Shown piece after piece: positions 1 through 64,000 of a DNA stretch of 64,000 bases (positions are counted from its first letter, which is position 1; every line of letters begins with the position of its first letter). This stretch comes from Prosthecomicrobium sp. N25. GTDB taxonomy: Bacteria > Pseudomonadota > Alphaproteobacteria > Rhizobiales > Ancalomicrobiaceae. The notes under the pieces were generated by a model, which was not told the DNA's origin, ran no database searches, and was given only the letters and a program-made list of their open reading frames with translations. The position numbers and the translations under genes are program-made. The DNA is taken from assembly GCF_037203705.1 (NCBI RefSeq), contig NZ_JBBCAT010000001.1, positions 1,771,418 to 1,835,417 of the forward strand. The letters are read 5' to 3'.

Positions 1-700
1 CCACGAGGTAGAAGAGGAAATGCTGCTTGGTCACGCCGGCCGCCACGAAGGACATGCGCAGCAGGTCCGGCAGGGCGATCACCGAGACCAGGGACGTGTC
101 CTTGAGCAGGATCAGCCACAGGTTGGACACGCCGGGCAGCGCGAAGCGCCAGAGCTGGGGCAGGACCACGAGCCGGAACGCCAGGCCGCGGCTGAGACCG
201 AGCGAGCGGGCCGCCTCGACCTGCCCGCTCGAGATGCCCCGAAAGGCGCCGAGAAAGACCTCGCTCGAATAGGCGGAGAACACGACCCCGAGCGCGAACA
301 TGCCGGCCACGAAGCCGTTGACCTGCACGGCCTCGCCGCCGTCCGTCCAGGCCTCGATGGTCTCGGCCTCGAAGCCGGCGCCCCAGTCGGTCAGGAGCTG
401 CAGGACCGCGCCGACGCCCTGGTTGAAGCTCTCGACCGCGCTCTGCAGCAGCATCTGGCCGCCGTAGTAGACGATGAAGATGGTGAGCAGCTCCGGCAGG
501 CCGCGGAAGACCGTCGTATAGCCGTCCCCGATGGCGCGCAGCAGCCACGAGGACGAGTTCTTCGCGATCGCCACCAGGAGCCCGAGAAGCAGCCCGAAGG
601 GCAGGGTCGCCAGCGCCAGCGTGACCGTCACGAGGACGCCCTCGGCGATCTCGTCCCCCCATCCGTTCGCCCCCCACGCGAGGAGGCCGAGAGTCTCCAT
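1..700 (-). CDS. Polar amino-acid ABC transporter permease (HisQ-like), partial
   Basis: Inner-membrane permease subunit of a polar amino-acid importer, cut by the left window edge after about 233 codons. The translation shows several hydrophobic helices and, near residues 160-185, the permease EAA-type loop (reading S-G-Q-V-E-A-A-R-S-L-G-L), the contact site for the ATPase. The ATG at 700 opens a hydrophobic segment a few codons in. The gene lies 104 nt downstream of the binding-protein gene on the same strand, the usual order for HisJ-HisQ-HisM-HisP systems. The next permease and the ATPase are presumably beyond the edge. Exact substrate cannot be read; the partner binding protein suggests basic amino acids. 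Confidence 0.85.
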   Translation of the reverse strand, partial: METLGLLAWGANGWGDEIAEGVLVTVTLALATLPFGLLLGLLVAIAKNSSSWLLRAIGDGYTTVFRGLPELLTIFIVYYGGQMLLQSAVESFNQGVGAVLQLLTDWGAGFEAETIEAWTDGGEAVQVNGFVAGMFALGVVFSAYSSEVFLGAFRGISSGQVEAARSLGLSRGLAFRLVVLPQLWRFALPGVSNLWLILLKDTSLVSVIALPDLLRMSFVAAGVTKQHFLFYLV

Positions 701-767
701 GGTCCGGCCCGTGGTCTCGGGTCAATCGAAGGGGTTGCCGGCGAAGCCGCCGGGCCCGGCGGGCGAA

Positions 768-797
768 CCGGACCGGAGGACGAGGCCCCCGGTCCGG
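768..797 (-). other. Intercistronic hairpin between binding protein and permease
   Basis: A perfect 7-bp inverted repeat, CCGGACC and GGTCCGG, lies in the 104-nt gap just after the binding-protein stop codon on the minus strand. There is no T-run, so it is not a classical intrinsic terminator. Such hairpins after periplasmic binding-protein genes often stabilise the upstream mRNA, so that binding protein exceeds permease; that role here is inference. Confidence 0.4.
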
Positions 798-804
798 CGG
801 CCGC

Positions 805-1584
805 TCAGTAGATCGAGAAGGGGAAGTACTTCTTGTTGATCTTCTCGTAGGTGCCGTCCTTGATGATCTCGGCCAGCGCCTTGTTGATCTGCGCCTTGAG
901 GTCCTTGTCCTCCTTGCGCACCGCGATGCCGGCGCCCTCGCCGAAATACTTGACGTCCTTGATGTCGCCGCCGACGAACTGGCAGCACTTGTTGCCGTCG
1001 CCCTTCTCCAGCCATTCGTAGAGGACCACGGAATCTGCCAGGATGCCGTCCAGCCGGCCGGCGACCAGATCGGCGTTGGCCTCGTCCTGCGTGCCGTAGA
1101 GCTTCACGTTGACGCCCTTGGCCTTGTACTGGTCCTCCAGGTACGTGGCGTGCGTCGTCGAGGACTGCGCCCCGAGCGTCTTGCCCTTCAGGGCCTCCGG
1201 CTTCGTGTCCGTGATGCCGTTGGTCTTCGAGGTCACGAAGCGCGCCGGCGTGTTGTAGTACTTGTCGGTGAAGTCGACCTGCTTCTTGCGCTCCTCGGTG
1301 ATCGACATCGAGGCCACGATCGCGTCGAACTTCTTGGCCTTCAGGGCGGGAATGATGCCGTCCCAGTCCTGGGCGACGAAGTCGCACTTGGCCTTCATCT
1401 TGTCGCACAGCGCCTTGGCGATCTCGATGTCGAAACCCTGCAGCTGCTTGTTCGAGTCGACGAAGTTGAAGGGCGGGTAGGCCCCTTCCGTGCCGATCTT
1501 GATCGCCTTCCATTCCTTCGCTTCGACCGCGCCGACCGCCGCCAGCATGGCGAAAGCGGCGACTGCGTACTGCATCAGACGCAT
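805..1584 (-). CDS. Polar amino-acid ABC transporter substrate-binding protein (ArgT/HisJ-like)
   Basis: Periplasmic solute-binding protein of about 259 residues, the usual size for the family. It starts at the ATG at 1584, after AAAAGGG with suitable spacing, and begins with a Sec signal peptide ending near V-E-A-K. The mature protein shows the family pattern: G-T-E-G-A-Y-P-P-F-N-F near the N-terminus, then G-F-D-I-E-I-A-K-A-L-C and A-I-V-A-S-M-S-I-T-E-E-R. These match lysine/arginine/ornithine- and histidine-binding proteins. The open frame extends further upstream (to about 1746), but that segment has no binding-protein character. It is first in an operon with the permease at the left edge. 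Confidence 0.9.
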   Translation of the reverse strand: MRLMQYAVAAFAMLAAVGAVEAKEWKAIKIGTEGAYPPFNFVDSNKQLQGFDIEIAKALCDKMKAKCDFVAQDWDGIIPALKAKKFDAIVASMSITEERKKQVDFTDKYYNTPARFVTSKTNGITDTKPEALKGKTLGAQSSTTHATYLEDQYKAKGVNVKLYGTQDEANADLVAGRLDGILADSVVLYEWLEKGDGNKCCQFVGGDIKDVKYFGEGAGIAVRKEDKDLKAQINKALAEIIKDGTYEKINKKYFPFSIY

Positions 1585-1945
1585 GATGGGACCCTTTTCT
1601 GCCTCCCGGACGCCGTTGCGCCCGTGCGGGCGGAGATCCGCCCGCGATACGCCGACTTTGGCCTGTTCCCCGCGCTTCCGCAACGGGCGCCGGCATGTCC
1701 TGCGCCCCCTCGGCCCATGGGCGCCGGCCGGCTCACCTACCGTCACTCGACAATCGTCGAGTCGGCGCCGAAGTAAAGCCTAAACCATGATCACGCACGC
1801 CGCGTCCGCTACATGCCTTTCTTCAGATTTGACCGAAAAGGATGAGGCTCGCGAAACCGGCCCGTGACAAGGGTCCGGAGACAGTCTCCTCCACCACCCG
1901 GCACGCCACCCGTCAGACGGCGCCGCCGACAAGGGATGCAGGTGC

Positions 1946-4468
1946 ATGCAACTGGGCAGGCTCCCCGGGCTCTCCCGCGGGCCGCGCGAGGCATCCGACG
2001 CAGCCGCGGCGGAGGAGCCGGCGCCGGCCCGGCCCGCCGTCGCCCCCCGCGTCCGCGCCTCCGGCGCGGGTGCCCTGGTGCGCTCCTACCAGTTCAAGTT
2101 CGTCCTTGCGGTCGTCCCCGCGCTCTTCCTCCTGAACCTCGCCGCCAACCTGCTGCTCGAGTGGTACTCGACCGCCGAGGCCGAGCGCGATCTCGGCGCC
2201 CGCCAGCGGCTCGTCCTCCACCGCGAGGCCCGCGCGGCCGCGGATGCGCTGCAGAGCGGCTCCTTCGACCGCCTGGCCGGGGTGGCCGAGCGGATCGCCA
2301 GGGCCCCCGACGTCGTCGGCGTGCGTATCGTCGGCCCGGGCGGCGACGCCGTCACCAGCCTCGGCCCTGTCTCCGCGCCGGACCTCGTGCGCCGGGAGAT
2401 CGTTCTCGACGCCGGCAGGCCCGGCGACCGCACCGTGTTCGGCGGCGTGCTTGAGGGCTATTTCCGGCGCGGCGAGGCGGACCAGATGATCGCCACGGCG
2501 GCCGTGCAGGCCTTCGCCCGCACGCTGATCGCCTCGCTGGCCCTGGTCGGGATCGTGATCCTCACCAACCGCCGTCTCGTCAATGAGCCGCTCCGGCGTG
2601 TCACCCAGGCGATCCGGGCGAGCCAGATCGACGGGTCGCGCCAGGCGGTCGACTGGGAATCCGACGACGAGTTCGGTGAACTCGCCGCCAGCTTCAACGA
2701 GATGCAATCGCGCCTGCAGGATGCCGAGCAGCGCCGCCGCTCCTTCAACGAGCGCCTCGCCCGGCTCTACAACCGCACCCCCGCGATGCTCCATTGCGTG
2801 GACCGCGAGGGCTTCCTGATCCACGTATCCGACCATTGGCTCGTCGCCACGGGCTACTCGCGCCAGGAGGTCATCGGGCGCAAGCTCTCAGAGTTCCTGA
2901 CCCCCGACAGCGCCGCCGCCTACCTGAACGAGATCCTGCCCGCCTTCTCGACCCGGGGCGAGACCCCCGAGACCCCGCTGCGCCTGCGCCGCTGGGACGG
3001 GACGGTGCTGGACGTCGTGCTGTCGGAGACGGTCGACCAGTGGATCGGCGGCAAGTACCCGCTGAGCCTTTCGGTGATGTCCGACATCTCCCGCATGAAG
3101 GCGGCGGAACGGGAGCTGGTGCGCCTCGCCCTGACCGACCCGGTGACCGGCCTCGCCAACCGCCGGGGTTTCTCAGAGGCGGTCGACCAGGCGGCCGCCC
3201 AGCTCGGCCGCGGCAGCGGGCGGGCCCTGGCGGTCTTCATCGACCTCGACCGCTTCAAGCGCATCAACGACACCTACGGCCACGCCGCCGGCGACCGTCT
3301 CCTCACCACGATCGCCGGGCGCCTCGCCGAGGCGGCCGGCGAGCGCGCCATCGTGGGCCGGCTCGGCGGCGACGAGTTCGCCGTCTTCGTGCCGTGCTCC
3401 GCCGCGGATGCCGCCTCCGCCGCCCCGGCCGAACGCCTGCTCGACGTCATGCGCCGCCCGATCGACCTCGGCGCCGCCGTGGTCGAGGCCTCCGGGAGCG
3501 TCGGGGTCGCCCGCTTCCCCGAGGACGGCACCACCGGATCCGACCTCCTGATGGCCGCCGACCTCGCCGTCTACCGCGCCAAGCAGAGCGGCCGCAACCG
3601 CATCGAGGTCTTCGACCGCAAGCTCGCCGAAGCCCGCACGGAACGCCACCGGCAGGAGCAGGACGTCCGGGCCGGTCTCGCCCACGGCTGGTTCGAGGCG
3701 CATCTCCAGCCGATCGTGCGCCTTTCCGACGGCGGCATCACGGGCGGAGAGCTTCTCCTCCGTCTCCGGCATCCGGAAAAGGGGCTGATCTACCCCGGCC
3801 AGTTCATCGCGGCCGCCGAGGAATGCGGCCTGATCGAGGAACTCGGGCGATTCGTTCTCGAGACCGCGGCCCGCATCGGCCCGGACCTGATCGCGCTCTC
3901 CGGCGACGAGGGCTTCTATCTTTCGGTCAATCTCTCCGGCGCGCAGGTCACCCCGGACCTGCCCGATTTGATCCGGAGCCTCCTCGCCCGCCACGGCCTG
4001 AAGCCGCAGAATCTCGTGCTCGAGATCATGGAGACCGCCCTGCTCGACGACGCCGACGCGGTCGACCGGATCCTCACCGAGATCGCCGGCCTCGGCGTGC
4101 GCTTCGCCCTGGACGACTTCGGGACGGGCTATTCCTCGCTCAACTACGTCGACCGCTTCCCCGTCAGCGTCATCAAGATCGACCGCAGCTTCACCCGGGC
4201 GCTCGGCGAGGACGGCGAGGCGGAGCGCCGCACCCAGGCCCTGGTCCGCACCACCATCACGCTCGGCGCCGAATTGGGCCTGCCCATCGTGGCCGAGGGC
4301 ATCGAGCGCAACGAGGAGATGGAGCGGATGGTCGAGCTCGGCGTCGAGTACGGCCAGGGCTACCTCTTCGCCCCGCCCATGCCCCACCGCGAGTTCCGGC
4401 AGCTCCTAGCCGCGAGTGCCCGCACGAGCCAGCACCGCGGCGACGAAGAGACCCGCCTCATCGCCTGA
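1946..4468 (+). CDS. Membrane-bound PAS-GGDEF-EAL protein (c-di-GMP turnover)
   Basis: An 840-residue sensor that could make and degrade c-di-GMP. Order: TM helix near residues 48-70, periplasmic loop, second TM near 190-210, HAMP-like linker, PAS near 275-390, GGDEF near 395-560, EAL near 570-825. The cyclase motif is intact (L-G-G-D-E-F) but the RxxD inhibitory site five residues before it is absent. The EAL domain reads E-L-L-L-R (E near 602) rather than E-A-L, yet the other catalytic residues are there: N in S-V-N-L-S, E in E-I-M-E, D-D-F-G-T-G, V-I-K-I-D and V-A-E-G-I-E. Phosphodiesterase activity is therefore likely. It stands alone and converges on the Lrp gene. Confidence 0.92.
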   Translation: MQLGRLPGLSRGPREASDAAAAEEPAPARPAVAPRVRASGAGALVRSYQFKFVLAVVPALFLLNLAANLLLEWYSTAEAERDLGARQRLVLHREARAAADALQSGSFDRLAGVAERIARAPDVVGVRIVGPGGDAVTSLGPVSAPDLVRREIVLDAGRPGDRTVFGGVLEGYFRRGEADQMIATAAVQAFARTLIASLALVGIVILTNRRLVNEPLRRVTQAIRASQIDGSRQAVDWESDDEFGELAASFNEMQSRLQDAEQRRRSFNERLARLYNRTPAMLHCVDREGFLIHVSDHWLVATGYSRQEVIGRKLSEFLTPDSAAAYLNEILPAFSTRGETPETPLRLRRWDGTVLDVVLSETVDQWIGGKYPLSLSVMSDISRMKAAERELVRLALTDPVTGLANRRGFSEAVDQAAAQLGRGSGRALAVFIDLDRFKRINDTYGHAAGDRLLTTIAGRLAEAAGERAIVGRLGGDEFAVFVPCSAADAASAAPAERLLDVMRRPIDLGAAVVEASGSVGVARFPEDGTTGSDLLMAADLAVYRAKQSGRNRIEVFDRKLAEARTERHRQEQDVRAGLAHGWFEAHLQPIVRLSDGGITGGELLLRLRHPEKGLIYPGQFIAAAEECGLIEELGRFVLETAARIGPDLIALSGDEGFYLSVNLSGAQVTPDLPDLIRSLLARHGLKPQNLVLEIMETALLDDADAVDRILTEIAGLGVRFALDDFGTGYSSLNYVDRFPVSVIKIDRSFTRALGEDGEAERRTQALVRTTITLGAELGLPIVAEGIERNEEMERMVELGVEYGQGYLFAPPMPHREFRQLLAASARTSQHRGDEETRLIA

Positions 4469-4488
4469 AGGCCGTTCGGCGCGACGGC

Positions 4489-4980
4489 TCAGCCCGCCTT
4501 CTCGGTCGGCTTCTCAACCGCGACGAACTGAAGCGGCAGGGCGGTCGTGTACTTGATCCGCTCCATCGCGAAGGTGGTCGAGACGTCGGCGATCTCGATC
4601 TTGGCGATCAGCTTCTTGTAGAAGACGTCGTAAGCCTCGATGTCCGGCACAACCACGCGCAGCAGGTAGTCGACCTGCCCGGCCATCCGGTAGAACTCGA
4701 CCACCTCCGGCATCACGCTGACCACCTCGGCGAAGCGCTTCAGCCACTCCTCCGAATGCTGGTTGGTCGTGATGGCCACGAAGGCGGTGACCTTGGCGTT
4801 GACCTGGCGCGGATCGAGGACCGCGACGCGGCGCTGGATCACCCCGTCCTCCTCGAGCTTCTGGATCCGCCGCCAGCACGGCGTCGTCGACAGGCCAACC
4901 CGCCGGCCGATCTCGGCGACCGGAACGGTGCAGTCCTCCTGCAGGATTTGCAGGATCTTGCGGTCGATACGGTCGATCAC
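4489..4980 (-). CDS. Lrp/AsnC family transcriptional regulator
   Basis: DNA-binding regulator of amino-acid-related genes with an N-terminal winged helix (I-D-R-I-D-R-K-I-L-Q then V-A-E-I-G-R-R-V-G-L-S and C-W-R-R-I) and a C-terminal RAM ligand-binding domain (residues about 65-145). I chose the GTG at 4980, which follows GGGAGG by 5 nt and gives 163 residues, typical of the family. An in-frame ATG at 5037 would add 19 residues with no homology-like content. It lies 113 nt downstream of the uracil-DNA glycosylase gene on the same strand. The target amino acid is unknown. Confidence 0.9.
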   Translation of the reverse strand: MIDRIDRKILQILQEDCTVPVAEIGRRVGLSTTPCWRRIQKLEEDGVIQRRVAVLDPRQVNAKVTAFVAITTNQHSEEWLKRFAEVVSVMPEVVEFYRMAGQVDYLLRVVVPDIEAYDVFYKKLIAKIEIADVSTTFAMERIKYTTALPLQFVAVEKPTEKAG

Positions 4981-5093
4981 GAATGCCTCCCGGAGCCTGG
5001 GGCGCTGGAACGACGAGTACTGCATTCCTCCAGACAAGAAAAGTCCCGCGCGCTTTTGCGTCCGAGCGTCGCATCACCCCCCGAAAGGGAACA

Positions 5094-5732
5094 TCATTCC
5101 GTGTCCCCGACCAGCCCTCGGATCTCCGCCCTGAGCGCCGGCAGGAGTTCGGCTTCGAACCAGGGGTTCCGCTTCAGCCAGCCGCTGTTGCGCCAGGACG
5201 GGTGGGGGAGGGGGAGGATGCGCGGCCGGCGCGACGCCTCCAGGATCGCGCGCCAGGCCCTGACGGTCGCGGTCATGCCGGCGGGCCGCTCGCGGCCGAG
5301 ATGCCAAGCTTGTGCATACTGCCCGACGGCGAGCACCAGCTCGACCTGAGGCATGGCCGCCACCGCCCGCGCGCGCCACGCCCCGGCGCATTCCCGGCGC
5401 GGCGGCAGGTCGCCGCCGGCCTCGTCCTGGCCCGGGAAGCAGAAGCCCATGGGCAGGAAGGCGAGGCGGGCCTGATCGTAGAAGAGGTCCCGGCCGATCC
5501 CCATCCAGGCGCGCAGGCGGTCGCCCGAGGCGTCGTCGAACGGCAGGCCGGAGGCATGGACCTTGGTGCCCGGCGCCTGCCCGGCGACCAGGACCCGGGC
5601 GGTCGCGGACAGGTGCGCGACCGGGCGCGGCTCGTGCGGCAGCGGCGCACCAGCCGGCCGGTCGCGGCAGATCCGGCAGGCGGCGATATCGCGGGCGAGG
5701 GCGGCAAGGTCTTCGGGCGGGACGGCGAGCAT
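5094..5732 (-). CDS. Uracil-DNA glycosylase family protein (probably Fe-S type)
   Basis: Base-excision repair enzyme of about 212 residues. Motif 1 reads G-Q-A-P-G-T (near residue 51) and motif 3 reads L-P-H-P-S-W-R-N (His near 177), as in Fe-S uracil-DNA glycosylases of the family 4/5 type. Four cysteines fit a 4Fe-4S cluster: C19-x2-C22 and C98-x16-C115. I start at the ATG at 5732 because the upstream extension is low-complexity Arg/Gly. It lies 43 nt downstream of the SNase-like gene, so the two may be co-transcribed. Substrate range cannot be told from sequence. Confidence 0.82.
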   Translation of the reverse strand: MLAVPPEDLAALARDIAACRICRDRPAGAPLPHEPRPVAHLSATARVLVAGQAPGTKVHASGLPFDDASGDRLRAWMGIGRDLFYDQARLAFLPMGFCFPGQDEAGGDLPPRRECAGAWRARAVAAMPQVELVLAVGQYAQAWHLGRERPAGMTATVRAWRAILEASRRPRILPLPHPSWRNSGWLKRNPWFEAELLPALRAEIRGLVGDTE

Positions 5733-5775
5733 GGGCGCAATCTGGCGATCGCGGCCCGGTCCGTAAAGCCGCCGC

Positions 5776-6288
5776 TCAGCTTTCCCCGCGGCGGTGTGCC
5801 CGCCGCCACAGGTCGGGGGACTCGAACTCGCCGCTCCACAGGCCCCGCCGCGCCCGCCGGGCCTCGTTCTCCTCACGGCCATAGCCGCCCCAGTCGAGCG
5901 CCCACCCCTCCCGCACGAGCCGCGCCCCGACGTCTTCCGCCCCGGCCCGGCAGCGCACGAGAAGGCGCCCGTAGCGGTCGTCCTCGGCCCCCGCGCAGTC
6001 GAGCGCGCCGGTCCCGACGATGTCGGCGAGCCGTTGCCGCGCCGCCCGGCCGCACGGGTAGGGAGCGTCGGCGCGCCGGCAGACCTGGTTGAGCTCCGGC
6101 GCGTCGATCCCCTTCAGCCGCAGCCGGCGCCCGTCGATCTCCAGGCTGTCGCCGTCCACCACCCTCGCCCGGCCGGCGACCCGCTCCGGCGGGATCAGGT
6201 GCTCTTTAAGTCCCCAGGCCCCCGCCGCCAGGGCGACGAGGACGAGCGCCTGGGCGAGGCGGGCGAAGCGCGACGTCGGCGATCTCAC
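5776..6288 (-). CDS. Thermonuclease (SNase-like) family protein
   Basis: A 170-residue staphylococcal-nuclease-fold protein with an N-terminal hydrophobic segment (residues 10-26), so probably exported or membrane-anchored. The conserved core is visible: R-V-V-D-G-D-S-L-E-I, then L-K-G-I-D-A-P-E-L, then E-D-D-R-Y-G-R-L-L-V and G-W-A-L-D. Two or more cysteines (V-C-R-R, Y-P-C-G) could form a disulfide after export. It is divergent from the histidine kinase at 6399, with about 110 bp between their starts. The biological substrate is unknown; small proteins of this fold in Rhizobiales are common and poorly characterised. Confidence 0.85.
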   Translation of the reverse strand: MRSPTSRFARLAQALVLVALAAGAWGLKEHLIPPERVAGRARVVDGDSLEIDGRRLRLKGIDAPELNQVCRRADAPYPCGRAARQRLADIVGTGALDCAGAEDDRYGRLLVRCRAGAEDVGARLVREGWALDWGGYGREENEARRARRGLWSGEFESPDLWRRAHRRGES

Positions 6289-6398
6289 GGCAGTCCCGGT
6301 CCGCTCCCGGCCGATTCGTTAACCAGTTCCCTGAGCCCGATCTTAAGCTTTCCGAGGGCAAAATTTGCAGCGTTCCCTGAGGGCTGACGGACCCCGCG

Positions 6399-8000
6399 AT
6401 GATCGACGGCACGGCACTCACCAGTGCTGACAAGACGACGCTGAATGCCCGCCGGGCCGAACGGCGGCGTCAGGTCACGCGCACCGTCCGGGAACTCCGG
6501 GACCAGCTGTCGATGACGCGCGGCCTGAGGCCGGCCTTCGACTACGAGCTCCTCGTCGCCCACGCCCGCAGCCGCCTGGCCGCCGCCTACGGCATTCCGC
6601 TCCTGATGGCCCTGGTGGCGATCGTCGGCGTGCTCTGGACGGACCGCACCCTGATCGCCTCGTGGGCCGGCATCGCCATCGCGACCCACCTGACGGCGCT
6701 GGTCTTCTGCCGCCGCCTGCTCGGCATGGAGCAGCGCGAGGTGAACCTCGACGGCTGGCGCCGCCGCTTCGTCGCCCTCGACGGCATGGTCGGCCTCGCC
6801 TGGGCGCTTCTCTTCCTGCTCCCCTCCGAGCGCGTCACCGCCTCCGACGCCTACCATTTTTCCGCGATGCTGATCGTCGTGGCGGTCTCCGCGCTCCTCG
6901 CCGCCCACATCCGCGCTGCGATCTTCGCCTCCACCCTCCCGCTGACGCTGACGCTCGGTCTGGCCTTCGCGCTGCGCAGCCTCGACAGCGGCGGCGAACC
7001 GGTCACCTACCTTGTCGTGCTGGCCGCGATGGCCTTCGCCGCGCAGGTCTTCTTCTCCTTCCTCGGCTACCGGCTCTACCGTTCCGCGCTCCGTGAGATC
7101 GAGGCGCGCGCCGAGAAGGATTCGCTGATCGCCGAGCTCGAGCAGGCCAAGGCCATCTCCGACGAGTCGCGCCGCAAGGCCGAGGAGGCGAACCTCGCGA
7201 AGAGCCGCTTCCTCGCCACCATGAGCCACGAGCTTCGCACCCCGCTCAACGCCATCCTGGGCTTCTCGGAGGTCATGCAGAACGAGTTGCTCGGCCCCAT
7301 GGAGAACGCCACCTACAAGGGCTACGTCACCGACATCAACGACTCCGGCCGCCACCTCCTGAACCTCATCAATGAGATCCTCGACATCAGCCGCATCGAG
7401 GCGGGCCGCTACACCCTCAACGAGGAGGCGGTGACGCTGCCCTACATCGTCGAGGACTGCGTGCACATGATGAACCTCCGCGCGCGCAACAAGGGCCTGA
7501 TCATTGAGGAGCAGTACGAGGACAAGCTGCCGAAGGTCTGGGGCGACGAGCGCGCCATCCGCCAGATCACCCTGAACCTCCTCTCGAACGCCGTGAAGTT
7601 CACCCCCCAGGGCGGCAAGGTCGCCGTCAAGGTCGGCTGGACGGCCGGCGGCGGCCAGTACGTGTCGGTCCGCGACACCGGCCCGGGCATCCCCGAGGAG
7701 GAGATCCCGATCGTCCTCTCTGCCTTCGGCCAGGGCTCGATCGCCATCAAGTCGGCCGAGCAGGGCACCGGCCTCGGCCTCAACATCGTCCAGGCGCTCG
7801 TCGCCATGCACGGCGGCACCTTCGACCTGAAGTCCAAGCTGCGCGAGGGCACGGAAGTCACCTTCACCCTGCCCAAGGCCCGCGTGATGGAAATCATGCC
7901 GGCCGTCAGCGACCGCCCGGCCCGCCGCAACCGGCTCGGCACCCCGGTCGCCTCGCTCGCCGCCCTGGACAGCCTGCGCCGCCAGACCGCGCGGCGCTGA
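6399..8000 (+). CDS. Membrane sensor histidine kinase (HisKA-HATPase, PleC/DivJ-like core)
   Basis: A 533-residue sensor kinase. The N-terminal half carries about five or six hydrophobic helices with short loops (residues 60-230), so sensing is probably within the membrane. A coiled-coil linker leads to HisKA with S-H-E-L-R-T-P-L-N-A (phospho-accepting His near 277). HATPase boxes follow: N box N-L-L-S-N-A-V-K-F, G1 D-T-G-P-G-I-P, G2 G-T-G-L-G-L. The kinase core resembles the alphaproteobacterial PleC/DivJ/PdhS group that feeds DivK and CtrA, but similarity in this core is broad. No response regulator lies beside it. A TTAACC half-site sits about 80 bp upstream. Confidence 0.88.
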   Translation: MIDGTALTSADKTTLNARRAERRRQVTRTVRELRDQLSMTRGLRPAFDYELLVAHARSRLAAAYGIPLLMALVAIVGVLWTDRTLIASWAGIAIATHLTALVFCRRLLGMEQREVNLDGWRRRFVALDGMVGLAWALLFLLPSERVTASDAYHFSAMLIVVAVSALLAAHIRAAIFASTLPLTLTLGLAFALRSLDSGGEPVTYLVVLAAMAFAAQVFFSFLGYRLYRSALREIEARAEKDSLIAELEQAKAISDESRRKAEEANLAKSRFLATMSHELRTPLNAILGFSEVMQNELLGPMENATYKGYVTDINDSGRHLLNLINEILDISRIEAGRYTLNEEAVTLPYIVEDCVHMMNLRARNKGLIIEEQYEDKLPKVWGDERAIRQITLNLLSNAVKFTPQGGKVAVKVGWTAGGGQYVSVRDTGPGIPEEEIPIVLSAFGQGSIAIKSAEQGTGLGLNIVQALVAMHGGTFDLKSKLREGTEVTFTLPKARVMEIMPAVSDRPARRNRLGTPVASLAALDSLRRQTARR

Positions 8001-8003
8001 GCG

Positions 8004-8801
8004 TCAGAACAGCCTCATCTTCATGCCCGGCTGGGGCGTGAAGTCGTCGAAGGACGACTCGGCGCGCCACAGAAGCAGGACCTTGCGCATCTCGGCGACC
8101 TCGCCCGTCGGCATCCCCGGCCGCCAGTCGATGCCCATGTAGTTCCACCTCCGGATCCGGGCATCGATCGCGCCCCCGAGCCGCGCCTCCGTCACCGCGT
8201 TCTGGGCCCGCCGCTCGGCGAGCGCGTGGTTGTCGAAGGCGGGGCCGCCGGTATTGGAGTGGAACCCGTAGGCGTTGACGAAGGTGAAGTCCTTGTCGAA
8301 GGCCTTGAGCTTCGCGTCGAAGATCGCGTTGCGGTGCCGGATCTTGAGCTGGTCGCCGCCGATGTCGAAGTTCCACATCTCCACCAGGATGGACCGGTGG
8401 CTCGGGTTCATGACGCTGGCGAACTCGGGATAGGCGGCCAGAATGGCATCCGAGCCGACGATGACGCGCGCCTCGCCGTGCAGGTCCTCGGCGAGCTCGT
8501 TCATCTTCTTCAGCGTGTTGCCGTCCGGGTCGACCACCCCGTCGATCACCTTGAACACGCCGCGGTTCTTCCAGAAGAGCTGGAATTGCCAGATCGCCTC
8601 GGCGACGTCGCGGGGGATCGCGCCGTCCGCCCCGGCCTGCGGGCGCATCGGGCCGAGCGCGATCCAGCGGGCCCGGAACCCGCCCTTGTCCTCGGGGATC
8701 TCGGCGAGCAGGCCGAGCACCTTGGCCTGGTCGGCCTGCATGTTCCGGACGGGCGTCTTCCGGTCGCGCAGCCCGACCGGGAAATCGATCTGGACGACCA
8801 T
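8004..8801 (-). CDS. Hypothetical protein with PG-binding-like and OmpA-like parts
   Basis: A 265-residue protein I do not recognise as a named family. The N-terminal half holds V-A-E-A-I-W-Q-F-Q-L-F-W followed by G-V-V-D-P-D-G-N-T-L, like a peptidoglycan-binding repeat. The C-terminal half holds Y-G-F-H-S-N-T-G-G-P-A-F-D-N then A-L-A-E-R-R-A-Q-N-A, close in pattern to the OmpA peptidoglycan-binding signature (H-T-D..G...N..L-S-E-R-R-A). No signal peptide or TM helix is visible from the ATG at 8801, so it may be cytoplasmic or secreted by a leaderless route. It converges on the histidine kinase with a 3-bp gap. Confidence 0.6.
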   Translation of the reverse strand: MVVQIDFPVGLRDRKTPVRNMQADQAKVLGLLAEIPEDKGGFRARWIALGPMRPQAGADGAIPRDVAEAIWQFQLFWKNRGVFKVIDGVVDPDGNTLKKMNELAEDLHGEARVIVGSDAILAAYPEFASVMNPSHRSILVEMWNFDIGGDQLKIRHRNAIFDAKLKAFDKDFTFVNAYGFHSNTGGPAFDNHALAERRAQNAVTEARLGGAIDARIRRWNYMGIDWRPGMPTGEVAEMRKVLLLWRAESSFDDFTPQPGMKMRLF

Positions 8802-8933
8802 GGCGGCGCTCCCGGTCCGAGGTCGGGTCCGGCCCGCTCGGGTCGGGCCCGGCGCCAAGTCTGCCCGACGGCGCGGGCCCGGAAAAGGCCGGATCGCGCG
8901 CCCGCCCTGGACTTCACGCAGATTTGGAAGGCC

Positions 8934-9644
8934 TCAGGCCGCGACGCATCCGGGGCGCCGCCAGCGGTCCGCCAGGGAGGCGGCCGCATCGACGAGCTGG
9001 TCGAAATGATCGATGACGCGGTCCGGCCCGAAGCTCTCGACCGGCTCGTCCGTGTAGCCGAACGTCACCGCCACGACCGGAATGCCGGCCCGCTGGGCGG
9101 CGAGAATGTCCGCCTTGCTGTCGCCCACCATGATGGTGCGGCAGGCCGCGCCGCCCGCCTTGTCGATGGTCCCGAGCAGGTGCCCCGGGTCGGGCTTGCG
9201 GACCGCGAACGTGTCGCCGCCGCACACCGCCGCGAAGCGCGGCGTCAGCCCGAGTTCGTCGAGCAGCCGTCGCGACAGCCCCTCGAGCTTGTTGGTGCAG
9301 ACGGCGAAGCGCCAGCCGGCGGCGGAAAGCCGGTCGAGCGCGGCGATCACGCCGGGAAACGGCCGGCTCCGCGCCGCAATGTTGGCGCCGTAGTGCTGGA
9401 TGAAATCGCCGAGGAGCGCGTCCACGCGCCCCTGGGCGAGGCCCGCGCCGTTCGCGCTGAAGCCCCGCTCGATCATCGCCCGCGCCCCTGCCCCGACCAG
9501 CGAGCCCACCGCCGAGTAGGGGAGGGCGGCGAGGCCTTCGCGCACCATGAGGACGTTGAGCGTGTCGAGGAGATCGCCTGCCGTGTCGACCAGCGTGCCG
9601 TCGAGGTCGAAGACCATGAGTGGATCAGCCGCCGAATCGGTCAT
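8934..9644 (-). CDS. gph: Phosphoglycolate phosphatase (HAD superfamily)
   Basis: Removes phosphate from 2-phosphoglycolate, a product of DNA-end repair and photorespiration-like reactions. At 236 residues it has the full HAD set: motif I F-D-L-D-G-T-L-V-D-T at the N-terminus, motif II V-C-T-N-K, the lysine of R-K-P-D-P, and motif III M-V-G-D-S-K-A-D. The cap domain follows motif I as in subfamily IA. It is monocistronic as far as seen and diverges from the small secreted protein at 9793. Other HAD substrates are possible, but K-P-D-P and overall pattern fit Gph. Confidence 0.85.
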   Translation of the reverse strand: MTDSAADPLMVFDLDGTLVDTAGDLLDTLNVLMVREGLAALPYSAVGSLVGAGARAMIERGFSANGAGLAQGRVDALLGDFIQHYGANIAARSRPFPGVIAALDRLSAAGWRFAVCTNKLEGLSRRLLDELGLTPRFAAVCGGDTFAVRKPDPGHLLGTIDKAGGAACRTIMVGDSKADILAAQRAGIPVVAVTFGYTDEPVESFGPDRVIDHFDQLVDAAASLADRWRRPGCVAA

Positions 9645-9792
9645 GATGGTTCACCTCGTGCCCGGTTCGGAACCTATGCGTCATATCGGCAGGTCGGTCA
9701 CCCGTGGCGAGCGCCCGGCCCGGCATTTGCGCAAGGCCTGTTGGGAATGCGCCACAGATCGGCGCCCGTGGCGGCCGTCCAGGGAGGCTCCG

Positions 9793-10170
9793 ATGTCGGT
9801 CCCGTCCATCTCCGCCCGCCTCGTCCTGGCCGCCGCCCTCGCCCTCGCGGCCCCGCTGCCGGCGGCCGCCGAGTTCCTGTTCGTCTCGCCGAGCGCCGAC
9901 AAGCAGAACCGCGTCTACTGGGTCGACCGCTTCACCGGATCCGTCGGCGCCTGCCAGTACCAGACCTCGGGCGGCCCCAACGGCTCGATGCTGTGCTTCC
10001 CCCCGGGCGAGGGCGCCCAGGCCATGCCGTCCGGCGACTACGACCTGAAGGCCTCGACCTGGAAGGACGAATGGGGCGTCTTCCGCCTGAACCGGCTGAC
10101 CGGCGAGATGAGCCTCTGCTTCGTCCGCGAGGACAAGGTCGTCTGCACCCCGCAGGCCATCGCCCGGTGA
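9793..10170 (+). CDS. Small secreted protein of unknown function
   Basis: A 125-residue exported protein not recognised. It starts at the ATG at 9793, behind AGGGAGG. A clear Sec signal (residues 1-26, ending A-A-A-E) precedes a domain with two similar beta-rich segments: V-Y-W-V-D-R-F-T-G-S-V-G-A-C and G-V-F-R-L-N-R-L-T-G-E-M-S-L-C. Each ends in a turn T-G and a cysteine, so the protein looks like a two-fold repeat, perhaps with disulfides. It sits about 90 bp upstream of rpiA on the same strand and may share its transcript. Confidence 0.7.
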   Translation: MSVPSISARLVLAAALALAAPLPAAAEFLFVSPSADKQNRVYWVDRFTGSVGACQYQTSGGPNGSMLCFPPGEGAQAMPSGDYDLKASTWKDEWGVFRLNRLTGEMSLCFVREDKVVCTPQAIAR

Positions 10171-10258
10171 ACGGGGGGCTGGCGCGCTGCGGCCTCGCTG
10201 GAGTATGGAGTGCCGCGCCGGAAAACCCGTCGCGCCGTGTCCGAACGCAGGATTCTGA

Positions 10259-10942
10259 ATGAGTGCCGCACTGAAGAGGCGTGCCGCCGAGGCGGCCCTC
10301 GCGCATGTCGAGCCCGGGATGCGGCTCGGACTCGGCACCGGCTCGACCGCCGACGAGTTCGTCAAGCTGCTCGGCGCCGCCCGCCTCGACGTGCTCGGGG
10401 TGCCGACCTCGGAGCGCACCGCCGACCTCGCCCGCTCCCTCGGAATCCGGCTCTCCACCCTCGACGAGACCCCCGAACTGGACCTCACCGTCGACGGCGC
10501 CGACGAGATCGGCCCGCGCCTCGCCCTGGTCAAGGGCGGCGGCGGCGCGCTCCTGCGCGAGAAGATCGTGGCGGCCGCCTCGCGCCGCATGGTCGTGATC
10601 GCGGACGCCTCGAAGGTCGTGGACGAACTCGGCGCCTTCCCTCTCCCCATCGAGGTCGTGCCCTTCGGCCTGGAGGCGACGCGCCGGGCCATCCGCGCCC
10701 GCGCCGCGGCCCTCGGTCTGGACGGCCCGCTCGACACGCGCAGGGCGCCCGGAGGCGGGCTCTACGTGACCGACGGCGGCCACTACATCGTCGATGCATC
10801 TTTTCGCCGGATTCCCGATCCAGAAGCGCTCGCCCGGTCGCTCTCGGAGATTCCCGGGGTGGTCGAGCACGGCCTGTTCCTGGGTCTCGCCTCCGCGGCC
10901 GTCGTGGCGCGGGACGACGGCGTCGTAACGCTCACACCCTGA
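10259..10942 (+). CDS. rpiA: Ribose-5-phosphate isomerase A
   Basis: Interconverts ribose-5-phosphate and ribulose-5-phosphate in the pentose phosphate pathway. The 227-residue product has the RpiA signatures: L-G-L-G-T-G-S-T-A (phosphate binding, about residues 25-35), V-D-G-A-D-E (catalytic Asp/Glu, near 80) and [11 protein letters not shown] (near 94). Full-length for the family. It is followed 34 bp later by a DUF2059 gene and then gor on the same strand, so redox and pentose-phosphate functions are grouped. Confidence 0.95.
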
Positions 10943-10976
10943 CCCCGAGCCGGTCCCTACGAACCCGGAGTGACGC

Positions 10977-11489
10977 ATGATCCGTTCGATCGCCAAGACC
11001 CTCCTCGCCGCCGGCGTCTGCGCCGTGCTCGCGACCGGCGCGCTCGCCCAGCAGGCGCCGCAGCCCGAGCCGTCCAAGGAGCATCTGGCGTCGGCTCGCG
11101 CCGCCATCGAGGCCTCCCGGGTGACCGAGGGCTTCGACAACATCCTGCTCGGGGTGGCCCAGCAGACCAAGGCGCTCTTCCAGCGCTCCGGCCCCTCGAT
11201 CGCCCAGGACATCGAGGACGTGACCAACAAGGTCGCCCTCGAACTGGCCCCCCGCCGCATCGACCTCGACCGGCAGATCCAGATCGCCTGGGCGTCCAAG
11301 TTCACCAAGCCCGAACTCGACGAGATCGCCAAGTTCTACACCTCGCCGACCGGCAAGAAGCTGGCCGCCGAGACCCAGAGCATGGTCCGCGCCGCCACCG
11401 AGGCGGTGGTCGAATGGCAGCAGAAGCTGTCCACCGACATGGTCGCCAAGGTCCGCGACGAGCTCCGCAAGAAGGGCCACAAGCTCTGA
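10977..11489 (+). CDS. DUF2059 domain-containing secreted protein
   Basis: A 170-residue exported protein with a Sec signal peptide (residues 1-24, ending A-L-A-Q). The mature part is helical, with the DUF2059 pattern W-A-S-K-F-T-K-P-E-L-D-E-I-A-K-F-Y (near 110) and S-P-T-G-K-K-L near 125. The function of DUF2059 proteins is not known. It lies between rpiA and gor, with 34 and 31 bp gaps, as is common in Rhizobiales, and so is probably in their operon. Confidence 0.85.
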   Translation: MIRSIAKTLLAAGVCAVLATGALAQQAPQPEPSKEHLASARAAIEASRVTEGFDNILLGVAQQTKALFQRSGPSIAQDIEDVTNKVALELAPRRIDLDRQIQIAWASKFTKPELDEIAKFYTSPTGKKLAAETQSMVRAATEAVVEWQQKLSTDMVAKVRDELRKKGHKL

Positions 11490-11520
11490 CGATCCGACCG
11501 CTTCCCCGCCGGAGGCCGCG

Positions 11521-12906
11521 ATGACGTACGACTACGACCTCTTCGTCATCGGCGCGGGATCGGGCGGCGTGCGCGCCGCCCGCGTGGCGGCGAACCACGG
11601 GGCCCGCGTCGCGATCGCGGAGGAGGACCGCATCGGCGGCACCTGCGTGATCCGCGGCTGCGTGCCGAAGAAGCTGATGGTCTACGCCTCGCGCTTCGCC
11701 GACGACTTCGCGGATGCGGCGGGCTACGGCTGGACGGTCGGCGCGACCCGCTTCGACTGGCCGACCCTGATCGCCAACAAGGACCGCGAGATCGCCCGGC
11801 TCGAGGGCCTCTACCGTGCCAATCTCGAGAAGGCCGGCGTGCGCATCCTGGCGACGCGCGCCGTCGTCGAGGGCTCGAACGCGGTCCGCCTCGCGGGCGA
11901 CGGGCGGGTCGTCACCGCGCGGGTGATCCTGGTCGCGACCGGCGGCTGGCCGACCACCGACGAGCGCCTGCCGGGCCGCGAGCACGTCATCACCTCCAAC
12001 GAGGTCTTCCACCTGAAGGAGCAGCCGCGTCGGCTCGTGGTGGCCGGCGGCGGCTATATCGCGGTCGAGTTCGCCTGCCTGTTCGCCGGCCTCGGCACCG
12101 AGACGACGCTCGTCTACCGCGGCGAGGAGATCCTGCGCGGCTTCGACCGGGAGGTGCGCGGCCACGTCCGCCACGAGCTCGAGAAGCGCGGGGTGACGGT
12201 CCGCCTCGGCGACGTCTTCGCCCGCATTGACCGTGGGCCGGCGGGGCTGTCGATCGCGACCCGCTCCGGCGCGACCCTCGCCGCCGACCAGGTCCTGATG
12301 GCGATCGGCCGCGCCCCCAACACGCGCAACCTCGGCCTGGAGGCCGCCGGCGTCGTCCTCGACGACAAGGGCGCGATCGTGGTGGACGAGGAGAGCCGCT
12401 CCTCCGTCTCCTCGATCTACGCGGTCGGCGACGTCACCAACCGGGTCAACCTGACCCCCGTCGCCATCCGCGAGGGGCACGCCTTCGCGGACACGGTCTT
12501 CGGCGGCCGGCGTGTCACTGTCGATCACCGCATGGTCCCGACCGCCGTCTTCACGACCCCAGAGGTGGGCACGGTCGGCCTCATCGAGGACGAGGTGGCG
12601 GCCCTCGGCCGCGCCTACGACGTCTATCGGTCGACCTTTCGGCCCATGCGCCATACCCTGTCGGGCCGCGACGAGCGGATGCTCATGAAGCTCCTCGTCG
12701 ACGCCGAGACCGACCGCGTGCTCGGCTGCCACATCGTCGGCCCCGACGCCGGCGAGATGGTGCAGCTCGTCGGCATCGCCATGGGCATGGGCGCCACCAA
12801 AGCCGATTTCGACCGCACCATGGCGGTGCACCCGACCGCCGCGGAGGAGCTCGTCACCATGCGCAGCCCGACCGCCCGGATTCCGGCCCGCAACGCCGCA
12901 AGCTGA
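11521..12906 (+). CDS. gor: Glutathione-disulfide reductase
   Basis: FAD- and NADPH-dependent reduction of glutathione disulfide. The 461-residue protein has the N-terminal FAD fold G-A-G-S-G-G-V-R-A-A, the redox-active disulfide G-G-T-C-V-I-R-G-C-V-P-K-K (C42 and C47), the NAD(P) fold G-G-G-Y-I-A-V-E-F, a second FAD motif Y-A-V-G-D-V-T, and the C-terminal catalytic H-P-T-A-A-E-E. The Arg residues after the second Rossmann motif (Y-R-G-E-E-I-L-R-G-F) fit NADPH preference. It is the third gene of the rpiA / DUF2059 / gor run. Confidence 0.93.
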   Translation: MTYDYDLFVIGAGSGGVRAARVAANHGARVAIAEEDRIGGTCVIRGCVPKKLMVYASRFADDFADAAGYGWTVGATRFDWPTLIANKDREIARLEGLYRANLEKAGVRILATRAVVEGSNAVRLAGDGRVVTARVILVATGGWPTTDERLPGREHVITSNEVFHLKEQPRRLVVAGGGYIAVEFACLFAGLGTETTLVYRGEEILRGFDREVRGHVRHELEKRGVTVRLGDVFARIDRGPAGLSIATRSGATLAADQVLMAIGRAPNTRNLGLEAAGVVLDDKGAIVVDEESRSSVSSIYAVGDVTNRVNLTPVAIREGHAFADTVFGGRRVTVDHRMVPTAVFTTPEVGTVGLIEDEVAALGRAYDVYRSTFRPMRHTLSGRDERMLMKLLVDAETDRVLGCHIVGPDAGEMVQLVGIAMGMGATKADFDRTMAVHPTAAEELVTMRSPTARIPARNAAS

Positions 12907-13017
12907 CCGCAACCTGCCAGACCTCGACCGAAGGCTGAGCCGCCCCCCGTTGTCATCTGGGGCCGTCCCTGCTATCCACGCGGCCGAACGAGACGAGCCT
13001 CAGGAAGGCTGAAGAGG

Positions 13018-13058
13018 GGGACGCCGAGGCGTCCCGACCCGGCGCGACGAGGCGCCGG
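13018..13058 (+). promoter_or_regulatory. Tandem hairpins in the kup leader
   Basis: Two perfect 7-bp hairpins lie back to back about 155-195 nt before the kup start: GGGACGC-CGAG-GCGTCCC (13018-13035) and CCGGCGC-GACGAG-GCGCCGG (13039-13058). Both loops contain CGAG. There is no T-run after either, so they are not an intrinsic terminator of gor. A structured 5' leader controlling kup is possible. The 306-bp gap holds no credible ORF. Confidence 0.4.
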
Positions 13059-13212
13059 CCGCGCGGCCCGCAGGGGTGCCGGACATCCGATCACCGAACC
13101 CGCAAGACCCGGCCGATGTCGGGCCGCCATGCCGGCGGCCCGGCCGCGCAACCGGCCGCGAGACCGAATGCGCTTCTCGCGCGTTGGTGCGACGGCGAAG
13201 GAGACAGCGCCC

Positions 13213-15144
13213 ATGGCGCAGACCGACATTCAAGACCTCGCGAGCCCCGCGGCGCCGGCCCCCTCGGCCGCCCCGCTGTCGAGCGCGGCAGCCCCGCACG
13301 GGCACCACGCGGGCGCGCTCGCGGCGCTCGGCATCGTCTTCGGCGACATCGGCACGAGCCCGATCTACACCCTCGACACGGCGCTCAAGATCGGCGTCGT
13401 CGCGCCGGTCGCACCGGATGTTCTGGGCTTCCTGTCGCTGGCGATCTGGTCCCTCGTGATCGTGGTCGGCGTCTGGTACGCAATCTTCATCATGCGCGCC
13501 GACAACCGCGGCGAGGGCGGGATCTTCGCCCTCATGGCGCTCGCCCACAAGTCGGCCCCGGCGATGGGCGGCTTCATCGCCGTGCTCGGCATCATCGGCG
13601 CCTCGCTCTTTTACGGCGACGCGGTGATCACGCCGGCGATCTCGGTCCTCTCCGCCGTCGAGGGTCTCGCCGTCACCGCGCCCGCGCTGGAAAGCCTGGT
13701 CCTGCCCGCCGCGCTCGTCATCCTGACGACCCTCTTCGCCGTCCAGAAGAGCGGCGCCTCCAAGGTGGGCCGCTTCTTCGGACCCATCATGCTGCTCTGG
13801 TTCGGCACGCTGGCGGCGCTCGGCCTCTGGCAGATCGTGAAGCACCCGGCTGTGCTCGCCGCCTTCGATCCGCGGCTCGGCCTCGGCTTCCTGGCGCGCT
13901 CCGGTCCGGGCGCCTTCGCGGTCCTCGCCGTGGTGGTGCTGGCCGTCACGGGCGCCGAGGCGCTCTACGCCGACATGGGCCATGTCGGCCGCGGCGCGGT
14001 CCGCAAGGCCTTCGCCTTCATCGTCGCCCCGTCGCTGATCATCAACTACCTCGGCCAGGGCGCCCACGTGCTGGCCGACCCGGTCAACGGCATCCACGAC
14101 ACCTTCTTCCACCTCGTGCCGCCCGCCCTGCAGCCGGCCCTCGTCGTGCTCGCGACGGCCGCGACCGTCATCGCCAGCCAGGCCGTGATCTCCGGCGCCT
14201 TCGCGGTTACCCATCAGGCTTCTCACCTGGGTTTCTGGCCGCGCACCGAGACGCGTCACACCTCCGCGGCCGAGCGCGGTCAGGTCTACGTCCCCTCCGT
14301 GAATCTCGTGCTGTTCGTCGCGGTGATCGCCGTCGTGCTCGTCTTCCAGAAGTCCGAGAAGCTCGCCGAGGCCTATGGCTTCGCGGTGACCGGCACGATG
14401 GTGGTGACCTCGATGCTCGCCTACCTGGTCGCTCGCGGCGTCTGGGGCTGGCCCGTCTGGAAGGCGGCGCCGGTCGTCGCCTTCTTCATGATCTTCGACG
14501 TCTCCTTCTTCCTCTCCTGCGCCACCAAGCTCCTGCACGGGGCGTGGCTGCCGCTGGTGCTGGGCGTCGGCCTCGTCCTGGTCATGACGGCCTGGCGCAT
14601 GGGCCGCACGCGCCTCGCCGCCCGCCGGCGCCACGAAGGCGTGCCCGTCAAGATCGCGCTCTCGGCCCTGCGCAGCCCGCGCGTCGAGCACGTGCGCGGC
14701 ACGGCCGTCTACCTGATGGAGGACCGCACGCTCGCCCCGCGCGCCTTTCTGCACAACCTGAAGCACAACAAGTCCTGCCACCAGCAGATCGTTTTCCTGT
14801 CGATCCAGACGGCGGACACGCCCTGGAACGACGATACCTGCCGGGCGATCGTGGAGCCTCTGGGAGAGGGGATCGCGCTCGTTCAGGTCCGGTTCGGCTT
14901 CATGGAGCCGCCGGACATTCCCGGCATCCTGAAGACGACCGAACAGATGGGCATCCACATCGACCGGAAGGACCTCAGCTACTTCGTCAGCCGGGCCCAT
15001 CTGGTCGAGGGCGACGAAGGCGGTCTCTGGGCCTGGCTGCGCGGCCTCTTCATCTTCCTCTACCGCAACCAGGCCGACCCGGCGGAGTACTACAACATCC
15101 CGCCCGGCCGCGTCGTCGACCTCGGCGCGCAGATCACCGTCTGA
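13213..15144 (+). CDS. kup: KUP-family low-affinity potassium uptake protein
   Basis: Proton-coupled K+ importer in the inner membrane. About 643 residues, with roughly twelve TM helices up to residue 450 and a hydrophilic C-terminal domain. The family signature L-G-I-V-F-G-D-I-G-T-S-P-I-Y-T is near residue 35, and A-D-N-R-G-E-G-G-I-F-A-L-M is near 96. I start at the ATG at 13213, behind AAGGAGA; an ATG at 13129 would add an Arg-rich 28-residue tail with no role. The gene is preceded by a hairpin-rich leader and followed by a nested inverted repeat. Confidence 0.95.
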   Translation: MAQTDIQDLASPAAPAPSAAPLSSAAAPHGHHAGALAALGIVFGDIGTSPIYTLDTALKIGVVAPVAPDVLGFLSLAIWSLVIVVGVWYAIFIMRADNRGEGGIFALMALAHKSAPAMGGFIAVLGIIGASLFYGDAVITPAISVLSAVEGLAVTAPALESLVLPAALVILTTLFAVQKSGASKVGRFFGPIMLLWFGTLAALGLWQIVKHPAVLAAFDPRLGLGFLARSGPGAFAVLAVVVLAVTGAEALYADMGHVGRGAVRKAFAFIVAPSLIINYLGQGAHVLADPVNGIHDTFFHLVPPALQPALVVLATAATVIASQAVISGAFAVTHQASHLGFWPRTETRHTSAAERGQVYVPSVNLVLFVAVIAVVLVFQKSEKLAEAYGFAVTGTMVVTSMLAYLVARGVWGWPVWKAAPVVAFFMIFDVSFFLSCATKLLHGAWLPLVLGVGLVLVMTAWRMGRTRLAARRRHEGVPVKIALSALRSPRVEHVRGTAVYLMEDRTLAPRAFLHNLKHNKSCHQQIVFLSIQTADTPWNDDTCRAIVEPLGEGIALVQVRFGFMEPPDIPGILKTTEQMGIHIDRKDLSYFVSRAHLVEGDEGGLWAWLRGLFIFLYRNQADPAEYYNIPPGRVVDLGAQITV

Positions 15145-15178
15145 TCGACCGGGCTCGCGGCCCGGCGCCTGGGTCGAT
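15144..15178 (+). terminator. Nested hairpin after kup (terminator-like, no T-run)
   Basis: Immediately after the kup stop, an outer 7-bp repeat (ATCGACC at 15144-15150 with GGTCGAT at 15172-15178) encloses a perfect inner hairpin CCGGGC-TCGCG-GCCCGG (15049+100 to 15165). There is no T-run, so it may be a Rho-assisted or bidirectional stop between kup and the convergent GntR gene, or an mRNA 3' stabiliser. Confidence 0.4.
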
Positions 15179-15343
15179 GCGAGGTGTCGGCGGGGCGGCG
15201 ACGTATCTCTGGATCGGGAGAGCGTGATCGGGCTCGCCAAGTCGCCGGCGGGGCCGGGACGCTGGCCGGCCGGGACGGAGCGCCGCCGTGAGGGGAGGGC
15301 GACCTTTCTCGTGGCCCTCGGCCGCCGTTTCGGGCGGCGGGCC

Positions 15344-16033
15344 TCAGCGCACGAAGATCTCGGGCCGCTGCTTGGCGAGATCCTGGATCCATCCCGCATA
15401 CTTCTCGGCGTGGGCCAAGGTCAGCCGGCGTGCCGCGGCATCGTCACCCGCCGCGAGCGCGGCGCAGATGGCCCGGTGGTCCTCCACCTCGTCCCGCGTG
15501 AGGGCCTGTCCTTGGATCGCCCGGGTCGTGCGCGCCATCGCGGCGAGCCCGATGTCGACCTGTTCCAGCAGGCGCGGCAGACCGGCAGCGGCGGCGAGCC
15601 GCTGGTGGAACTGGCCGTCCACCTTGGCGCAGCCGATCGCGTCCCCGGCCGCGTGCCGCGCCGCCTGCGCGTCCGTCAGGTCGTTGAGCTCCGCGATCAG
15701 GGCGGGATCGCGTTCGTGGGCGGCTCGTCCGGCCGCATAGGATTCCAGCGCCGCCCGGATCAGCAGGGTCTCGACCAGGGTGCCGAGGCTCAGGCGCGAG
15801 ACGTAGCTCCCGCGCTGCGGCAGGATCTCGACCAGCCCCTCGCGCTCCAGTCTCGACAGCGCCGATGTCACTGGCTGACGGGAAACTTTCAGAAGAGTAC
15901 AGAGTTCGACCTTGTCGATGAAGGCGCCCGGAAGAAGTTTGAAATCGACGATCATGGTTCTGATCATGCGATAGCAGGTATCGGACTTCCGCTCTTGCCG
16001 TTCGTCATACATAGAAGAAAATCTAACTGACAT
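15344..16033 (-). CDS. GntR family transcriptional regulator (FCD-type)
   Basis: About 229 residues. N-terminal winged helix (residues 20-85): I-R-T-M-I-V-D-F-K-L-L-P-G then V-S-R-Q-P-V-T-S-A-L-S-R-L and V-E-I-L-P-Q-R-G-S-Y-V. The C-terminal all-helical FCD domain has D-x-x-F-H (D-G-Q-F-H) and a later E-D-H-R-A-I metal/ligand histidine. The start is uncertain: ATGs at 16045, 16033 and 16012 are all possible and SD signals are weak; 16033 gives family length. The gene and upstream 340 bp are AT-richer than neighbours. Adjacent palindromes suggest autoregulation. Target genes are unknown. Confidence 0.85.
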   Translation of the reverse strand: MSVRFSSMYDERQERKSDTCYRMIRTMIVDFKLLPGAFIDKVELCTLLKVSRQPVTSALSRLEREGLVEILPQRGSYVSRLSLGTLVETLLIRAALESYAAGRAAHERDPALIAELNDLTDAQAARHAAGDAIGCAKVDGQFHQRLAAAAGLPRLLEQVDIGLAAMARTTRAIQGQALTRDEVEDHRAICAALAAGDDAAARRLTLAHAEKYAGWIQDLAKQRPEIFVR

Positions 16034-16076
16034 CGTTCCGTCCATGACAGCGCCCCGTATGTCCTGGAAACTGATA

Positions 16077-16106
16077 TGACGTAACGTCACAATGACACCG
16101 ATGTCA
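16077..16106 (-). promoter_or_regulatory. Two adjacent palindromes upstream of gntR (candidate operators)
   Basis: TGACGT-A-ACGTCA (16077-16089) and TGACA-CCGA-TGTCA (16093-16106) share outer TGAC/GTCA arms, with centres about 16-17 bp apart. They lie 44-73 bp upstream of the proposed gntR start. Paired short palindromes of this kind are typical GntR-family operators. The rest of the 16034-16373 gap is AT-rich and shows no ORF. Confidence 0.45.
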
Positions 16107-16373
16107 ATCTCCGGTAGTCGATTTGTGAAATCAGGGAATGCGAAGCCGATATCGCAAGAACCACTGAGTGTGCTTGCAATCACGAGTCGTGGTTTCGGCA
16201 ATCACAGCAGGAATCCGTAATTTCAGACCTGCGCATGTGCAAATTGCATTCGCATTCCCGCGGGTCGATTCGGGGCGGGGCGCCTAGTGGTCAAGCCTCG
16301 ATCCGGCGTGTATAACGCCGCCTCTCGCAAGGAAGGGGATCGCCGGAAGAGCCGGCGACGGGAGTGTCGGGAC

Positions 16374-17801
16374 ATGAACGAGATGCGGATCGGCGCCGAC
16401 GAATTGGCCGGCGGCAAGGCCGGCGTCTGGCGGCCGGAGACCTGGCGGACCAAGCCGATCGTCCAGGTGCCGGACTACCCCGACAAGCAGCTCCTGGCCG
16501 CCGTCGAGGAGGACCTGCGGACCTGGCCCCCGCTCGCCATCGCGGACGAGGCCCGCAAACTTGAGACCGCGCTCGCGCGCGTGAGCGAGCGGCGCGCCTT
16601 CCTGCTCCAGGGCGGCGACTGCGCGGAGAGCTTCTCCGAGCACTCGGCCAACAACATCCGCGACTTCTTCAAGGTCTTCCTGTCGATGGCCGTGGTGCTC
16701 CACTACTCGGCGGGCCTGCCGGTGGTGAAGGTCGGCCGCATCGCCGGCCAGTTCGCCAAGCCGCGCTCGTCGAATGTCGAGAAGCGCGGCGACGTCGAAC
16801 TGCCGGCCTACCGCGGCGACATCATCAACGGCTTCGACTTCACGCCGGAGAGCCGCATCCCCGATCCCGCGCGCATGCGCATGGTCTACCGCCAGTCGGC
16901 CGCCACCCTGAACCTGCTGCGCGGCTTCGCCACCGGCGGCTACGCCAAGCTCGAGCGCGTCAACCGCTGGATGCTCGATTTCCTGGCCGACAGCCCGGTC
17001 GCCGAGCAGTACCAGGAGGTCGCGGAGCGCATCTCCGAGGCGCTCGAGTTCATGGCCTCCTGCGGCCTGACCGCCGAGAACACCCCGCAGCTCAACGGCG
17101 TCCATTTCTACACCAGCCACGAGGCCCTGCTCCTCCCCTACGAGGAGGCGCTGACGCGCGAGGACTCCGTCGAGGGCGGCTTCTACGACACCGCGGCGCA
17201 CATGCTCTGGATCGGCGACCGCACCCGCCAGCCGGACCACGCCCATGTCGAATTCATGCGCGGCATCGGCAACCCGATCGGCCTGAAGTGCGGCCCCTCG
17301 CTGACGCCCGACGGCCTCCTGGAGCTCATCGACATCCTGAACCCGGAGAACCGTCCCGGCCGCCTGACCCTGATCGCCCGCTTCGGCTCCGACAAGATCG
17401 GCAAGCACCTCGCCCCGCTGATCCGCGCCGTCGAGCGCGAGGGCCGCGCGGTCATCTGGTCCTGCGACCCGATGCACGGCAACACGATCACGTCCGGCTC
17501 CGGCCACAAGACCCGTCCCTTCGGCCGGATCCTGGAGGAGGTGCGCGCCTTCTTCGACATCCACCGCCAGGAGGGCACCTATGCCGGCGGCGTGCACCTG
17601 GAGATGACGGGCAAGAACGTCACCGAGTGCACCGGCGGCGCCGTGGCGATCCAGGAGGCCGATCTCGCCAGCCAGTACGATACCCTCTGCGACCCGCGCC
17701 TGAACGCCCGCCAGAGCCTCGAACTCGCTTTCCTGATCGCCGCCGAACTCCGCAAGGACCGCGCCAACCGCCCGAGCGTCCTGCCCGTCGCCGCCGAGTG
17801 A
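16374..17801 (+). CDS. aroG: 3-deoxy-7-phosphoheptulonate synthase, class II
   Basis: First step of the shikimate pathway: phosphoenolpyruvate plus erythrose-4-phosphate gives DAHP. The 475-residue plant/Mycobacterium-type (class II, AroAII) enzyme starts at the ATG at 16374. Conserved blocks: W-R-P-E-T-W-R near residue 20, [11 protein letters not shown] near 75 (metal-site Cys), [41 protein letters not shown] and [12 protein letters not shown]. All catalytic regions are present. The gene stands alone before nadE. Confidence 0.94.
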
Positions 17802-17896
17802 GGGGCTGAAGCCCTTCGGCTTAGCCGTACAAGGGCCGGTCGGCCATGCCGCCCGGCCCATTGTCGCCCCCGCCGCCGCGCGCTAAACCCGGGGGC

Positions 17897-19621
17897 ATGA
17901 CCGACACGCTCCTGATCGCGATCGCGCAGCTGAACCCGACCGTCGGCGATGTCGCCGGAAACCTCGCCAAGGCCCGGGCGGCGCGTGCGGAGGCTGCGCG
18001 GCTCGGGGCGGACCTCGTGGTCTATCCGGAGCTCTTCATCTCCGGCTACCCGCCCGAGGACCTGGTCCTGAAGCCCGCCTTCCAGGCCGCCTGCATGCGC
18101 GCCGTCGAGGATCTCGCGGCCGATACGGCGGACGGCGGGCCGGCCGCGCTCGTGGGGTCCCCCTGGCGCGACGGCGAGCGGCTGCACAACGCGGTGGCGC
18201 TTGTCGCCGGCGGCAAGGTCGAGACCGTCCGCTTCAAGGTCGACCTGCCCAACTACGGCCCCTTCGACGAGAAGCGCGTCTTCTCCGCCGGTCCGTTGCC
18301 GGGCCCCGTGATGGTCAAGGGCGTGCGCCTCGGCGTGCCGATCTGCGAGGACATCTGGACCGACGAGGTCACCGAGTGCCTGATGGAGACCGGTGCCGAG
18401 ATCCTGCTCGTGCCCAACGGGTCTCCCTACTGGCGCGACAAGCCCGACGAGCGCGTGGGCGTGGCGGTCGCCCGCGTGGTGGAGACCCACCTTCCGCTCG
18501 TCTACGTCAACCAGGTCGGCGGCCAGGACGAACTCGTGTTCGACGGCGCCTCCTTCGGGCTCGACGCCGACCGGCGCCTCGCCTTCCAGATGCCGGCCTT
18601 CCGGGAGGACGTGGCCCTCGTCGAATATGTGCGCGACGGCGACGGCTGGCGTTGCGCCCGCGGCCCCATGGCGAGCGTGCCGGTCGCCGACGAGGCCGAC
18701 TGGCAGGCCTGCGTGCTGGGCCTGCGCGACTATGTCGGCAAGAACCGCTTCCCCGGCGTGGTGCTCGGCCTCTCCGGCGGCATCGACAGCGCGGTCGTCG
18801 CCGCCATGGCGGTCGACGCCCTCGGCCCGGCCCGAGTCCACTGCATCATGCTGCCCTACCGCTACACCTCCTCGGAGAGTCTGTCGGACGCCGAGGCCTG
18901 CGCCAGGGCGCTCGGGGTACGCTACGACGTCGTCCCGATCGCCCCAGCGGTCGAGGGCTTCGAGGCCCTGCTCGCCCCGCTCTTCGCCGGCACCAATCGC
19001 GACATCACCGAGGAGAACTTGCAGTCCCGGACCCGCGGCACGATCCTGATGGCCGTGTCCAACAAGTACGGCGCCATGGTGCTGACCACCGGCAACAAGT
19101 CGGAGATGTCGGTCGGCTACGCCACCCTCTACGGCGACATGAACGGGGGATTCAACCCCATCAAGGACCTCTATAAGATGCAGGTCTTCGCGCTCGCCCG
19201 CTGGCGCAACGCGAACCGGCCCGACGGGATGCTCGGCCCGTCCGGGGAGGTGATCCCGCACAACATCATCGCCAAGGCGCCTTCCGCGGAACTGCGCGAG
19301 AACCAGCGCGACGAGGACTCCCTGCCCCCCTATCCGGTCCTCGACGCCGTGCTGGAGCGCCTCGTCGAACACGAGCGGCCGATCGCCGACATCGTCGCCG
19401 AGGGCTACCCGGCCGACATCGTCCGCCGCGTCGAGAGCCTGCTGCGGGTCGCCGAGTACAAGCGGCGCCAGGCGGCTCCCGGCGTGAAGATCACCCGCAA
19501 GAACTTCGGCCGGGACCGGCGCTACCCGATCACCAACGGCTTCCGCGACCCCGGCGTCCCCGTCGTCTTCGGCAAGAGCGCCAAGGCGCGGCTGCCGCAG
19601 GGCGACCGGGGCGATTTCTGA
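17897..19621 (+). CDS. nadE: Glutamine-dependent NAD+ synthetase
   Basis: Last step of NAD synthesis, amidating deamido-NAD with glutamine as the nitrogen source. The 574-residue two-domain protein has an N-terminal nitrilase-type glutaminase with the Glu (V-Y-P-E-L-F), Lys (V-D-L-P-N-Y-G region) and Cys (V-P-I-C-E-D-I-W) triad, and a C-terminal synthetase with the P-loop L-S-G-G-I-D-S-A-V near residue 295. Start at the ATG at 17897; the upstream in-frame ATG at 17846 would add a Pro-rich stretch. A small membrane protein gene follows after 16 bp. Confidence 0.94.
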   Translation: MTDTLLIAIAQLNPTVGDVAGNLAKARAARAEAARLGADLVVYPELFISGYPPEDLVLKPAFQAACMRAVEDLAADTADGGPAALVGSPWRDGERLHNAVALVAGGKVETVRFKVDLPNYGPFDEKRVFSAGPLPGPVMVKGVRLGVPICEDIWTDEVTECLMETGAEILLVPNGSPYWRDKPDERVGVAVARVVETHLPLVYVNQVGGQDELVFDGASFGLDADRRLAFQMPAFREDVALVEYVRDGDGWRCARGPMASVPVADEADWQACVLGLRDYVGKNRFPGVVLGLSGGIDSAVVAAMAVDALGPARVHCIMLPYRYTSSESLSDAEACARALGVRYDVVPIAPAVEGFEALLAPLFAGTNRDITEENLQSRTRGTILMAVSNKYGAMVLTTGNKSEMSVGYATLYGDMNGGFNPIKDLYKMQVFALARWRNANRPDGMLGPSGEVIPHNIIAKAPSAELRENQRDEDSLPPYPVLDAVLERLVEHERPIADIVAEGYPADIVRRVESLLRVAEYKRRQAAPGVKITRKNFGRDRRYPITNGFRDPGVPVVFGKSAKARLPQGDRGDF

Positions 19622-19637
19622 AGAAGGCGCCATCCCC

Positions 19638-19925
19638 GTGTTCGGCCTCTCCGCCTGCGCCTCGTCCCTGATCGTGCTCTTCGTCATCGCGGTGCTGACG
19701 GGGTTCGGGATGCTGATCGTGGTCATGGGCTACCTGAGGCTCCTGCGCGAATCCGGGAAGATGTCCTTCTGGGCCGTCGCGACCTCCTTCCCGCTCTTCG
19801 CCCGCGGACATTTCGGCGAACGCCTCGAAGTCCCGCGGCGCCGGCTCGCCACCATCGCCTCCGTGGTCTTCCTGCTTTTCGCCGTCCTCCTCCTGTCGAT
19901 CGCCGCCCGTACGGTCACCTGCTGA
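19638..19925 (+). CDS. Small two-helix membrane protein, unknown
   Basis: A 95-residue protein from a GTG start with two clear TM helices: residues 8-32 (very hydrophobic, V-L-F-V-I-A-V-L) and 73-90 ([10 protein letters not shown]). The amphipathic loop between them is basic. No family recognised. It fits neatly between nadE and gltX (16 and 32 bp gaps) on the same strand, which supports its being real. Confidence 0.6.
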
Positions 19926-19957
19926 CCCGCCCCGCCCCCCGCCCGGATCCGCGCCCC

Positions 19958-21313
19958 GTGACCGTCACCGTCCGCTTCGCCCCGTCCCCGACCGGCCTGA
20001 TCCACATCGGCAACGTCCGGTCGGCGTTGCACAACTGGCTCTTCGCCCTGCAGCATGGCGGCCGCTTCGTGCTGCGCTTCGATGACACCGACCGGGAACG
20101 CTCGCGCGTCGAGTACATGGAGGCGATCGAGCGCGACCTGCGCTGGCTCGGCGTCGAGCCGCACCGGATCGTCCGCCAGTCCGACCGCGACGGCATCTAT
20201 GCGGCCGCCGCGGACCGCCTGAAGGCCATGGGCCGGCTCTATCCCTGCTACGAGACGGCCGACGAACTGGAGCGCCGGCGCAAGCGCCAGCTCGCCCGCG
20301 GCCTGCCGCCGATCTACGACCGCGCGGCCCTGTCGCTGACCGACGAGGACCGGGTCCACCTGGAGGCGGAGGGCCGGCATCCACACTGGCGCTTCCGCCT
20401 GGATGGCCGCCCGGTGACCTGGATCGACCTCGTCCGCGGCGAGCAGACCGTCGACACCGCGTCCCTGTCCGACCCGGTGCTGATCCGCGCCGACGGCACC
20501 TGGCTCTATACGCTCCCCTCGGTGGTCGACGACATCGACCTCGGCATCACCCACGTGATCCGCGGCGAGGACCACGTCACCAACACCGGGGCGCAGATCG
20601 AGATCTTCGAGGCCCTCGGCGGACCAGTCCCGACCTTCGCGCACACCAACCTCATTGCCACGACGACCGGCGAGGCGCTCTCGAAGCGCCTCGGGTCCCT
20701 GTCGGTGGCTTCGCTGCGCGAAGCCGGCTACGAGCCGATGACGGTCGCCTCCCTGGCGGTCCTGATCGGCACCTCGGACGAGATCCACCCCTGGCCGGAC
20801 CTCCCCGGCCTCGCCGCCCACATGGACCTGGCCCACGTGTCCGGCTCGACCGCCAGGTTCGATCCCCACGAGCTCGACGTCCTGAACGCCCGCCTGGTCC
20901 ACGCCCTGGACTACGCAGCGGTCGAGGACCGCCTGGCCGCGTTGGGCGTGAACGCGGGCGCCGGGGTCGATCCGGCCGTCTTCTGGGAGGTGGTCCGCCC
21001 GAACCTGACCCGCGTCGCCGAGGCGGCCGACTGGTGGCGGATCGTCGTCGAAGGGCCGGACCGGTCCCCGGCCGGCCGAGAGGCCGCCGACCCGGCGTTC
21101 CTGGCCGAGGCCCGGAGGCTGCTCCCGCCTGAACCCTGGGACGAGACCACCTGGGCCGCCTGGACGAAGGCCGTGGGGATCGCGACGGGCCGGAAGGGGC
21201 GCGAGCTGTTCCTGCCCCTGCGCCTCGCCCTCACGGGCCGGGATCACGGACCGGAGCTGAAGCGGCTCCTGCCGCTCATCGGGTGGCGAAGAACTTCGGC
21301 CCGACTACCCTGA
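19958..21313 (+). CDS. gltX: Glutamate-tRNA ligase
   Basis: Charges tRNA with glutamate. The 451-residue class I synthetase starts with a GTG at 19958. It has the HIGH-type motif in [15 protein letters not shown] (residues 5-20), the G-E-D-H block ([11 protein letters not shown]), and the KMSKS equivalent L-S-K-R-L-G-S near residue 240. Alphaproteobacteria often carry two GltX proteins, one mischarging tRNA-Gln; which one this is cannot be told here. Its 3' end overlaps the convergent DUF2865 gene by 38 bp. Confidence 0.93.
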
Positions 21314-22544
21314 CGCTGCGCGGTGCGGACGGGTCCGTCTTGGCGGCCGCCTCGCCGGGGGCCGTCTTCTCGACCGCGACCGGCGTGAAGTTCGCGGCCG
21401 CGTTGAAGAGCGTGTCCGGGTCCTCGTCCCACTCGGGCTTGGCCTGCGGCACCGGCAGGTCGGCCCGGATGTCGCCCACCTTCACCGTGGCGGATGCCGA
21501 GGTGGCGCCTTCCTCCGAGCTGAGATTGACGGGCAGCAGGGTCGGATCCGGCCGGCCGCATCCGCAGCCCGAGACGTACTGGGTCCGGTACCGCATCGCG
21601 TTGGGGATCTTGGTGTAGGGCTGCTGGCTGTCGTCGGCCGAGACCGCGGTCTCGCTGTCGGTGCCGGTCGGATGCGCGAAGAGGCGGGTCTCCGCGCCCG
21701 GGCAGCGGGCCCGGCAGATGTCCGAATCGGTGGCGAAGCGCGACCGGCTCGTCGAGTAGGAGATCGGGAAGTAGTAGCCGTCGCACATGCGCACGCACAG
21801 CGTCCGGTAGCCGCCGGAGCCGTCCGCGCTGCCCCCTTCACCCTCGAGTTCGCCCGAACCGGGGCGGTCCGACATCTCGTCCGGGTCGACGACGCCCGGC
21901 GGGCGTTCGCCGAAGAGGGTGCCGAAGAGCCCGCCCTGGCGGGGCGGGGGCGCCACCGCCACCCGGGTGGGCGGGGCCGGGGACTCCAGGCGGACGATCC
22001 GCCCCGACTCGTCCTCGAAGTAGGTGACCGGTCCGCCCGGACCGTTCAACGTGAAGTAGCGCCCGCCGCGGGCGCCGGGGCCGGCGACGATCGGGGCGGT
22101 GCCGTTCTGCACCGGCTTCGCCGGGCCGGCCACGATGCTGGACCCGTCAGGGCCGCAGCCGTTCTGGCGGAGGGCGGCGATGATGCGCGCGCGATCGGCC
22201 GCCGTCGTCTCGAAGGAGGCGTTTCCGGCGCGTCGCGTCCGGGCCTCGAGGGTGGCCAGGTTGCCCTGCATCTCGGCGAGGCGGGCCTGGATGGCGGGGC
22301 ATTGCGGCGACACGGTCCCGAACAGCGTGGGCTGGCACCGCTGGCGGTAGTCGGCCATGCCGCGCGCCAGCGCGTCGCGCTGCCGGATCAGCGCATCCGA
22401 CAGGCTGTCGACCGGGGCGCCGCTGCGCTCGATGCGCTGGAGTTGCTGGACGAGCTGTTGGCAGAGCGGACTTTGCGCCTCGGCCGTGCCGGCGGCGGAT
22501 CCCGCCAGCATGGTGACCAGCACGATTGCTAGGTACCGCCGCAT
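21276..22544 (-). CDS. DUF2865 domain-containing secreted protein
   Basis: A 422-residue exported protein typical of Rhizobiales. Sec signal at residues 1-23 (ending A-E-A-Q), then a helical region (residues 25-120) with [14 protein letters not shown] low-complexity Gly/Pro middle follows, then the cysteine-rich DUF2865 core (near 250-330): [15 protein letters not shown], then D-I-C-R-A-R-C-P-G and G-C-G-C-G-R-P. Start at the ATG at 22544; the frame is open far upstream but without sense. Function is not known; the cysteines suggest periplasmic disulfides. Confidence 0.85.
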
Positions 22545-22793
22545 TCGCTCTGCACTCCCGATTGCCCGAGGCCCGGCATTCCGCCCGCAGCATAGCGCGT
22601 TCCGGCGCACGCCGTCACCTCGCCGGCCCCGTCCGTGCTTCGAACGCCGAAAGGGACCCGGAAGATCCAGAGCATCCGTGGCGTGGATTGACAATCCGTT
22701 CACCCTGGACTCTGCCGTCAAGGGCGCTGCGCGCCGGCTTAACCCGGCGTTCGGCCATCGCGGGTAGCCTGCGGGGAGAACGGGAGTGAAGTC

Positions 22794-24299
22794 ATGGACG
22801 GGGTTTTCGTGCAGGACGTCGCGGGCCGCCTGCACAAGACGCAGAACCGCCGTCTGCTCGCGCTCTGGGAGGCGAAGGCCGAGGGCGCCGGCGGCCCGCC
22901 CCCCTACGCCGCCTTCAGCCCGAACGAACTGGACGTCTTCGCGGATCACCTCGCGGTCGCGCAGCGCACCCCCGGGGGAGATTGGGCCTACCTCGCCTAC
23001 GGGCGCGAACTCGTCCGCTACGCCAGGATGGACTGCACCGGCCGCACGCTGGCCGAGATCGGCCACCCCGTCGCCGGCCAGATCCGGACGGCCTACGACG
23101 AGGCTTCCGGCGGCCGAACTCCCGTTCTGGTAGTGCACGAGTCCATCAAGAGCCATTACGTGCACAGCTTCGAACGGCTGGTCCTCCCGGTCGCCGGACC
23201 TTGCGGCCCGACACTGGTGGTCCAGTCCGTGCCCCTGGTGCTGCGGCAGGACCTCCTGGAGTCCATCCTGCAGTCCGGCACGGCCGCCCTCTTCGCCTGC
23301 TCGCCGGTACTCGGCCCCGACGGCACGCTCGTCGACCTGGCGATCGTGGTCTCCAACGGCGCCGCCGCCACGCTGGTCGGCGCGGGGGCGGGCGAACCCG
23401 TCCGCGGATCCCTGTCCGGCCTGATCGGCAATCACGCCGACCACGACCTCCTCGACTACTGCGCGCTGGTGCTCGCCAACGGGACGCCCGCCCGCATCGA
23501 GTGCGAGTGCGACATCGGCGGACTGCGCAGCCTGTTCGAGATCGCCATCTCCCGCTTCGACGGCGGCCTGACGCTAATGCTGTCCGACCTCGGCGAGCTC
23601 CGCCGGGCCTACAAGGAACTGGAGCGGCAGAAGGCCGAACTCGTCTCCGCCAACCGTCTCCTGGAAACCCAGGCCACCAGCCTCGCCGTCCTGGCCCGCG
23701 ACATGGAGACGGCGCGCCTCGCCCTGGACGAGGAGATCGCCCAGAAGAACGCCCTTGAGGCGGAGCTGCGCCGGCTCGCCAGCACGGACGACCTGACCGG
23801 CACCATGAACCGCCGCGCCTTCCTGGAGGAGGTCCGCCGCGAGGTGGCCCGGTCGGCGCGCTACGGCAACCCCGTCTCCCTGGTCGCCCTCGACCTCGAC
23901 CGCTTCAAGCAGATCAACGACGGCTTCGGCCATGCCGCCGGCGACGAGGTCCTGCGCCTGGTGGCCGGCGCCCTCTCGGCCACGATTCGGGTCGGCATCG
24001 ACGAGATCGGCCGCCTCGGTGGCGAGGAATTCGGCGTCATCCTGCCCGAGACCGGACAGGAGGGGGCCCTGCAGGCGGCCGAACGCATGCGCCAGGCGGT
24101 CGAGGACATCGCCCTCGAACTGGGAGGCCGTCCGATCCCGGTCTCGGCGAGCTTCGGCGTCGCCGGATGGCGCCCGGACGAGACCATCGAGGGCTGGATG
24201 GGCCGGGCCGACGCCGCGCTCTACCGGGCCAAGTCCGAAGGCCGCAACCGCGTGATCCGCGCCGAGGATCCGCCGCTTCCTGCCCCGCGCGCCGCCTGA
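22794..24299 (+). CDS. Diguanylate cyclase with N-terminal PAS-like sensor
   Basis: A 501-residue soluble c-di-GMP synthase. N-terminal region (about 20-150) has the PAS-like pattern seen in alphaproteobacterial proteins (Y-G-R-E-L-V-R-Y-A-R-M-D-C-T-G). A second sensor-like segment follows (155-255), then a coiled coil (265-330: L-E-R-Q-K-A-E-L) and GGDEF (335-490) with L-T-G-T-M-N-R-R, D-L-D-R-F-K-Q-I-N-D and L-G-G-E-E-F near residue 408. No EAL domain follows. The RxxD inhibitory site is not in register. A TTAACC half-site lies about 55 bp upstream. Confidence 0.9.
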   Translation: MDGVFVQDVAGRLHKTQNRRLLALWEAKAEGAGGPPPYAAFSPNELDVFADHLAVAQRTPGGDWAYLAYGRELVRYARMDCTGRTLAEIGHPVAGQIRTAYDEASGGRTPVLVVHESIKSHYVHSFERLVLPVAGPCGPTLVVQSVPLVLRQDLLESILQSGTAALFACSPVLGPDGTLVDLAIVVSNGAAATLVGAGAGEPVRGSLSGLIGNHADHDLLDYCALVLANGTPARIECECDIGGLRSLFEIAISRFDGGLTLMLSDLGELRRAYKELERQKAELVSANRLLETQATSLAVLARDMETARLALDEEIAQKNALEAELRRLASTDDLTGTMNRRAFLEEVRREVARSARYGNPVSLVALDLDRFKQINDGFGHAAGDEVLRLVAGALSATIRVGIDEIGRLGGEEFGVILPETGQEGALQAAERMRQAVEDIALELGGRPIPVSASFGVAGWRPDETIEGWMGRADAALYRAKSEGRNRVIRAEDPPLPAPRAA

Positions 24300-24360
24300 G
24301 GCCTCGCAGCAGCCGGGCCCGCACCCCATATTGGCTCCGTCGACCACCGGAGCCCGCCCC

Positions 24361-24888
24361 ATGCCGAAGCCGTACCTGTCAGCCCTCCTCGGCGCCGCCG
24401 CCCTCGCGATGGCGGGCCTCCTCGCGACGTCGCCGGCCCGCGCGGCCGACGAGCCGGACCTCATCTTCAAGAAGTCCACCGTCTTCAAGCTCCTGACGCC
24501 GGACCACAAGCTCGCCGTCTACGGCATCGACGACCCGGACGTGGACGGCGTGGCCTGCCACTACACCGTCCCCGAGAAGGGCGGCGTGGAAGGCCTCTTC
24601 GGCGTGGCCGAGGAGGTTTCGGACATCTCTCTCGCCTGCCGCCAGATCGGCCCAATCAAGTTCAAGGCCAAGACCGAGCAGGGTGCCGAGGTCTTCCGAG
24701 CCCGCCGTTCCCTGATCTTCAAGAAGATGCAGATCGTCCGCGGCTGCGACGCCAAGCGCAACGTGCTCGTCTACATGGTCTACACCGACAAGATCATCGA
24801 GGGCAGCCCCAAGAACTCCACGAGCTCCGTCCCCCTCATGCCCTGGGGCGACGAGGCCCCGCCCCGCTGTGGCGACTGGGTGAAGTGA
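24361..24888 (+). CDS. creA: CreA family secreted protein
   Basis: A 175-residue exported protein of the CreA family, whose function is unsettled. Signal peptide at residues 1-29 (ending A-R-A-A-D). The mature domain has the family landmarks K-L-A-V-Y-G-I-D-D-P-D-V-D-G-V-A-C-H (near 60), D-I-S-L-A-C-R-Q-I-G-P-I (near 95), F-K-K-M-Q-I-V-R-G-C-D (near 125) and Y-T-D-K-I-I-E-G-S-P. Start at the ATG at 24361. It is the last native-looking gene before the AT-rich stretch. Confidence 0.9.
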   Translation: MPKPYLSALLGAAALAMAGLLATSPARAADEPDLIFKKSTVFKLLTPDHKLAVYGIDDPDVDGVACHYTVPEKGGVEGLFGVAEEVSDISLACRQIGPIKFKAKTEQGAEVFRARRSLIFKKMQIVRGCDAKRNVLVYMVYTDKIIEGSPKNSTSSVPLMPWGDEAPPRCGDWVK

Positions 24889-25032
24889 CTCCCCCCCAAG
24901 GGCTCGACCGCCGCCACGCCGAGCGCCCGCGCGCAGTCGGCCATGCGGCGGTCGAAGGCGCGTGTCCCGGCACTCAAGGGGGTAGCCGTAGCCGGAGTAG
25001 TGGGAGAATTAGGATCCGAATGCCGTCATACC

Positions 25033-26028
25033 TCAATAATGGACCCCGTCGAAGACGTTGATATCAGGAAAGGAAGCGCTGTATTCACCTTTGGTTGTCT
25101 TCATGGGTCTAGCAAATAATTTTAAATCTCTTCGAATCTTGAGTGCGGTATCCAGATCTTCACCGCTCCTTCTCAGATCACCGCTTTCGCGGAATGCGTG
25201 ACTGCGATAGTAGTAGGCGAGCGCAAAGTCAGGCTTAAGCTCGATTGCGGCTGTAAAGTCCGCGATGGCCCGCTTGTACTCATGTTTCCATGCGAAATGA
25301 TTGGCACGATTGTAGTATGTCACGGCAAAGCCGGGATCTAATTTTATAGCCGTCTCGTAGTCCATGAAAGCAAGGTCATCCCGATCCAGAGAATGCCAGA
25401 CGCCAGCGCGGTTGACGTAAGGGATCGCTGATTCGGGCATAAGACTAATCGCCTTGTTGAAATCGTCGAGGGACCGACGGATCTTATCAAGACCGTAATT
25501 CATGCCCCGATTGTTATAGGCGGCTGCGTATGTGGGCATAAGTTTGATGGCAGAACTATAGTCATTAATTGCCAGGTCATCATCTCCAAACGAACCCGTA
25601 TGCTGCCGTCTTTCACTCAATGCGTTCCCGCGGTTAAATAGCGCAACGAAATTATGAGGATCTATTTCAATGACGGTGCTGTAATTTGTGACAGCTAAAT
25701 TGTACTCTGCAATCATGCTATACGTGAGGGCTTGGCCAATCAGTGCTTTGATGTGCTTACTATCTATTTTCAACGCCTTCTTGTAGTACGAAATCGACCC
25801 CCGATAGTATTCTTTGTTTCTATATGAACGCCCAAGATTTGTGAACACTTCTTTCAAGGTCGACCTGGGAATTGTTCTGCTTTTGAGGGCTGCAGTGCAG
25901 GCCGGGATAGAAATTTCAGGGTCGGAGTTCATGCAGTCATCAAGTTCGGCGCCGGAGGCCTCCGAAATCATGGCGCTGCCACAGCAAACCAGCACTAGGG
26001 CATGAACGAGGATGAGGAGAATCTTCAT
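25033..26028 (-). CDS. Exported tetratricopeptide-repeat protein, probably acquired
   Basis: A 331-residue protein with a Sec signal (residues 1-28, rich in L/V, with C-C near 16) followed by about seven TPR units, for example Y-R-G-S-I-S-Y-Y-K-K-A-L-K-I-D, Y-S-A-A-I-type helices and A-L-A-Y-Y-Y-R-S-H-A-F. TPRs bind partner proteins; the partner is unknown. Base composition and codon use are strikingly unlike the surroundings: frequent AAA, ATT, TTT and TAT codons in an area near 50% G+C inside a 70% G+C genome. It starts 7 nt after the orphan antitoxin stop on the same strand. Horizontal acquisition is likely. Confidence 0.8.
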   Translation of the reverse strand: MKILLILVHALVLVCCGSAMISEASGAELDDCMNSDPEISIPACTAALKSRTIPRSTLKEVFTNLGRSYRNKEYYRGSISYYKKALKIDSKHIKALIGQALTYSMIAEYNLAVTNYSTVIEIDPHNFVALFNRGNALSERRQHTGSFGDDDLAINDYSSAIKLMPTYAAAYNNRGMNYGLDKIRRSLDDFNKAISLMPESAIPYVNRAGVWHSLDRDDLAFMDYETAIKLDPGFAVTYYNRANHFAWKHEYKRAIADFTAAIELKPDFALAYYYRSHAFRESGDLRRSGEDLDTALKIRRDLKLFARPMKTTKGEYSASFPDINVFDGVHY

Positions 26029-26035
26029 GGCGGAC

Positions 26036-26329
26036 CTAGATCCGAGCAGTTGAACCACTGAAAGTCTCGTCCCGCATCTGCCGAACCCGTTCGACGACGT
26101 CGATGTCGATCCTCGGTCCGCTCGCGAGAATCGTGTCGAGCAACGCTCGTGCCTTCGCCTGTTCGTGAGGAGCGGCCTCCTGAATGTCGGCAGGAGACGC
26201 GAACGGCACCGCGGAGAGTTCCGCGACCGGCCGTCCGTCCCGCGTGATGACGACCGCCTCGCCCGAGAGCATGAGGTCGACCAGTTCCGAGACCGTCGTC
26301 TCGCCTTCCGCGACGATGTGCATGCCCAC
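26036..26329 (-). CDS. Phd/YefM-family antitoxin, apparently without its toxin
   Basis: A 97-residue antitoxin: N-terminal Phd fold with T-V-S-E-L-V-D-L-M-L-S-G-E-A-V-V-I-T-R and D-G-R-P-V-A-E-L, then a charged C-terminal arm (residues 60-92) that would wrap a toxin. It is GC-rich like the host genome. The place where a toxin should follow is occupied by the AT-rich TPR gene. The last residues (S-G-S-T-A-R-I) and stop fall at the composition change, so the tail may be rewritten. It diverges from cysS. Confidence 0.8.
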   Translation of the reverse strand: MGMHIVAEGETTVSELVDLMLSGEAVVITRDGRPVAELSAVPFASPADIQEAAPHEQAKARALLDTILASGPRIDIDVVERVRQMRDETFSGSTARI

Positions 26330-26533
26330 ACGCGAACTCTACCATTTCCCCCGGATCCGGTCGACCGCGCCCCTTGACGCCGCTCCCGAATTCCATCACA
26401 CCCGTGACCATGACGACCGACATCGGCGCATACGCGATCGTCACGATCGCCGACATCATTTGCGGCTAGCTGAAACGCTGGCCCGGTTCCGTCTGACCTC
26501 GCGAAAGCCCAGATGAGACCCCGGCCGGCCGGC

Positions 26534-27942
<1,409 letters not shown>

Positions 27943-27946
<4 letters not shown>

Positions 27947-28335
27947 GCACGAAGGCGCTGTTCGACGGCGACCCTACTCGCCGGAACTGGCCCGATTGGC
28001 CGGCGCGGATCACGCCCGAAGTGATCGCGGGCGCGATCGGAATGTACTCCGACCTTTTGCGCAGCGCGTTCCCGAATGTGGTGGCCGCAGTCCACCCTGT
28101 CGAACCGTCCCTGCGGGAGGACGAGCCGACCCCGGACGATCTGGAGGTGGCTGTCGTCTTCGAGGACGGAGGCTGGTCCCACACGAGCCGGATCGTCGCG
28201 TTGGGCGAACTGGCCTTCGACGTCCTGATGGTGTTCGGGGTCCGGCTTCACGGCAGGCCCTATACCCGATCGGAGTGGGATCGCGGGGTCGACGGCTTTG
28301 GCAATCCGATTCGGCCTCTTCCGATCGGTGGGTAG
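27943..28335 (+). CDS. Degenerate MNT-type nucleotidyltransferase-like protein
   Basis: A 130-residue protein from a GTG overlapping the cysS stop, with GGGAGG upstream. It shows the late part of a minimal nucleotidyltransferase fold: [10 protein letters not shown] then [14 protein letters not shown]. The usual G-S-x-A-x-G and D-x-D are missing; the equivalent region reads V-H-P-V-E-P-S-L and D-L-E. It precedes a HEPN gene by 5 nt, the standard MNT-HEPN toxin-antitoxin arrangement. It may bind the HEPN partner without modifying it. Assignment rests on context plus weak similarity. Confidence 0.5.
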
Positions 28336-28340
28336 ACCAG

Positions 28341-28745
28341 ATGATGATCCGGGTTCTGCTCGACAAGGCGGGCCAATCGCTCCGTTCGGCCGAACATCTG
28401 ATGGAGGCGGCGCTCCTGGAGGGCGCGGCCAACCGAGCGTACTTCGCCATGTTCCATGCCGCCCGCGCCAGCCTTCTGAGCCTCGATCCTGCCGGGGCCG
28501 GGCGCGTTCGCAAGCATCGCTCGGTCATCGCCGGTTTCGGTCTCCTCGTCGTCCGCCCGGGCCTCGTCGGAGTGCATCTGGGGCGCTGGCTGAACGCGGC
28601 CGAGGAACTCAGGACCGAAGCGGATTACGATCCCAGGCCCCTGGACGACGCCGAACGGGTTCAGGATGCGATCGAACGGGCACGTCACTTCCTCGGCGAG
28701 GTCGCCGTTCTGCTCGAACACCGTACCACCCAGGACGCCCCATGA
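28341..28745 (+). CDS. HEPN domain-containing protein
   Basis: A 134-residue all-helical HEPN protein. The pattern L-L-D-K-A-G-Q-S-L-R-S-A-E-H-L, then A-A-N-R-A-Y-F-A-M-F-H-A-A-R-A (residues 30-45) and H-R-S-V-I-A-G-F-G near 60 matches the family often paired with MNT antitoxins. HEPN toxins are ribonucleases with an R-x4-6-H site; R-A-Y-F-A-M-F-H would fit the spacing, but whether it is catalytic is not clear. ATG at 28341; its stop overlaps the next start (ATGA). Confidence 0.8.
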   Translation: MMIRVLLDKAGQSLRSAEHLMEAALLEGAANRAYFAMFHAARASLLSLDPAGAGRVRKHRSVIAGFGLLVVRPGLVGVHLGRWLNAAEELRTEADYDPRPLDDAERVQDAIERARHFLGEVAVLLEHRTTQDAP

Positions 28746-29230
28746 CGGCCACCCCCCTGACCGGCGGATGCCAGTGCGGCGCGGTGCGCTTCCGTGCCGC
28801 CTCCCTCGGCCGCGCCTCGATCTGCCACTGCCGCATGTGCCAGAAGGCCTTCGGCTCCTTCTTCGGTCCGCTCGTGACCGCCCACGGCCTCGTCTGGACG
28901 CGCGGCGAGCCGGCCTGCTTCCGCTCGTCCAACAAGGTCCGGCGCGGCTTCTGCGCGGCCTGCGGCACGCCGCTGACCTACGAGCCGGACGGCTTCGACG
29001 CCGTCGAGATCGCCATCGGCGCCTTCGACGACCCGGCCGCGATCCGTCCGGCCATCCAGCTCGGCACGGAGAGCCGCGTGCCGTGGTTCCACGAACTCGC
29101 CGACCTGCCCGGCCGACCGCCCGGGAATGCCGCCGCGATCGAGGCCTTCTTCGCCGGCCTCGTCTCCTTCCAGCACCCCGACCACGACACGGCCAGTCCG
29201 CCGGCCCCGACCGGAGAAAAAGAGCCATGA
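28742..29230 (+). CDS. GFA family protein (zinc-binding, CENP-V/Gfa fold)
   Basis: A 162-residue protein with the GFA zinc sites: C-Q-C-G-A-V-R-F near residue 10, C-H-C-R-M-C-Q-K-A near 28-36, and F-C-A-A-C-G-T-P-L near 78. Named after glutathione-dependent formaldehyde-activating enzyme, though most members have unknown substrates and a role with glutathione adducts is only inferred. It overlaps the HEPN gene and cimA by 4 nt at each end, so it is translated as part of the operon. Confidence 0.88.
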   Translation: MTATPLTGGCQCGAVRFRAASLGRASICHCRMCQKAFGSFFGPLVTAHGLVWTRGEPACFRSSNKVRRGFCAACGTPLTYEPDGFDAVEIAIGAFDDPAAIRPAIQLGTESRVPWFHELADLPGRPPGNAAAIEAFFAGLVSFQHPDHDTASPPAPTGEKEP

Positions 29231-30828
29231 CCGCCCGCGCCCGCGTCCATCTTTTCGACACCACGCTCCGGGACGGAGCCCAGACGTCAGGCGTCGACTT
29301 CGGCCTCGAGGACAAGATCGTGGTCGCGAAGTGGCTGGACGATTTCGGCATCGACTATGTCGAGGGCGGCTATCCGGGCGCCAACCCGCTCGACACCGCC
29401 TTCTTCGCCGAGAAGCGCACGAAGCGCGCCCGCTTCACCGCCTTCGGCATGACCCGCCGCGCCGGCGTCTCGGTCTCCAACGATCCCGGCGTGGTCGCGC
29501 TCCTGGAGGCGAAGGCCGACGCGATCTGCTTCGTCGCGAAATCCTGGGACTACCACGTCCACGTGGCGCTCGGCACGACGCTCGAGGAGAACCTGGAGGG
29601 CATCCGCCAGTCCGTCGCCGCCGCCCGCGCGCGGGGTCGCGAGGTGATGGTCGACTGCGAGCACTTCTTCGACGGCTTCAAGGCGAACCCCGCCTACGCG
29701 CTCGCCTGCGCCCGCGCCGCCCACGAGGCCGGCGCCCGCTGGGTCGTGCTCTGCGACACCAACGGCGGCACGCTGCCCCACGAGGTCGAGCGCATCGTCG
29801 GCCAGGTCGCCCGCGCCGTGCCGGGCGACAGCCTCGGCATCCACGCCCATGACGACACCGGCCAGGCGGTCGCCAATTCCCTCGCCGCGCTGAGGGCCGG
29901 GGTCCGCCAGATCCAGGGCACCCTCAACGGCATCGGCGAGCGCTGCGGCAACGCCAATCTCGTCACCCTGATCGCCACCCTGGCCCTGAAGCCCGAGTTC
30001 GCCGAGCGCTACGAGACCGGCGTGCCCGAGGGCAAGCTGCGCGAACTCACGCACCTGTCGCGCGCCTTCGACGAGCTCCTGAACCGCGCGCCCAACCGCC
30101 ACGCGCCCTATGTCGGCGCCTCCGCCTTCGCCACCAAGGCCGGCATCCACGCCTCCGCGCTCGTCAAGGACCCGAAGACCTACGAGCACGTCGAGCCCGA
30201 GGTGGTCGGCAACCGCCGCCGCGTGCTCGTCTCCGACCAGGCCGGCAAGTCGAACCTCCTCGCCGAGCTCGCCCGCTTCGGCCTCGAGGTCGACCGCAAC
30301 GACCCCAAGCTCGACCGCCTTCTCGCCGAGGTGAAGGACCGGGAGGCCCGCGGCTTCGCCTACGAGGCGGCCGACGCCTCCCTGGAACTCCTCGCCCGCC
30401 GCACCCTCGGCGCCGTGCCGAACTTCTTCGAGGTGCAGAGCTTCCGCGTCATGGTCGAGCGCCGCTACAACGCCATCGGCGAACTCGTCACCGTCTCGGA
30501 GGCGACCGTCAAGGTGAAGGTCGGCGATCAGATCGTCTTCTCCGCCGCCGAAGGCAACGGCCCCGTCAACGCGCTGGACGGCGCGCTCCGCAAGGATCTC
30601 GGCCAGTACCAGCCCCTCATCGCCGACCTCGAACTCGTCGACTTCAAGGTCCGCATCCTCAACGGCGGCACCGGCGCCACCACCCGCGTCCTGATCGAAT
30701 CGAAGGACGGCGAGGACAACCGCTGGTTCACCATCGGGGTGAGCGAGAACATCATCGACGCGAGCTTCCAGGCGCTGATGGACAGTATCGTTTACAAGTT
30801 GGTGAGGAGCGGGACGAGGAGTGCGTGA
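29227..30828 (+). CDS. cimA: (R)-citramalate synthase
   Basis: Condenses pyruvate and acetyl-CoA to citramalate, a threonine-independent route to isoleucine. The 533-residue protein has the DRE-TIM barrel motif D-T-T-L-R-D-G-A-Q (near residue 12), H-A-H-D-D-T-G (near 205), G-T-L-N-G-I-G-E-R-C-G-N-A-N, and a C-terminal LeuA-type regulatory domain (residues 390-530). D-G-A-Q-T-S-G-V-D-F and length fit CimA rather than LeuA. Last gene of the cysS operon. A function in leucine or norcoronamic pathways is less likely. Confidence 0.92.
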   Translation: MTARARVHLFDTTLRDGAQTSGVDFGLEDKIVVAKWLDDFGIDYVEGGYPGANPLDTAFFAEKRTKRARFTAFGMTRRAGVSVSNDPGVVALLEAKADAICFVAKSWDYHVHVALGTTLEENLEGIRQSVAAARARGREVMVDCEHFFDGFKANPAYALACARAAHEAGARWVVLCDTNGGTLPHEVERIVGQVARAVPGDSLGIHAHDDTGQAVANSLAALRAGVRQIQGTLNGIGERCGNANLVTLIATLALKPEFAERYETGVPEGKLRELTHLSRAFDELLNRAPNRHAPYVGASAFATKAGIHASALVKDPKTYEHVEPEVVGNRRRVLVSDQAGKSNLLAELARFGLEVDRNDPKLDRLLAEVKDREARGFAYEAADASLELLARRTLGAVPNFFEVQSFRVMVERRYNAIGELVTVSEATVKVKVGDQIVFSAAEGNGPVNALDGALRKDLGQYQPLIADLELVDFKVRILNGGTGATTRVLIESKDGEDNRWFTIGVSENIIDASFQALMDSIVYKLVRSGTRSA

Positions 30829-30843
30829 GCCTCGGCTTGCCGA

Positions 30844-30878
30844 ATTATGGACAAATGAGGGTCCATTCTGTACATAAT
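30844..30878 (+). promoter_or_regulatory. Palindromic operator overlapping the antitoxin promoter
   Basis: ATGGAC (30847-30852) and GTCCAT (30861-30866) form a perfect inverted repeat, and the longer ATTATGGAC and GTACATAAT (30844-30852, 30870-30878) match at 8 of 9 bases. TGGACA at 30848 with CATAAT at 30873 could act as -35 and -10 (19-bp spacing). The element lies 24 bp before the antitoxin start, as expected for autoregulation by a Phd-type antitoxin. Confidence 0.55.
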
Positions 30879-30901
30879 GGCGGGCCTGCCGGAGCCCGCC
30901 C

Positions 30902-31168
30902 ATGCGCAGCTACCCCATTCACGAAGCCCGTGCCGCCTTCTCCAAGCTGATCGACCTGGCCCTCGCCGGGGAGCCCCAGCGAGTGACTCGGCACGGCAAG
31001 GAGGCGGTGGTCATCGTCTCTGAGGCGGAGTGGAACGCGAGGCCGAAGGCGGCACCGACGCTCGCGGACCTCATGCTGCTGACCGTCGGGGCGGGGGAGG
31101 GCGGCGACCTCGGGGACAGGCCCTGGAACGAGCGGCATCGGCCGCTCGGCTCCGATTTCGCCGATTGA
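30902..31168 (+). CDS. Phd/YefM-family antitoxin
   Basis: An 88-residue antitoxin that should bind and silence the downstream PIN toxin and repress its own promoter. N-terminal Phd fold: Y-P-I-H-E-A-R-A-A-F-S-K-L-I-D-L-A then R-H-G-K-E-A-V-V-I-V-S-E-A-E-W. C-terminal toxin-binding tail is acidic and ends G-S-D-F-A-D. It is followed 7 bp later by the PIN gene and preceded by a palindrome. Confidence 0.88.
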   Translation: MRSYPIHEARAAFSKLIDLALAGEPQRVTRHGKEAVVIVSEAEWNARPKAAPTLADLMLLTVGAGEGGDLGDRPWNERHRPLGSDFAD

Positions 31169-31175
31169 GCGGGCC

Positions 31176-31607
31176 TTGTATCTCCTCGACACCAACATCG
31201 TCTCGCTCTTCGAACCGCGGCGGATTGCGCGGTCGGCGGGGCTCGTCGACTGGATGCGCCGCAACGATGCCCGGATCCGCCTGAGCGCCATGACGGTCGC
31301 GGAGGTCGAGGCCGGCATCCTGAAACTCATCCGTGACGGCAAGCCGGACCGCGCCGCCCAACTCGCTGCGTTCCGGGACGGTCTCCTCACAGACTTCGCG
31401 GACCGGATCCTGCCCATGGACGCGGCTGTGGCGCTGGCTGTCGCTCGTCTCGCCGAGAAGGCGCGCCCGACCGTCCCTGAACTCGCCGACCTGATTATCG
31501 CCGCCACCGCGTCGGTGCACGGCCTGACCATCCTCACCCGCAACCTCCGGCACTTCGCGCCGACAGGCATTCCGGCGCTGGATCCCGAAGAGTCGCTGCC
31601 GGGCTAG
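31176..31607 (+). CDS. PIN-domain toxin (VapC/FitB-like)
   Basis: A 143-residue Mg2+-dependent RNase toxin. The acidic active-site residues are visible: D in Y-L-L-D-T-N-I-V-S, E in V-A-E-V-E-A-G-I, D in E-L-A-D-L-I-I-A-A-T-A, with the late T-R-N-L-R-H-F block. It seems to use a TTG start at 31176, 7 bp after the antitoxin stop; no ATG or GTG fits. The tail P-A-L-D-P-E resembles FitB-type proteins. The RNA target is unknown. Confidence 0.88.
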   Translation: MYLLDTNIVSLFEPRRIARSAGLVDWMRRNDARIRLSAMTVAEVEAGILKLIRDGKPDRAAQLAAFRDGLLTDFADRILPMDAAVALAVARLAEKARPTVPELADLIIAATASVHGLTILTRNLRHFAPTGIPALDPEESLPG

Positions 31608-31817
31608 GACGCTGGCCTCGGCCCGCGCTCCGCCCTTCCGCGCCCCGCCCCTGCGATACTCAGCCCATGTAGTCTCGTCTCCTAGTCGAGCATTCGTTTC
31701 TGTCCTTCCCGGGCCTGTCCCGGGCATCCGGGACGCGCCGTCCGCCTTCGTGGCCTAGATTGTCGGGACAAGCCCAGCAAAGGCAGAGAAAATGGTCGGA
31801 ACTGCGTGGGAGCGGCT

Positions 31818-32339
31818 TCACTCCCCCAGAAACGCCTTCGCCACGCCCCTCAGGCTAGTCCCCTCGCGCCCGCGAATATCCTCGACGCGCCAGACGCCCT
31901 TCTCCCGGCGGAACTCGAAGGTGACCGTCAGCGTCTCGTCGAAGCTCTTGAAGGTCGCCGTCACGGTCGCCTTGTCGGTCGTCGCCGCGGTCGTGGCGAC
32001 GGTGAGGCCTTTCACCTCGCCGTCCTGCCCGTCGATCAGCGGCTCGTAGTCGATGCCCGGCTCGTCGAGCTTCTTCGACTTGGCGAAGGCCCGGGCGAGG
32101 AGGCCGGCGGTGGCGGCCGTGAAGGTGCGGGCGGCGAGGCGCCGGTCGGTCATGTAGTCGAAGGCGCCGGCCGCGTAGCGGTCGTAGAGGTTGCGCACCA
32201 CGGCTTCCGGCGAAGCCCCGGCGGGTGCCGGGGGAGGGGCCTTGCCGGCGGCCCGGGCGGGACCGGCGGGCCACGCCGTGGCGAGAGCGGCGCCCGCCAG
32301 GGCGGCCGCGAAGGCGCGAAGAAGACGGCGGCGAGTCAT
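31818..32339 (-). CDS. DUF3828-like secreted protein
   Basis: A 173-residue exported protein with a Tat-like signal (M-T-R-R-R-L-L-R followed by an Ala-rich core to A-R-A-A-G). The mature part has V-V-R-N-L-Y-D-R-Y-A-A-G near residue 47, then a central segment with two predicted strands and V-W-R-V-E-D-I near the end, as in DUF3828/NTF2-like domains. Function not known. Start at the ATG at 32339. It converges on the PIN toxin gene, with 210 bp between that hold nothing recognisable. Confidence 0.7.
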   Translation of the reverse strand: MTRRRLLRAFAAALAGAALATAWPAGPARAAGKAPPPAPAGASPEAVVRNLYDRYAAGAFDYMTDRRLAARTFTAATAGLLARAFAKSKKLDEPGIDYEPLIDGQDGEVKGLTVATTAATTDKATVTATFKSFDETLTVTFEFRREKGVWRVEDIRGREGTSLRGVAKAFLGE

Positions 32340-32496
32340 GCGGGGCACCTTCCGTTCCGGGGCTCGCCTCGCGATAGCCGGCCGGCCGCGGCCCGGCAAG
32401 TCCGGCGGCAGGGGTTTGGGGCGGAGCCGGCTATGCGCGCCCGGCCGCCGATCCGCGACGCTCGAAGCGCGTCTCGCCAGCCCGCGCGTCCGGCCG

Positions 32497-33663
32497 TCAA
32501 TGCGCCGGCAACGTCCGCTCGCTCGCCCGGATCAGCAGGGCCGAGACGATCCCGAACACCGTCAGGATCAGTGCCAGCGCCTGGAACAGCGTGACATAGC
32601 CCACGACCCCGACGGCTTGCTTCATCAGGAAGGGCCCCGTGCCGTTGCCGAGGAACAGGCAGCAGGCGAAGACCGCAACCGAGGAGCCGCGCGCCTGGGG
32701 GGCGAGCTCGGTGGCGCGGGTCTGCAGGTTGTTGTGGATGAGCGTGAAGGCCATGCCGACCGCTCCGGACTGCACCATGTAGGCCCAGAGCGGCATCGGC
32801 TGGGACAGGAACGCGATGGCGATCCCGCCCATCAGGCTGCCGCCGACGATCATGCCGGTGGTGCCGAGCCGGGTCACGAAGAACCGCGCCGTGACCCCGA
32901 ACAGCATGCCGCCGATCCCGTAGGCCGCGATGACGGTGCCGATCTCGCCCGACGACAGCCCGCGCATCTCCGACAGGTAGGCCGGCGCGAAGGACAGGAA
33001 ACCGAAGAAGATCCCGCCCTCGATGAAGACGGTCGGCAGCAGCACGCGTGCCTTCTCGCTCGAGACGATGCCGGCGTAGCGGCGCACCACCCCGCCGAAC
33101 GTCAGCGGCTCCGGCCGGCCGGCCGCGACCGCCGGCATGGTGAAGAGCGCGACCGCGATGATCCCCGACAACACCGCATAGGCGAGGTAGACGGTGCGCC
33201 AGTCCAGGAACTCGGCGAGCACGCCGGTCAGGAACGAGCCGGTGATCTGCCCCGCGATCGTCCCCATCATGAAGCGCGACAGCATGATCTGCCGCTCGGG
33301 CAGCGCGAAGCGGTCGCCGATCGTGGCGAGGCCGAGCGGGATGATGCCGCCGCCGAACATGCCCGAGAAGAAGCGGATCGCCAGCATGGACCGGTAGTCC
33401 GGCGCCAGCGCGGAAGCCACGATCGTCAGCGTCAGCACCGTGAGGGCGATGCGGATCACCCGGGTCTTGCCGTAGCGGTCGCCGAAAGGGCCGAAGACCA
33501 GCTGGAACAAGGCATAGGGCACCGCATACGCGGTGGCGAAGACCGCGATGTCGGCCGGCGCGACGCCGAAGGCCTGCGACAGCGGTCCGACCACCGGGTC
33601 GGTCATGCGCATGACGACGGTCGACATGAAGGCCGCGGCGGCGATCGCCAGGAGTACGGGCAT
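32497..33663 (-). CDS. MFS transporter
   Basis: A 388-residue major facilitator with twelve hydrophobic helices. The loop 2-3 signature appears as F-G-P-F-G-D-R-Y-G-K-T-R (near residue 58), and the pattern F-F-S-G-M-F-G-G-G-I-I-P fits drug/metabolite effluxers (DHA1-like). Start at the ATG at 33663, where the first TM begins at once. Substrate unknown. It stands alone between DUF3828 and the LOG-family gene on the same strand. Confidence 0.85.
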   Translation of the reverse strand: MPVLLAIAAAAFMSTVVMRMTDPVVGPLSQAFGVAPADIAVFATAYAVPYALFQLVFGPFGDRYGKTRVIRIALTVLTLTIVASALAPDYRSMLAIRFFSGMFGGGIIPLGLATIGDRFALPERQIMLSRFMMGTIAGQITGSFLTGVLAEFLDWRTVYLAYAVLSGIIAVALFTMPAVAAGRPEPLTFGGVVRRYAGIVSSEKARVLLPTVFIEGGIFFGFLSFAPAYLSEMRGLSSGEIGTVIAAYGIGGMLFGVTARFFVTRLGTTGMIVGGSLMGGIAIAFLSQPMPLWAYMVQSGAVGMAFTLIHNNLQTRATELAPQARGSSVAVFACCLFLGNGTGPFLMKQAVGVVGYVTLFQALALILTVFGIVSALLIRASERTLPAH

Positions 33664-33786
33664 GGGCTCCCTCGCTCGAAGCCGCGGAAAGTGCCGATGC
33701 GGCCCGGCGCGGTCAAGCGCACCCGCGCGCATGGCCGCGATGCCTGCCGGGACGTCCATCCCGCCGGGGACGATGTCGCCCGCGCC

Positions 33787-34389
33787 TCAGAGCTTGTCGA
33801 GGCCGACGGGAAGGGCGGCCGCGGCCGGACGCGCCGCGTCTGCCGTGGCCCGGACGGCCGGCAGCACATCCGCGATGCTCGCCGCCACCGCGTAGCTCAC
33901 CTCGAACCCCGGCCGGATGAAGCCCGTCGCGGTCATGTGCTGCAGGAGGCCGGCGAGGGGCGCCCAGAAGCCGGCGATGTCGACGAGCACGATCGGCTTG
34001 GCATGCTGCCCGAGCTGCACCCAGGTCATCTGCTCGACGACCTCCTCCAGGGTCCCGATGCCGCCCGGCAGGGCCACGAAGGCGTCCGCCTGCTCGAACA
34101 TGATGCGCTTGCGCTGGTGCATGTCCTGCGTGACGATCAGCTCCGTCACCTCCGGCAGCATCACCTCGCGGTCGACCAGGAACTGCGGGATGACGCCGAG
34201 CACCGTGCCCCCCGCCGCCAGCACCTCGCGCGCTACCGTGCCCATCAGCCCGATCGAGCCGCCGCCGTAGACGAGCCGGATCCCCGCCGCCGCCAGGGCG
34301 CGCCCGAGCGCGCGGGCGGCCTCCGCGAAGGCGGGGTCGTTGCCGTTGGCCGAGCCGCAGAACACGCAGATGGATCGAATCTCGCTCAT
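33787..34389 (-). CDS. LOG family protein (TIGR00730; nucleoside monophosphate phosphoribohydrolase)
   Basis: A 200-residue Rossmann-fold protein. The LOG motif P-G-G-I-G-T-L-E-E (catalytic, near residue 105-113) is intact, with V-F-C-G-S-A-N-G near the N-terminus and Y-G-G-G-S-I-G-L-M-G near 42. LOG proteins cleave nucleoside 5'-monophosphates such as AMP or cytokinin ribotides. In bacteria without plant ties this is mostly purine nucleotide turnover. Start at the ATG at 34389. Confidence 0.9.
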   Translation of the reverse strand: MSEIRSICVFCGSANGNDPAFAEAARALGRALAAAGIRLVYGGGSIGLMGTVAREVLAAGGTVLGVIPQFLVDREVMLPEVTELIVTQDMHQRKRIMFEQADAFVALPGGIGTLEEVVEQMTWVQLGQHAKPIVLVDIAGFWAPLAGLLQHMTATGFIRPGFEVSYAVAASIADVLPAVRATADAARPAAAALPVGLDKL

Positions 34390-34556
34390 GCCCGCTTCTG
34401 TTGCCCGACCGGTCCGGCCCGTCAAGCGCCAGGCCACCGCCGGCGCCGCGACGGTGCCGCGCATCGGCCGAATTCGCGATCCGGCCCTTACGTTCCCCCG
34501 GGGACGGCGTCTATATACGGGCGCGGACGCCCCCGCAGCATCGGAACGCCAGGCTC

Positions 34557-36467
34557 ATGAACCCACACGGCTCGACCGCCGCCAACTCGTCGCGGATCTC
34601 GGCGGACAAGGGGCGCACCCTCGACTCCCTGCGGGCCCTGTGGCCCCACATCTGGCCCCACCACCGCGCCGACCTGAAGCGCCGAGTCGTGATCGCGCTC
34701 GCCGCGCTCCTCGCCGGCAAGCTCCTGACGGTGATGCTGCCCTACATCTACAAATGGGCGACCGACGGCCTCGCTGCGCCCGGCTCGGGTCCGACCACCG
34801 TCCAGCTCCTGGCCGCGCCCGTCATGCTGGTCGTCGCCTACGGCGTCGTCCGCGTCCTGTTCAACGGCTTCAACCAGCTGCGCGACGCCATCTTCGCCGC
34901 CGTCGGCCAGCATGCGGTGCGCGAGCTCGCCAACACCACCTTCCGCCACCTGCACGACCTCTCGCTGCGCTTCCACCTGCAGAGGCGCACGGGCGGCCTG
35001 TCCCGCATCATCGAGCGCGGCGCCAACGGCATCGAGACGATCGTCCGCATGACGATCCTCGCCGGCATCCCCACGATCATCGAATTCGCCCTGATGGCGG
35101 CCGTCATCGCCTACCAGTTCGACTGGACCTACGTGCTGGTCATGGCGGTCACGGTCTGGCTCTACGTGTGGTTCTCCGTCAAGGCCTCCGACTGGCGCAT
35201 CAAGATCCGCCGCGACATGAACGAGGCCGACACGGACTCCATGTCCAAGGCCGTCGACAGCCTCCTGAACTTCGAGACGGTGAAATACTTCAACGCCGAG
35301 AAGCTCGAGGCCGACCGCTACGACCGCGCCACCGCCAAGTACGAGATCGCCGCCACCAAGACCTACACCTCGCTCGCCTGGCTGAACTTCGGCCAGGCCG
35401 TGATCTTCACGGTCGGCATGGTCATCGTCATGGTGATGTCGGCGCGCGCCGTGCTCGCCGGCGAGCAGACGGTCGGCGACTTCGTCATGATCAACGCGCT
35501 CATGACGCAGCTTTCCATGCCGCTCAACTTCATCGGCACGCTCTACCGCGAGATCACCCAGGGCATCGCCGACATGGAGGCGATGTTCCGCGTCCTCGAC
35601 GTGCCCGCCGAGGTGGTCGACAAGCCGGGCGCGCCGGCCCTGAAGGTCAGCGCCGGCACGGTCCGCTTCGAGGACGTGCATTTCCACTACGACGCCGACC
35701 GCAAGATCCTGAAGGGCGTCTCCTTCGAGGTCCCGGCCGGCCGGACCGTCGCCATCGTCGGCCCGTCCGGCGCCGGCAAGTCGACCATCTCGCGGCTGCT
35801 GTTCCGCTTCTACGACGCCAGTTCCGGCCGCATCCTGATCGACGGCCAGGACATCCGCGACGTCACGCAGGCGAGCCTGCGCCGCCAGATCGGCATGGTC
35901 CCGCAGGATACGGTGCTGTTCAACGACACCATCGCGTACAACGTCCGCTACGGCCGCCCGGACGCCAGCGACGAGGAGGTCCGCGAGGCCGCCCGCATGG
36001 CCCAGATCTCCGACTTCATCGCACGCCTGCCCAAGGGGTTCGACACCGAGGTCGGCGAGCGCGGGCTGAAGCTCTCCGGCGGCGAGAAGCAGCGCGTCGC
36101 GATCGCGCGGACGATCCTGAAGGCGCCGCCGATCCTCATGCTCGACGAGGCGACGAGCGCCCTCGACACGCACACGGAGCGGGAGATCCAGGCCGCCCTC
36201 GACCAGGTCTCGAAGAACCGCACGACCCTGGTGATCGCCCACCGCCTGTCGACTGTCGTCAACGCCGACGAGATCCTGGTCCTCGACCAGGGCGTCGTCG
36301 TCGAGCGCGGCCATCACGACGACCTCCTCGCCCGCGGCGGCCTCTACGCGTCCATGTGGGAGCGCCAGCGCGCCGTCGACGAGGCGCGCGAGCGCCTGCG
36401 CGAGACCGAGGAGAGCGACACGCTCGGCCTCGCCGTCAAGGCCCGCAAGACGGAAGCCGCGGAGTAG
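34557..36467 (+). CDS. Atm1-type ABC exporter (fused permease-ATPase)
   Basis: A 636-residue half-transporter that dimerises in the inner membrane. Six TM helices (residues 45-340), then the ATPase with Walker A G-P-S-G-A-G-K-S-T (near 403), signature L-S-G-G-E-K-Q-R, Walker B I-L-M-L-D-E-A-T-S-A-L-D and H-loop A-H-R-L-S-T. The pattern H-x-H-D-L-S-L-R-F-H-L and R-T-G-G-L-S-R-I-I-E-R-G fits the ATM1/HMT1 group, exporting glutathione- or polysulfide-linked compounds. Start at the ATG at 34557; the frame is open from 34401 but the added part has no TM character. It diverges from the LOG gene. Confidence 0.9.
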   Translation: MNPHGSTAANSSRISADKGRTLDSLRALWPHIWPHHRADLKRRVVIALAALLAGKLLTVMLPYIYKWATDGLAAPGSGPTTVQLLAAPVMLVVAYGVVRVLFNGFNQLRDAIFAAVGQHAVRELANTTFRHLHDLSLRFHLQRRTGGLSRIIERGANGIETIVRMTILAGIPTIIEFALMAAVIAYQFDWTYVLVMAVTVWLYVWFSVKASDWRIKIRRDMNEADTDSMSKAVDSLLNFETVKYFNAEKLEADRYDRATAKYEIAATKTYTSLAWLNFGQAVIFTVGMVIVMVMSARAVLAGEQTVGDFVMINALMTQLSMPLNFIGTLYREITQGIADMEAMFRVLDVPAEVVDKPGAPALKVSAGTVRFEDVHFHYDADRKILKGVSFEVPAGRTVAIVGPSGAGKSTISRLLFRFYDASSGRILIDGQDIRDVTQASLRRQIGMVPQDTVLFNDTIAYNVRYGRPDASDEEVREAARMAQISDFIARLPKGFDTEVGERGLKLSGGEKQRVAIARTILKAPPILMLDEATSALDTHTEREIQAALDQVSKNRTTLVIAHRLSTVVNADEILVLDQGVVVERGHHDDLLARGGLYASMWERQRAVDEARERLRETEESDTLGLAVKARKTEAAE

Positions 36468-36506
36468 GGCGGCGCAGCTGCGGCACGCGTAGTCCGCAAA
36501 CGCGAA

Positions 36507-36537
36507 GGGCGGGCCCGCCTTGCCGCGAAGCCCGCCC
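36507..36537 (+). terminator. GC-rich hairpin after the Atm1-type gene
   Basis: GGGCGGG (36507-36513) pairs with CCCGCCC (36531-36537) about 40 bp after the stop codon; the 12-bp self-complementary GGCGGGCCCGCC is nested there. No T-run follows, so it is only terminator-like. The remaining gap to 36843 has no gene I can support; an AT-rich spot at 36780-36810 might hold the pcs promoter. Confidence 0.35.
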
Positions 36538-36843
36538 CCTCGAAGTCCGCCGCTGACGCGTGTCAGGCTGCGCGGATGCGCTGCAGACGTCCTCGATGCG
36601 GGCCGGGCCGTCCGCGCTCTTGAACTCGAACGCAGCCGTCAGGTTGACCCCGGAGGCGACCGGGCGGGAGGGGGACGATCCGCGCCGGAGGACCGTGACT
36701 GCGCGCCGCAGCGCGGCACAGCGGAGGCTTCTCGGGGGAGGCCGGGGTAGGACCGCGTCCCCGCTATGGAACCGAGCGAACCAATCCGCTATGATCGTTA
36801 TTAAGTGACAAGGGCCGTGCACCGGTCGAAAAGGGAGAACCAG

Positions 36844-36939
36844 GTGAGCGCCATGTCAGGGTGCACAGCGTCCGGGGTGTTCGTGGCCCGTCCGCGCGCC
36901 GCGGCTCGAGGACCGATCGGGGCGAGGGGGCTCCCGTGA
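36844..36939 (+). CDS. Candidate 31-codon upstream ORF coupled to pcs
   Basis: A GTG at 36844 with a strong SD (GGGAGA, 6-nt spacing) opens a 31-residue frame that ends in TGA overlapping the pcs start (GTGA). The peptide begins M-S-A-M-S-G-C-T and is Ala/Arg/Gly-rich with no recognisable domain. SD and overlap suggest a translated leader that couples or tunes pcs expression; there is no direct evidence that the peptide itself has a function. Confidence 0.35.
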   Translation: MSAMSGCTASGVFVARPRAAARGPIGARGLP

Positions 36940-37673
36940 ACATCGCCTCCGCCGTGGCCAAGCGCCAGAACGTCCTGATCGCGCTCGCCGTGCATGCCTT
37001 CACGGCGTCCGGCATCGTTCTCGCCATGCTGGCCGCCGTCGCGGCCTACCGCCTCGACTGGCAGGCCTTCTTCGCCTGGCTGGGCATCGCCCTCGTGGTG
37101 GACGGCATCGACGGTCCGATCGCCCGCAAGTTCCACGTCGAACGCAACCTGCCGACCATCTCCGGCGCCGCGCTCGACTTCGTCGTCGACTACGTCACCT
37201 ACGTGTTCCTGCCCGCCTTCGCGCTGGCGACCGGCGGCTTCGCCTCCGCGCCCGTCGCGCTCGGCCTGGCGGGCGTCATCGTCTTCACGAGCGCGCTCTA
37301 TTTCGCCGACACGCGCATGAAGATGAAGAACAACGCCTTCCGCGGCTTCCCGGCCGTGTGGAACGGCGTGGTCTTCCTCTTCTTCGTCTTCCGGCCGGAT
37401 CCGCTCGTCGTGTCCGCCGTGACGATCGCCCTCGCGGTCACCACCTTCCTGCCGATCGCCTTCGTGCATCCGGTCCGGGTGGAGCGCTGGCGGCCCCTGA
37501 CGCTCGCCGTCACGCTCGCCTGGTTCGTGTTCGCCGGGATCGCGCTCGCCGAGCAGCTCGATCCTCCCCACAGCGTGCGTACCGGCCTGCTCGTCACCAC
37601 CATCTACCTGGCGCTTGTCGCCGGCGTGCAGCAGCTCCTGGAAGCGGTCGGCCGCGCGCGCCGCGGGCTCTGA
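36936..37673 (+). CDS. pcs: Phosphatidylcholine synthase
   Basis: Makes phosphatidylcholine from CDP-diacylglycerol and choline in the inner membrane. The 245-residue protein has about eight TM helices and the CDP-alcohol phosphotransferase motif D-G-I-D-G-P-I-A-R-K-F then G-A-A-L-D-F-V-V-D-Y (residues 46-78), in the Pcs-specific form. H-P-V-R-V-E-R-W-R-P-L near 175 is also typical. I start at the GTG at 36936, after GAGGGGG, because the N-terminus then resembles known Pcs proteins. A GTG at 36861 would add 25 odd residues. Confidence 0.93.
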   Translation: MNIASAVAKRQNVLIALAVHAFTASGIVLAMLAAVAAYRLDWQAFFAWLGIALVVDGIDGPIARKFHVERNLPTISGAALDFVVDYVTYVFLPAFALATGGFASAPVALGLAGVIVFTSALYFADTRMKMKNNAFRGFPAVWNGVVFLFFVFRPDPLVVSAVTIALAVTTFLPIAFVHPVRVERWRPLTLAVTLAWFVFAGIALAEQLDPPHSVRTGLLVTTIYLALVAGVQQLLEAVGRARRGL

Positions 37674-37758
37674 CCAGGGGCGCCGTCCGGAGCCATTTTC
37701 TCCCGTGACATCCGGATCCCGATGGGCGACGGTGCCGCTCCCCGGACCGGAGTCGATC

Positions 37759-38415
37759 ATGCACACGCTCTACTACTCGCCCGCCGCCTGCTCCCTCGCC
37801 CCCCACATCGTCCTCGAGGAGATCGGCAAGCCCTACGGCCTCGAATGGGTCCAGGCCGGCGTGAAGACGGTCACCCCCGAGTGGAAGGCCATGAACCCGA
37901 AGGGCCGCGTGCCCGCGCTCTCGGGTGTGCCCGGCCGCATCGGCGGCGGCACGGACCTCCTCACCGAGGCCAACGCCATCATGATCTATCTCGGCCGGAC
38001 CAATCCCGAGGCAGGCCTGATCCCGGCCGACCCGGCGCGCGAGGCGCGCATGATCGAGTGGATGAACTGGCTGACATCGTCCTTCCATGCCGCCGCCTAC
38101 GCCTCCGTGCGCCGCCCCGCGCGCTTCGTCGACGACCCCGCCCTCTTCCCGGCCCTGCAGGCGAAGGGCATGAAGACGGTCCTGGAGCAGTGCGCCTACA
38201 TCGACGGCCTGCTCGGCGACGGCCGGGACTGGGCCGTGGACGGCGGCTACACCCTCGCCGATCCCTACCTCTTCACCTTCTGGGTCTTCCTCTACCGCCT
38301 GGACGGCTTCGACCTCGGCCCCTTCCCGGCCTGGACCGCGCACGCCCGCAAGGTGCTCGCCCGCCCGGCGACCCGCCGCGCGCTGGAGCAGGAAAAGATC
38401 GAGGTCTCGGTCTGA
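37759..38415 (+). CDS. Glutathione S-transferase family protein
   Basis: A 218-residue GST. Thioredoxin-fold N-terminal domain (residues 1-85) with L-Y-Y-S-P-A-A-C-S-L-A-P-H (catalytic Ser/Cys region, like the Beta/GstB class), N-P-K-G-R-V-P-A-L and the E-A-N-A-I (E-S-x-A-I-like) turn. Helical C-terminal domain holds the N-capping-like G-G-Y-T-L-A-D-P-Y. It lies between pcs and the ion channel on the same strand (86 and 25 bp gaps). Substrate unknown. Confidence 0.9.
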   Translation: MHTLYYSPAACSLAPHIVLEEIGKPYGLEWVQAGVKTVTPEWKAMNPKGRVPALSGVPGRIGGGTDLLTEANAIMIYLGRTNPEAGLIPADPAREARMIEWMNWLTSSFHAAAYASVRRPARFVDDPALFPALQAKGMKTVLEQCAYIDGLLGDGRDWAVDGGYTLADPYLFTFWVFLYRLDGFDLGPFPAWTAHARKVLARPATRRALEQEKIEVSV

Positions 38416-38440
38416 CCGGCCCGGCGGGCGGACCCGGGCC

Positions 38441-39208
38441 ATGAACCTCAAGCTCCGCATCCGGGACCTGTACGAGGGCGACGGCGAGGCTGCGCACCGC
38501 TTCCGGCTCGGCATCGTGCTCTTCGACTTCTCCACGATCGCCTTCATCGTGGCGACGTCCTTCCTGCCGCGCGGCCCGTGGATCGAGGTCGTCGACCTCG
38601 CCATCGGCTTGCTCATCCTCCTGGAGGTCGCGGCCCGCCTCTGGATCTCGCAGAACCGTCTGCGCGACCTGCTGCACCCGCTCGGCCTCGTCGACATGGT
38701 GGTCGTCGTTTCGCTTCTGGCGCCGCTCGCCGGGGAGGGACTGGCCTTCCTGCGGATCGCCCGGACCCTCCGGCTCTTCCGCTCCTACAAGCTGATCGAG
38801 CGCTTGCGCGGCGATTTCGCCTTCGTGCGCGACAACCGCGCCGCCCTCATGAGCGGCCTCGACCTCCTGGTCTTCATCTTCCTGATGACCGCGATCGTGT
38901 ACGAGACCCAGCACCGCTCCAACCCGAAGATCGAGAACTACGCCGACGCGCTCTACTTCACGGTCACGACCCTGACCACGACCGGCTTCGGCGACATCAC
39001 CCTGGAGGGGACCGGCGGCCGTCTTCTCTCCGTGGTCATCATGATCTTCGGCGTGTCGCTCTTCGTGCGCCTCGCCCAGGTGATGTTCCGCCCCAACAAG
39101 GTCGACTTCGAATGCCCCGACTGCGGGTTGCTGCAGCACGACATCGACGCCGTGCACTGCAAGCACTGCGGCCGGCTCCTGAAGATCCCCAACGAGGGCT
39201 TCGAGTAA
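38441..39208 (+). CDS. Voltage-gated-type K+ channel with C-terminal zinc ribbon
   Basis: A 255-residue six-TM ion channel. S4-like segment has Arg at 105, 108, 111 and 114. The pore reads T-L-T-T-T-G-F-G-D-I (residues 178-186); G-F-G in place of G-Y-G still fits K+ selectivity. After S6 comes C225-x2-C228-x11-C240-x2-C243, a zinc ribbon, at the very C-terminus. I do not recall this as a usual part of bacterial channels; it could set tetramer assembly or sense redox or zinc. Confidence 0.85.
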   Translation: MNLKLRIRDLYEGDGEAAHRFRLGIVLFDFSTIAFIVATSFLPRGPWIEVVDLAIGLLILLEVAARLWISQNRLRDLLHPLGLVDMVVVVSLLAPLAGEGLAFLRIARTLRLFRSYKLIERLRGDFAFVRDNRAALMSGLDLLVFIFLMTAIVYETQHRSNPKIENYADALYFTVTTLTTTGFGDITLEGTGGRLLSVVIMIFGVSLFVRLAQVMFRPNKVDFECPDCGLLQHDIDAVHCKHCGRLLKIPNEGFE

Positions 39209-39331
39209 AGCGCCGGCGCCTCGCCTTCCCATCCCGCCGGATCCGTGCGAAACGTCACCCGCCCCGGCGCGTTGAGGGCAGGCGCCCCGCCGGGCCGCGT
39301 CCCGTTCCGAACAGAGGACCCGCACCCTCCG

Positions 39332-40051
39332 ATGAGCTCCGTCCTGAAGTCGATCGCAACCGCCGTCCCGAAGGTGAACCGGGAAGGCTATCCCTTCGTG
39401 GCCGGCTCCGCCCTGGCGACCGTGGTCGCCGCCTTCGTCTGGTCCCCGCTCGCCTGGGTCCTGTTCGGGCTCACCATCTGGGTGGTCGCCTTCTTCCGCG
39501 ATCCGCCGCGCGTCACGCCGGTCTCGCCGGGCCTCGTCGTCGCGCCCGCCGATGGGCGCGTCTCGCAGGTCGGCCCCGCCGTGCCGCCGCGCGAACTCGA
39601 CCTTGGCGACGAGGGCTGGATCCGCGTCTCGATCTTCATGAACGTCTTCAATTGTCACGTGAACCGCGCGCCGGTGGGCGGCCGCATCCTGCGCATCGCC
39701 TACAAGCCCGGCAAGTTCGTCAATGCCGAGCTCGACAAGGCGAGCGAGGACAACGAGCGCAACGGCCTCGTCATCGAGACCGGCGAGCGCCCCGGCGCCG
39801 GCCACACGATCGGCTGCGTGCAGATCGCCGGGCTCGTCGCACGCCGCATCGTCTCCTGGGTGAAGGAGGGCGAGACCATCCAGGCCGGCGACCGCTTCGG
39901 CATGATCCGTTTCGGGTCCCGCCTGGACGTCTACCTGCCCGCCGGCACGGTGCCGCTCGTCGCCGTCGGCCAGACGACCGTCGCGGGCGAGACCGTCCTC
40001 GCCGACCTGTCGCGCCCGGGCTCGGGCTACACGGTGGTCCGCGTCAGCTGA
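39332..40051 (+). CDS. psd: Phosphatidylserine decarboxylase proenzyme
   Basis: Converts phosphatidylserine to phosphatidylethanolamine. A 239-residue short-form Psd with a hydrophobic N-terminus (residues 20-50). The self-cleavage site that yields the pyruvoyl group is R-F-G-S-R-L-D-V-Y near residue 195 (cut between G and S). M-N-V-F-N-C-H-V-N-R and P-A-D-G-R-V are the other landmarks. Start at the ATG at 39332. It is followed 14 bp later by pssA, the preceding enzyme of the pathway. Confidence 0.93.
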   Translation: MSSVLKSIATAVPKVNREGYPFVAGSALATVVAAFVWSPLAWVLFGLTIWVVAFFRDPPRVTPVSPGLVVAPADGRVSQVGPAVPPRELDLGDEGWIRVSIFMNVFNCHVNRAPVGGRILRIAYKPGKFVNAELDKASEDNERNGLVIETGERPGAGHTIGCVQIAGLVARRIVSWVKEGETIQAGDRFGMIRFGSRLDVYLPAGTVPLVAVGQTTVAGETVLADLSRPGSGYTVVRVS

Positions 40052-40065
40052 GGAGGCCTCGTCCC

Positions 40066-40926
40066 ATGAGCGATCTCTTCCCGCCCGTCGTCCATCAGTC
40101 GACCCGCACGGGCCGGCGCTTCATCCGGCTCCGCGCCGTGCCGTTCCGCATCGTCCTGCCCAATCTGGTGACGCTGCTCGCGCTCTGCGCCGGCCTGACG
40201 GCCATCCGCATGGCCCTCGAGGAGCGCTGGGAATGGGCGGTCGGCGCAGTCGTCCTCGCCGCGCTCCTCGACGCCGTAGACGGGCGCGTCGCCCGCTGGG
40301 TGAAGGGGACCTCCAAGTTCGGCGCCGAACTCGACAGCCTCGCCGATTTCGTCAACTTCGGCGTCGTCCCGGGCCTCCTGCTCTACATCTGGATGCTCGA
40401 AGAGATCCGCTCGCTGGGCTGGCTCGCCGTCCTGGCCTTCGCCATTGCGGGCGCCCTGCGGCTCGCCCGCTTCAACGTCATGATCGACAAGCCCAAGCCC
40501 GACTGGCAGGCCAACTACTTCACCGGCATGCCGGCCCCCGCCGGTGCCGTCACGGTGCTGCTGCCGCTCTACCTCAACGACTTCATAACCATCCCCCACA
40601 ACCGGGCGATCGCGACCGTCATCGCCGTCTACGCCCTCTTCGTCGCCTTCATGATGGTGTCGACGATCCCGACCTTCTCGGGCAAGAAGATGGGCACCCG
40701 CGTCCCGCGCGAGCGCGTGATCCCGGTCTCGGTCCTGCTCGTGCTCTTCGTTGCCGCCCTGGTGGCCTATCCGTTCCCGATCCTGGCCCTCCTCGCCATC
40801 GCGTATCTCGCGTTCATCCCGGTCGGCTGGTCCTGGTATCGGGCCCGCCAGCGCGAGGACCTGGAAAGCAAGACGACCCGGGAGCCGCCCGACGACGGCG
40901 AGGACGGTCGCGAGCCGACCGTCTGA
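40066..40926 (+). CDS. pssA: CDP-diacylglycerol-serine O-phosphatidyltransferase
   Basis: Makes phosphatidylserine. A 286-residue membrane protein with about eight TM helices. The CDP-alcohol phosphotransferase motif is intact: D-A-V-D-G-R-V-A-R-W-V then F-G-A-E-L-D-S-L-A-D (residues 63-90). ATG at 40066 behind AGGAGG. With psd it gives the PE branch, while pcs nearby gives direct PC synthesis. The C-terminal 20 residues are acidic and probably disordered. Confidence 0.94.
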   Translation: MSDLFPPVVHQSTRTGRRFIRLRAVPFRIVLPNLVTLLALCAGLTAIRMALEERWEWAVGAVVLAALLDAVDGRVARWVKGTSKFGAELDSLADFVNFGVVPGLLLYIWMLEEIRSLGWLAVLAFAIAGALRLARFNVMIDKPKPDWQANYFTGMPAPAGAVTVLLPLYLNDFITIPHNRAIATVIAVYALFVAFMMVSTIPTFSGKKMGTRVPRERVIPVSVLLVLFVAALVAYPFPILALLAIAYLAFIPVGWSWYRARQREDLESKTTREPPDDGEDGREPTV

Positions 40927-40929
40927 TTC

Positions 40930-41151
40930 TCAGTCGTCCGCGCCGGGCTCCAGCGCCGCGACGCGATCGGCCAGCGAGGCATCCGGGAAGGCGTCGCGCA
41001 AGATCCTCAGCACGTCCGAGGTCGTGCCGGCGCCGGAGGCCGCCACCACGGCCCGCATGGCCGCGATCCGGCGGTCGAGGGCGTCAGCGGGCCGGCTCGA
41101 CGGGGGCCCCCGCCGGGCGGATGATGGACCGGAAAGCGGACGCAGCGACAC
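40930..41151 (-). CDS. Possible small protein, unknown
   Basis: A 73-codon frame from a GTG at 41151 with GGAGGG upstream. The C-terminal half reads like a real helical protein (S-D-V-L-R-I-L-R-D-A-F-P-D-A-S-L-A-D-R), while the N-terminal 20 residues are Ser/Pro/Arg-rich. A shorter ATG start near residue 32 would leave about 42 residues. It ends 3 bp from the pssA stop on the opposite strand. Not recognised; may not be a gene. Confidence 0.35.
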   Translation of the reverse strand: MSLRPLSGPSSARRGPPSSRPADALDRRIAAMRAVVAASGAGTTSDVLRILRDAFPDASLADRVAALEPGADD

Positions 41152-41424
41152 GGGCGGTGCCCTCCGCGGCAACGAATCGAGTGCCCTCAGGGTACGGTCA
41201 AGTCTCACAGGAGGTAAAGCGTCGCAGAATCCATTATGGTGATCCGCAGGAATGGAGTCTCCGTAGTCCTGCCTAGATCGGAAGGCCGAGTTACCACTGG
41301 CTCGGACGGATCGTACGGGACTAGGATCCGGTTGGCGGCGGCGCCAAGGGGCATTGCCCGGTGGCGTGACGAGGAGAGGGTCGGTCGCCCCCGCGAGAAG
41401 CGACCAGACGGGAGAGGATGCGCC

Positions 41425-41781
41425 ATGACGAGGGGCCCCGAACTGCCGAACCCGCGCACCGGCCGCGACTCCGAGCCTCTGCTCCGCCTGCTCGCCTGGA
41501 ACATGCTGGCCGGCGGTGCGGTCGCGATCGTGCTGAGCGGCGCCGTGATCGCCTTCGACGTCGGCAACCTGCGCAGCCTCATCGTCACCGCCGAGGAGCG
41601 CCTCGTTCCCATTCTGCTCCTCGTGTTCGGGTTCCTGGTGACCTTCTGTAGCGTCGCCATGGGAACGGCCGTGATGGGATTGGGGGCCGATCCCTCCGGC
41701 CGCTCGGGCGGCGGCGGAGGGCATCCCGATTTCCGCTTGGTCCCCCTGTCCTCGCGGCGGCAGTCCGGCGGCGGACGCTGA
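41425..41781 (+). CDS. Small membrane protein, unknown
   Basis: A 118-residue protein from the ATG at 41425 (GGGAGAGG upstream). Two TM helices: near 22-46 (L-A-W-N-M-L-A-G-G-A-V-A-I-V-L) and 60-84 (L-V-P-I-L-L-L-V-F-G-F-L-V-T-F). A Gly/Ser-rich tail follows. No family recognised. The 41152-41424 stretch before it shows no gene, only a few short imperfect repeats. Confidence 0.55.
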   Translation: MTRGPELPNPRTGRDSEPLLRLLAWNMLAGGAVAIVLSGAVIAFDVGNLRSLIVTAEERLVPILLLVFGFLVTFCSVAMGTAVMGLGADPSGRSGGGGGHPDFRLVPLSSRRQSGGGR

Positions 41782-41898
41782 GCCACCTCGCAATTCCGGG
41801 TGCCCGTCCGGCGGATATCGGATCCCCGCGCGTGGAGCCTTGAAACCGGACCGGATCGGGTCCAGCCTCCCGCCGTTCCTTTCGGCAAGCGAGGCGTC

Positions 41899-42810
41899 AT
41901 GACCGACCCCAAGTACCCCCGCGACATGGCGGGCTACGGCCGCAACCCGCCGGACCCGAAATGGCCCGGGGGCGCCCGTATCGCGGTCCAATTCGTGATC
42001 AACTACGAGGAGGGCGGCGAGAACGCCATCATCCACGGCGATGCCGCCAGCGAGGCCTTTCTGTCCGAGATCGTCGGCGCGGCCGCCTGGCCGGGCAAGC
42101 GTCACATGAACATGGAGTCGATCTACGAGTACGGCTCCCGGGTCGGCTTCTGGCGCCTCTGGCGCCTGTTCACGGAACGGCAGATCCCGGTCACGGTCTA
42201 CGGCGTCGCCCATGCCTTGATGCGCAACCCAGACGCGGTCGCGGCCATGAAGGAGGCCGACTGGGAGATCGCCTCCCACGGCCTGAAGTGGATCGACTAC
42301 AAGGACTTCACCGAGGCCGAGGAGCGTGCCCACATGGCCGAGGCGATCCGCATCCACACGGAGGTCACCGGGTCGCGGCCGCTCGGCTGGTACACCGGCC
42401 GGTCCTCCGTCCACACCCGCAAGCTGGTCATGGAGGAGGGCGGGTTCCTGTACGATTCGGATTCCTACGCCGACGAGCTGCCCTACTGGGTCGACGGCGG
42501 GCGCGAGCCGCATCTCGTGATCCCCTACACCCTCGACGCCAACGACATGCGGTTTGCCACCCCGCAGGGCTTCAACGCCGGGGACCAGTTCTTCACCTAC
42601 CTGAAGGACAGCTTCGACGTCCTCTACCAGGAAGGCGCCACCAGCCCCAGGATGCTCTCTGTGGGCCTCCATTGCCGGCTGGTAGGCCGGCCGGGCCGCG
42701 CCGCCGCGCTCGCCCGGTTCCTCGACTATGTCGCCGGTCACGACGCCGTCTGGTGCGCCCGCCGGATCGACATCGCCTGGCATTGGCATGCCCACCACAA
42801 GCCCGGCTAG
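41899..42810 (+). CDS. puuE: Allantoinase, polysaccharide-deacetylase type (PuuE)
   Basis: Hydrolyses allantoin to allantoate in purine breakdown. The 303-residue protein begins T-D-P-K-Y-P-R-D-M-A-G-Y-G-R and carries the PuuE pattern I-N-Y-E-E-G-G-E-N, H-M-N-M-E-S-I-Y-E-Y-G-S-R, I-A-S-H-G-L-K-W-I (metal region) and G-L-H-C-R-L-V-G-R. These distinguish PuuE from chitooligosaccharide deacetylases of the same fold. Other ureide genes are absent nearby. A role in capsule modification is possible from position, but I think it unlikely. Confidence 0.9.
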   Translation: MTDPKYPRDMAGYGRNPPDPKWPGGARIAVQFVINYEEGGENAIIHGDAASEAFLSEIVGAAAWPGKRHMNMESIYEYGSRVGFWRLWRLFTERQIPVTVYGVAHALMRNPDAVAAMKEADWEIASHGLKWIDYKDFTEAEERAHMAEAIRIHTEVTGSRPLGWYTGRSSVHTRKLVMEEGGFLYDSDSYADELPYWVDGGREPHLVIPYTLDANDMRFATPQGFNAGDQFFTYLKDSFDVLYQEGATSPRMLSVGLHCRLVGRPGRAAALARFLDYVAGHDAVWCARRIDIAWHWHAHHKPG

Positions 42811-42944
42811 GGCGTTGCATTTATGTCATCGAGCCGGCAAAAAAGTCACGGACCGGGTGATCCGGCGACGGCGTCGCCCGCGCACCACATTTCCGGCCCG
42901 ATCGCCCGGCAACGTGCCGCCCGCTGGGGACCCGCGCCCCATCG

Positions 42945-42964
42945 TTAACCGAGGGTTATCGGTT
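42945..42964 (+). promoter_or_regulatory. Near-consensus CtrA-type site / inverted repeat before kpsT
   Basis: TTAA-N7-TTAT (42945-42959) differs by one base from the CtrA pattern TTAA-N7-TTAA. The same spot holds a perfect repeat AACCGA-N6-TCGGTT (42947-42964), so a different regulator could be meant. It lies about 105-120 bp before the first capsule gene, a sensible promoter distance. Confidence 0.35.
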
Positions 42965-43066
42965 GGATGACAAGCTCTTGCGCGGCGTCGTGCAAGCGGA
43001 TGTTTACCGTCCGACGGCCCTTGTCGTAGGCTCGGGGCCTGAGGATCGGGTGAAAGTCGAGGACCG

Positions 43067-43768
43067 ATGAACGTCGCGGTGAGGCCAGCGATCCGTTCCA
43101 TCGTCAGCCTGCGCGGCGTGACGAAGGAATATGGCGGCAAGAGAGGTGCGAAGGTCGTCCTGAACGACGTCAACTTCGACATCCCGGCCGGCCGGAGCCT
43201 CGGCCTCATGGGTCCGAACGGCGCCGGCAAGTCGACGCTGCTCAAGCTGATCGCCGGCACCGAGCTTCCGACCCGGGGCGAGATCCGCCGCCGCGGCCGG
43301 ATCTCCTGGCCGCTCGGCTTCAACGGCGGCTACGACAAGCAGATGACCGGCCGCGACAACGCGGTCTTCGTCGCCCGCGTGTACGGCGAGGACCCCGACG
43401 AGATCTGCCGCTACGTGCTCGATTTCTCGGAGCTCGGCCGCTATTTCGAAATGCCGATGCAGACCTATTCGTCCGGCATGAAGCAGAAGCTCGCCTTCGG
43501 ACTCTGCATGGCCCTGGACTTCGATTGCTATCTGGTGGACGAAGTCACGGCGGTCGGCGACGACCGATTCAGGGAGAAGTGCCAGCGTGCCTTCGCCGAG
43601 CGCAGGGCCCAGTCGGGGCTGATCATGGTGTCGCACAGCTTCGCCACGATCCGGGCCTATTGCGACTGCGCGGCGGTCCTCGTCGACGGCCACCTCTTCT
43701 ATTTCGAAAGCCTGGAAGAGGGTATCGCCGAGTTCAAGTGCCTGCTGCGCTCGCTGGAGAATGCCTAG
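43067..43768 (+). CDS. kpsT: Capsular polysaccharide ABC exporter ATPase (KpsT-like)
   Basis: A 233-residue ATPase that would drive capsule export across the inner membrane. Walker A is M-G-P-N-G-A-G-K-S-T (near residue 50), followed by S-W-P-L-G-F-N-G-G (typical of KpsT/RkpS), signature Y-S-S-G-M-K-Q-K-L, and Walker B L-V-D-E-V-T-A-V-G-D. The divergent signature (S-S-G-M) is normal in this group. The partner permease KpsM is not adjacent or elsewhere in the window. Stop overlaps the GTG of the next gene by 1 nt. Confidence 0.92.
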   Translation: MNVAVRPAIRSIVSLRGVTKEYGGKRGAKVVLNDVNFDIPAGRSLGLMGPNGAGKSTLLKLIAGTELPTRGEIRRRGRISWPLGFNGGYDKQMTGRDNAVFVARVYGEDPDEICRYVLDFSELGRYFEMPMQTYSSGMKQKLAFGLCMALDFDCYLVDEVTAVGDDRFREKCQRAFAERRAQSGLIMVSHSFATIRAYCDCAAVLVDGHLFYFESLEEGIAEFKCLLRSLENA

Positions 43769-45228
43769 TGGTCGATCTGGTCAATTCGCCCGAGGACATG
43801 AAGGCTCGTCGCCTGGAAGCGCGCCGCCGCCGTGCGGAGCGCGAGGGGCTGACGGTCGCCGACATCCCCGAGGACGTCGACCCTGCGGCGATCGAGACGC
43901 CCGGCACCCGGCAGGAGGCCAAGCCGGCCGAACCGGTCGGCAACCTCGTCGAGATCGGAAACCGCAAGGGACGCGTCAAGGAAGGCGGGGCAAACCCGCG
44001 GCCGGACCAGGACAATTCCCCCGATGCCCTGCCGATCCCGGAGATCGCCTCGAGCCGTCTCCTCGCCCGCCTCGGCGAGGTCAAGGCCAAGAAGGTCGCG
44101 GCCGGCAAGGCCGACAAGGGTACGCGGACCCGCAGCGCCGCATTCTGGTCCTTCGTCCTGATGGTCATCCTCCCGGCGATCGGCATCTCTGCCTACCTCT
44201 ATCTGTGGGCGATCGACCAGTACCACTCCGAATTCCGCTTCGCGGTCCGCAATGCGCAGACCTCCAGCGCCAGCGCCGGTGCGCTGGCCGGCATGGTCGC
44301 CTCGCCGGCCGCCTCGCTGCCCGACCTCGCCGATAGCTACATCGTGACCGAGTATCTGCAATCGCGCGAATTCGTAGAGGACCTGAACAAGGCTGTCGAC
44401 CTGCGCAGCGTCTACAGCATCGGGCGCGCGGACTACTGGTACCGCATGGACAACGACGTGTCGGTCGAGAAGATGACCAAGTACATGAATTCCATGATGG
44501 CGGTCACCTTCGACATGTACACGGGCATCGTCAGCGTCCGCGTCCGCGCCTTCTCGGCCGAGGACGCCCGCCGCGTCGGCCAGCAGATCCTGAAGATGAC
44601 CGAGGCCCTGGTGAACAACATCACCCAGCGCGCCCGGCGAGACCTCGTCCGCGACAGCGAGCGCGAGGTGGAGAATGCCGAGAACCGCCTGCGCAATGCG
44701 CGCCTCGCCGTGGAGAAGTATCAGAGCGAGATCGGGGCGGTCGACCCGACGGCGGTCGCCACGGCCAACCAGGTCAACATCAACGCCCTGGAGGCGGAGG
44801 CGACGCGGCTCAAGGCGGAGCTGAAGCAGCTCCTGCAGACGATGAGCCCCCAGTCGCCGCGCGTGGTGGTGCAGCAGAGCCGCGTCGACGCGATCGAGAA
44901 GCAGATCACCGACGAGAAGGCCAAGGTGGCGGTGAGCAAGCGTGCCGGCCCGGCCCTGTCCGCCCAGCTCATGCGCTACCAGGAACTCGTCACCGAGCGC
45001 GAATTCGCCCAGACCGCCTACGTCACCGCACTCTCGGCGCTGGAGCGGAGCCGGATCGACAGCGAGCGCAATCAGCGTTATCTGGCTTTGTTCGTGTCGC
45101 CCCGCGAGGCTCAGGATTCGGAGTATCCGGAGCGCGGACGCTATGCGTTCATCGCCTTCCTGGCGCTGTTCGCCATCTGGGCCATCAGCTTCATGGTGAC
45201 GGGTTCGATCAGGGATCACATGCGCTAG
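43768..45228 (+). CDS. Capsule export inner-membrane/periplasmic protein (KpsE/RkpR family)
   Basis: A 486-residue PCP-type adaptor that spans the periplasm between the ABC exporter and the outer-membrane channel. Order: about 125 cytoplasmic, charged, probably disordered residues; TM1 near 126-148; a periplasmic domain with long coiled coils (residues 300-420); TM2 near 460-480. The GTG start overlaps the kpsT stop. Y-H-S-E-F-R-F-A-V-R after TM1 is typical of KpsE/RkpR. The N-terminal extension is long for the family. Confidence 0.9.
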   Translation: MVDLVNSPEDMKARRLEARRRRAEREGLTVADIPEDVDPAAIETPGTRQEAKPAEPVGNLVEIGNRKGRVKEGGANPRPDQDNSPDALPIPEIASSRLLARLGEVKAKKVAAGKADKGTRTRSAAFWSFVLMVILPAIGISAYLYLWAIDQYHSEFRFAVRNAQTSSASAGALAGMVASPAASLPDLADSYIVTEYLQSREFVEDLNKAVDLRSVYSIGRADYWYRMDNDVSVEKMTKYMNSMMAVTFDMYTGIVSVRVRAFSAEDARRVGQQILKMTEALVNNITQRARRDLVRDSEREVENAENRLRNARLAVEKYQSEIGAVDPTAVATANQVNINALEAEATRLKAELKQLLQTMSPQSPRVVVQQSRVDAIEKQITDEKAKVAVSKRAGPALSAQLMRYQELVTEREFAQTAYVTALSALERSRIDSERNQRYLALFVSPREAQDSEYPERGRYAFIAFLALFAIWAISFMVTGSIRDHMR

Positions 45229-45303
45229 CGGGTTCGGTTCGGGGCGGCGGACCGCCGCGGGTCGGGGCAGACGGAAACGGCCGGACGGCCGTCGGGGGCA
45301 TCG

Positions 45304-46485
45304 GTGACGACATCCAGTATTGCGTTCAGGTCGTTTCGCGGCTTTTCGGCCGCCGCCGGGCTCGCTTGCGCGCTCGCCGGGTGCTCGACGCTTCCCTCGG
45401 ACGGCCCGTCCGCCAACGTGATCACCAGCGCCGCGGTCGAGCAGGGCCTCGCCGTCGAGAACTACCTGATCCTGCCGCTCGACGAGCCCGTCGTGAAGGT
45501 CGTCGGCCCCTGGCGGCCGCGCGTCTTCGCCGACCGCTTCTCGATTCGCTCGGGCCCCCGCCGGCTGCCGCTCGGCATCGGCGACGTGGTCGACATCCGG
45601 ATCATGGAGGCCGGCGACAACGGCCTCTTCGCCAACACCCAGACGCGCGGCGCCCAATTCCAGGTCCAGATCGACGAGACCGGCAATCTCTTCGTGCCCT
45701 ATGTCGGCCGCACCAAGGGCGCCGGCAAGACCGCCGAGCAGTTGCGCGCCTCGATCCAGGAAGGCCTCGCCGACAAGGCGATCCAGCCGCAGGTCCTCGT
45801 CAACGTCGTCAACAGCCAGGCGAACTCGACCACCGTGGTGGGCGACGTCGCCAAGCCCGGCCGCTATCCGGTCAACGTCGGCGGCACCAAGCTCCTCGAC
45901 GCGGTCGCGCTGGCCGGCGGCTCGCGCTTCACCACCTACGAGACGACCGTCACCCTGAAGCGCGGACACGACACCGCCTCGATCCTTCTCGAGGACCTGG
46001 TCCTGGTGCCGGAGAACAACGTCTACCTGCAGGCCGACGACGAGATCCTGCTCTCCTTCGCGCCGCAGACCTACACGCTGCTCGGCGCCGTGCCCGAGCC
46101 CCGCGAGATCAAGTTCGAGACCAAGACCGTCACCCTCGCCGAGGCCATCGGCCGGGGCGGGGGCCTCAACACGCTCGCCGCGGACGCCACCGGCGTCTTC
46201 GTGTTCCGCTTCGAGGAGCCGAGCCTCGTCCGCCGCATCCGGCCCGACCAGCCCTGGACGGGACCCGCCAAGGTGCCGACGGTCTATCGGCTGAACCTGT
46301 CGGATCCCAAGGGCTTCTTCATCGCCAAGTCCATGTGGGTCCGCGACAAGGACATCATCTACGTGGCCACGGCGCCCTCGGTGGAGTTCGCCAAGTTCGT
46401 CGACATCGTCAACCGGACGACGGGCGGCGCCCGCGGCGTCCTCGGCGTGGCGACCGACCTCAGAGTTCTCGGCAAGGGCAAGTAG
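45304..46485 (+). CDS. Outer-membrane polysaccharide export lipoprotein (Wza/KpsD-like)
   Basis: A 393-residue export-channel protein, lipidated at C27 (lipobox A-L-A-G-C). It has the Poly_export domain (near 95-190: L-G-I-G-D-V-V-D-I, Y-V-G-R-T-K-G-A-G-K-T-A) and two SLBB domains (V-V-G-D-V-A-K-P-G-R-Y-P near 183; T-Y-T-L-L-G-A-V-P-E-P near 258). GTG at 45304 gives a proper signal peptide. It follows the KpsE-like gene by 75 bp and should complete the envelope-spanning conduit. Confidence 0.92.
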   Translation: MTTSSIAFRSFRGFSAAAGLACALAGCSTLPSDGPSANVITSAAVEQGLAVENYLILPLDEPVVKVVGPWRPRVFADRFSIRSGPRRLPLGIGDVVDIRIMEAGDNGLFANTQTRGAQFQVQIDETGNLFVPYVGRTKGAGKTAEQLRASIQEGLADKAIQPQVLVNVVNSQANSTTVVGDVAKPGRYPVNVGGTKLLDAVALAGGSRFTTYETTVTLKRGHDTASILLEDLVLVPENNVYLQADDEILLSFAPQTYTLLGAVPEPREIKFETKTVTLAEAIGRGGGLNTLAADATGVFVFRFEEPSLVRRIRPDQPWTGPAKVPTVYRLNLSDPKGFFIAKSMWVRDKDIIYVATAPSVEFAKFVDIVNRTTGGARGVLGVATDLRVLGKGK

Positions 46486-46543
46486 CCCGGTGCCGGGCCG
46501 GCGCGCCGTTGCGGGCGGCCGGCGCGCTCTGTAGGGTCCGCGC

Positions 46544-47839
46544 ATGCTGTCCAGACCGTCCCCGGCCCCCGCTGAGGCGCCCGCGGCCCTCCCGCGGGCC
46601 GGGACCCGCTCGTTCCTCTTCCTCCTCGGCCCCTGCTCGCCGTTCCAGGCTCGCCTCGCCCCCGCGCTTGAGGCCGAGGGCCACCGCGTCGTGAAGGTTC
46701 TGCTCCACGCCGGCGACGCGCTCTTCTGGCGCCGCCCGGCGCTGCACTATCGCGGTGGCCTCGACGCCTGGCAGGACCATGTCGGCCGCCTCATGGACGA
46801 GCACGGCACCACCGACCTGGTCGTCCACAACGAGAGCCGGGAGTATCACCGCCTCGCCATCCTTGAGGCGCGCCGGCGCGGCATCAGGGTGCTGGTCTTC
46901 GAGATGGGCTACTTCCGGCCCGACTGGATCACCTTCGAGCGCGACGGCCTGTCGGCCCTCTCCCATTTTCCGCGCGACCCGGCCCTCGTCCGAGCCCTCG
47001 CCGCCGAGGCGCCTGAGCCCGACTTCTCCGTCCGCTTCCGCACGCCGTTCCTCAGGTTCGCGCTGAACGACCTTGCCTACCATCTGGGCGAGGTGTTCGG
47101 CACGCCCCTCTATCCGCGCTACCGGCGCTACGCGATCGACAACCCGGTCGTCGAATACCTGCTCTGGGGCAGGAAGCTGCTGACCCGCCGGCGCCCCGAG
47201 GCCGCGGCCGCGGCGGTCGTCGAGAAGCTGGAGGCCGGGGCCGCGCCCTGGTACGTCCTGCCCCTCCAACTCTCCGGCGACTTCCAGATCCGCGCCCACT
47301 CGCCCTTCCCGGACATGCCGGCGGCCATGCGCGCCGTCGTCGCCTCCTTCGGTCGCCACGCCCCCGCCGCCGCGCGCCTCGTCGTCAAGCTGCACCCCCT
47401 CGACAACCTGCGGACCCCTTGGGCGAAGCTCGTCGCGGAAGCGGCCGCGGAGGCCGGCGCGGCCGGCCGGGTCGACTGCATCGACGGCGGTGACCTCGCC
47501 CGCCTGATCGCCGGGTCGGAGGGCGTCGTCACGGTCAATTCCACGGTCGGCATCGCCGCGATCCAGGCCGGCCGCCCGACGATCGCGCTCGGCGGCGCCG
47601 TCTTCGACATCCCCGGCCTGACCTTCCAGGACGGCCTCGACCGCTTCTGGGCCGGCCGCCGCCCGCCGGACCGCGATCTGGCGTCCGCCTTCGTCCGCGC
47701 GCTCGTCCACACCACCCAGATCCGCGGCGACTACTACACCGAGCCCGGCATGGCCGCCGCCGTCCAGGGCGTCGTCGAGCGCCTGAAGGCGGGGCTGCCG
47801 GACCTGCCCGAACGCATCGCCCGCATGAGGAGCGCATGA
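46544..47839 (+). CDS. Capsule Kdo-transferase-like protein, KpsS family (copy 1)
   Basis: A 431-residue KpsS-family protein. KpsS adds the first beta-Kdo to phosphatidylglycerol in group 2 capsule assembly. Landmarks: F-L-F-L-L-G-P-C near residue 25, F-E-M-G-Y-F-R-P-D-W-I-T near 123, and the H-P motif V-V-K-L-H-P-L-D-N near 285, then V-N-S-T-V-G. A Pro/Ala-rich 20-residue lead precedes the fold. It overlaps the SDR by 4 nt (ATGA). About as similar to copy 2 (50963) as to any KpsS. Confidence 0.87.
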   Translation: MLSRPSPAPAEAPAALPRAGTRSFLFLLGPCSPFQARLAPALEAEGHRVVKVLLHAGDALFWRRPALHYRGGLDAWQDHVGRLMDEHGTTDLVVHNESREYHRLAILEARRRGIRVLVFEMGYFRPDWITFERDGLSALSHFPRDPALVRALAAEAPEPDFSVRFRTPFLRFALNDLAYHLGEVFGTPLYPRYRRYAIDNPVVEYLLWGRKLLTRRRPEAAAAAVVEKLEAGAAPWYVLPLQLSGDFQIRAHSPFPDMPAAMRAVVASFGRHAPAAARLVVKLHPLDNLRTPWAKLVAEAAAEAGAAGRVDCIDGGDLARLIAGSEGVVTVNSTVGIAAIQAGRPTIALGGAVFDIPGLTFQDGLDRFWAGRRPPDRDLASAFVRALVHTTQIRGDYYTEPGMAAAVQGVVERLKAGLPDLPERIARMRSA

Positions 47840-48663
47840 ACCCCTCCGCCGACCCCCGCACCGTCGTCGTGACCGGTGCCTCCAGCGGCATCGGCGCCGC
47901 CCTGGCGCTGGCGCATGCCCGCCCCGGAGTGGCTCTGGCGCTGACCGGCCGCGACCCCGTCCGCCTCGCCGCCGTGGCCGCCGGGGCTCGCGCCAAGGGC
48001 GCGACGGTGCGCGAGGGCATCTTCGACGTCCGCGAGTTGGACCGCCTCGCCGCCTTCCTGGCCGACGTCGACGATACCGGCCCCATCGATGTCCTCTATG
48101 CCAATGCCGGCGTCGCCGCCGGCCTCGGTCCCGACCGCTCCGCCGAGCCGCTCGACACCGCCATGCGTCTCGTCGACGTGAACCTGAAGGGCGTGATCGC
48201 CACCGTCTCGGCGGTGGTGGAGCGCATGCGCGCGCGCCGCCGCGGCCATATCGTGCTGGTCTCCTCGCTCGCCGGCCTCCAGGCCCATCCGGACATGCCG
48301 ACCTATTCGGCCAGCAAGGCGGCGGTGCGCTTCTACGGCGACTCGCTCCGCCAGTGGCTGCGCCCCGCCGGCGTGGCCGTGACGGTCGTCTGCCCCGGCT
48401 TCGTCACCTCCCCGATGGCGAACCGCCACAAGGGGGCCAAGCCCTTCGAGATCTCGGCCGACCGCGCCGCCGCCCTGATCGTCCGCGGGGTCGCCCGCCG
48501 ACGCCCGCTGATCGCCTTCCCGTGGCCGCTGGTCCTGTCGATCTGGCTCTCCAACCTGGTCCCGACCGTCATCGCCGACCTCGGCATGCGCGGCTTCGCC
48601 GCCGTGGTCGACCCCGACGACGAGACCGCTCGCGAGCGCGAGAGGCGCCGGCAGGCCCCGTGA
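47836..48663 (+). CDS. Short-chain dehydrogenase/reductase (RkpH-like by context)
   Basis: A 275-residue SDR: cofactor motif T-G-A-S-S-G-I-G (near residue 13), N-A-G near 92, catalytic Ser (L-V-S-S-L) and Y-S-A-S-K. A membrane-seeking segment lies near the C-terminus (W-P-L-V-L-S-I-W-L-S-N-L). It is translationally coupled at both ends to capsule genes (ATGA and GTGA overlaps). In S. meliloti the rkp region has an SDR, RkpH; orthology here is inference. Substrate might be an acyl chain or a sugar. Confidence 0.85.
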   Translation: MNPSADPRTVVVTGASSGIGAALALAHARPGVALALTGRDPVRLAAVAAGARAKGATVREGIFDVRELDRLAAFLADVDDTGPIDVLYANAGVAAGLGPDRSAEPLDTAMRLVDVNLKGVIATVSAVVERMRARRRGHIVLVSSLAGLQAHPDMPTYSASKAAVRFYGDSLRQWLRPAGVAVTVVCPGFVTSPMANRHKGAKPFEISADRAAALIVRGVARRRPLIAFPWPLVLSIWLSNLVPTVIADLGMRGFAAVVDPDDETARERERRRQAP

Positions 48664-50765
48664 CGAGCCCGACCGAACCCGGCCGCCGCCCCGCCGGGCG
48701 AGAGCCCGCCCCGGCCCCGGGCCCCGGGCTCCGGCCCGCCCCGGTCCGCGCCGCCGTCTTCCTGCCGGAGCCTTGGGCCGCGGCCGCCTGGCTGCCCGCC
48801 CTCTGCGACGCCGACGAGGTGGTCCCCTCGCCGGGCGACGACGAGGGCGGCAGGGTGGATCGCGTGATCGGCGGCCTGGACCCGCGGCTCGAGGCACGCG
48901 GGCGCGATCATGCGCGCCGGTTCCGCCTGCCGTTCCTCCGCCTAGAGCCGCTGCCCCTCGGCCCCGCCTCGCCGCCCTCGCTCGGGATCGCCCACATCGC
49001 CGCCAGGCTGTGCGCAGAGCCGATTCCCGGCGAGCCCGTGCCGGCCGGCGCACGGACCCGGGCAGGGCAGGGCGCCGCCGTCCCCTCGGCGGCCGTCCTG
49101 CAGGGCATCCTCGACCTCGTGCTCGGCGACCGCCTGCTCGCCGCCTCGGCCGCCGCCCTGGACGACCCGGCCGAGGCCCACAGCCCGGTGACCGCGCTGG
49201 TCGCCGACGCCGCGGACGACGGCACCGCCGACCCCGACCGTCTGCTCGGCCTGCTCGCCGAGGCCCGCGCCCGCCACGGCGACGGCGCGGTCGCGGTCGT
49301 GCCCGTGGATCCGAGGGCTGCGGCCGGCCGACCCCCCATCCTCGCCGCCCTCGCGGTTCGGGAGGGACTGCGCCTGCGCCCCGACCGCGGCCGGCCGGAC
49401 CTCCTCGCCGGCATCGACACGGTCTATGCCGCCGGCGGCCTCCTAGGGCTCGAGGCCCTGCTCGCCGGCCGCCGCGCCGTGCTGGCCGCGGCGCCCGACT
49501 GGCTCGCCCCCTTCGCGGGCCGGCGCCTCGCGCCCGCCGAGCGGCTCGACCTCGCACGGATCGCCTTCGTGGACGACGCCCGCTATGCCGACCCGTTCAC
49601 GGGCGCCGCCGTCGACGCCGAAGCCGGCCTGGGCCTCCTCGCCTGGCTCCGCCGGCGCTACGCCGGACGCCGCGCGAACCGGATCGCCTACGGCTTCTCG
49701 GCCCAGAAGGCCCGGACCGCCCGCACCTTCCTGGAGGGATGGGAGGCCTCCGTCGCCGTGGCGTCGCGTCCGGCCTCCGCGATCCGCGCGGCGGCCCGGA
49801 GCGGCGCGCGGCTGACCGTCTGGGGCACCCGCGGCGGCGCCGCCCTCGACGAGGCCGCGGCTCGGGCCGGCCTCCGGATCGACCGCCTGGAGGACGGCTT
49901 CATCCGATCGGTCGGCCTCGGCACGATGCAGACCATCCCGGCCTCCCTCGCCCTCGACGACGAGGGCCTCTACTACGACGCCCGGCGCCCCTCCCGCTTC
50001 GAGCGGCTCGCCGAGACGGCCGTCTTCGACGAGGCCCTGCTGATGCGCGCCCGCGCCTTGCGCGAGGCGATCGTCGCCGCCCGGGTGACCAAGTACAACC
50101 TCGCCGCCGAGGCGCTCGACTTCCGCGCCCGGTCCGGCGGGCGGCCGGTCATCCTGGCGCCCGGGCAGGTGCCCGACGATGCCGCCATCCGTACCGGCAC
50201 CTTCGCGGTCACCGGCAACCTGGCGCTCCTCGCCGCGATCCGGAAGGAGCGGCCCGACGCCTACATCGTCTACAAGGAGCATCCCGACCTGGTGACCCGG
50301 AGCCGCGCCGGCTGGCTCCCCGACCGGCTCGTGCTGGAGCACGCCGATGAGGTGCTCCGGCGCGGCGACGCCATCGCGGCCATCGAGGCCGCCGACGAGG
50401 TCCACACGATGACCTCGCTCGCCGGCTTCGAGGCGCTCCTGCGCGGCGTGCCGGTGACCACCTGGGGGCTGCCCTTCTACGCCGGATGGGGGCTCACCGC
50501 GGACCGCGAGCACACGCCGCGCCGCCGCCGCCGCCTCTCCCTCGACGAACTGGTCGCCGTCGCGCTGATTCTCTATCCGGCCTATGTCGACCCGGTCTCG
50601 CGCCTGCCCTGCGAGGTGGAGGACATCGTCCGCCGCATCGCCCAGATCCGCGAGGGACGGGTCGCGCCGCCCCCGGCCACCCGCTTCCGGGCCCTGGTGC
50701 GCGCGAGCGTGGTGGCCGAGGCCTGGATCCGACACCTTCTCGGGCACCGTCTGACGCCGCGCTGA
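48660..50765 (+). CDS. KpsC-like Kdo transferase, N-terminal module degenerate
   Basis: A 701-residue two-module protein; KpsC normally has two Kdo-transferase sites. The C-terminal module (from about 340) is complete: L-E-D-G-F-I-R-S (E near 411), Y-K-E-H-P-D (His near 541), P-F-Y-A-G-W-G-L and D-P-V-S-R-L-P-C-E-V-E-D. The N-terminal module is recognisable only in outline: E-D-G-F is replaced by L-E-P-L-P-L, K-S-H-P-D by V-P-V-D-P-R, and Y-A-G-W-G by D-W-L-A-P-F. It therefore probably has one active site. GTG start overlaps the SDR stop. Confidence 0.87.
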   Translation: MTSPTEPGRRPAGREPAPAPGPGLRPAPVRAAVFLPEPWAAAAWLPALCDADEVVPSPGDDEGGRVDRVIGGLDPRLEARGRDHARRFRLPFLRLEPLPLGPASPPSLGIAHIAARLCAEPIPGEPVPAGARTRAGQGAAVPSAAVLQGILDLVLGDRLLAASAAALDDPAEAHSPVTALVADAADDGTADPDRLLGLLAEARARHGDGAVAVVPVDPRAAAGRPPILAALAVREGLRLRPDRGRPDLLAGIDTVYAAGGLLGLEALLAGRRAVLAAAPDWLAPFAGRRLAPAERLDLARIAFVDDARYADPFTGAAVDAEAGLGLLAWLRRRYAGRRANRIAYGFSAQKARTARTFLEGWEASVAVASRPASAIRAAARSGARLTVWGTRGGAALDEAAARAGLRIDRLEDGFIRSVGLGTMQTIPASLALDDEGLYYDARRPSRFERLAETAVFDEALLMRARALREAIVAARVTKYNLAAEALDFRARSGGRPVILAPGQVPDDAAIRTGTFAVTGNLALLAAIRKERPDAYIVYKEHPDLVTRSRAGWLPDRLVLEHADEVLRRGDAIAAIEAADEVHTMTSLAGFEALLRGVPVTTWGLPFYAGWGLTADREHTPRRRRRLSLDELVAVALILYPAYVDPVSRLPCEVEDIVRRIAQIREGRVAPPPATRFRALVRASVVAEAWIRHLLGHRLTPR

Positions 50766-50962
50766 CGAACTTCGCGGAAACACTCGGAAAATTGACCCGT
50801 CCGACCCGCGTCGCTATAGGAGGGGCGCCCGGTCCCAGGACCACACCTCCCGCCGAATCCGGGCTCGGTTCCGAGATCCGCCCCTGGCCGCCGCGCGCCT
50901 CGCGCTTCCGCCCGGTGCGACGCGAACGGAGCGCCGGCCCGGGGGCGGAGCACCAGTGATCG

Positions 50963-52246
50963 ATGTCCGAACGCCGCGTCTTTCTCTTCCTGCAAGGGCC
51001 GCCGTCCCGCTTCTGGTACGAGCTCGCCGAAGCGCTCGACGCCGCCGGTCACAAGACGTTGCGGGTCAACCTGTCGGCCGGGGACTGGCTCTACTGGCGC
51101 AAGCGCGGGGCGATCAACTACCGCGGCAGCTTCAAGGCCTGGCGGTCCTGGCTCGAAGCCCTGATCGAGCGCGAGGGCGTGACCGACATCCTCTACTACG
51201 CCGACCGGCTGCCCTACCACGTCGTCGCCAACGAGATTGCGCGCCAGCGGGGCATCTACGTGACGGCGGTGGAGTTCGGCTACCTGCGCCCGGACTGGAT
51301 CACCGTCGAACGGGACGGCATGTCCACCTACTCGCATTTTCCGAACGATCCGGAGATCATCCGCCGGATCGCCGACCATGCGCCGGACCCGGACTTCGAG
51401 ATCAAGTACCCCTATACCTTCTTCCAGGAGGCCTCGAACGAGGTCATCTACAACCTCGCCAGCCTGTTCCTGTCCTGGATGAGCTTTCCGCGCTACCACG
51501 CGGACAAGTACTACAACCCGCTGAAGGACTATCTGAGCACCCTCTGGCGCCTCATCCGCGACCGCTGGCAACGCAAATACGCCAAGCGCGTCATGCGCGA
51601 GGTGATCCTGGGCCCGCGGCCCTTCTACATCTTCGCCCTTCAGCTCCAGTCGGACTACCAGATCCGCGACAACTCCCCCTACAGCCGCCTGCACGAGGCG
51701 ATCGACCAGACCATTGCTTCCTTCGCCCGCAACGCCCCGCTCGGCACCGTGCTGGTCTTCAAGGTGCACCCGCTCGACAACGGCCTGGAGCGCTGGCAGA
51801 AGGTCGTCATGGCCTCGGCCCGCCGCCACGACGTGCGCCCCCGCGTCCGCGTCATCGACGGCGGCAATCTCAATCGCCTAGTCGAGACGGCGCTCGGCAC
51901 CATCCTGGTCAACTCGACGGTCGGCCTCTACGCCATCCGGGCCGGCTGTCCGCTGATGGTCCTGGGCGTCGCCGTGTTCGACATCCCCGGACTGACCTTC
52001 CAGGGCACGCTGGACGAGTTCTGGACCGAGGCCGAGCCCCCGGACGAGGAACTGCGCCTGAAGTTCATCCGCGCCCTGGCGGCCACCACCCAGGTCAAGG
52101 GCAGCTTTTACAACCGCGAGGGGCGCAAGGTCGCCATCGCCGAGATGGTCCGCCGCCTCGAGGCGCGCACCGTCAACGAGCCGGGCGCCTTCATCGACCC
52201 GCCCCCTCGCCTGGAAAAGGCCCGCCGCCTCGGCATGCGCGTCTGA
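50963..52246 (+). CDS. Capsule Kdo-transferase-like protein, KpsS family (copy 2)
   Basis: A 427-residue KpsS-family protein starting at the ATG at 50963. F-L-F-L-Q-G-P-P-S at the N-terminus, V-E-F-G-Y-L-R-P-D-W-I-T near 107, V-F-K-V-H-P-L-D-N near 273, and V-N-S-T-V-G-L-Y-A-I. It parallels copy 1 over the whole length and retains the same H-P-L-D-N motif, so both may be active. It is 197 bp after KpsC copy 1 and could have its own promoter; nothing else is seen in that gap. Confidence 0.88.
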   Translation: MSERRVFLFLQGPPSRFWYELAEALDAAGHKTLRVNLSAGDWLYWRKRGAINYRGSFKAWRSWLEALIEREGVTDILYYADRLPYHVVANEIARQRGIYVTAVEFGYLRPDWITVERDGMSTYSHFPNDPEIIRRIADHAPDPDFEIKYPYTFFQEASNEVIYNLASLFLSWMSFPRYHADKYYNPLKDYLSTLWRLIRDRWQRKYAKRVMREVILGPRPFYIFALQLQSDYQIRDNSPYSRLHEAIDQTIASFARNAPLGTVLVFKVHPLDNGLERWQKVVMASARRHDVRPRVRVIDGGNLNRLVETALGTILVNSTVGLYAIRAGCPLMVLGVAVFDIPGLTFQGTLDEFWTEAEPPDEELRLKFIRALAATTQVKGSFYNREGRKVAIAEMVRRLEARTVNEPGAFIDPPPRLEKARRLGMRV

Positions 52247-52332
52247 CGCAGCATCGCCGCGCCGCTCCCCCACGGCTCCGTTCGAACCCGTCCGGTCCCC
52301 GCGCGTTGACCCTCCGACAATGGAGGTGAAGC

Positions 52333-52908
52333 ATGGGACTTCTCGACTCGTTTCTGAACCGCGGCGCCGGCCCCGCCATGGGCGGCGGCAGCGCGACCTC
52401 GCCGATGGTGAAGGCGCTCATGCTGCTGCTCGCCGCGAAGGCCTTCCAGAGCTACCGCTCTGGCGGCTCCACCCCTGACGCCACCCGCCAGGGCGGCGGG
52501 CTCGGCGGCATGCTGGGCGGCCTCTTCGGCGGCGGCCAGCAGGCCGGCGGCGGTCTCTTCGGCGGCTCCTCGGGAGGCGGGCTCGGCGGCGGCCTCGGCG
52601 GGCTCCTGGGCGGCCTCGCCGGCGGCGGCTCGGGTGGCCTCGGCGGCCTTTTCGACCAGTTCCGCCGCAACGGCTACGGCGACCACGTCGACAGCTGGGT
52701 CGGTACCGGCCAGAACCGCCGGATGGCTCCGGAGGAACTGGCCCGCGTGCTCGGGCCCGAGGCCATCGAGGAACTCGAGCGGCGCACCGGCATGCCGCGT
52801 AAGCAGCTCCTCGCCGAACTGGCGGACGAGCTGCCCGACGCCGTCGACCAGGTAACCCCCGACGGACGCTTCCCGACCGAGCAGGAACTCGCCTCGCGCT
52901 TCCATTGA
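52333..52908 (+). CDS. yidB: YidB family (DUF937) protein
   Basis: A 191-residue protein with the YidB layout: short N-terminal helix (G-L-L-D-S-F-L-N-R), a long Gly-rich middle (residues 55-110), and a C-terminal folded part with D-S-W-V-G-T-G-Q-N-R, L-A-R-V-L-G-P-E-A-I-E and L-P-D-A-V-D-Q-V-T-P-D-G. The function is unknown. The ATG at 52333 is behind AATGGAGGTG. It is not obviously related to capsule export. Confidence 0.88.
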   Translation: MGLLDSFLNRGAGPAMGGGSATSPMVKALMLLLAAKAFQSYRSGGSTPDATRQGGGLGGMLGGLFGGGQQAGGGLFGGSSGGGLGGGLGGLLGGLAGGGSGGLGGLFDQFRRNGYGDHVDSWVGTGQNRRMAPEELARVLGPEAIEELERRTGMPRKQLLAELADELPDAVDQVTPDGRFPTEQELASRFH

Positions 52909-52951
52909 GGCGAGCTCGCCGGCCGTGCCCCCCGGGGCACGGCCGCCGGCC

Positions 52952-54112
52952 TCACGCGGCCTTCGGCAGGAACCGCTCGGCCAGATGCACCCAGTAGCTC
53001 GCGCCGCGGGTCAGGATCGCGTCGTTGAAGTCGAACTTCGGGTGGTGCAGCATCGGCCCGTCGCCGGCGCCCAGCATGAAGTAGCAGCCCGGCTTCTCCT
53101 GCAGCATGAAGGCGAAGTCCTCGCTGCCCGGCGTCGGCCGGACCACGTCCCGGACGCGCCCCTCGCCGGCGACCTCCACCGCGACCGCGCGCGCGAAGGC
53201 CGTCTCGGCCTCGGCGTTGACCAGCACCGGATAAATGCGGCGATAGTCGACCTCGGCGGTGCAGCCGTAGCTCAGCGCCTGCGCCATGGCGATCTCGGTG
53301 ATTCGCCGTTCGAGCTGGTCGTGGATCTTCTCGTCGAAGCTCCGCACGCTGAGCTTCAGGAGCGCGGTCTCGGGGATGACGTTCGAGGCCTGTCCCGCCT
53401 GGAAGGCGCCGACCGTCACCACCGCGGGATCCTGCGGATCGATGTTGCGCGACACGACGGACTGCAGGGCCATCACGGTCGAGGCGCCGGCGACGACCGG
53501 GTCGAGCGTCTGCTCCGGATGCGCCCCATGGCCGCCCTTGCCGCGAATGGTGATCTCGACGTGGTCGGCGGCGGCCATCAGCACGCCGGGCTTGAACAGG
53601 AAGTCTCCGGCCGGCCGGTTCGGCCAGTTGTGGAGCGCGAAGACGGCATCGCAGGGAAAGAGCTCGAAGAGCCCGTCGTCCATCATCCGCCGCGCCCCCG
53701 CGAGGCCCTCCTCGGCCGGCTGGAAGAGCAGGTGGACGGTCCCGTCGAAGCGGCGCGAGCGGGCGAGCTGGCGCGCCGCCGCGAGCAGGATCGTCGTGTG
53801 CCCGTCATGCCCGCAGGCATGCATCTTGCCCGGTGTCTGGCTGCGGTAGGGGAGGCCGGTCTCCTCCTCGATCGGCAACGCGTCCATGTCGGCGCGGATG
53901 CCCAGGCTGCGCCCCCCGGTGCCGGACCGGAGCGTCCCGACCACGCCCGTGCCGCCGAGTCCGCGCCGCACCTCGTAGCCCCATTCGCCGAGCAGTCGCG
54001 CCACCAGGTCGCTCGTCTCGAACTCCTCGTAGCCGAGTTCCGGGCGGGTGTGCAGGTGGCGGCGCAGCGACACGAACTCGTGCTCGTCCGCGGCGATTTC
54101 AGGAAGGATCAT
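52952..54112 (-). CDS. M20 family amidohydrolase (hippurate-hydrolase type)
   Basis: A 386-residue metal-dependent amidohydrolase of the M20D group, cleaving N-acyl amino acids or related amides. Metal ligands are visible: M-H-A-C-G-H-D-G-H (near 102-110), Q-P-A-E-E-G (near 137), A-L-H-N-W-P and H-H-P-K-F-D-F-N near 355. The lid domain carries K-G-G-H-G-A-H-P-E. Start at the ATG at 54112. A terminator hairpin lies about 110 bp upstream on the same strand. The substrate is not known. Confidence 0.9.
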   Translation of the reverse strand: MILPEIAADEHEFVSLRRHLHTRPELGYEEFETSDLVARLLGEWGYEVRRGLGGTGVVGTLRSGTGGRSLGIRADMDALPIEEETGLPYRSQTPGKMHACGHDGHTTILLAAARQLARSRRFDGTVHLLFQPAEEGLAGARRMMDDGLFELFPCDAVFALHNWPNRPAGDFLFKPGVLMAAADHVEITIRGKGGHGAHPEQTLDPVVAGASTVMALQSVVSRNIDPQDPAVVTVGAFQAGQASNVIPETALLKLSVRSFDEKIHDQLERRITEIAMAQALSYGCTAEVDYRRIYPVLVNAEAETAFARAVAVEVAGEGRVRDVVRPTPGSEDFAFMLQEKPGCYFMLGAGDGPMLHHPKFDFNDAILTRGASYWVHLAERFLPKAA

Positions 54113-54219
54113 CGAGGCTGCTCCGAAAGAACGCCGCACCCTGCCTCGCCTGCGCACCCGCTGGCAAGGGCCGGGTGATCGCGCCAGGCCTGCGCGCGCC
54201 GCACGGGGGGCGTTCGGGC

Positions 54220-54248
54220 AAAAAAAAGGGCCGTCTATGCGGCGGCCC
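54220..54248 (-). terminator. Minus-strand intrinsic terminator
   Basis: On the minus strand GGGCCG, a 9-nt loop, CGGCCC and then eight T residues: a textbook Rho-independent terminator. No protein gene ends just before it. It could end a short RNA begun near 54300-54340, or act as an attenuator for the M20 gene. A GCCC-TCCG-GGGC mini-hairpin and CTCCTCCC (54263-54256) precede it. Confidence 0.75.
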
Positions 54249-54328
54249 AAGTCATGGGAGGAGACGCCCCGGAGGGCAAGGCCGAACCGAGAATCGATCC
54301 GACCGAGGATCAGTATGCATGAGGGAGG

Positions 54329-54344
54329 TTAACAAACAATTAAC
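54329..54344. promoter_or_regulatory. CtrA-type binding site, TTAA-N7-TTAAC
   Basis: TTAACAAACAATTAAC fits the CtrA consensus TTAA-N7-TTAAC exactly, and the opposite strand reads TTAA-N7-TTAACC. TTAA is rare in this GC-rich DNA. It lies in the 547-bp gap between the divergent M20 and helicase genes. It could drive a short minus-strand RNA that ends at 54220, or the helicase. The rest of the gap holds no gene I can support. Confidence 0.55.
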
Positions 54345-54659
54345 GCCACGTTCGGGCGACCGTCTTTCCACAATATGTTCAAGCATTGGTGACTTGCTCA
54401 CGTAAGGTCATCAGCAAACCGTACCCGATGGCATTCCGGTCCGGTCCCTCCCGCCCGCTCATGGCGCCAGTATCGGATGCTGGTGTAACAGGGCGAATAC
54501 TGACCGGACTCGGCCCGTACCGGGGCTCCGCCCTGACATCTCAACGTATTGGCAAGTCGCAGGAATCGCCTCGGCGCCTGCCCGCTTGCCGAGCCCGCCC
54601 CGAGCCGCTAGGGTTGCGGCTATTCTCGTTTCGTTCTCGCATACCGGGAGGGAGTGTCC

Positions 54660-55766
54660 GTGGACTGGTCGAGCGAGCAGGATGCAGCCCTCAAGGCCGT
54701 CGCCGACTGGCTCAAGGACAAGCGCCAGCAGGTCTTCCGCCTGTTCGGCTACGCCGGCACCGGCAAGACGACGCTCGCCCGGCACGTGGCCGGGGGAATC
54801 GACGGGGACGTCGCCTTCGGCGCCTTCACCGGCAAGGCCGCCATGGTGATGCGCTCGAAGGGCTGCGAGGGTGCCACCACGATCCACAGCATGATCTACC
54901 GGCCGCGCCGCGCCGCGGGCGAGGACGAGGAGGAGGAGACCTTCTCCTTCGCTCTCAACCGCCAGAGCGATGTCACCAAGGCGAAGCTGATCGTCATCGA
55001 CGAATGCTCGATGGTCGACGAGGAGCTCGGCCGCGACCTGCTCTCCTTCGGCAAGCCGACCCTGGTCCTCGGCGACCCGGCCCAGCTTCCGCCCATCAAG
55101 GGCGGCGGCTTCTTCACCGAGGCCGAGCCCGACGTGATGCTGACCGAGGTCCACCGGCAGGCGGCCGACAACCCGATCGTCCGCATGTCCATGGACATCC
55201 GCGAGGGGCGCCGCCTGGAGATCGGCACCTACGGGCAGAGCCGCGTCATTCCCCGCCGCGCGATCGACGCAGAGACCATCCTGGCCGCCGACCAGGTGCT
55301 GGTCGGCCTCAATCGCACCCGCCACAACTACAACAAGCGGATCCGCGAGTTGCGCGGCTACACCAGCCCCCATCCGGAAGTCGGCGAGAAGCTCGTCTGC
55401 CTGCGCAACGACAAGTCCAAGGGGCTGCAGAACGGCGGCATCTTTCGCGTCACGCGCCGCAAGGACCCCAAGAGCGGCTACTTGAAATACGACGTCGCCC
55501 CCGACGAGGCCGGCGGCAAGGCGCGGATCCACGTCTCCGTCCTGCCCGACTTCTTCGAGGGCACCGAGGGCGACCTGTCCTGGCAGATGCGCCGCTCATC
55601 CGACGAGTTCGACTTCGGCTACGCCCTGACGGTCCACAAGGCCCAGGGCTCCCAATGGGACGACGTCGTCCTGTTCGACGAGGCCTTCGCATTCCGGGAA
55701 CATCGCGAGCGCTGGCTCTACACCGGCGTCACCCGCGCGGCGGAGCGGCTGACGATCGTCGTGTGA
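54660..55766 (+). CDS. ATP-dependent helicase, RecD/UvrD-C2 type
   Basis: A 368-residue SF1 helicase-like ATPase. Walker A G-Y-A-G-T-G-K-T-T (near residue 30), F-T-G-K-A-A, Walker B L-I-V-I-D-E-C-S-M-V, motif III L-V-L-G-D-P-A-Q-L-P-P, and a C-terminal UvrD_C_2 part with A-L-T-V-H-K-A-Q-G-S-Q-W and Y-T-G-V-T-R-A. It is close in layout to phage Dda/RecD2-like stand-alone helicases. Of the GTGs at 54654 and 54660, the second has better spacing to GGGAGG. Confidence 0.9.
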   Translation: MDWSSEQDAALKAVADWLKDKRQQVFRLFGYAGTGKTTLARHVAGGIDGDVAFGAFTGKAAMVMRSKGCEGATTIHSMIYRPRRAAGEDEEEETFSFALNRQSDVTKAKLIVIDECSMVDEELGRDLLSFGKPTLVLGDPAQLPPIKGGGFFTEAEPDVMLTEVHRQAADNPIVRMSMDIREGRRLEIGTYGQSRVIPRRAIDAETILAADQVLVGLNRTRHNYNKRIRELRGYTSPHPEVGEKLVCLRNDKSKGLQNGGIFRVTRRKDPKSGYLKYDVAPDEAGGKARIHVSVLPDFFEGTEGDLSWQMRRSSDEFDFGYALTVHKAQGSQWDDVVLFDEAFAFREHRERWLYTGVTRAAERLTIVV

Positions 55767-55797
55767 ACGACCGGCCGGCGCGCCGGGGCCCCTGTCG

Positions 55798-57924
55798 TCA
55801 GGCCCCGTGGCGCTCGTCCAGCCGGATCCGGATCGCCTGCCGCGCCCGCGAGGCGATCTGCAGGATCCGCCCGAGAAGCCCGGGGGGCCGGTGGCTGCGG
55901 AATCGGCCCCGGCGCAGGGTCTCTATCCGCGCGAAATAGTCCTCCGCCTCGCACGGGATCCCCGAGACGGGGTCGATGTAGCGCGTGTAGAGCGCGAAGG
56001 TTACCGCCGCCAGCTGATCCGCGTCGAGCCGGCGTGCGCGCCGCGGGATCGGCTCCCGGTCCTCCGTGAGACCCCAGCCGGCGTAGAACGGGGCGCCCCA
56101 GGCGACGACCCGCATTCCGGCCATCACGGCGTCGAAGCCGTGCTGCGAGGTCATGACGTGAACCTCCTCGGCGAGGTCGAGGAGACCGGCCAGACGGTCG
56201 TCGCGGATCAGGTGGTCGGCCCCCTCGCGCAGCACCGCGGCGGGCAGCCAGCCGCCCCGGCGCCGGCTCGCGTCCTCCGCCGCCTCGAAATAGACCAGGA
56301 AGGCGTCCGGCCGTTCGGCCCTCACCGCCGCCAGGAGGCTCTTTGTGTTCGCGACGCGCGTGGTGCCGAGGCGCACGGCCGGGCTCCCGGCCGGCTCCCC
56401 GACCACGAGCACGACCGGGCGCTGCCCCGCCTTGCCGGCGATGTCGCGCCGGACGGTCCCGAGGTCGACGGCGGCGCGGGCCTCGATCGCGAGATAGCGC
56501 TCGCGCAACGCCCGCCCGCGCGCGACGAGCAGTGGGGAGAAATCGGTCGAGGCGACCAGCGCCTCGAAGCGAGAGGGACGCGAGGCGTCGAGATGCAGGC
56601 CGACGTCGTCGACCGCCACGGCGGGCAGGGGAACGAACGGCGTCTCCAGCCCGTACGGCTTCAGCACGCTCTTGGCGAACCGGACCACGCCGACGTCCCG
56701 CCGCTGCGCCTCCGCCTCCAGGGCGGCCGGGATCCGGTCCGTCCAGACCAGGAGCGATGCCGCGGCCTTCTCGGCGACCGCCAGGGCGGAGTCCGCCTTG
56801 GCGAAGACGAGCCGCCCGGGCCCGCCGCCGAAGATCGATTGGGCGATCCGCCGCTTCTCTGGCCCGAGGCCGACGCCGACGAGATCGCGCGGGTTGCGCG
56901 ACTTCTCGCGCCATTCCGCCAGCCGGTCCATGGCGGTGAGGACGTGGAGGGGCTCGAATCGCACCGGGTCACCGTAGCGGGGATAGGCGACGAGCGCGGC
57001 CGCCGCCAGGCTGTCGGCGTTGGCGCCCGGGCTTCGCCGCTTCAGCCAGGCCTGCGCGCGCGGCTCCACGCCGCTGTCGTCCGTGATGCCCCACCCGGCA
57101 TAGAAGGGCGCGCCGAAGCAGCGCACCGGCTTGCCCACGAGGATCGCCTCGAAGCCGAGCCCGCTCGACACGGTCCAGACCTCGTCGACGAAGTCGAGCA
57201 GGTCGTAGGGATCGACGTTCTCCGCGACCACCGCCACCCCGCGCGCCCGCGCCTCCGCCTCCAGGTAGCCGCGCGTCCGGCCCGCCACCACGTCGGGGTG
57301 GGACTTCACCACGATGTCCGCCGCCGCGAATCGCTCCAGCGCCGTGTCGAGCATGCGCCGGAAGCTGCGCGCGCCGGCGCCGGCTCCCGTGACCGCCTGA
57401 TCGTTGAAGGTCTGGTCGACGAGGATCACCCGCCGCCGGCGGCCGAGCACCGCCTCCGCGGTCGCGGTCGCCGCGACGTTGTACTTGGAGAGACGGAGGG
57501 CGATCATCTTCGCCCGCGCCTCGCGTCCGGTCGCGATCAGCCCCGGGTCGTTCCCGGCCCGGCCGATCAGCCATTCGAGTCGCGACGGCTGGCGGGCCTC
57601 GTAGTAGATGCCGAGGTCGTCCAGCACGATGGAAATCGGCGGCAGCTTGAAGGCGGCCCCGACGGAGCGCAGGAACCCGTCCTCGAGCGCCACGTAGGGA
57701 ACGTGATGACGGGCGGCGAAGATTCGGGCGCGGGTCGCGGTCGCCTTGTAGCCCCAGCCGACCACCGCATCGAGCACCTGCGGCTCCAGTTTCGCCTTGG
57801 CGCGCGGCACGAACTCTTCAGTGCCGAGAAGGGTTCCGAGATGCGGAATCCCGATGATTCCCTTCGAAAACGCCGTCACGCGACGCAAATCGAGCTTCTC
57901 GCGCGCCGCAACCACCCGAATCAT
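55798..57924 (-). CDS. KpsC-like Kdo transferase, C-terminal module degenerate
   Basis: A 708-residue two-module KpsC homologue. The N-terminal module is complete: L-E-D-G-F-L-R-S (E81), V-K-S-H-P-D (H209), P-F-Y-A-G-W-G-I (near 275). In the C-terminal module E-D-G-F-L-R-S is replaced by R-F-A-K-S-V-L (415-421) and K-x-H-P-D by Y-F-E-A-A-E-D (545-551), although Y-A-G-W-G-L and D-P-V-S-G-I-P-C-E remain. So only the N-terminal site should work. It diverges from the PKS with 391 bp between, and its position on the other strand separates it from the other capsule genes. Confidence 0.88.
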   Translation of the reverse strand: MIRVVAAREKLDLRRVTAFSKGIIGIPHLGTLLGTEEFVPRAKAKLEPQVLDAVVGWGYKATATRARIFAARHHVPYVALEDGFLRSVGAAFKLPPISIVLDDLGIYYEARQPSRLEWLIGRAGNDPGLIATGREARAKMIALRLSKYNVAATATAEAVLGRRRRVILVDQTFNDQAVTGAGAGARSFRRMLDTALERFAAADIVVKSHPDVVAGRTRGYLEAEARARGVAVVAENVDPYDLLDFVDEVWTVSSGLGFEAILVGKPVRCFGAPFYAGWGITDDSGVEPRAQAWLKRRSPGANADSLAAAALVAYPRYGDPVRFEPLHVLTAMDRLAEWREKSRNPRDLVGVGLGPEKRRIAQSIFGGGPGRLVFAKADSALAVAEKAAASLLVWTDRIPAALEAEAQRRDVGVVRFAKSVLKPYGLETPFVPLPAVAVDDVGLHLDASRPSRFEALVASTDFSPLLVARGRALRERYLAIEARAAVDLGTVRRDIAGKAGQRPVVLVVGEPAGSPAVRLGTTRVANTKSLLAAVRAERPDAFLVYFEAAEDASRRRGGWLPAAVLREGADHLIRDDRLAGLLDLAEEVHVMTSQHGFDAVMAGMRVVAWGAPFYAGWGLTEDREPIPRRARRLDADQLAAVTFALYTRYIDPVSGIPCEAEDYFARIETLRRGRFRSHRPPGLLGRILQIASRARQAIRIRLDERHGA

Positions 57925-58093
57925 GCTCCCCTGATCGCGCCTCAGCTCTAACGCTGTACTGTAATGTCAATCGGTGATTTCAGGTGCCTGCCCTGACCGT
58001 CGGCCTACATAAGCCGCGGTCCCTCGGGAAGTCTACCTTCAATCCGCTCCGGCGCCATGGTTACAAAACCGATAGAAGACGTGATCACGGCGG

Positions 58094-58204
58094 TGTTGCG
58101 GCCCCGTCGCACGATGGGGTATCACGCAACAGGTGTTGTACGGGTGGGGAAAAGCCCCGTAAGGGGTACACGGCAGCGGTTCTTTTCGTCGCAAACCGCC
58201 GTGT
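58094..58204 (+). promoter_or_regulatory. Highly structured leader upstream of the PKS
   Basis: Three adjacent folding elements. First, TGTTGCG (58094-ish to 58100) pairs with CGCAACA (58125-58131) around an inner CCCCGTCG/CGATGGGG stem. Second, GGGG-AAAAG-CCCC-GTAA-GGGG (58146-58166), where the C-tract can pair either way. Third, ACACGG+CGGTT (58168-58181) with AACCG+CCGTGT (58194-58204), eleven pairs with a CAG bulge. There is no T-run. The remaining gap (57925-58093, 58205-58315) shows no gene. Confidence 0.5.
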
Positions 58205-58315
58205 GGCAGAGATCGAAGGGGCAGGGACGCTGCGCTCGACACCCGGTCGGTCGATTCCGGATCCTTCGCCCCCGATCATCACGCCGCGGTGCGCGGTGCG
58301 GGAAAAGCAGAGCGA

Positions 58316-61300
58316 ATGACGACGATCCGACAGAATACCGCCGAACGCGACAGCGAAATCTCCATCGTCGGCACGGCGTGCCGACTGCCTTCGGCGCCCG
58401 ACGTCTCTTCGTTCTGGAGGCTCCTCGAGGAGAGGCGCTGCGCGGTCGGCCGAATCGGCCGGGACCGATTCGCCACCGAGCGCTACCTGCACCCGGACAA
58501 GTCGGTCCCGGGCAAGACCTACACCTTCAGCGCCGGCCTCCTCGACGACGTCTTCGGCTTCGACCCGGGCTTCTTCGGCATCAGCCCGCGCGAGGCGATG
58601 CAGATGGATCCGCAGCAGCGAATCCTGCTGCAGGTCACTTACGAGGCGCTCGAGAATGCCGGCCTGAAGCCCTCGAAGCTCGCCGGCGAGAAGGTCGGCG
58701 TCTTCGTCGGCGCCTCCTCGTCCGACTACATGATGCGCTTCTTCGCCGACCTGTCGGCGATCGACGCCCAGATGATGACCGGCAACACCCTGTCGATCAT
58801 CTCCAACCGCATCTCCTACATCTTCGACCTGCGCGGCCCGAGCTTCACGGTCGACACCGCCTGCTCGTCGTCCCTCGTCGCCCTCCATGAGGCCGCCGAG
58901 GCGATTCGCGCCGGCCGCATCGACACCGCCATCGTGGCCGGCGTCAACGTGCTCGCCTCGCCGACCCCCTTCATCGGCTTCGCGCGCGCCTCCATGCTGT
59001 CGCCGACCGGCCTCTGCCGGGCGTTCGACGCCAACGGCGACGGCTACGTCCGCTCAGAGGGCGCGGTCTCGCTCGTCCTGAAGTCCGCGGCCCGGGCCCG
59101 CGCCGACGGAGACGAGGTGCTCGCCACCATCGTCGGCACCGGCATCAATTCCGACGGCCGGACCGTCGGCCTGTCGCTGCCCTCCTCGGAGATGCAGGCG
59201 GCCCTCCTCGAGGAGGTCTATGGCCGATTCGGCATCGACCCGGACTGCCTCGCCTTCGTGGAGGCGCACGGCACCGGTACCCGCGTCGGCGACCCGGCGG
59301 AGGCCGGCGCCCTCGGCCGCGTGCTCGGCCAGAAGCGGTCCGCCCCGCTGCCGATCGGCTCCGTGAAGACCAACGTCGGTCACCTGGAGCCGGCCTCCGG
59401 CGTCACCGGCGTGCTGAAGTCGATCCTGGCCCTCCGCCACGAGGTCCTGCCGGCCTCGCTGCATTTCGAAACGCCGAACCCCGAGATCCCCTTCGCCGAG
59501 CTCAACCTCGCGGTCGCCCGCGACCCGGTCGCGATCCCGCGCGGTGTGCGTCCGCGGCACGCCGGCATCAACTCCTTCGGCTTCGGCGGCGCCAACGCCC
59601 ACGTGGTGATCCGCGAGGGCGAGCCTGTCCGCCCGTCCGTGACGTCCGTGGCGCCGGTCCCCCTCGTCATCAGCGCCCGCTCCCGCGAGGCCCTGAAGGC
59701 GCTCGCGACCGCCTACCGCGACCGCCTCGCCGCGGCGCGGCCCGTCGACGCCCAGGCCCTGGTCGCCCGCGCCGCCCACGGCCGCGACCGCTACGAGCAC
59801 CGCCTCGTCACCCTGCCGGCCGGCCGCGACCAGACCGTCGCGGCCCTGGACGAATGGCTCGCCGGCAACCGCTCGCCCCAACTCGTCGACGCCCGCGCCC
59901 CGGTCCGCGAGGGCGGCCTCGCCTTCGTGTTCTCCGGGAACGGCTCGCAGTGGGCCGGCATGGGCCGGGTCGCCTACCGGGTCAACGCCGATTTCCGTCG
60001 CTCCTTCGAGCGCGTCGACCGCGTCTTCATGGGCCGCGCCGGCTGGTCGCTGCTCACCACCATGTTCTCCGAGGAGATCGACAACGAGATCGAGCGGACC
60101 GAGGTCGCCCAGCCCCTGCTGTTCGGCATCCAGGTGGCGCTGGTCGAGGCCCTGGCGATCCGCGGCATCGAGCCGAGGGCCGTCGTCGGCCACAGCGTGG
60201 GCGAGGTCGCCGCCGCCTGGGCCGCGGGAGCGCTGGACCTGGCCGACGCGGTCAAGGTCATCCACGCCCGCTCCACCCACCAGGAGATCACCCGTCACCT
60301 CGGCGGGATGGCGGCCCTGCTGATGCCGGCTGCGGAGGCCCGCAAGGCGATCGCGGAGGCCGGCTTCCCCGGCATCGAGATCGCGGCGGTCAACAGCCCG
60401 CGCGGCGTCACCATCTCGGGCGCGATCGAATCGCTCGAGCAGTTCCTCAAGCATGCCCGCTCCAAGCGCTGGGCCTTCAAGCGCCTCGACCTGGACTACC
60501 CCTTCCATTGCGCGCTGGTGGACCCGATCCGCGAGCCCCTGATGGCGACGCTCGCCGGCATCGAGCCGCGCGGCTCGCGCATCCCCTTCGTGTCGACCGT
60601 CAAGGGCGCCGTCGTGCCCGGCGGGGCGCTGGACGCCCAGTACTGGTGGGACAACGTCCGCCAGCCGGTGGCCTTCGAGCCCGGCCTGCGCAGCCTCGCC
60701 GAGTCCGGCTACCGGGTCTTCCTGGAGATCGGGCCTCGTCCCGTCCTCGGCGCCTACGTGAACGACATCCTGAAGGACCTGAACCTCACCGGCGCGGTCC
60801 TCTCCAGCCTCGACCGCGCCGACGCCGAGGCGGTCGATCCGATCGCCCGCATCGCCTCCGCGGCGGTTGCCAACGGCGCCGCCGTGGCGGACGAGAAGCT
60901 CTTCGGCCCGCACGTGCGCGGCGGGGCCGGCCTGCCCAGCTACCCCTGGCAGAACCAGCCCTACCGGATCGCGTCGACGGACGAGGCCGCCACCACCTTC
61001 GCGCCCACGGCCCACCCGCTCCTCGGCGTGCAAGACCGCGCCGGCTCGCCCGCCTTCTTCAACCACCTGGACGTCGAGCTCCAGCCCTGGCTGGCGGATC
61101 ACAAGGTCGACGGCGCGGTCGTGGTGCCCGCGGCGGGTCTCGCCGAGATGGCGCTCGCCGCCGGCCGCGAGATCCTCGGTGCCGACCATCTCGAGCTCAA
61201 GGACTTCGACATCGTCCGCGCCCTCGTGCTCGAGGCGGGCGAGCCGCGCGAGGTCCAGGTCCGGATCTCGCAGGAGACGATGGGCGTCGACATCCTGAGC

Positions 61301-64000
61301 CGCCACCGCCTGGCCGGTGACGACTGGAGCCTGCACGCAAGAGGCGCCCTGACCCGTCCGCCGGTCGAGAGCGTGCCGGCCCCGGCCACCGCGCTGCCTG
61401 CGGCCCGGCGGACCCTGTCGGCCGCCGACCTCTACACCCTGACCCGCGGCTTCGGCCTCGACTATGGCCCCGCGTTCCGCCGCGCCGCCGCCGTCGAGGT
61501 GGCCGACGGGCGCACAGCCTTCGTCCGCTTCGCCGGCCCGCAGGCGCCGCTCGACGAGACCGGCTACCTGCTGCACCCGACGATCCTCGATTCGGCCTTC
61601 CACGGCCTCTTCGCCCTCCTGGCTGAGCGCGGCGACGCCGGCGGCCGGCTGAGCTTCCTGCCGACCCGGCTCGGCTCGCTGCGCGTCTATGCGCCCGGCG
61701 CCGCCATCGCCCGTGCCCGCATCGAGCTGACAAAGGGCTCGTCGAAGTCGATCGAGGCGGCCTTCACGCTTCTCACGCCCGACGGCTCCGTCGCCGCGAC
61801 CCTGACCGGGGCCCGCTTCTCCGCCGTCCAGCTCCAGCGCGAGAGCGCGATGGACGACTTCGTCTACCGCACCCTGCCGGTTCGCCTGCCGCTGGTCGGT
61901 GTGCCGAGCGCCGCCGAGGCGGCTTGGCCGGAAGGCCCCGCCGCCGCCGCGCTGCGCCTCGCCATCGCGGCCGACCAGGGCGACGTCGAGCCGACCGAGG
62001 GCCGGTTCCTCGTCGACGCCTCCGCGACCTACGTGGCGGCCGCCACCATCGGCACGATCGTCGGCCCCGACCGCGACGCCTTCCGGATCGAGGATCTCGT
62101 GGCCTCCGGCCGGCTGCATGCCGACATGGCCCCGCTCTTCGCCCGCATGCTCGCCGCCCTGGCGGAGGACGAGCAAGCGGTGGAGGCGGACGGCGGCTGG
62201 CGCCTCGCCGACGACAGCGAGCACCCGACGCTCGAGAGCCTCGTGCGGACCGTCGTGGCCGACCACCCGGCCTGGATCGCCGAGGCGACCCTCCTGTCGC
62301 GCCTCGCCGACGCCCTGCCGCGCCGCCTCGCCGAGGGCGGGACCGATCCGCTCGGCTCCGATGCCATGCGCGAGCACCTCGCCACCGGCTCGCCGAGCTT
62401 CGCCCCGCTCGCCGCCGCCGCCGTCGCGCTCGTCCGCGATCTCGCCGCCGCCGCACCCAAGGACCGCCCCCTGTCGCTCCTGGTGCTCGGCGCCGAGAAT
62501 CACGGCTTCGTCCGCCGGCTGCTCGCCGCCGTCGACGCCGAGACCGCGACCGTCACGCTGACCGACCCCGATCCGCATGTGCTCGAGCGTGCCCGCCTGC
62601 TCATCGGCGACCACCCGCTCCTGCGCACGGCGGAATGGGCCTCCTTCGACGGCTCCGACGGCCATCGCTACGACGCGGCCGTGTCCGCCGATTCCGCCCA
62701 CCGCTGGCCCGACGTGGGCGCCACCCTGGCGCTCCTGGCCCGCGGCATGGCCGGCGGCGGTGCCCTGATCCTGTCCGAGCCCGAGCCGACCCTCTTCCTG
62801 GAGATGCTCCGCGGCGCCTCCGCCGACTGGTGGCGCGGCACGGTGGAGGCCGGCCGGCCGGTCGGTCGCCTGCCGGACCGCCGGGCCCGCTGGGCCCAGC
62901 TCGTCGGCCAGGCCGGCTTCCGCAAGGCCGAGGTCCTGTCCCCCGCCGACGGCTCCGCCTCCGCCTTCCTGGTCGCCGCCGTGGCGCCCGAGCCGGTGCC
63001 CGAGCCGGAGGTGGCGCGGGCGCCCGGAAAGGTTCCGCTCGTCCTCGTGGCCAACGGGGAAGGCCGCGGCCGCGCCCTGTCGGATGCCCTGGTCGCCCAG
63101 CTCAACGGCGGCCGGCGTCCCGTCCGCATCCTCATCGACGCCCGTCCCGGCGACATGGCCCACGCCACCGCCGCCTACTCGACGACCGTGGTGCCGCTCG
63201 ACGGCGGGCCGGAGTCCGACGCAGCGCTCCGGGCCGCGCTCCCGGACGGCGAGATCGAGGTCTGCTTCGCCTACGGCGCCTCCGCGGCCGAGGATGACCC
63301 CGAAGCCGCACTCCTCGCCCGCACGGCGGCCTTCGCGTCGCTCGCCCGGGCGCTCGGGGAGCGCGAGGTGCGCGTCTGGACGATCGCGCCCGGGGCCGTG
63401 CAGTCGATCGTCGGCGTGCCGACGCACCGGCCGGTCCAGGCCGGCCTGTGGGGCTTCGCCCGGGTGGTCGCCAACGAGTACCCCAACCTCGACATCCGCC
63501 TGATCGACCCGGCCCCGACGCTCGCCCCGTCCGAGGCCGCCATCCGCATCGCCCACGAGATCGCCCATGCCGGTCCGGAGCGCGAGATCGTGGTCGATAC
63601 CGACCGCCGCTCCGCGTTGCGCATCCGCCGCGGCAGCCTCCTGCGCGAAACGGCGCTGAAGGGGGCCGCCGGCCCGGTCACGCGCCGCCTCGAGATCGCC
63701 GGCCAGGGCTCGCTCGACCGCCTCGTCTGGGACACGGTCCCGCGCCGGGCGCCGGGCGAGGGCGAGGTCGAGATCGAGATCAGGGCCACCGGCCTCAACT
63801 TCCGCGACGTGATGTGGGCCATGGGCCTGCTCCCGCCGGAGGCTCTGGAGGACGGCTTCGCCGGCCCGACCCTCGGCATGGAATGCTCCGGCGTCGTCAC
63901 CGCCGTCGGCCCGGGCGTCGCCGGCCTGTCGGTCGGGGACACCTGCGTCGCCTTCGCGGCCGCGGCCTTCGCGGGCCACGTGACCGTGCCGGCCCACGCC
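58316..64000 (+). CDS. Type I polyketide synthase (RkpA-like), KS-AT-DH-(MT)-ER..., partial
   Basis: 1,895 codons, open to the right edge. KS (residues 12-440) has D-T-A-C-S-S-S (Cys183), E-A-H-G-T-G-T and K-T-N-V-G-H. AT (about 540-850) has G-H-S-V-G-E (Ser627) and Y-P-F-H near the specificity loop, more malonyl-like than methylmalonyl. DH (about 895-1180) has H929-x3-G-x4-P and D1092-x3-H. Next (1380-1500) is a methyltransferase-like region without a good SAM motif, then a non-catalytic KR-like fold, and ER begins near 1795 (L-N-F-R-D-V-M). KR and ACP should follow. Context suggests RkpA, which helps make a lipid for capsule export; other lipids are possible. Confidence 0.9.
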   Translation, partial: MTTIRQNTAERDSEISIVGTACRLPSAPDVSSFWRLLEERRCAVGRIGRDRFATERYLHPDKSVPGKTYTFSAGLLDDVFGFDPGFFGISPREAMQMDPQQRILLQVTYEALENAGLKPSKLAGEKVGVFVGASSSDYMMRFFADLSAIDAQMMTGNTLSIISNRISYIFDLRGPSFTVDTACSSSLVALHEAAEAIRAGRIDTAIVAGVNVLASPTPFIGFARASMLSPTGLCRAFDANGDGYVRSEGAVSLVLKSAARARADGDEVLATIVGTGINSDGRTVGLSLPSSEMQAALLEEVYGRFGIDPDCLAFVEAHGTGTRVGDPAEAGALGRVLGQKRSAPLPIGSVKTNVGHLEPASGVTGVLKSILALRHEVLPASLHFETPNPEIPFAELNLAVARDPVAIPRGVRPRHAGINSFGFGGANAHVVIREGEPVRPSVTSVAPVPLVISARSREALKALATAYRDRLAAARPVDAQALVARAAHGRDRYEHRLVTLPAGRDQTVAALDEWLAGNRSPQLVDARAPVREGGLAFVFSGNGSQWAGMGRVAYRVNADFRRSFERVDRVFMGRAGWSLLTTMFSEEIDNEIERTEVAQPLLFGIQVALVEALAIRGIEPRAVVGHSVGEVAAAWAAGALDLADAVKVIHARSTHQEITRHLGGMAALLMPAAEARKAIAEAGFPGIEIAAVNSPRGVTISGAIESLEQFLKHARSKRWAFKRLDLDYPFHCALVDPIREPLMATLAGIEPRGSRIPFVSTVKGAVVPGGALDAQYWWDNVRQPVAFEPGLRSLAESGYRVFLEIGPRPVLGAYVNDILKDLNLTGAVLSSLDRADAEAVDPIARIASAAVANGAAVADEKLFGPHVRGGAGLPSYPWQNQPYRIASTDEAATTFAPTAHPLLGVQDRAGSPAFFNHLDVELQPWLADHKVDGAVVVPAAGLAEMALAAGREILGADHLELKDFDIVRALVLEAGEPREVQVRISQETMGVDILSRHRLAGDDWSLHARGALTRPPVESVPAPATALPAARRTLSAADLYTLTRGFGLDYGPAFRRAAAVEVADGRTAFVRFAGPQAPLDETGYLLHPTILDSAFHGLFALLAERGDAGGRLSFLPTRLGSLRVYAPGAAIARARIELTKGSSKSIEAAFTLLTPDGSVAATLTGARFSAVQLQRESAMDDFVYRTLPVRLPLVGVPSAAEAAWPEGPAAAALRLAIAADQGDVEPTEGRFLVDASATYVAAATIGTIVGPDRDAFRIEDLVASGRLHADMAPLFARMLAALAEDEQAVEADGGWRLADDSEHPTLESLVRTVVADHPAWIAEATLLSRLADALPRRLAEGGTDPLGSDAMREHLATGSPSFAPLAAAAVALVRDLAAAAPKDRPLSLLVLGAENHGFVRRLLAAVDAETATVTLTDPDPHVLERARLLIGDHPLLRTAEWASFDGSDGHRYDAAVSADSAHRWPDVGATLALLARGMAGGGALILSEPEPTLFLEMLRGASADWWRGTVEAGRPVGRLPDRRARWAQLVGQAGFRKAEVLSPADGSASAFLVAAVAPEPVPEPEVARAPGKVPLVLVANGEGRGRALSDALVAQLNGGRRPVRILIDARPGDMAHATAAYSTTVVPLDGGPESDAALRAALPDGEIEVCFAYGASAAEDDPEAALLARTAAFASLARALGEREVRVWTIAPGAVQSIVGVPTHRPVQAGLWGFARVVANEYPNLDIRLIDPAPTLAPSEAAIRIAHEIAHAGPEREIVVDTDRRSALRIRRGSLLRETALKGAAGPVTRRLEIAGQGSLDRLVWDTVPRRAPGEGEVEIEIRATGLNFRDVMWAMGLLPPEALEDGFAGPTLGMECSGVVTAVGPGVAGLSVGDTCVAFAAAAFAGHVTVPAHA

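Follow-up and report, generated by a model that had tools for sequence, protein, structure and literature searches.

Two KpsC homologues at a predicted capsule locus

The 64,000-nucleotide stretch of DNA analyzed here (the window) contains two genes for KpsC homologues, referred to below as copy A and copy B. Copy A starts at a GTG codon (position 48660) that overlaps the stop codon of a gene for a short-chain dehydrogenase (SDR), and lies between that gene and one for a KpsS homologue, with a second KpsS gene and a KpsD-like gene just upstream; in all, genes for KpsT-, KpsE-, and KpsD-like proteins, two KpsS homologues, and the SDR surround it. Copy B is found about 5 kb beyond copy A on the opposite strand, where it adjoins the gene for a type I polyketide synthase. 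The features are as follows.

43067..43768, + strand, KpsT-like ABC transporter ATPase
43525..45228, + strand, KpsE/BexC-like export protein (TIGR01010, 241 bits, below the cut-off)
45304..46485, + strand, KpsD-like polysaccharide export protein (Poly_export, SLBB)
46544..47839, + strand, KpsS homologue 1, predicted first-Kdo transferase (PF05159; NCBIfam KpsS match below the cut-off)
47836..48663, + strand, SDR in an RkpH-like position
48660..50765, + strand, copy A, KpsC homologue of 701 amino acids (PF05159; N half dead, C module live)
48660..49673, + strand, degenerate N-terminal half of copy A, amino acids 1-338, an N-type remnant (by hhalign and residues)
49689..50642, + strand, live C-type module of copy A, amino acids 344-661 (E411/D507/H541; match to 6MGD)
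50963..52246, + strand, KpsS homologue 2 (PF05159; NCBIfam KpsS match below the cut-off)
55798..57924, - strand, copy B, KpsC homologue of 708 amino acids (PF05159; N module live, C module dead)
56905..57876, - strand, live N-type module of copy B, amino acids 17-340 (E81/D175/H209; match to 6MGB)
55909..56889, - strand, putative pseudo-enzyme C module of copy B, amino acids 346-672 (A417/S514/A548)
58319..64000, + strand, type I polyketide synthase in an RkpA/WcbR-like position, divergent from copy B and extending beyond the window

The match of the KpsE/BexC-like protein runs from amino acid 210 onward, and its true start is uncertain. RkpH and RkpA are the names that we presume for the counterparts of the SDR and of the polyketide synthase, respectively; the likeness is one of position in both cases.

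The genus is represented by three genomes, that of the window and two sisters (G001 and G002). Both gene neighborhoods are conserved in the sisters, where copy B again lies beside the polyketide synthase and outside the kps operon, but they are widely separated in G001 and lie on two contigs in G002, so the closeness of copies A and B in the window is not general. Examination of the window, G001, G109, G184, G096, and G131 placed a polyketide synthase next to the N-type gene in the first five; in G184 and G096 (family f44) the neighbor belongs to single N modules. In G131 no polyketide synthase was found beside the N-type gene, as judged from the two long frames of a 9-kb piece.

Catalytic and donor sites

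According to the available portions of PMC10148158, KpsC works by double displacement, with Glu as the base, His as the acid, and an Asp within a QxxxD motif as the nucleophile, and the D160A variant has no detectable activity. The acid is given as His94 in the discussion of that paper; from a count of the residues we read it as His194.

The preliminary description of this DNA had placed two KpsC homologues here with opposite halves inactivated, and both the module matches and the residues agree. The closest solved structure to the C half of copy A is 6MGD (E 1.2e-63), which is the β2,7-specific KpsC-C of Thermosulfurimonas dismutans, and the closest to the N half of copy B is 6MGB (E 3.2e-65), the β2,4-specific KpsC-N of the same organism. 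As described earlier, the active motifs of copy A are confined to its C module, which has the triad E411/D507/H541 and keeps 10/10 donor and catalytic positions. E81 and H209 of copy B are likewise as claimed, and its N module has D175 too, the nucleophile in QxxxD, which completes the triad. Equivalents of the donor contacts Tyr93, Lys133, Tyr134, Gln156, Pro195, and Asp196 are present in both live modules.

The other two halves are different. In the C module of copy B the E/D/H sites are occupied by A417/S514/A548, such that base, nucleophile, and histidine are all lost, and the same three sites read G/K/P in G001 and G002. We looked for residues that might have taken over the Glu and His roles in this module and saw none; the replacements vary between species, and the nucleophile is gone. 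The N half of copy A has lost the equivalents of Trp42, Asp67, Lys133, Tyr134, Gln156, and His194, while E96 and D187 align with the base and the nucleophile, in a weakly aligned stretch. A frameshift or wrong reading frame behind this half was rejected, as GC content by codon position fits the annotated frame, and a match to an N module appears in that frame but in none of the other five.

A module alignment of 127 rows was assembled, in which the E/D/H triad, our definition of an intact module, is complete in 50 N-type and 64 C-type modules and incomplete in 13 rows. K133, Y134, Q156, and P195 are kept in 50/50 and 64/64 of these intact modules, respectively, and none of the four has an equivalent in the C module of copy B. 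Since these positions lie outside the defining triad and are universal in intact modules, the loss in copy B is not a matter of chance.

A PF05159 search of the window's genome gave seven matches: the two KpsS homologues, copy A (one), copy B (three stretches), and a diverged protein on contig C5 whose site is broken (H to V, K/Y lost). The search revealed no further intact N- or C-type KpsC site, and together with the site reading it leaves the genome with a single intact site of each type, C and N, on separate polypeptides; neither copy has both live modules. The earlier proposal that the two copies together equal one complete KpsC is borne out to this extent.

Distribution among relatives

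Both copies, with their complementary losses, are retained in 3/3 genus genomes. Searches of 397 genomes of the host's order found matches to copy A in 76 (E 1e-40) and to copy B in 78 (E 1e-35), 82 in union; absence in these searches is weak evidence, because at most two candidates were scored per genome. A search with an N-module profile, which scored up to 28 candidates and is the better test of absence, covered the genomes other than G360 and G395.

Modules were tallied in 66 of the 82 matching genomes. Both modules are live in one protein in 19/66. Complementary sets in which one or more of the proteins retain a dead half were found in 6/66, namely the three genus genomes, G099, G109, and G073. 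Live N and C modules occur on separate proteins, with no dead module detected, in 13/66 (six of f41 and seven of f44). A live C module was found without a live N module in 20/66, three of which (G211, G381, and G108) hold a diverged type of 446-449 amino acids, with a further, weaker match in the N-module profile search in both G381 and G108. A live N module was found without a live C module in 5/66; these include G131, which has a B-like protein with a dead C half, and G360, classed from the searches with copies A and B in which at most two candidates were scored. The remaining 3/66 (G003, G137, and G357) are broken or cut. Among the 16 untallied genomes, the N-module profile search gave 10 with one match of C-type score and 4 with N- and C-type scores; G289 and G366 are unclassed. 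We conclude that complementary pairs are uncommon in this sample and that outright loss of one activity is commoner. The expectation that relatives always keep both copies is not supported in these genomes.

Of 398 genomes of Pseudomonadota, 40 gave a match, and 30 of these belong to other orders than the host's. In the best-scoring 22 of these 30 (one locus each), both modules are intact in 21; the exception, L192, lacks most of the N module.

N-terminal extensions ahead of live C modules were also compared. By hhalign against N modules, the extensions of f42 scored 99.0%, and those of f13, which cover only some of the module, 93.1%. At 15% for f34 and 4.7% for f41, homology was not shown, and the extensions of these two families were rejected as dead N modules. 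A dN/dS higher in the extension than in the live C module was obtained for two pairs each of f42 and f41 and for one of f13, although the intervals overlap in the two f41 comparisons; the f34 pair has no excess (0.213 against 0.218).

These counts bear on whether copies A and B serve one pathway. They could instead have two unrelated jobs, with copy A and KpsS making a short capsule Kdo linker and copy B putting β-Kdo on a different glycan or glycolipid, whose synthesis might involve the neighboring polyketide synthase, in which case the halves would be complementary only on paper. The 20 genomes with a live C module alone and the five with a live N module alone fit this proposal, and so do the positions of the genes: copy A, unlike copy B, sits among the SDR, KpsS, and KpsD genes, and the polyketide synthase adjoins copy B or its counterpart in the window, G001, and G109, as well as the single N modules of G184 and G096. 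However, the available portions of PMC3557214 and PMC3908369 tie the rkpA polyketide synthase itself to the synthesis of rhizobial capsule lipid, so the neighbor of copy B may also point to a capsule, and the joint retention of both copies throughout the genus argues against unrelated jobs. We regard this alternative as unlikely.

The inactive half of copy B

Ten donor and catalytic positions (E66, D67, Y93, K133, Y134, Q156, D160, H194, P195, and D196) were chosen from PMC10148158. The C half of copy B keeps 0/10 of these, compared with 43/58 other conserved positions (Fisher P = 1.1e-5), and in each sister genome the same half keeps 1/10 and 41/58. Between G001 and G002 its dN/dS is 0.082 (95% interval, 0.036-0.146), with 0.050 (0.019-0.094) for the live N module of copy B. 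The value for the C half falls within the range that live modules show when dual-module enzymes are compared between genomes (two pairs, 0.078-0.172); a paralogue pair within G004 gave 0.200 and 0.278.

In the predicted model of copy B, residues 346-672 match 6MGD (Z 29.9; rmsd 2.3 over 289 residues) and residues 15-342 match 6MGC (Z 27.5); the mean pLDDT is 72.3, and the model was built from a five-sequence alignment whose intact modules may impose the fold. The C module keeps the acceptor-stacking Trp (W394), which is absent from the dead C module of G099, and the basic residues R397 and R556.

A decaying remnant that has no role is an alternative that we consider unlikely: catalytic and donor residues have been lost selectively, and the dN/dS between G001 and G002 lies within the range of live modules. 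Such decay would be in keeping with the matching half of related proteins, which is more degraded than that of copy B (145 bits in f13 and 64 bits in f45, with a dN/dS of 0.29 over 140 codons in f13), and with the fast divergence of the half itself on the deeper G000-G001 split, where it is 45% identical, compared with 64% for the live N half. Given that difference, constraint on the C half is shown only for one recent species pair. For that pair, we conclude from the sequence comparison that the C half of copy B is a constrained pseudo-enzyme.

The inactive half of copy A

A set of copy A N halves from the three genus genomes matched intact N modules at 98.2% in hhalign; the single half scores 22-24 bits and keeps 3/8 donor and catalytic positions and 9/40 other conserved positions. 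Its dN/dS between G001 and G002 is 0.233 (0.131-0.386), compared with 0.090 (0.045-0.152) for the live C module of copy A, the two intervals just overlapping. About 165 residues of this half, including the catalytic center, are missing from G001 and G002, as three gaps in the alignment. In the predicted model of copy A (mean pLDDT, 64.9) the N half is the worse-predicted half, and residues 339-665 match 6MGD (Z 30.9), from a five-sequence alignment that includes intact relatives. Judged by these comparisons, the N half of copy A is an eroding, still recognizable N module. The suggestion that each dead half is kept thus applies to copy B but not to copy A.

Origin of the pair

Trees were calculated for N and C modules of at least 100 bits and at least 200 residues, after removal of L007/L017/L018 and near-duplicates; additional rows, including the long dead C module of L107, were dropped from the careful trees. 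In the careful C-module tree, copies A and B from the three genus genomes form a single clade (99/95) that excludes the family's own intact dual-module enzymes. The C modules of copies A and B are therefore sisters, and the two genes look like duplicates of one dual-module KpsC. In the N-module tree the N half of copy A has a branch of 5.6, and grouping it with the N modules of copy B costs 3.6 log units (p-AU 0.064); the half is too degraded for a firm placement.

A second sister pair was found in G099, from another family, a genome with a listed contamination of 5% that also carries a third, single N module. Its paralogues are sisters for both module types (N, 100/99; C, 100/98). Protein 1 reads A/D/gap at the triad of its N module and EDH in its C module; protein 2 reads EDH and QDH, respectively. 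Loss in the N module of protein 1 is targeted (1/8 donor and catalytic positions kept, compared with 30/40 others; P = 0.0017), and the dead C module of protein 2 gives a difference that is not significant (3/10 compared with 37/58; P = 0.079).

The f13 genomes (G109 and G073) have a B-like gene, interrupted by the contig end in G073, alongside an A-like gene. In the quick tree the dead C module of the B-like gene of G109 joins that of copy B on a very long branch (3.37), and in the careful tree the A-like C module groups with f41/f44; the two group apart, so the f13 pair looks assembled. With the G099 pair in a clade of its own and the f13 pair mixing lineages, a single shared origin of all half-dead pairs was rejected as unsupported. 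Assembly of the window's own pair by transfer from different sources, rather than by one duplication inside the lineage, has a parallel in f13 and would suit the quick tree, in which the N module of copy B joins those of f13 and f45 (96), but it is quite improbable given that the C modules of copies A and B are sisters.

Proposed division of labor

We consider it probable that duplication of a dual-module KpsC in this lineage was followed by complementary degeneration of the duplicates, such that Kdo-linker synthesis is now shared by copies A and B. Subfunctionalization after duplication, as proposed in the preliminary description, is well supported as anatomy and history by the sister C modules and the presence of both genes in all three genus genomes; the division of labor itself we infer from sequence. 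In the available portions of PMC10148158, KpsS adds the first Kdo, and KpsC-C and KpsC-N then alternate. By analogy, KpsS would put the first Kdo on the lipid, after which copy A would add β2,7-linked Kdo and copy B β2,4-linked Kdo in alternation, the two polypeptides together doing the work of one E. coli KpsC. The C half of copy B would be retained as a folded, noncatalytic module that might hold the acceptor, bind a partner, or bear a C-terminal membrane-anchoring helix, while the N half of copy A would be disappearing. The C-only and N-only genomes of the order suggest that either activity can probably operate in the absence of its counterpart, in which case copies A and B do not have to extend the same chain.

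A further step, conceivable but doubtful, is that copies A and B assemble into a hetero-complex, where the C module of copy B, with its fold, W394, R397, and R556 but devoid of a donor site, acts as a true pseudo-glycosyltransferase and guides the acceptor between polypeptides, and that complementary inactivation of KpsC arose more than once. If so, KpsC would be a natural system of repeated complementary inactivation in a dual-module transferase, with intact dual enzymes, half-dead pairs, and single modules on separate proteins represented within the same order.

The lipid-Kdo root built by KpsC is conserved among ABC-transporter-dependent capsules, and these natural knockouts bear on the question of why the two linkage activities of KpsC are usually fused. 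Copies A and B are ready-made candidates for single-activity enzymes, and the constraint on the pseudo-glycosyltransferase module of copy B asks for a noncatalytic role.

Comparison with known systems

Duplication-degeneration-complementation is a model for subfunctionalized paralogues of two-domain enzymes. Copies A and B resemble it in their complementary losses and joint retention; they differ in that one lost module appears to be a constrained pseudo-enzyme and that a second pair of sister paralogues exists in G099. No account of paralogous or half-dead KpsC was found among the literature matches listed (the best 12 of 4,158, 10 of 26, and 10 of 187), and the available portions of PMC12887879 and PMC11231755 make no mention of inactive or degenerate forms.

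In the rhizobial rkp-1 region, as far as described in the portions of PMC3557214 and PMC3908369 available, a type I polyketide synthase likewise lies near genes for capsule synthesis and export; together with the polyketide synthase beside copy B, this suggests a link to an rkp-type capsule. Copies A and B differ from the arrangement in the two f44 genomes examined for neighbors, which have separate single modules without dead halves; the likeness to the rkp-1 region is drawn from gene position and description.

E. coli KpsC (GT107), as presented in the same portions of PMC10148158, shares with copies A and B two tandem modules, a basic C-terminal tail, and the catalytic and donor residues of the live modules, but both of its modules are live in one chain, whereas here there is one live module per chain. 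In T. dismutans, KpsC-N and KpsC-C are found on separate polypeptides, which likewise keeps the β2,4 and β2,7 activities apart (PMC10148158); those proteins have a single module, whereas copies A and B, at about 700 amino acids each, retain the other module in body or as a remnant. As dual, half-dead, separate, and single-activity arrangements all occur within the host's order, the need for each linkage, and for their fusion, can be tested by comparison.

KpsS and KpsC homologues in the genome and its relatives

Two KpsS homologues lie on either side of the short-chain dehydrogenase gene and copy A, the KpsC homologue with an intact C-type Kdo-transferase module, and a third KpsC-related protein is encoded on contig C5.

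46544-47839 of the window, KpsS homologue
50963-52246 of the window, KpsS homologue
1393-3453 of locus L007 (own genome, contig C5 225332-226060), KpsC-related protein, ~690-780 aa, carrying a single N-type-like module that has diverged

Several relatives likewise carry two KpsS homologues, among them genomes G057, G131, and G298, where a live N-type module (intact E/D/H triad) is present and no live C-type module was found. One of the two may therefore have a role in another Kdo step. Alignment of the contig C5 protein showed Val in place of the catalytic His of its N-type-like module, and the Lys/Tyr donor residues are gone. Frames of 775 aa with similar matches occur in the sister genomes G001 and G002.

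The KpsC of genome G225 (locus L140) has an inactivated N module that is still well recognized (214 bits), its triad reading gap/D/D in one alignment and R/D/D in another; the tally of order genomes found no live N-type partner for it in G225. Its sequence is perhaps that of an early stage of N-module loss. KpsC reading frames lie in pieces at L168 (G137) and L166 (G357), and are either pseudogenes or sequencing errors.

Copy B, the live N-type gene of the window, adjoins the start of a type I polyketide synthase (interval 57924-58319), and such a synthase (~2,500-2,650 aa) also adjoins the live N-type gene in G001, G109, and two genomes of family f44 (loci L097, L107, L149, and L146). Despite this common neighbor, the tree does not place the f44 N modules near that of copy B. 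In seven f44 genomes (G096, G159, G184, G205, G226, G245, and G304), live N and live C modules are two short stand-alone genes ~10 kb apart, resembling the split KpsC pair of T. dismutans.
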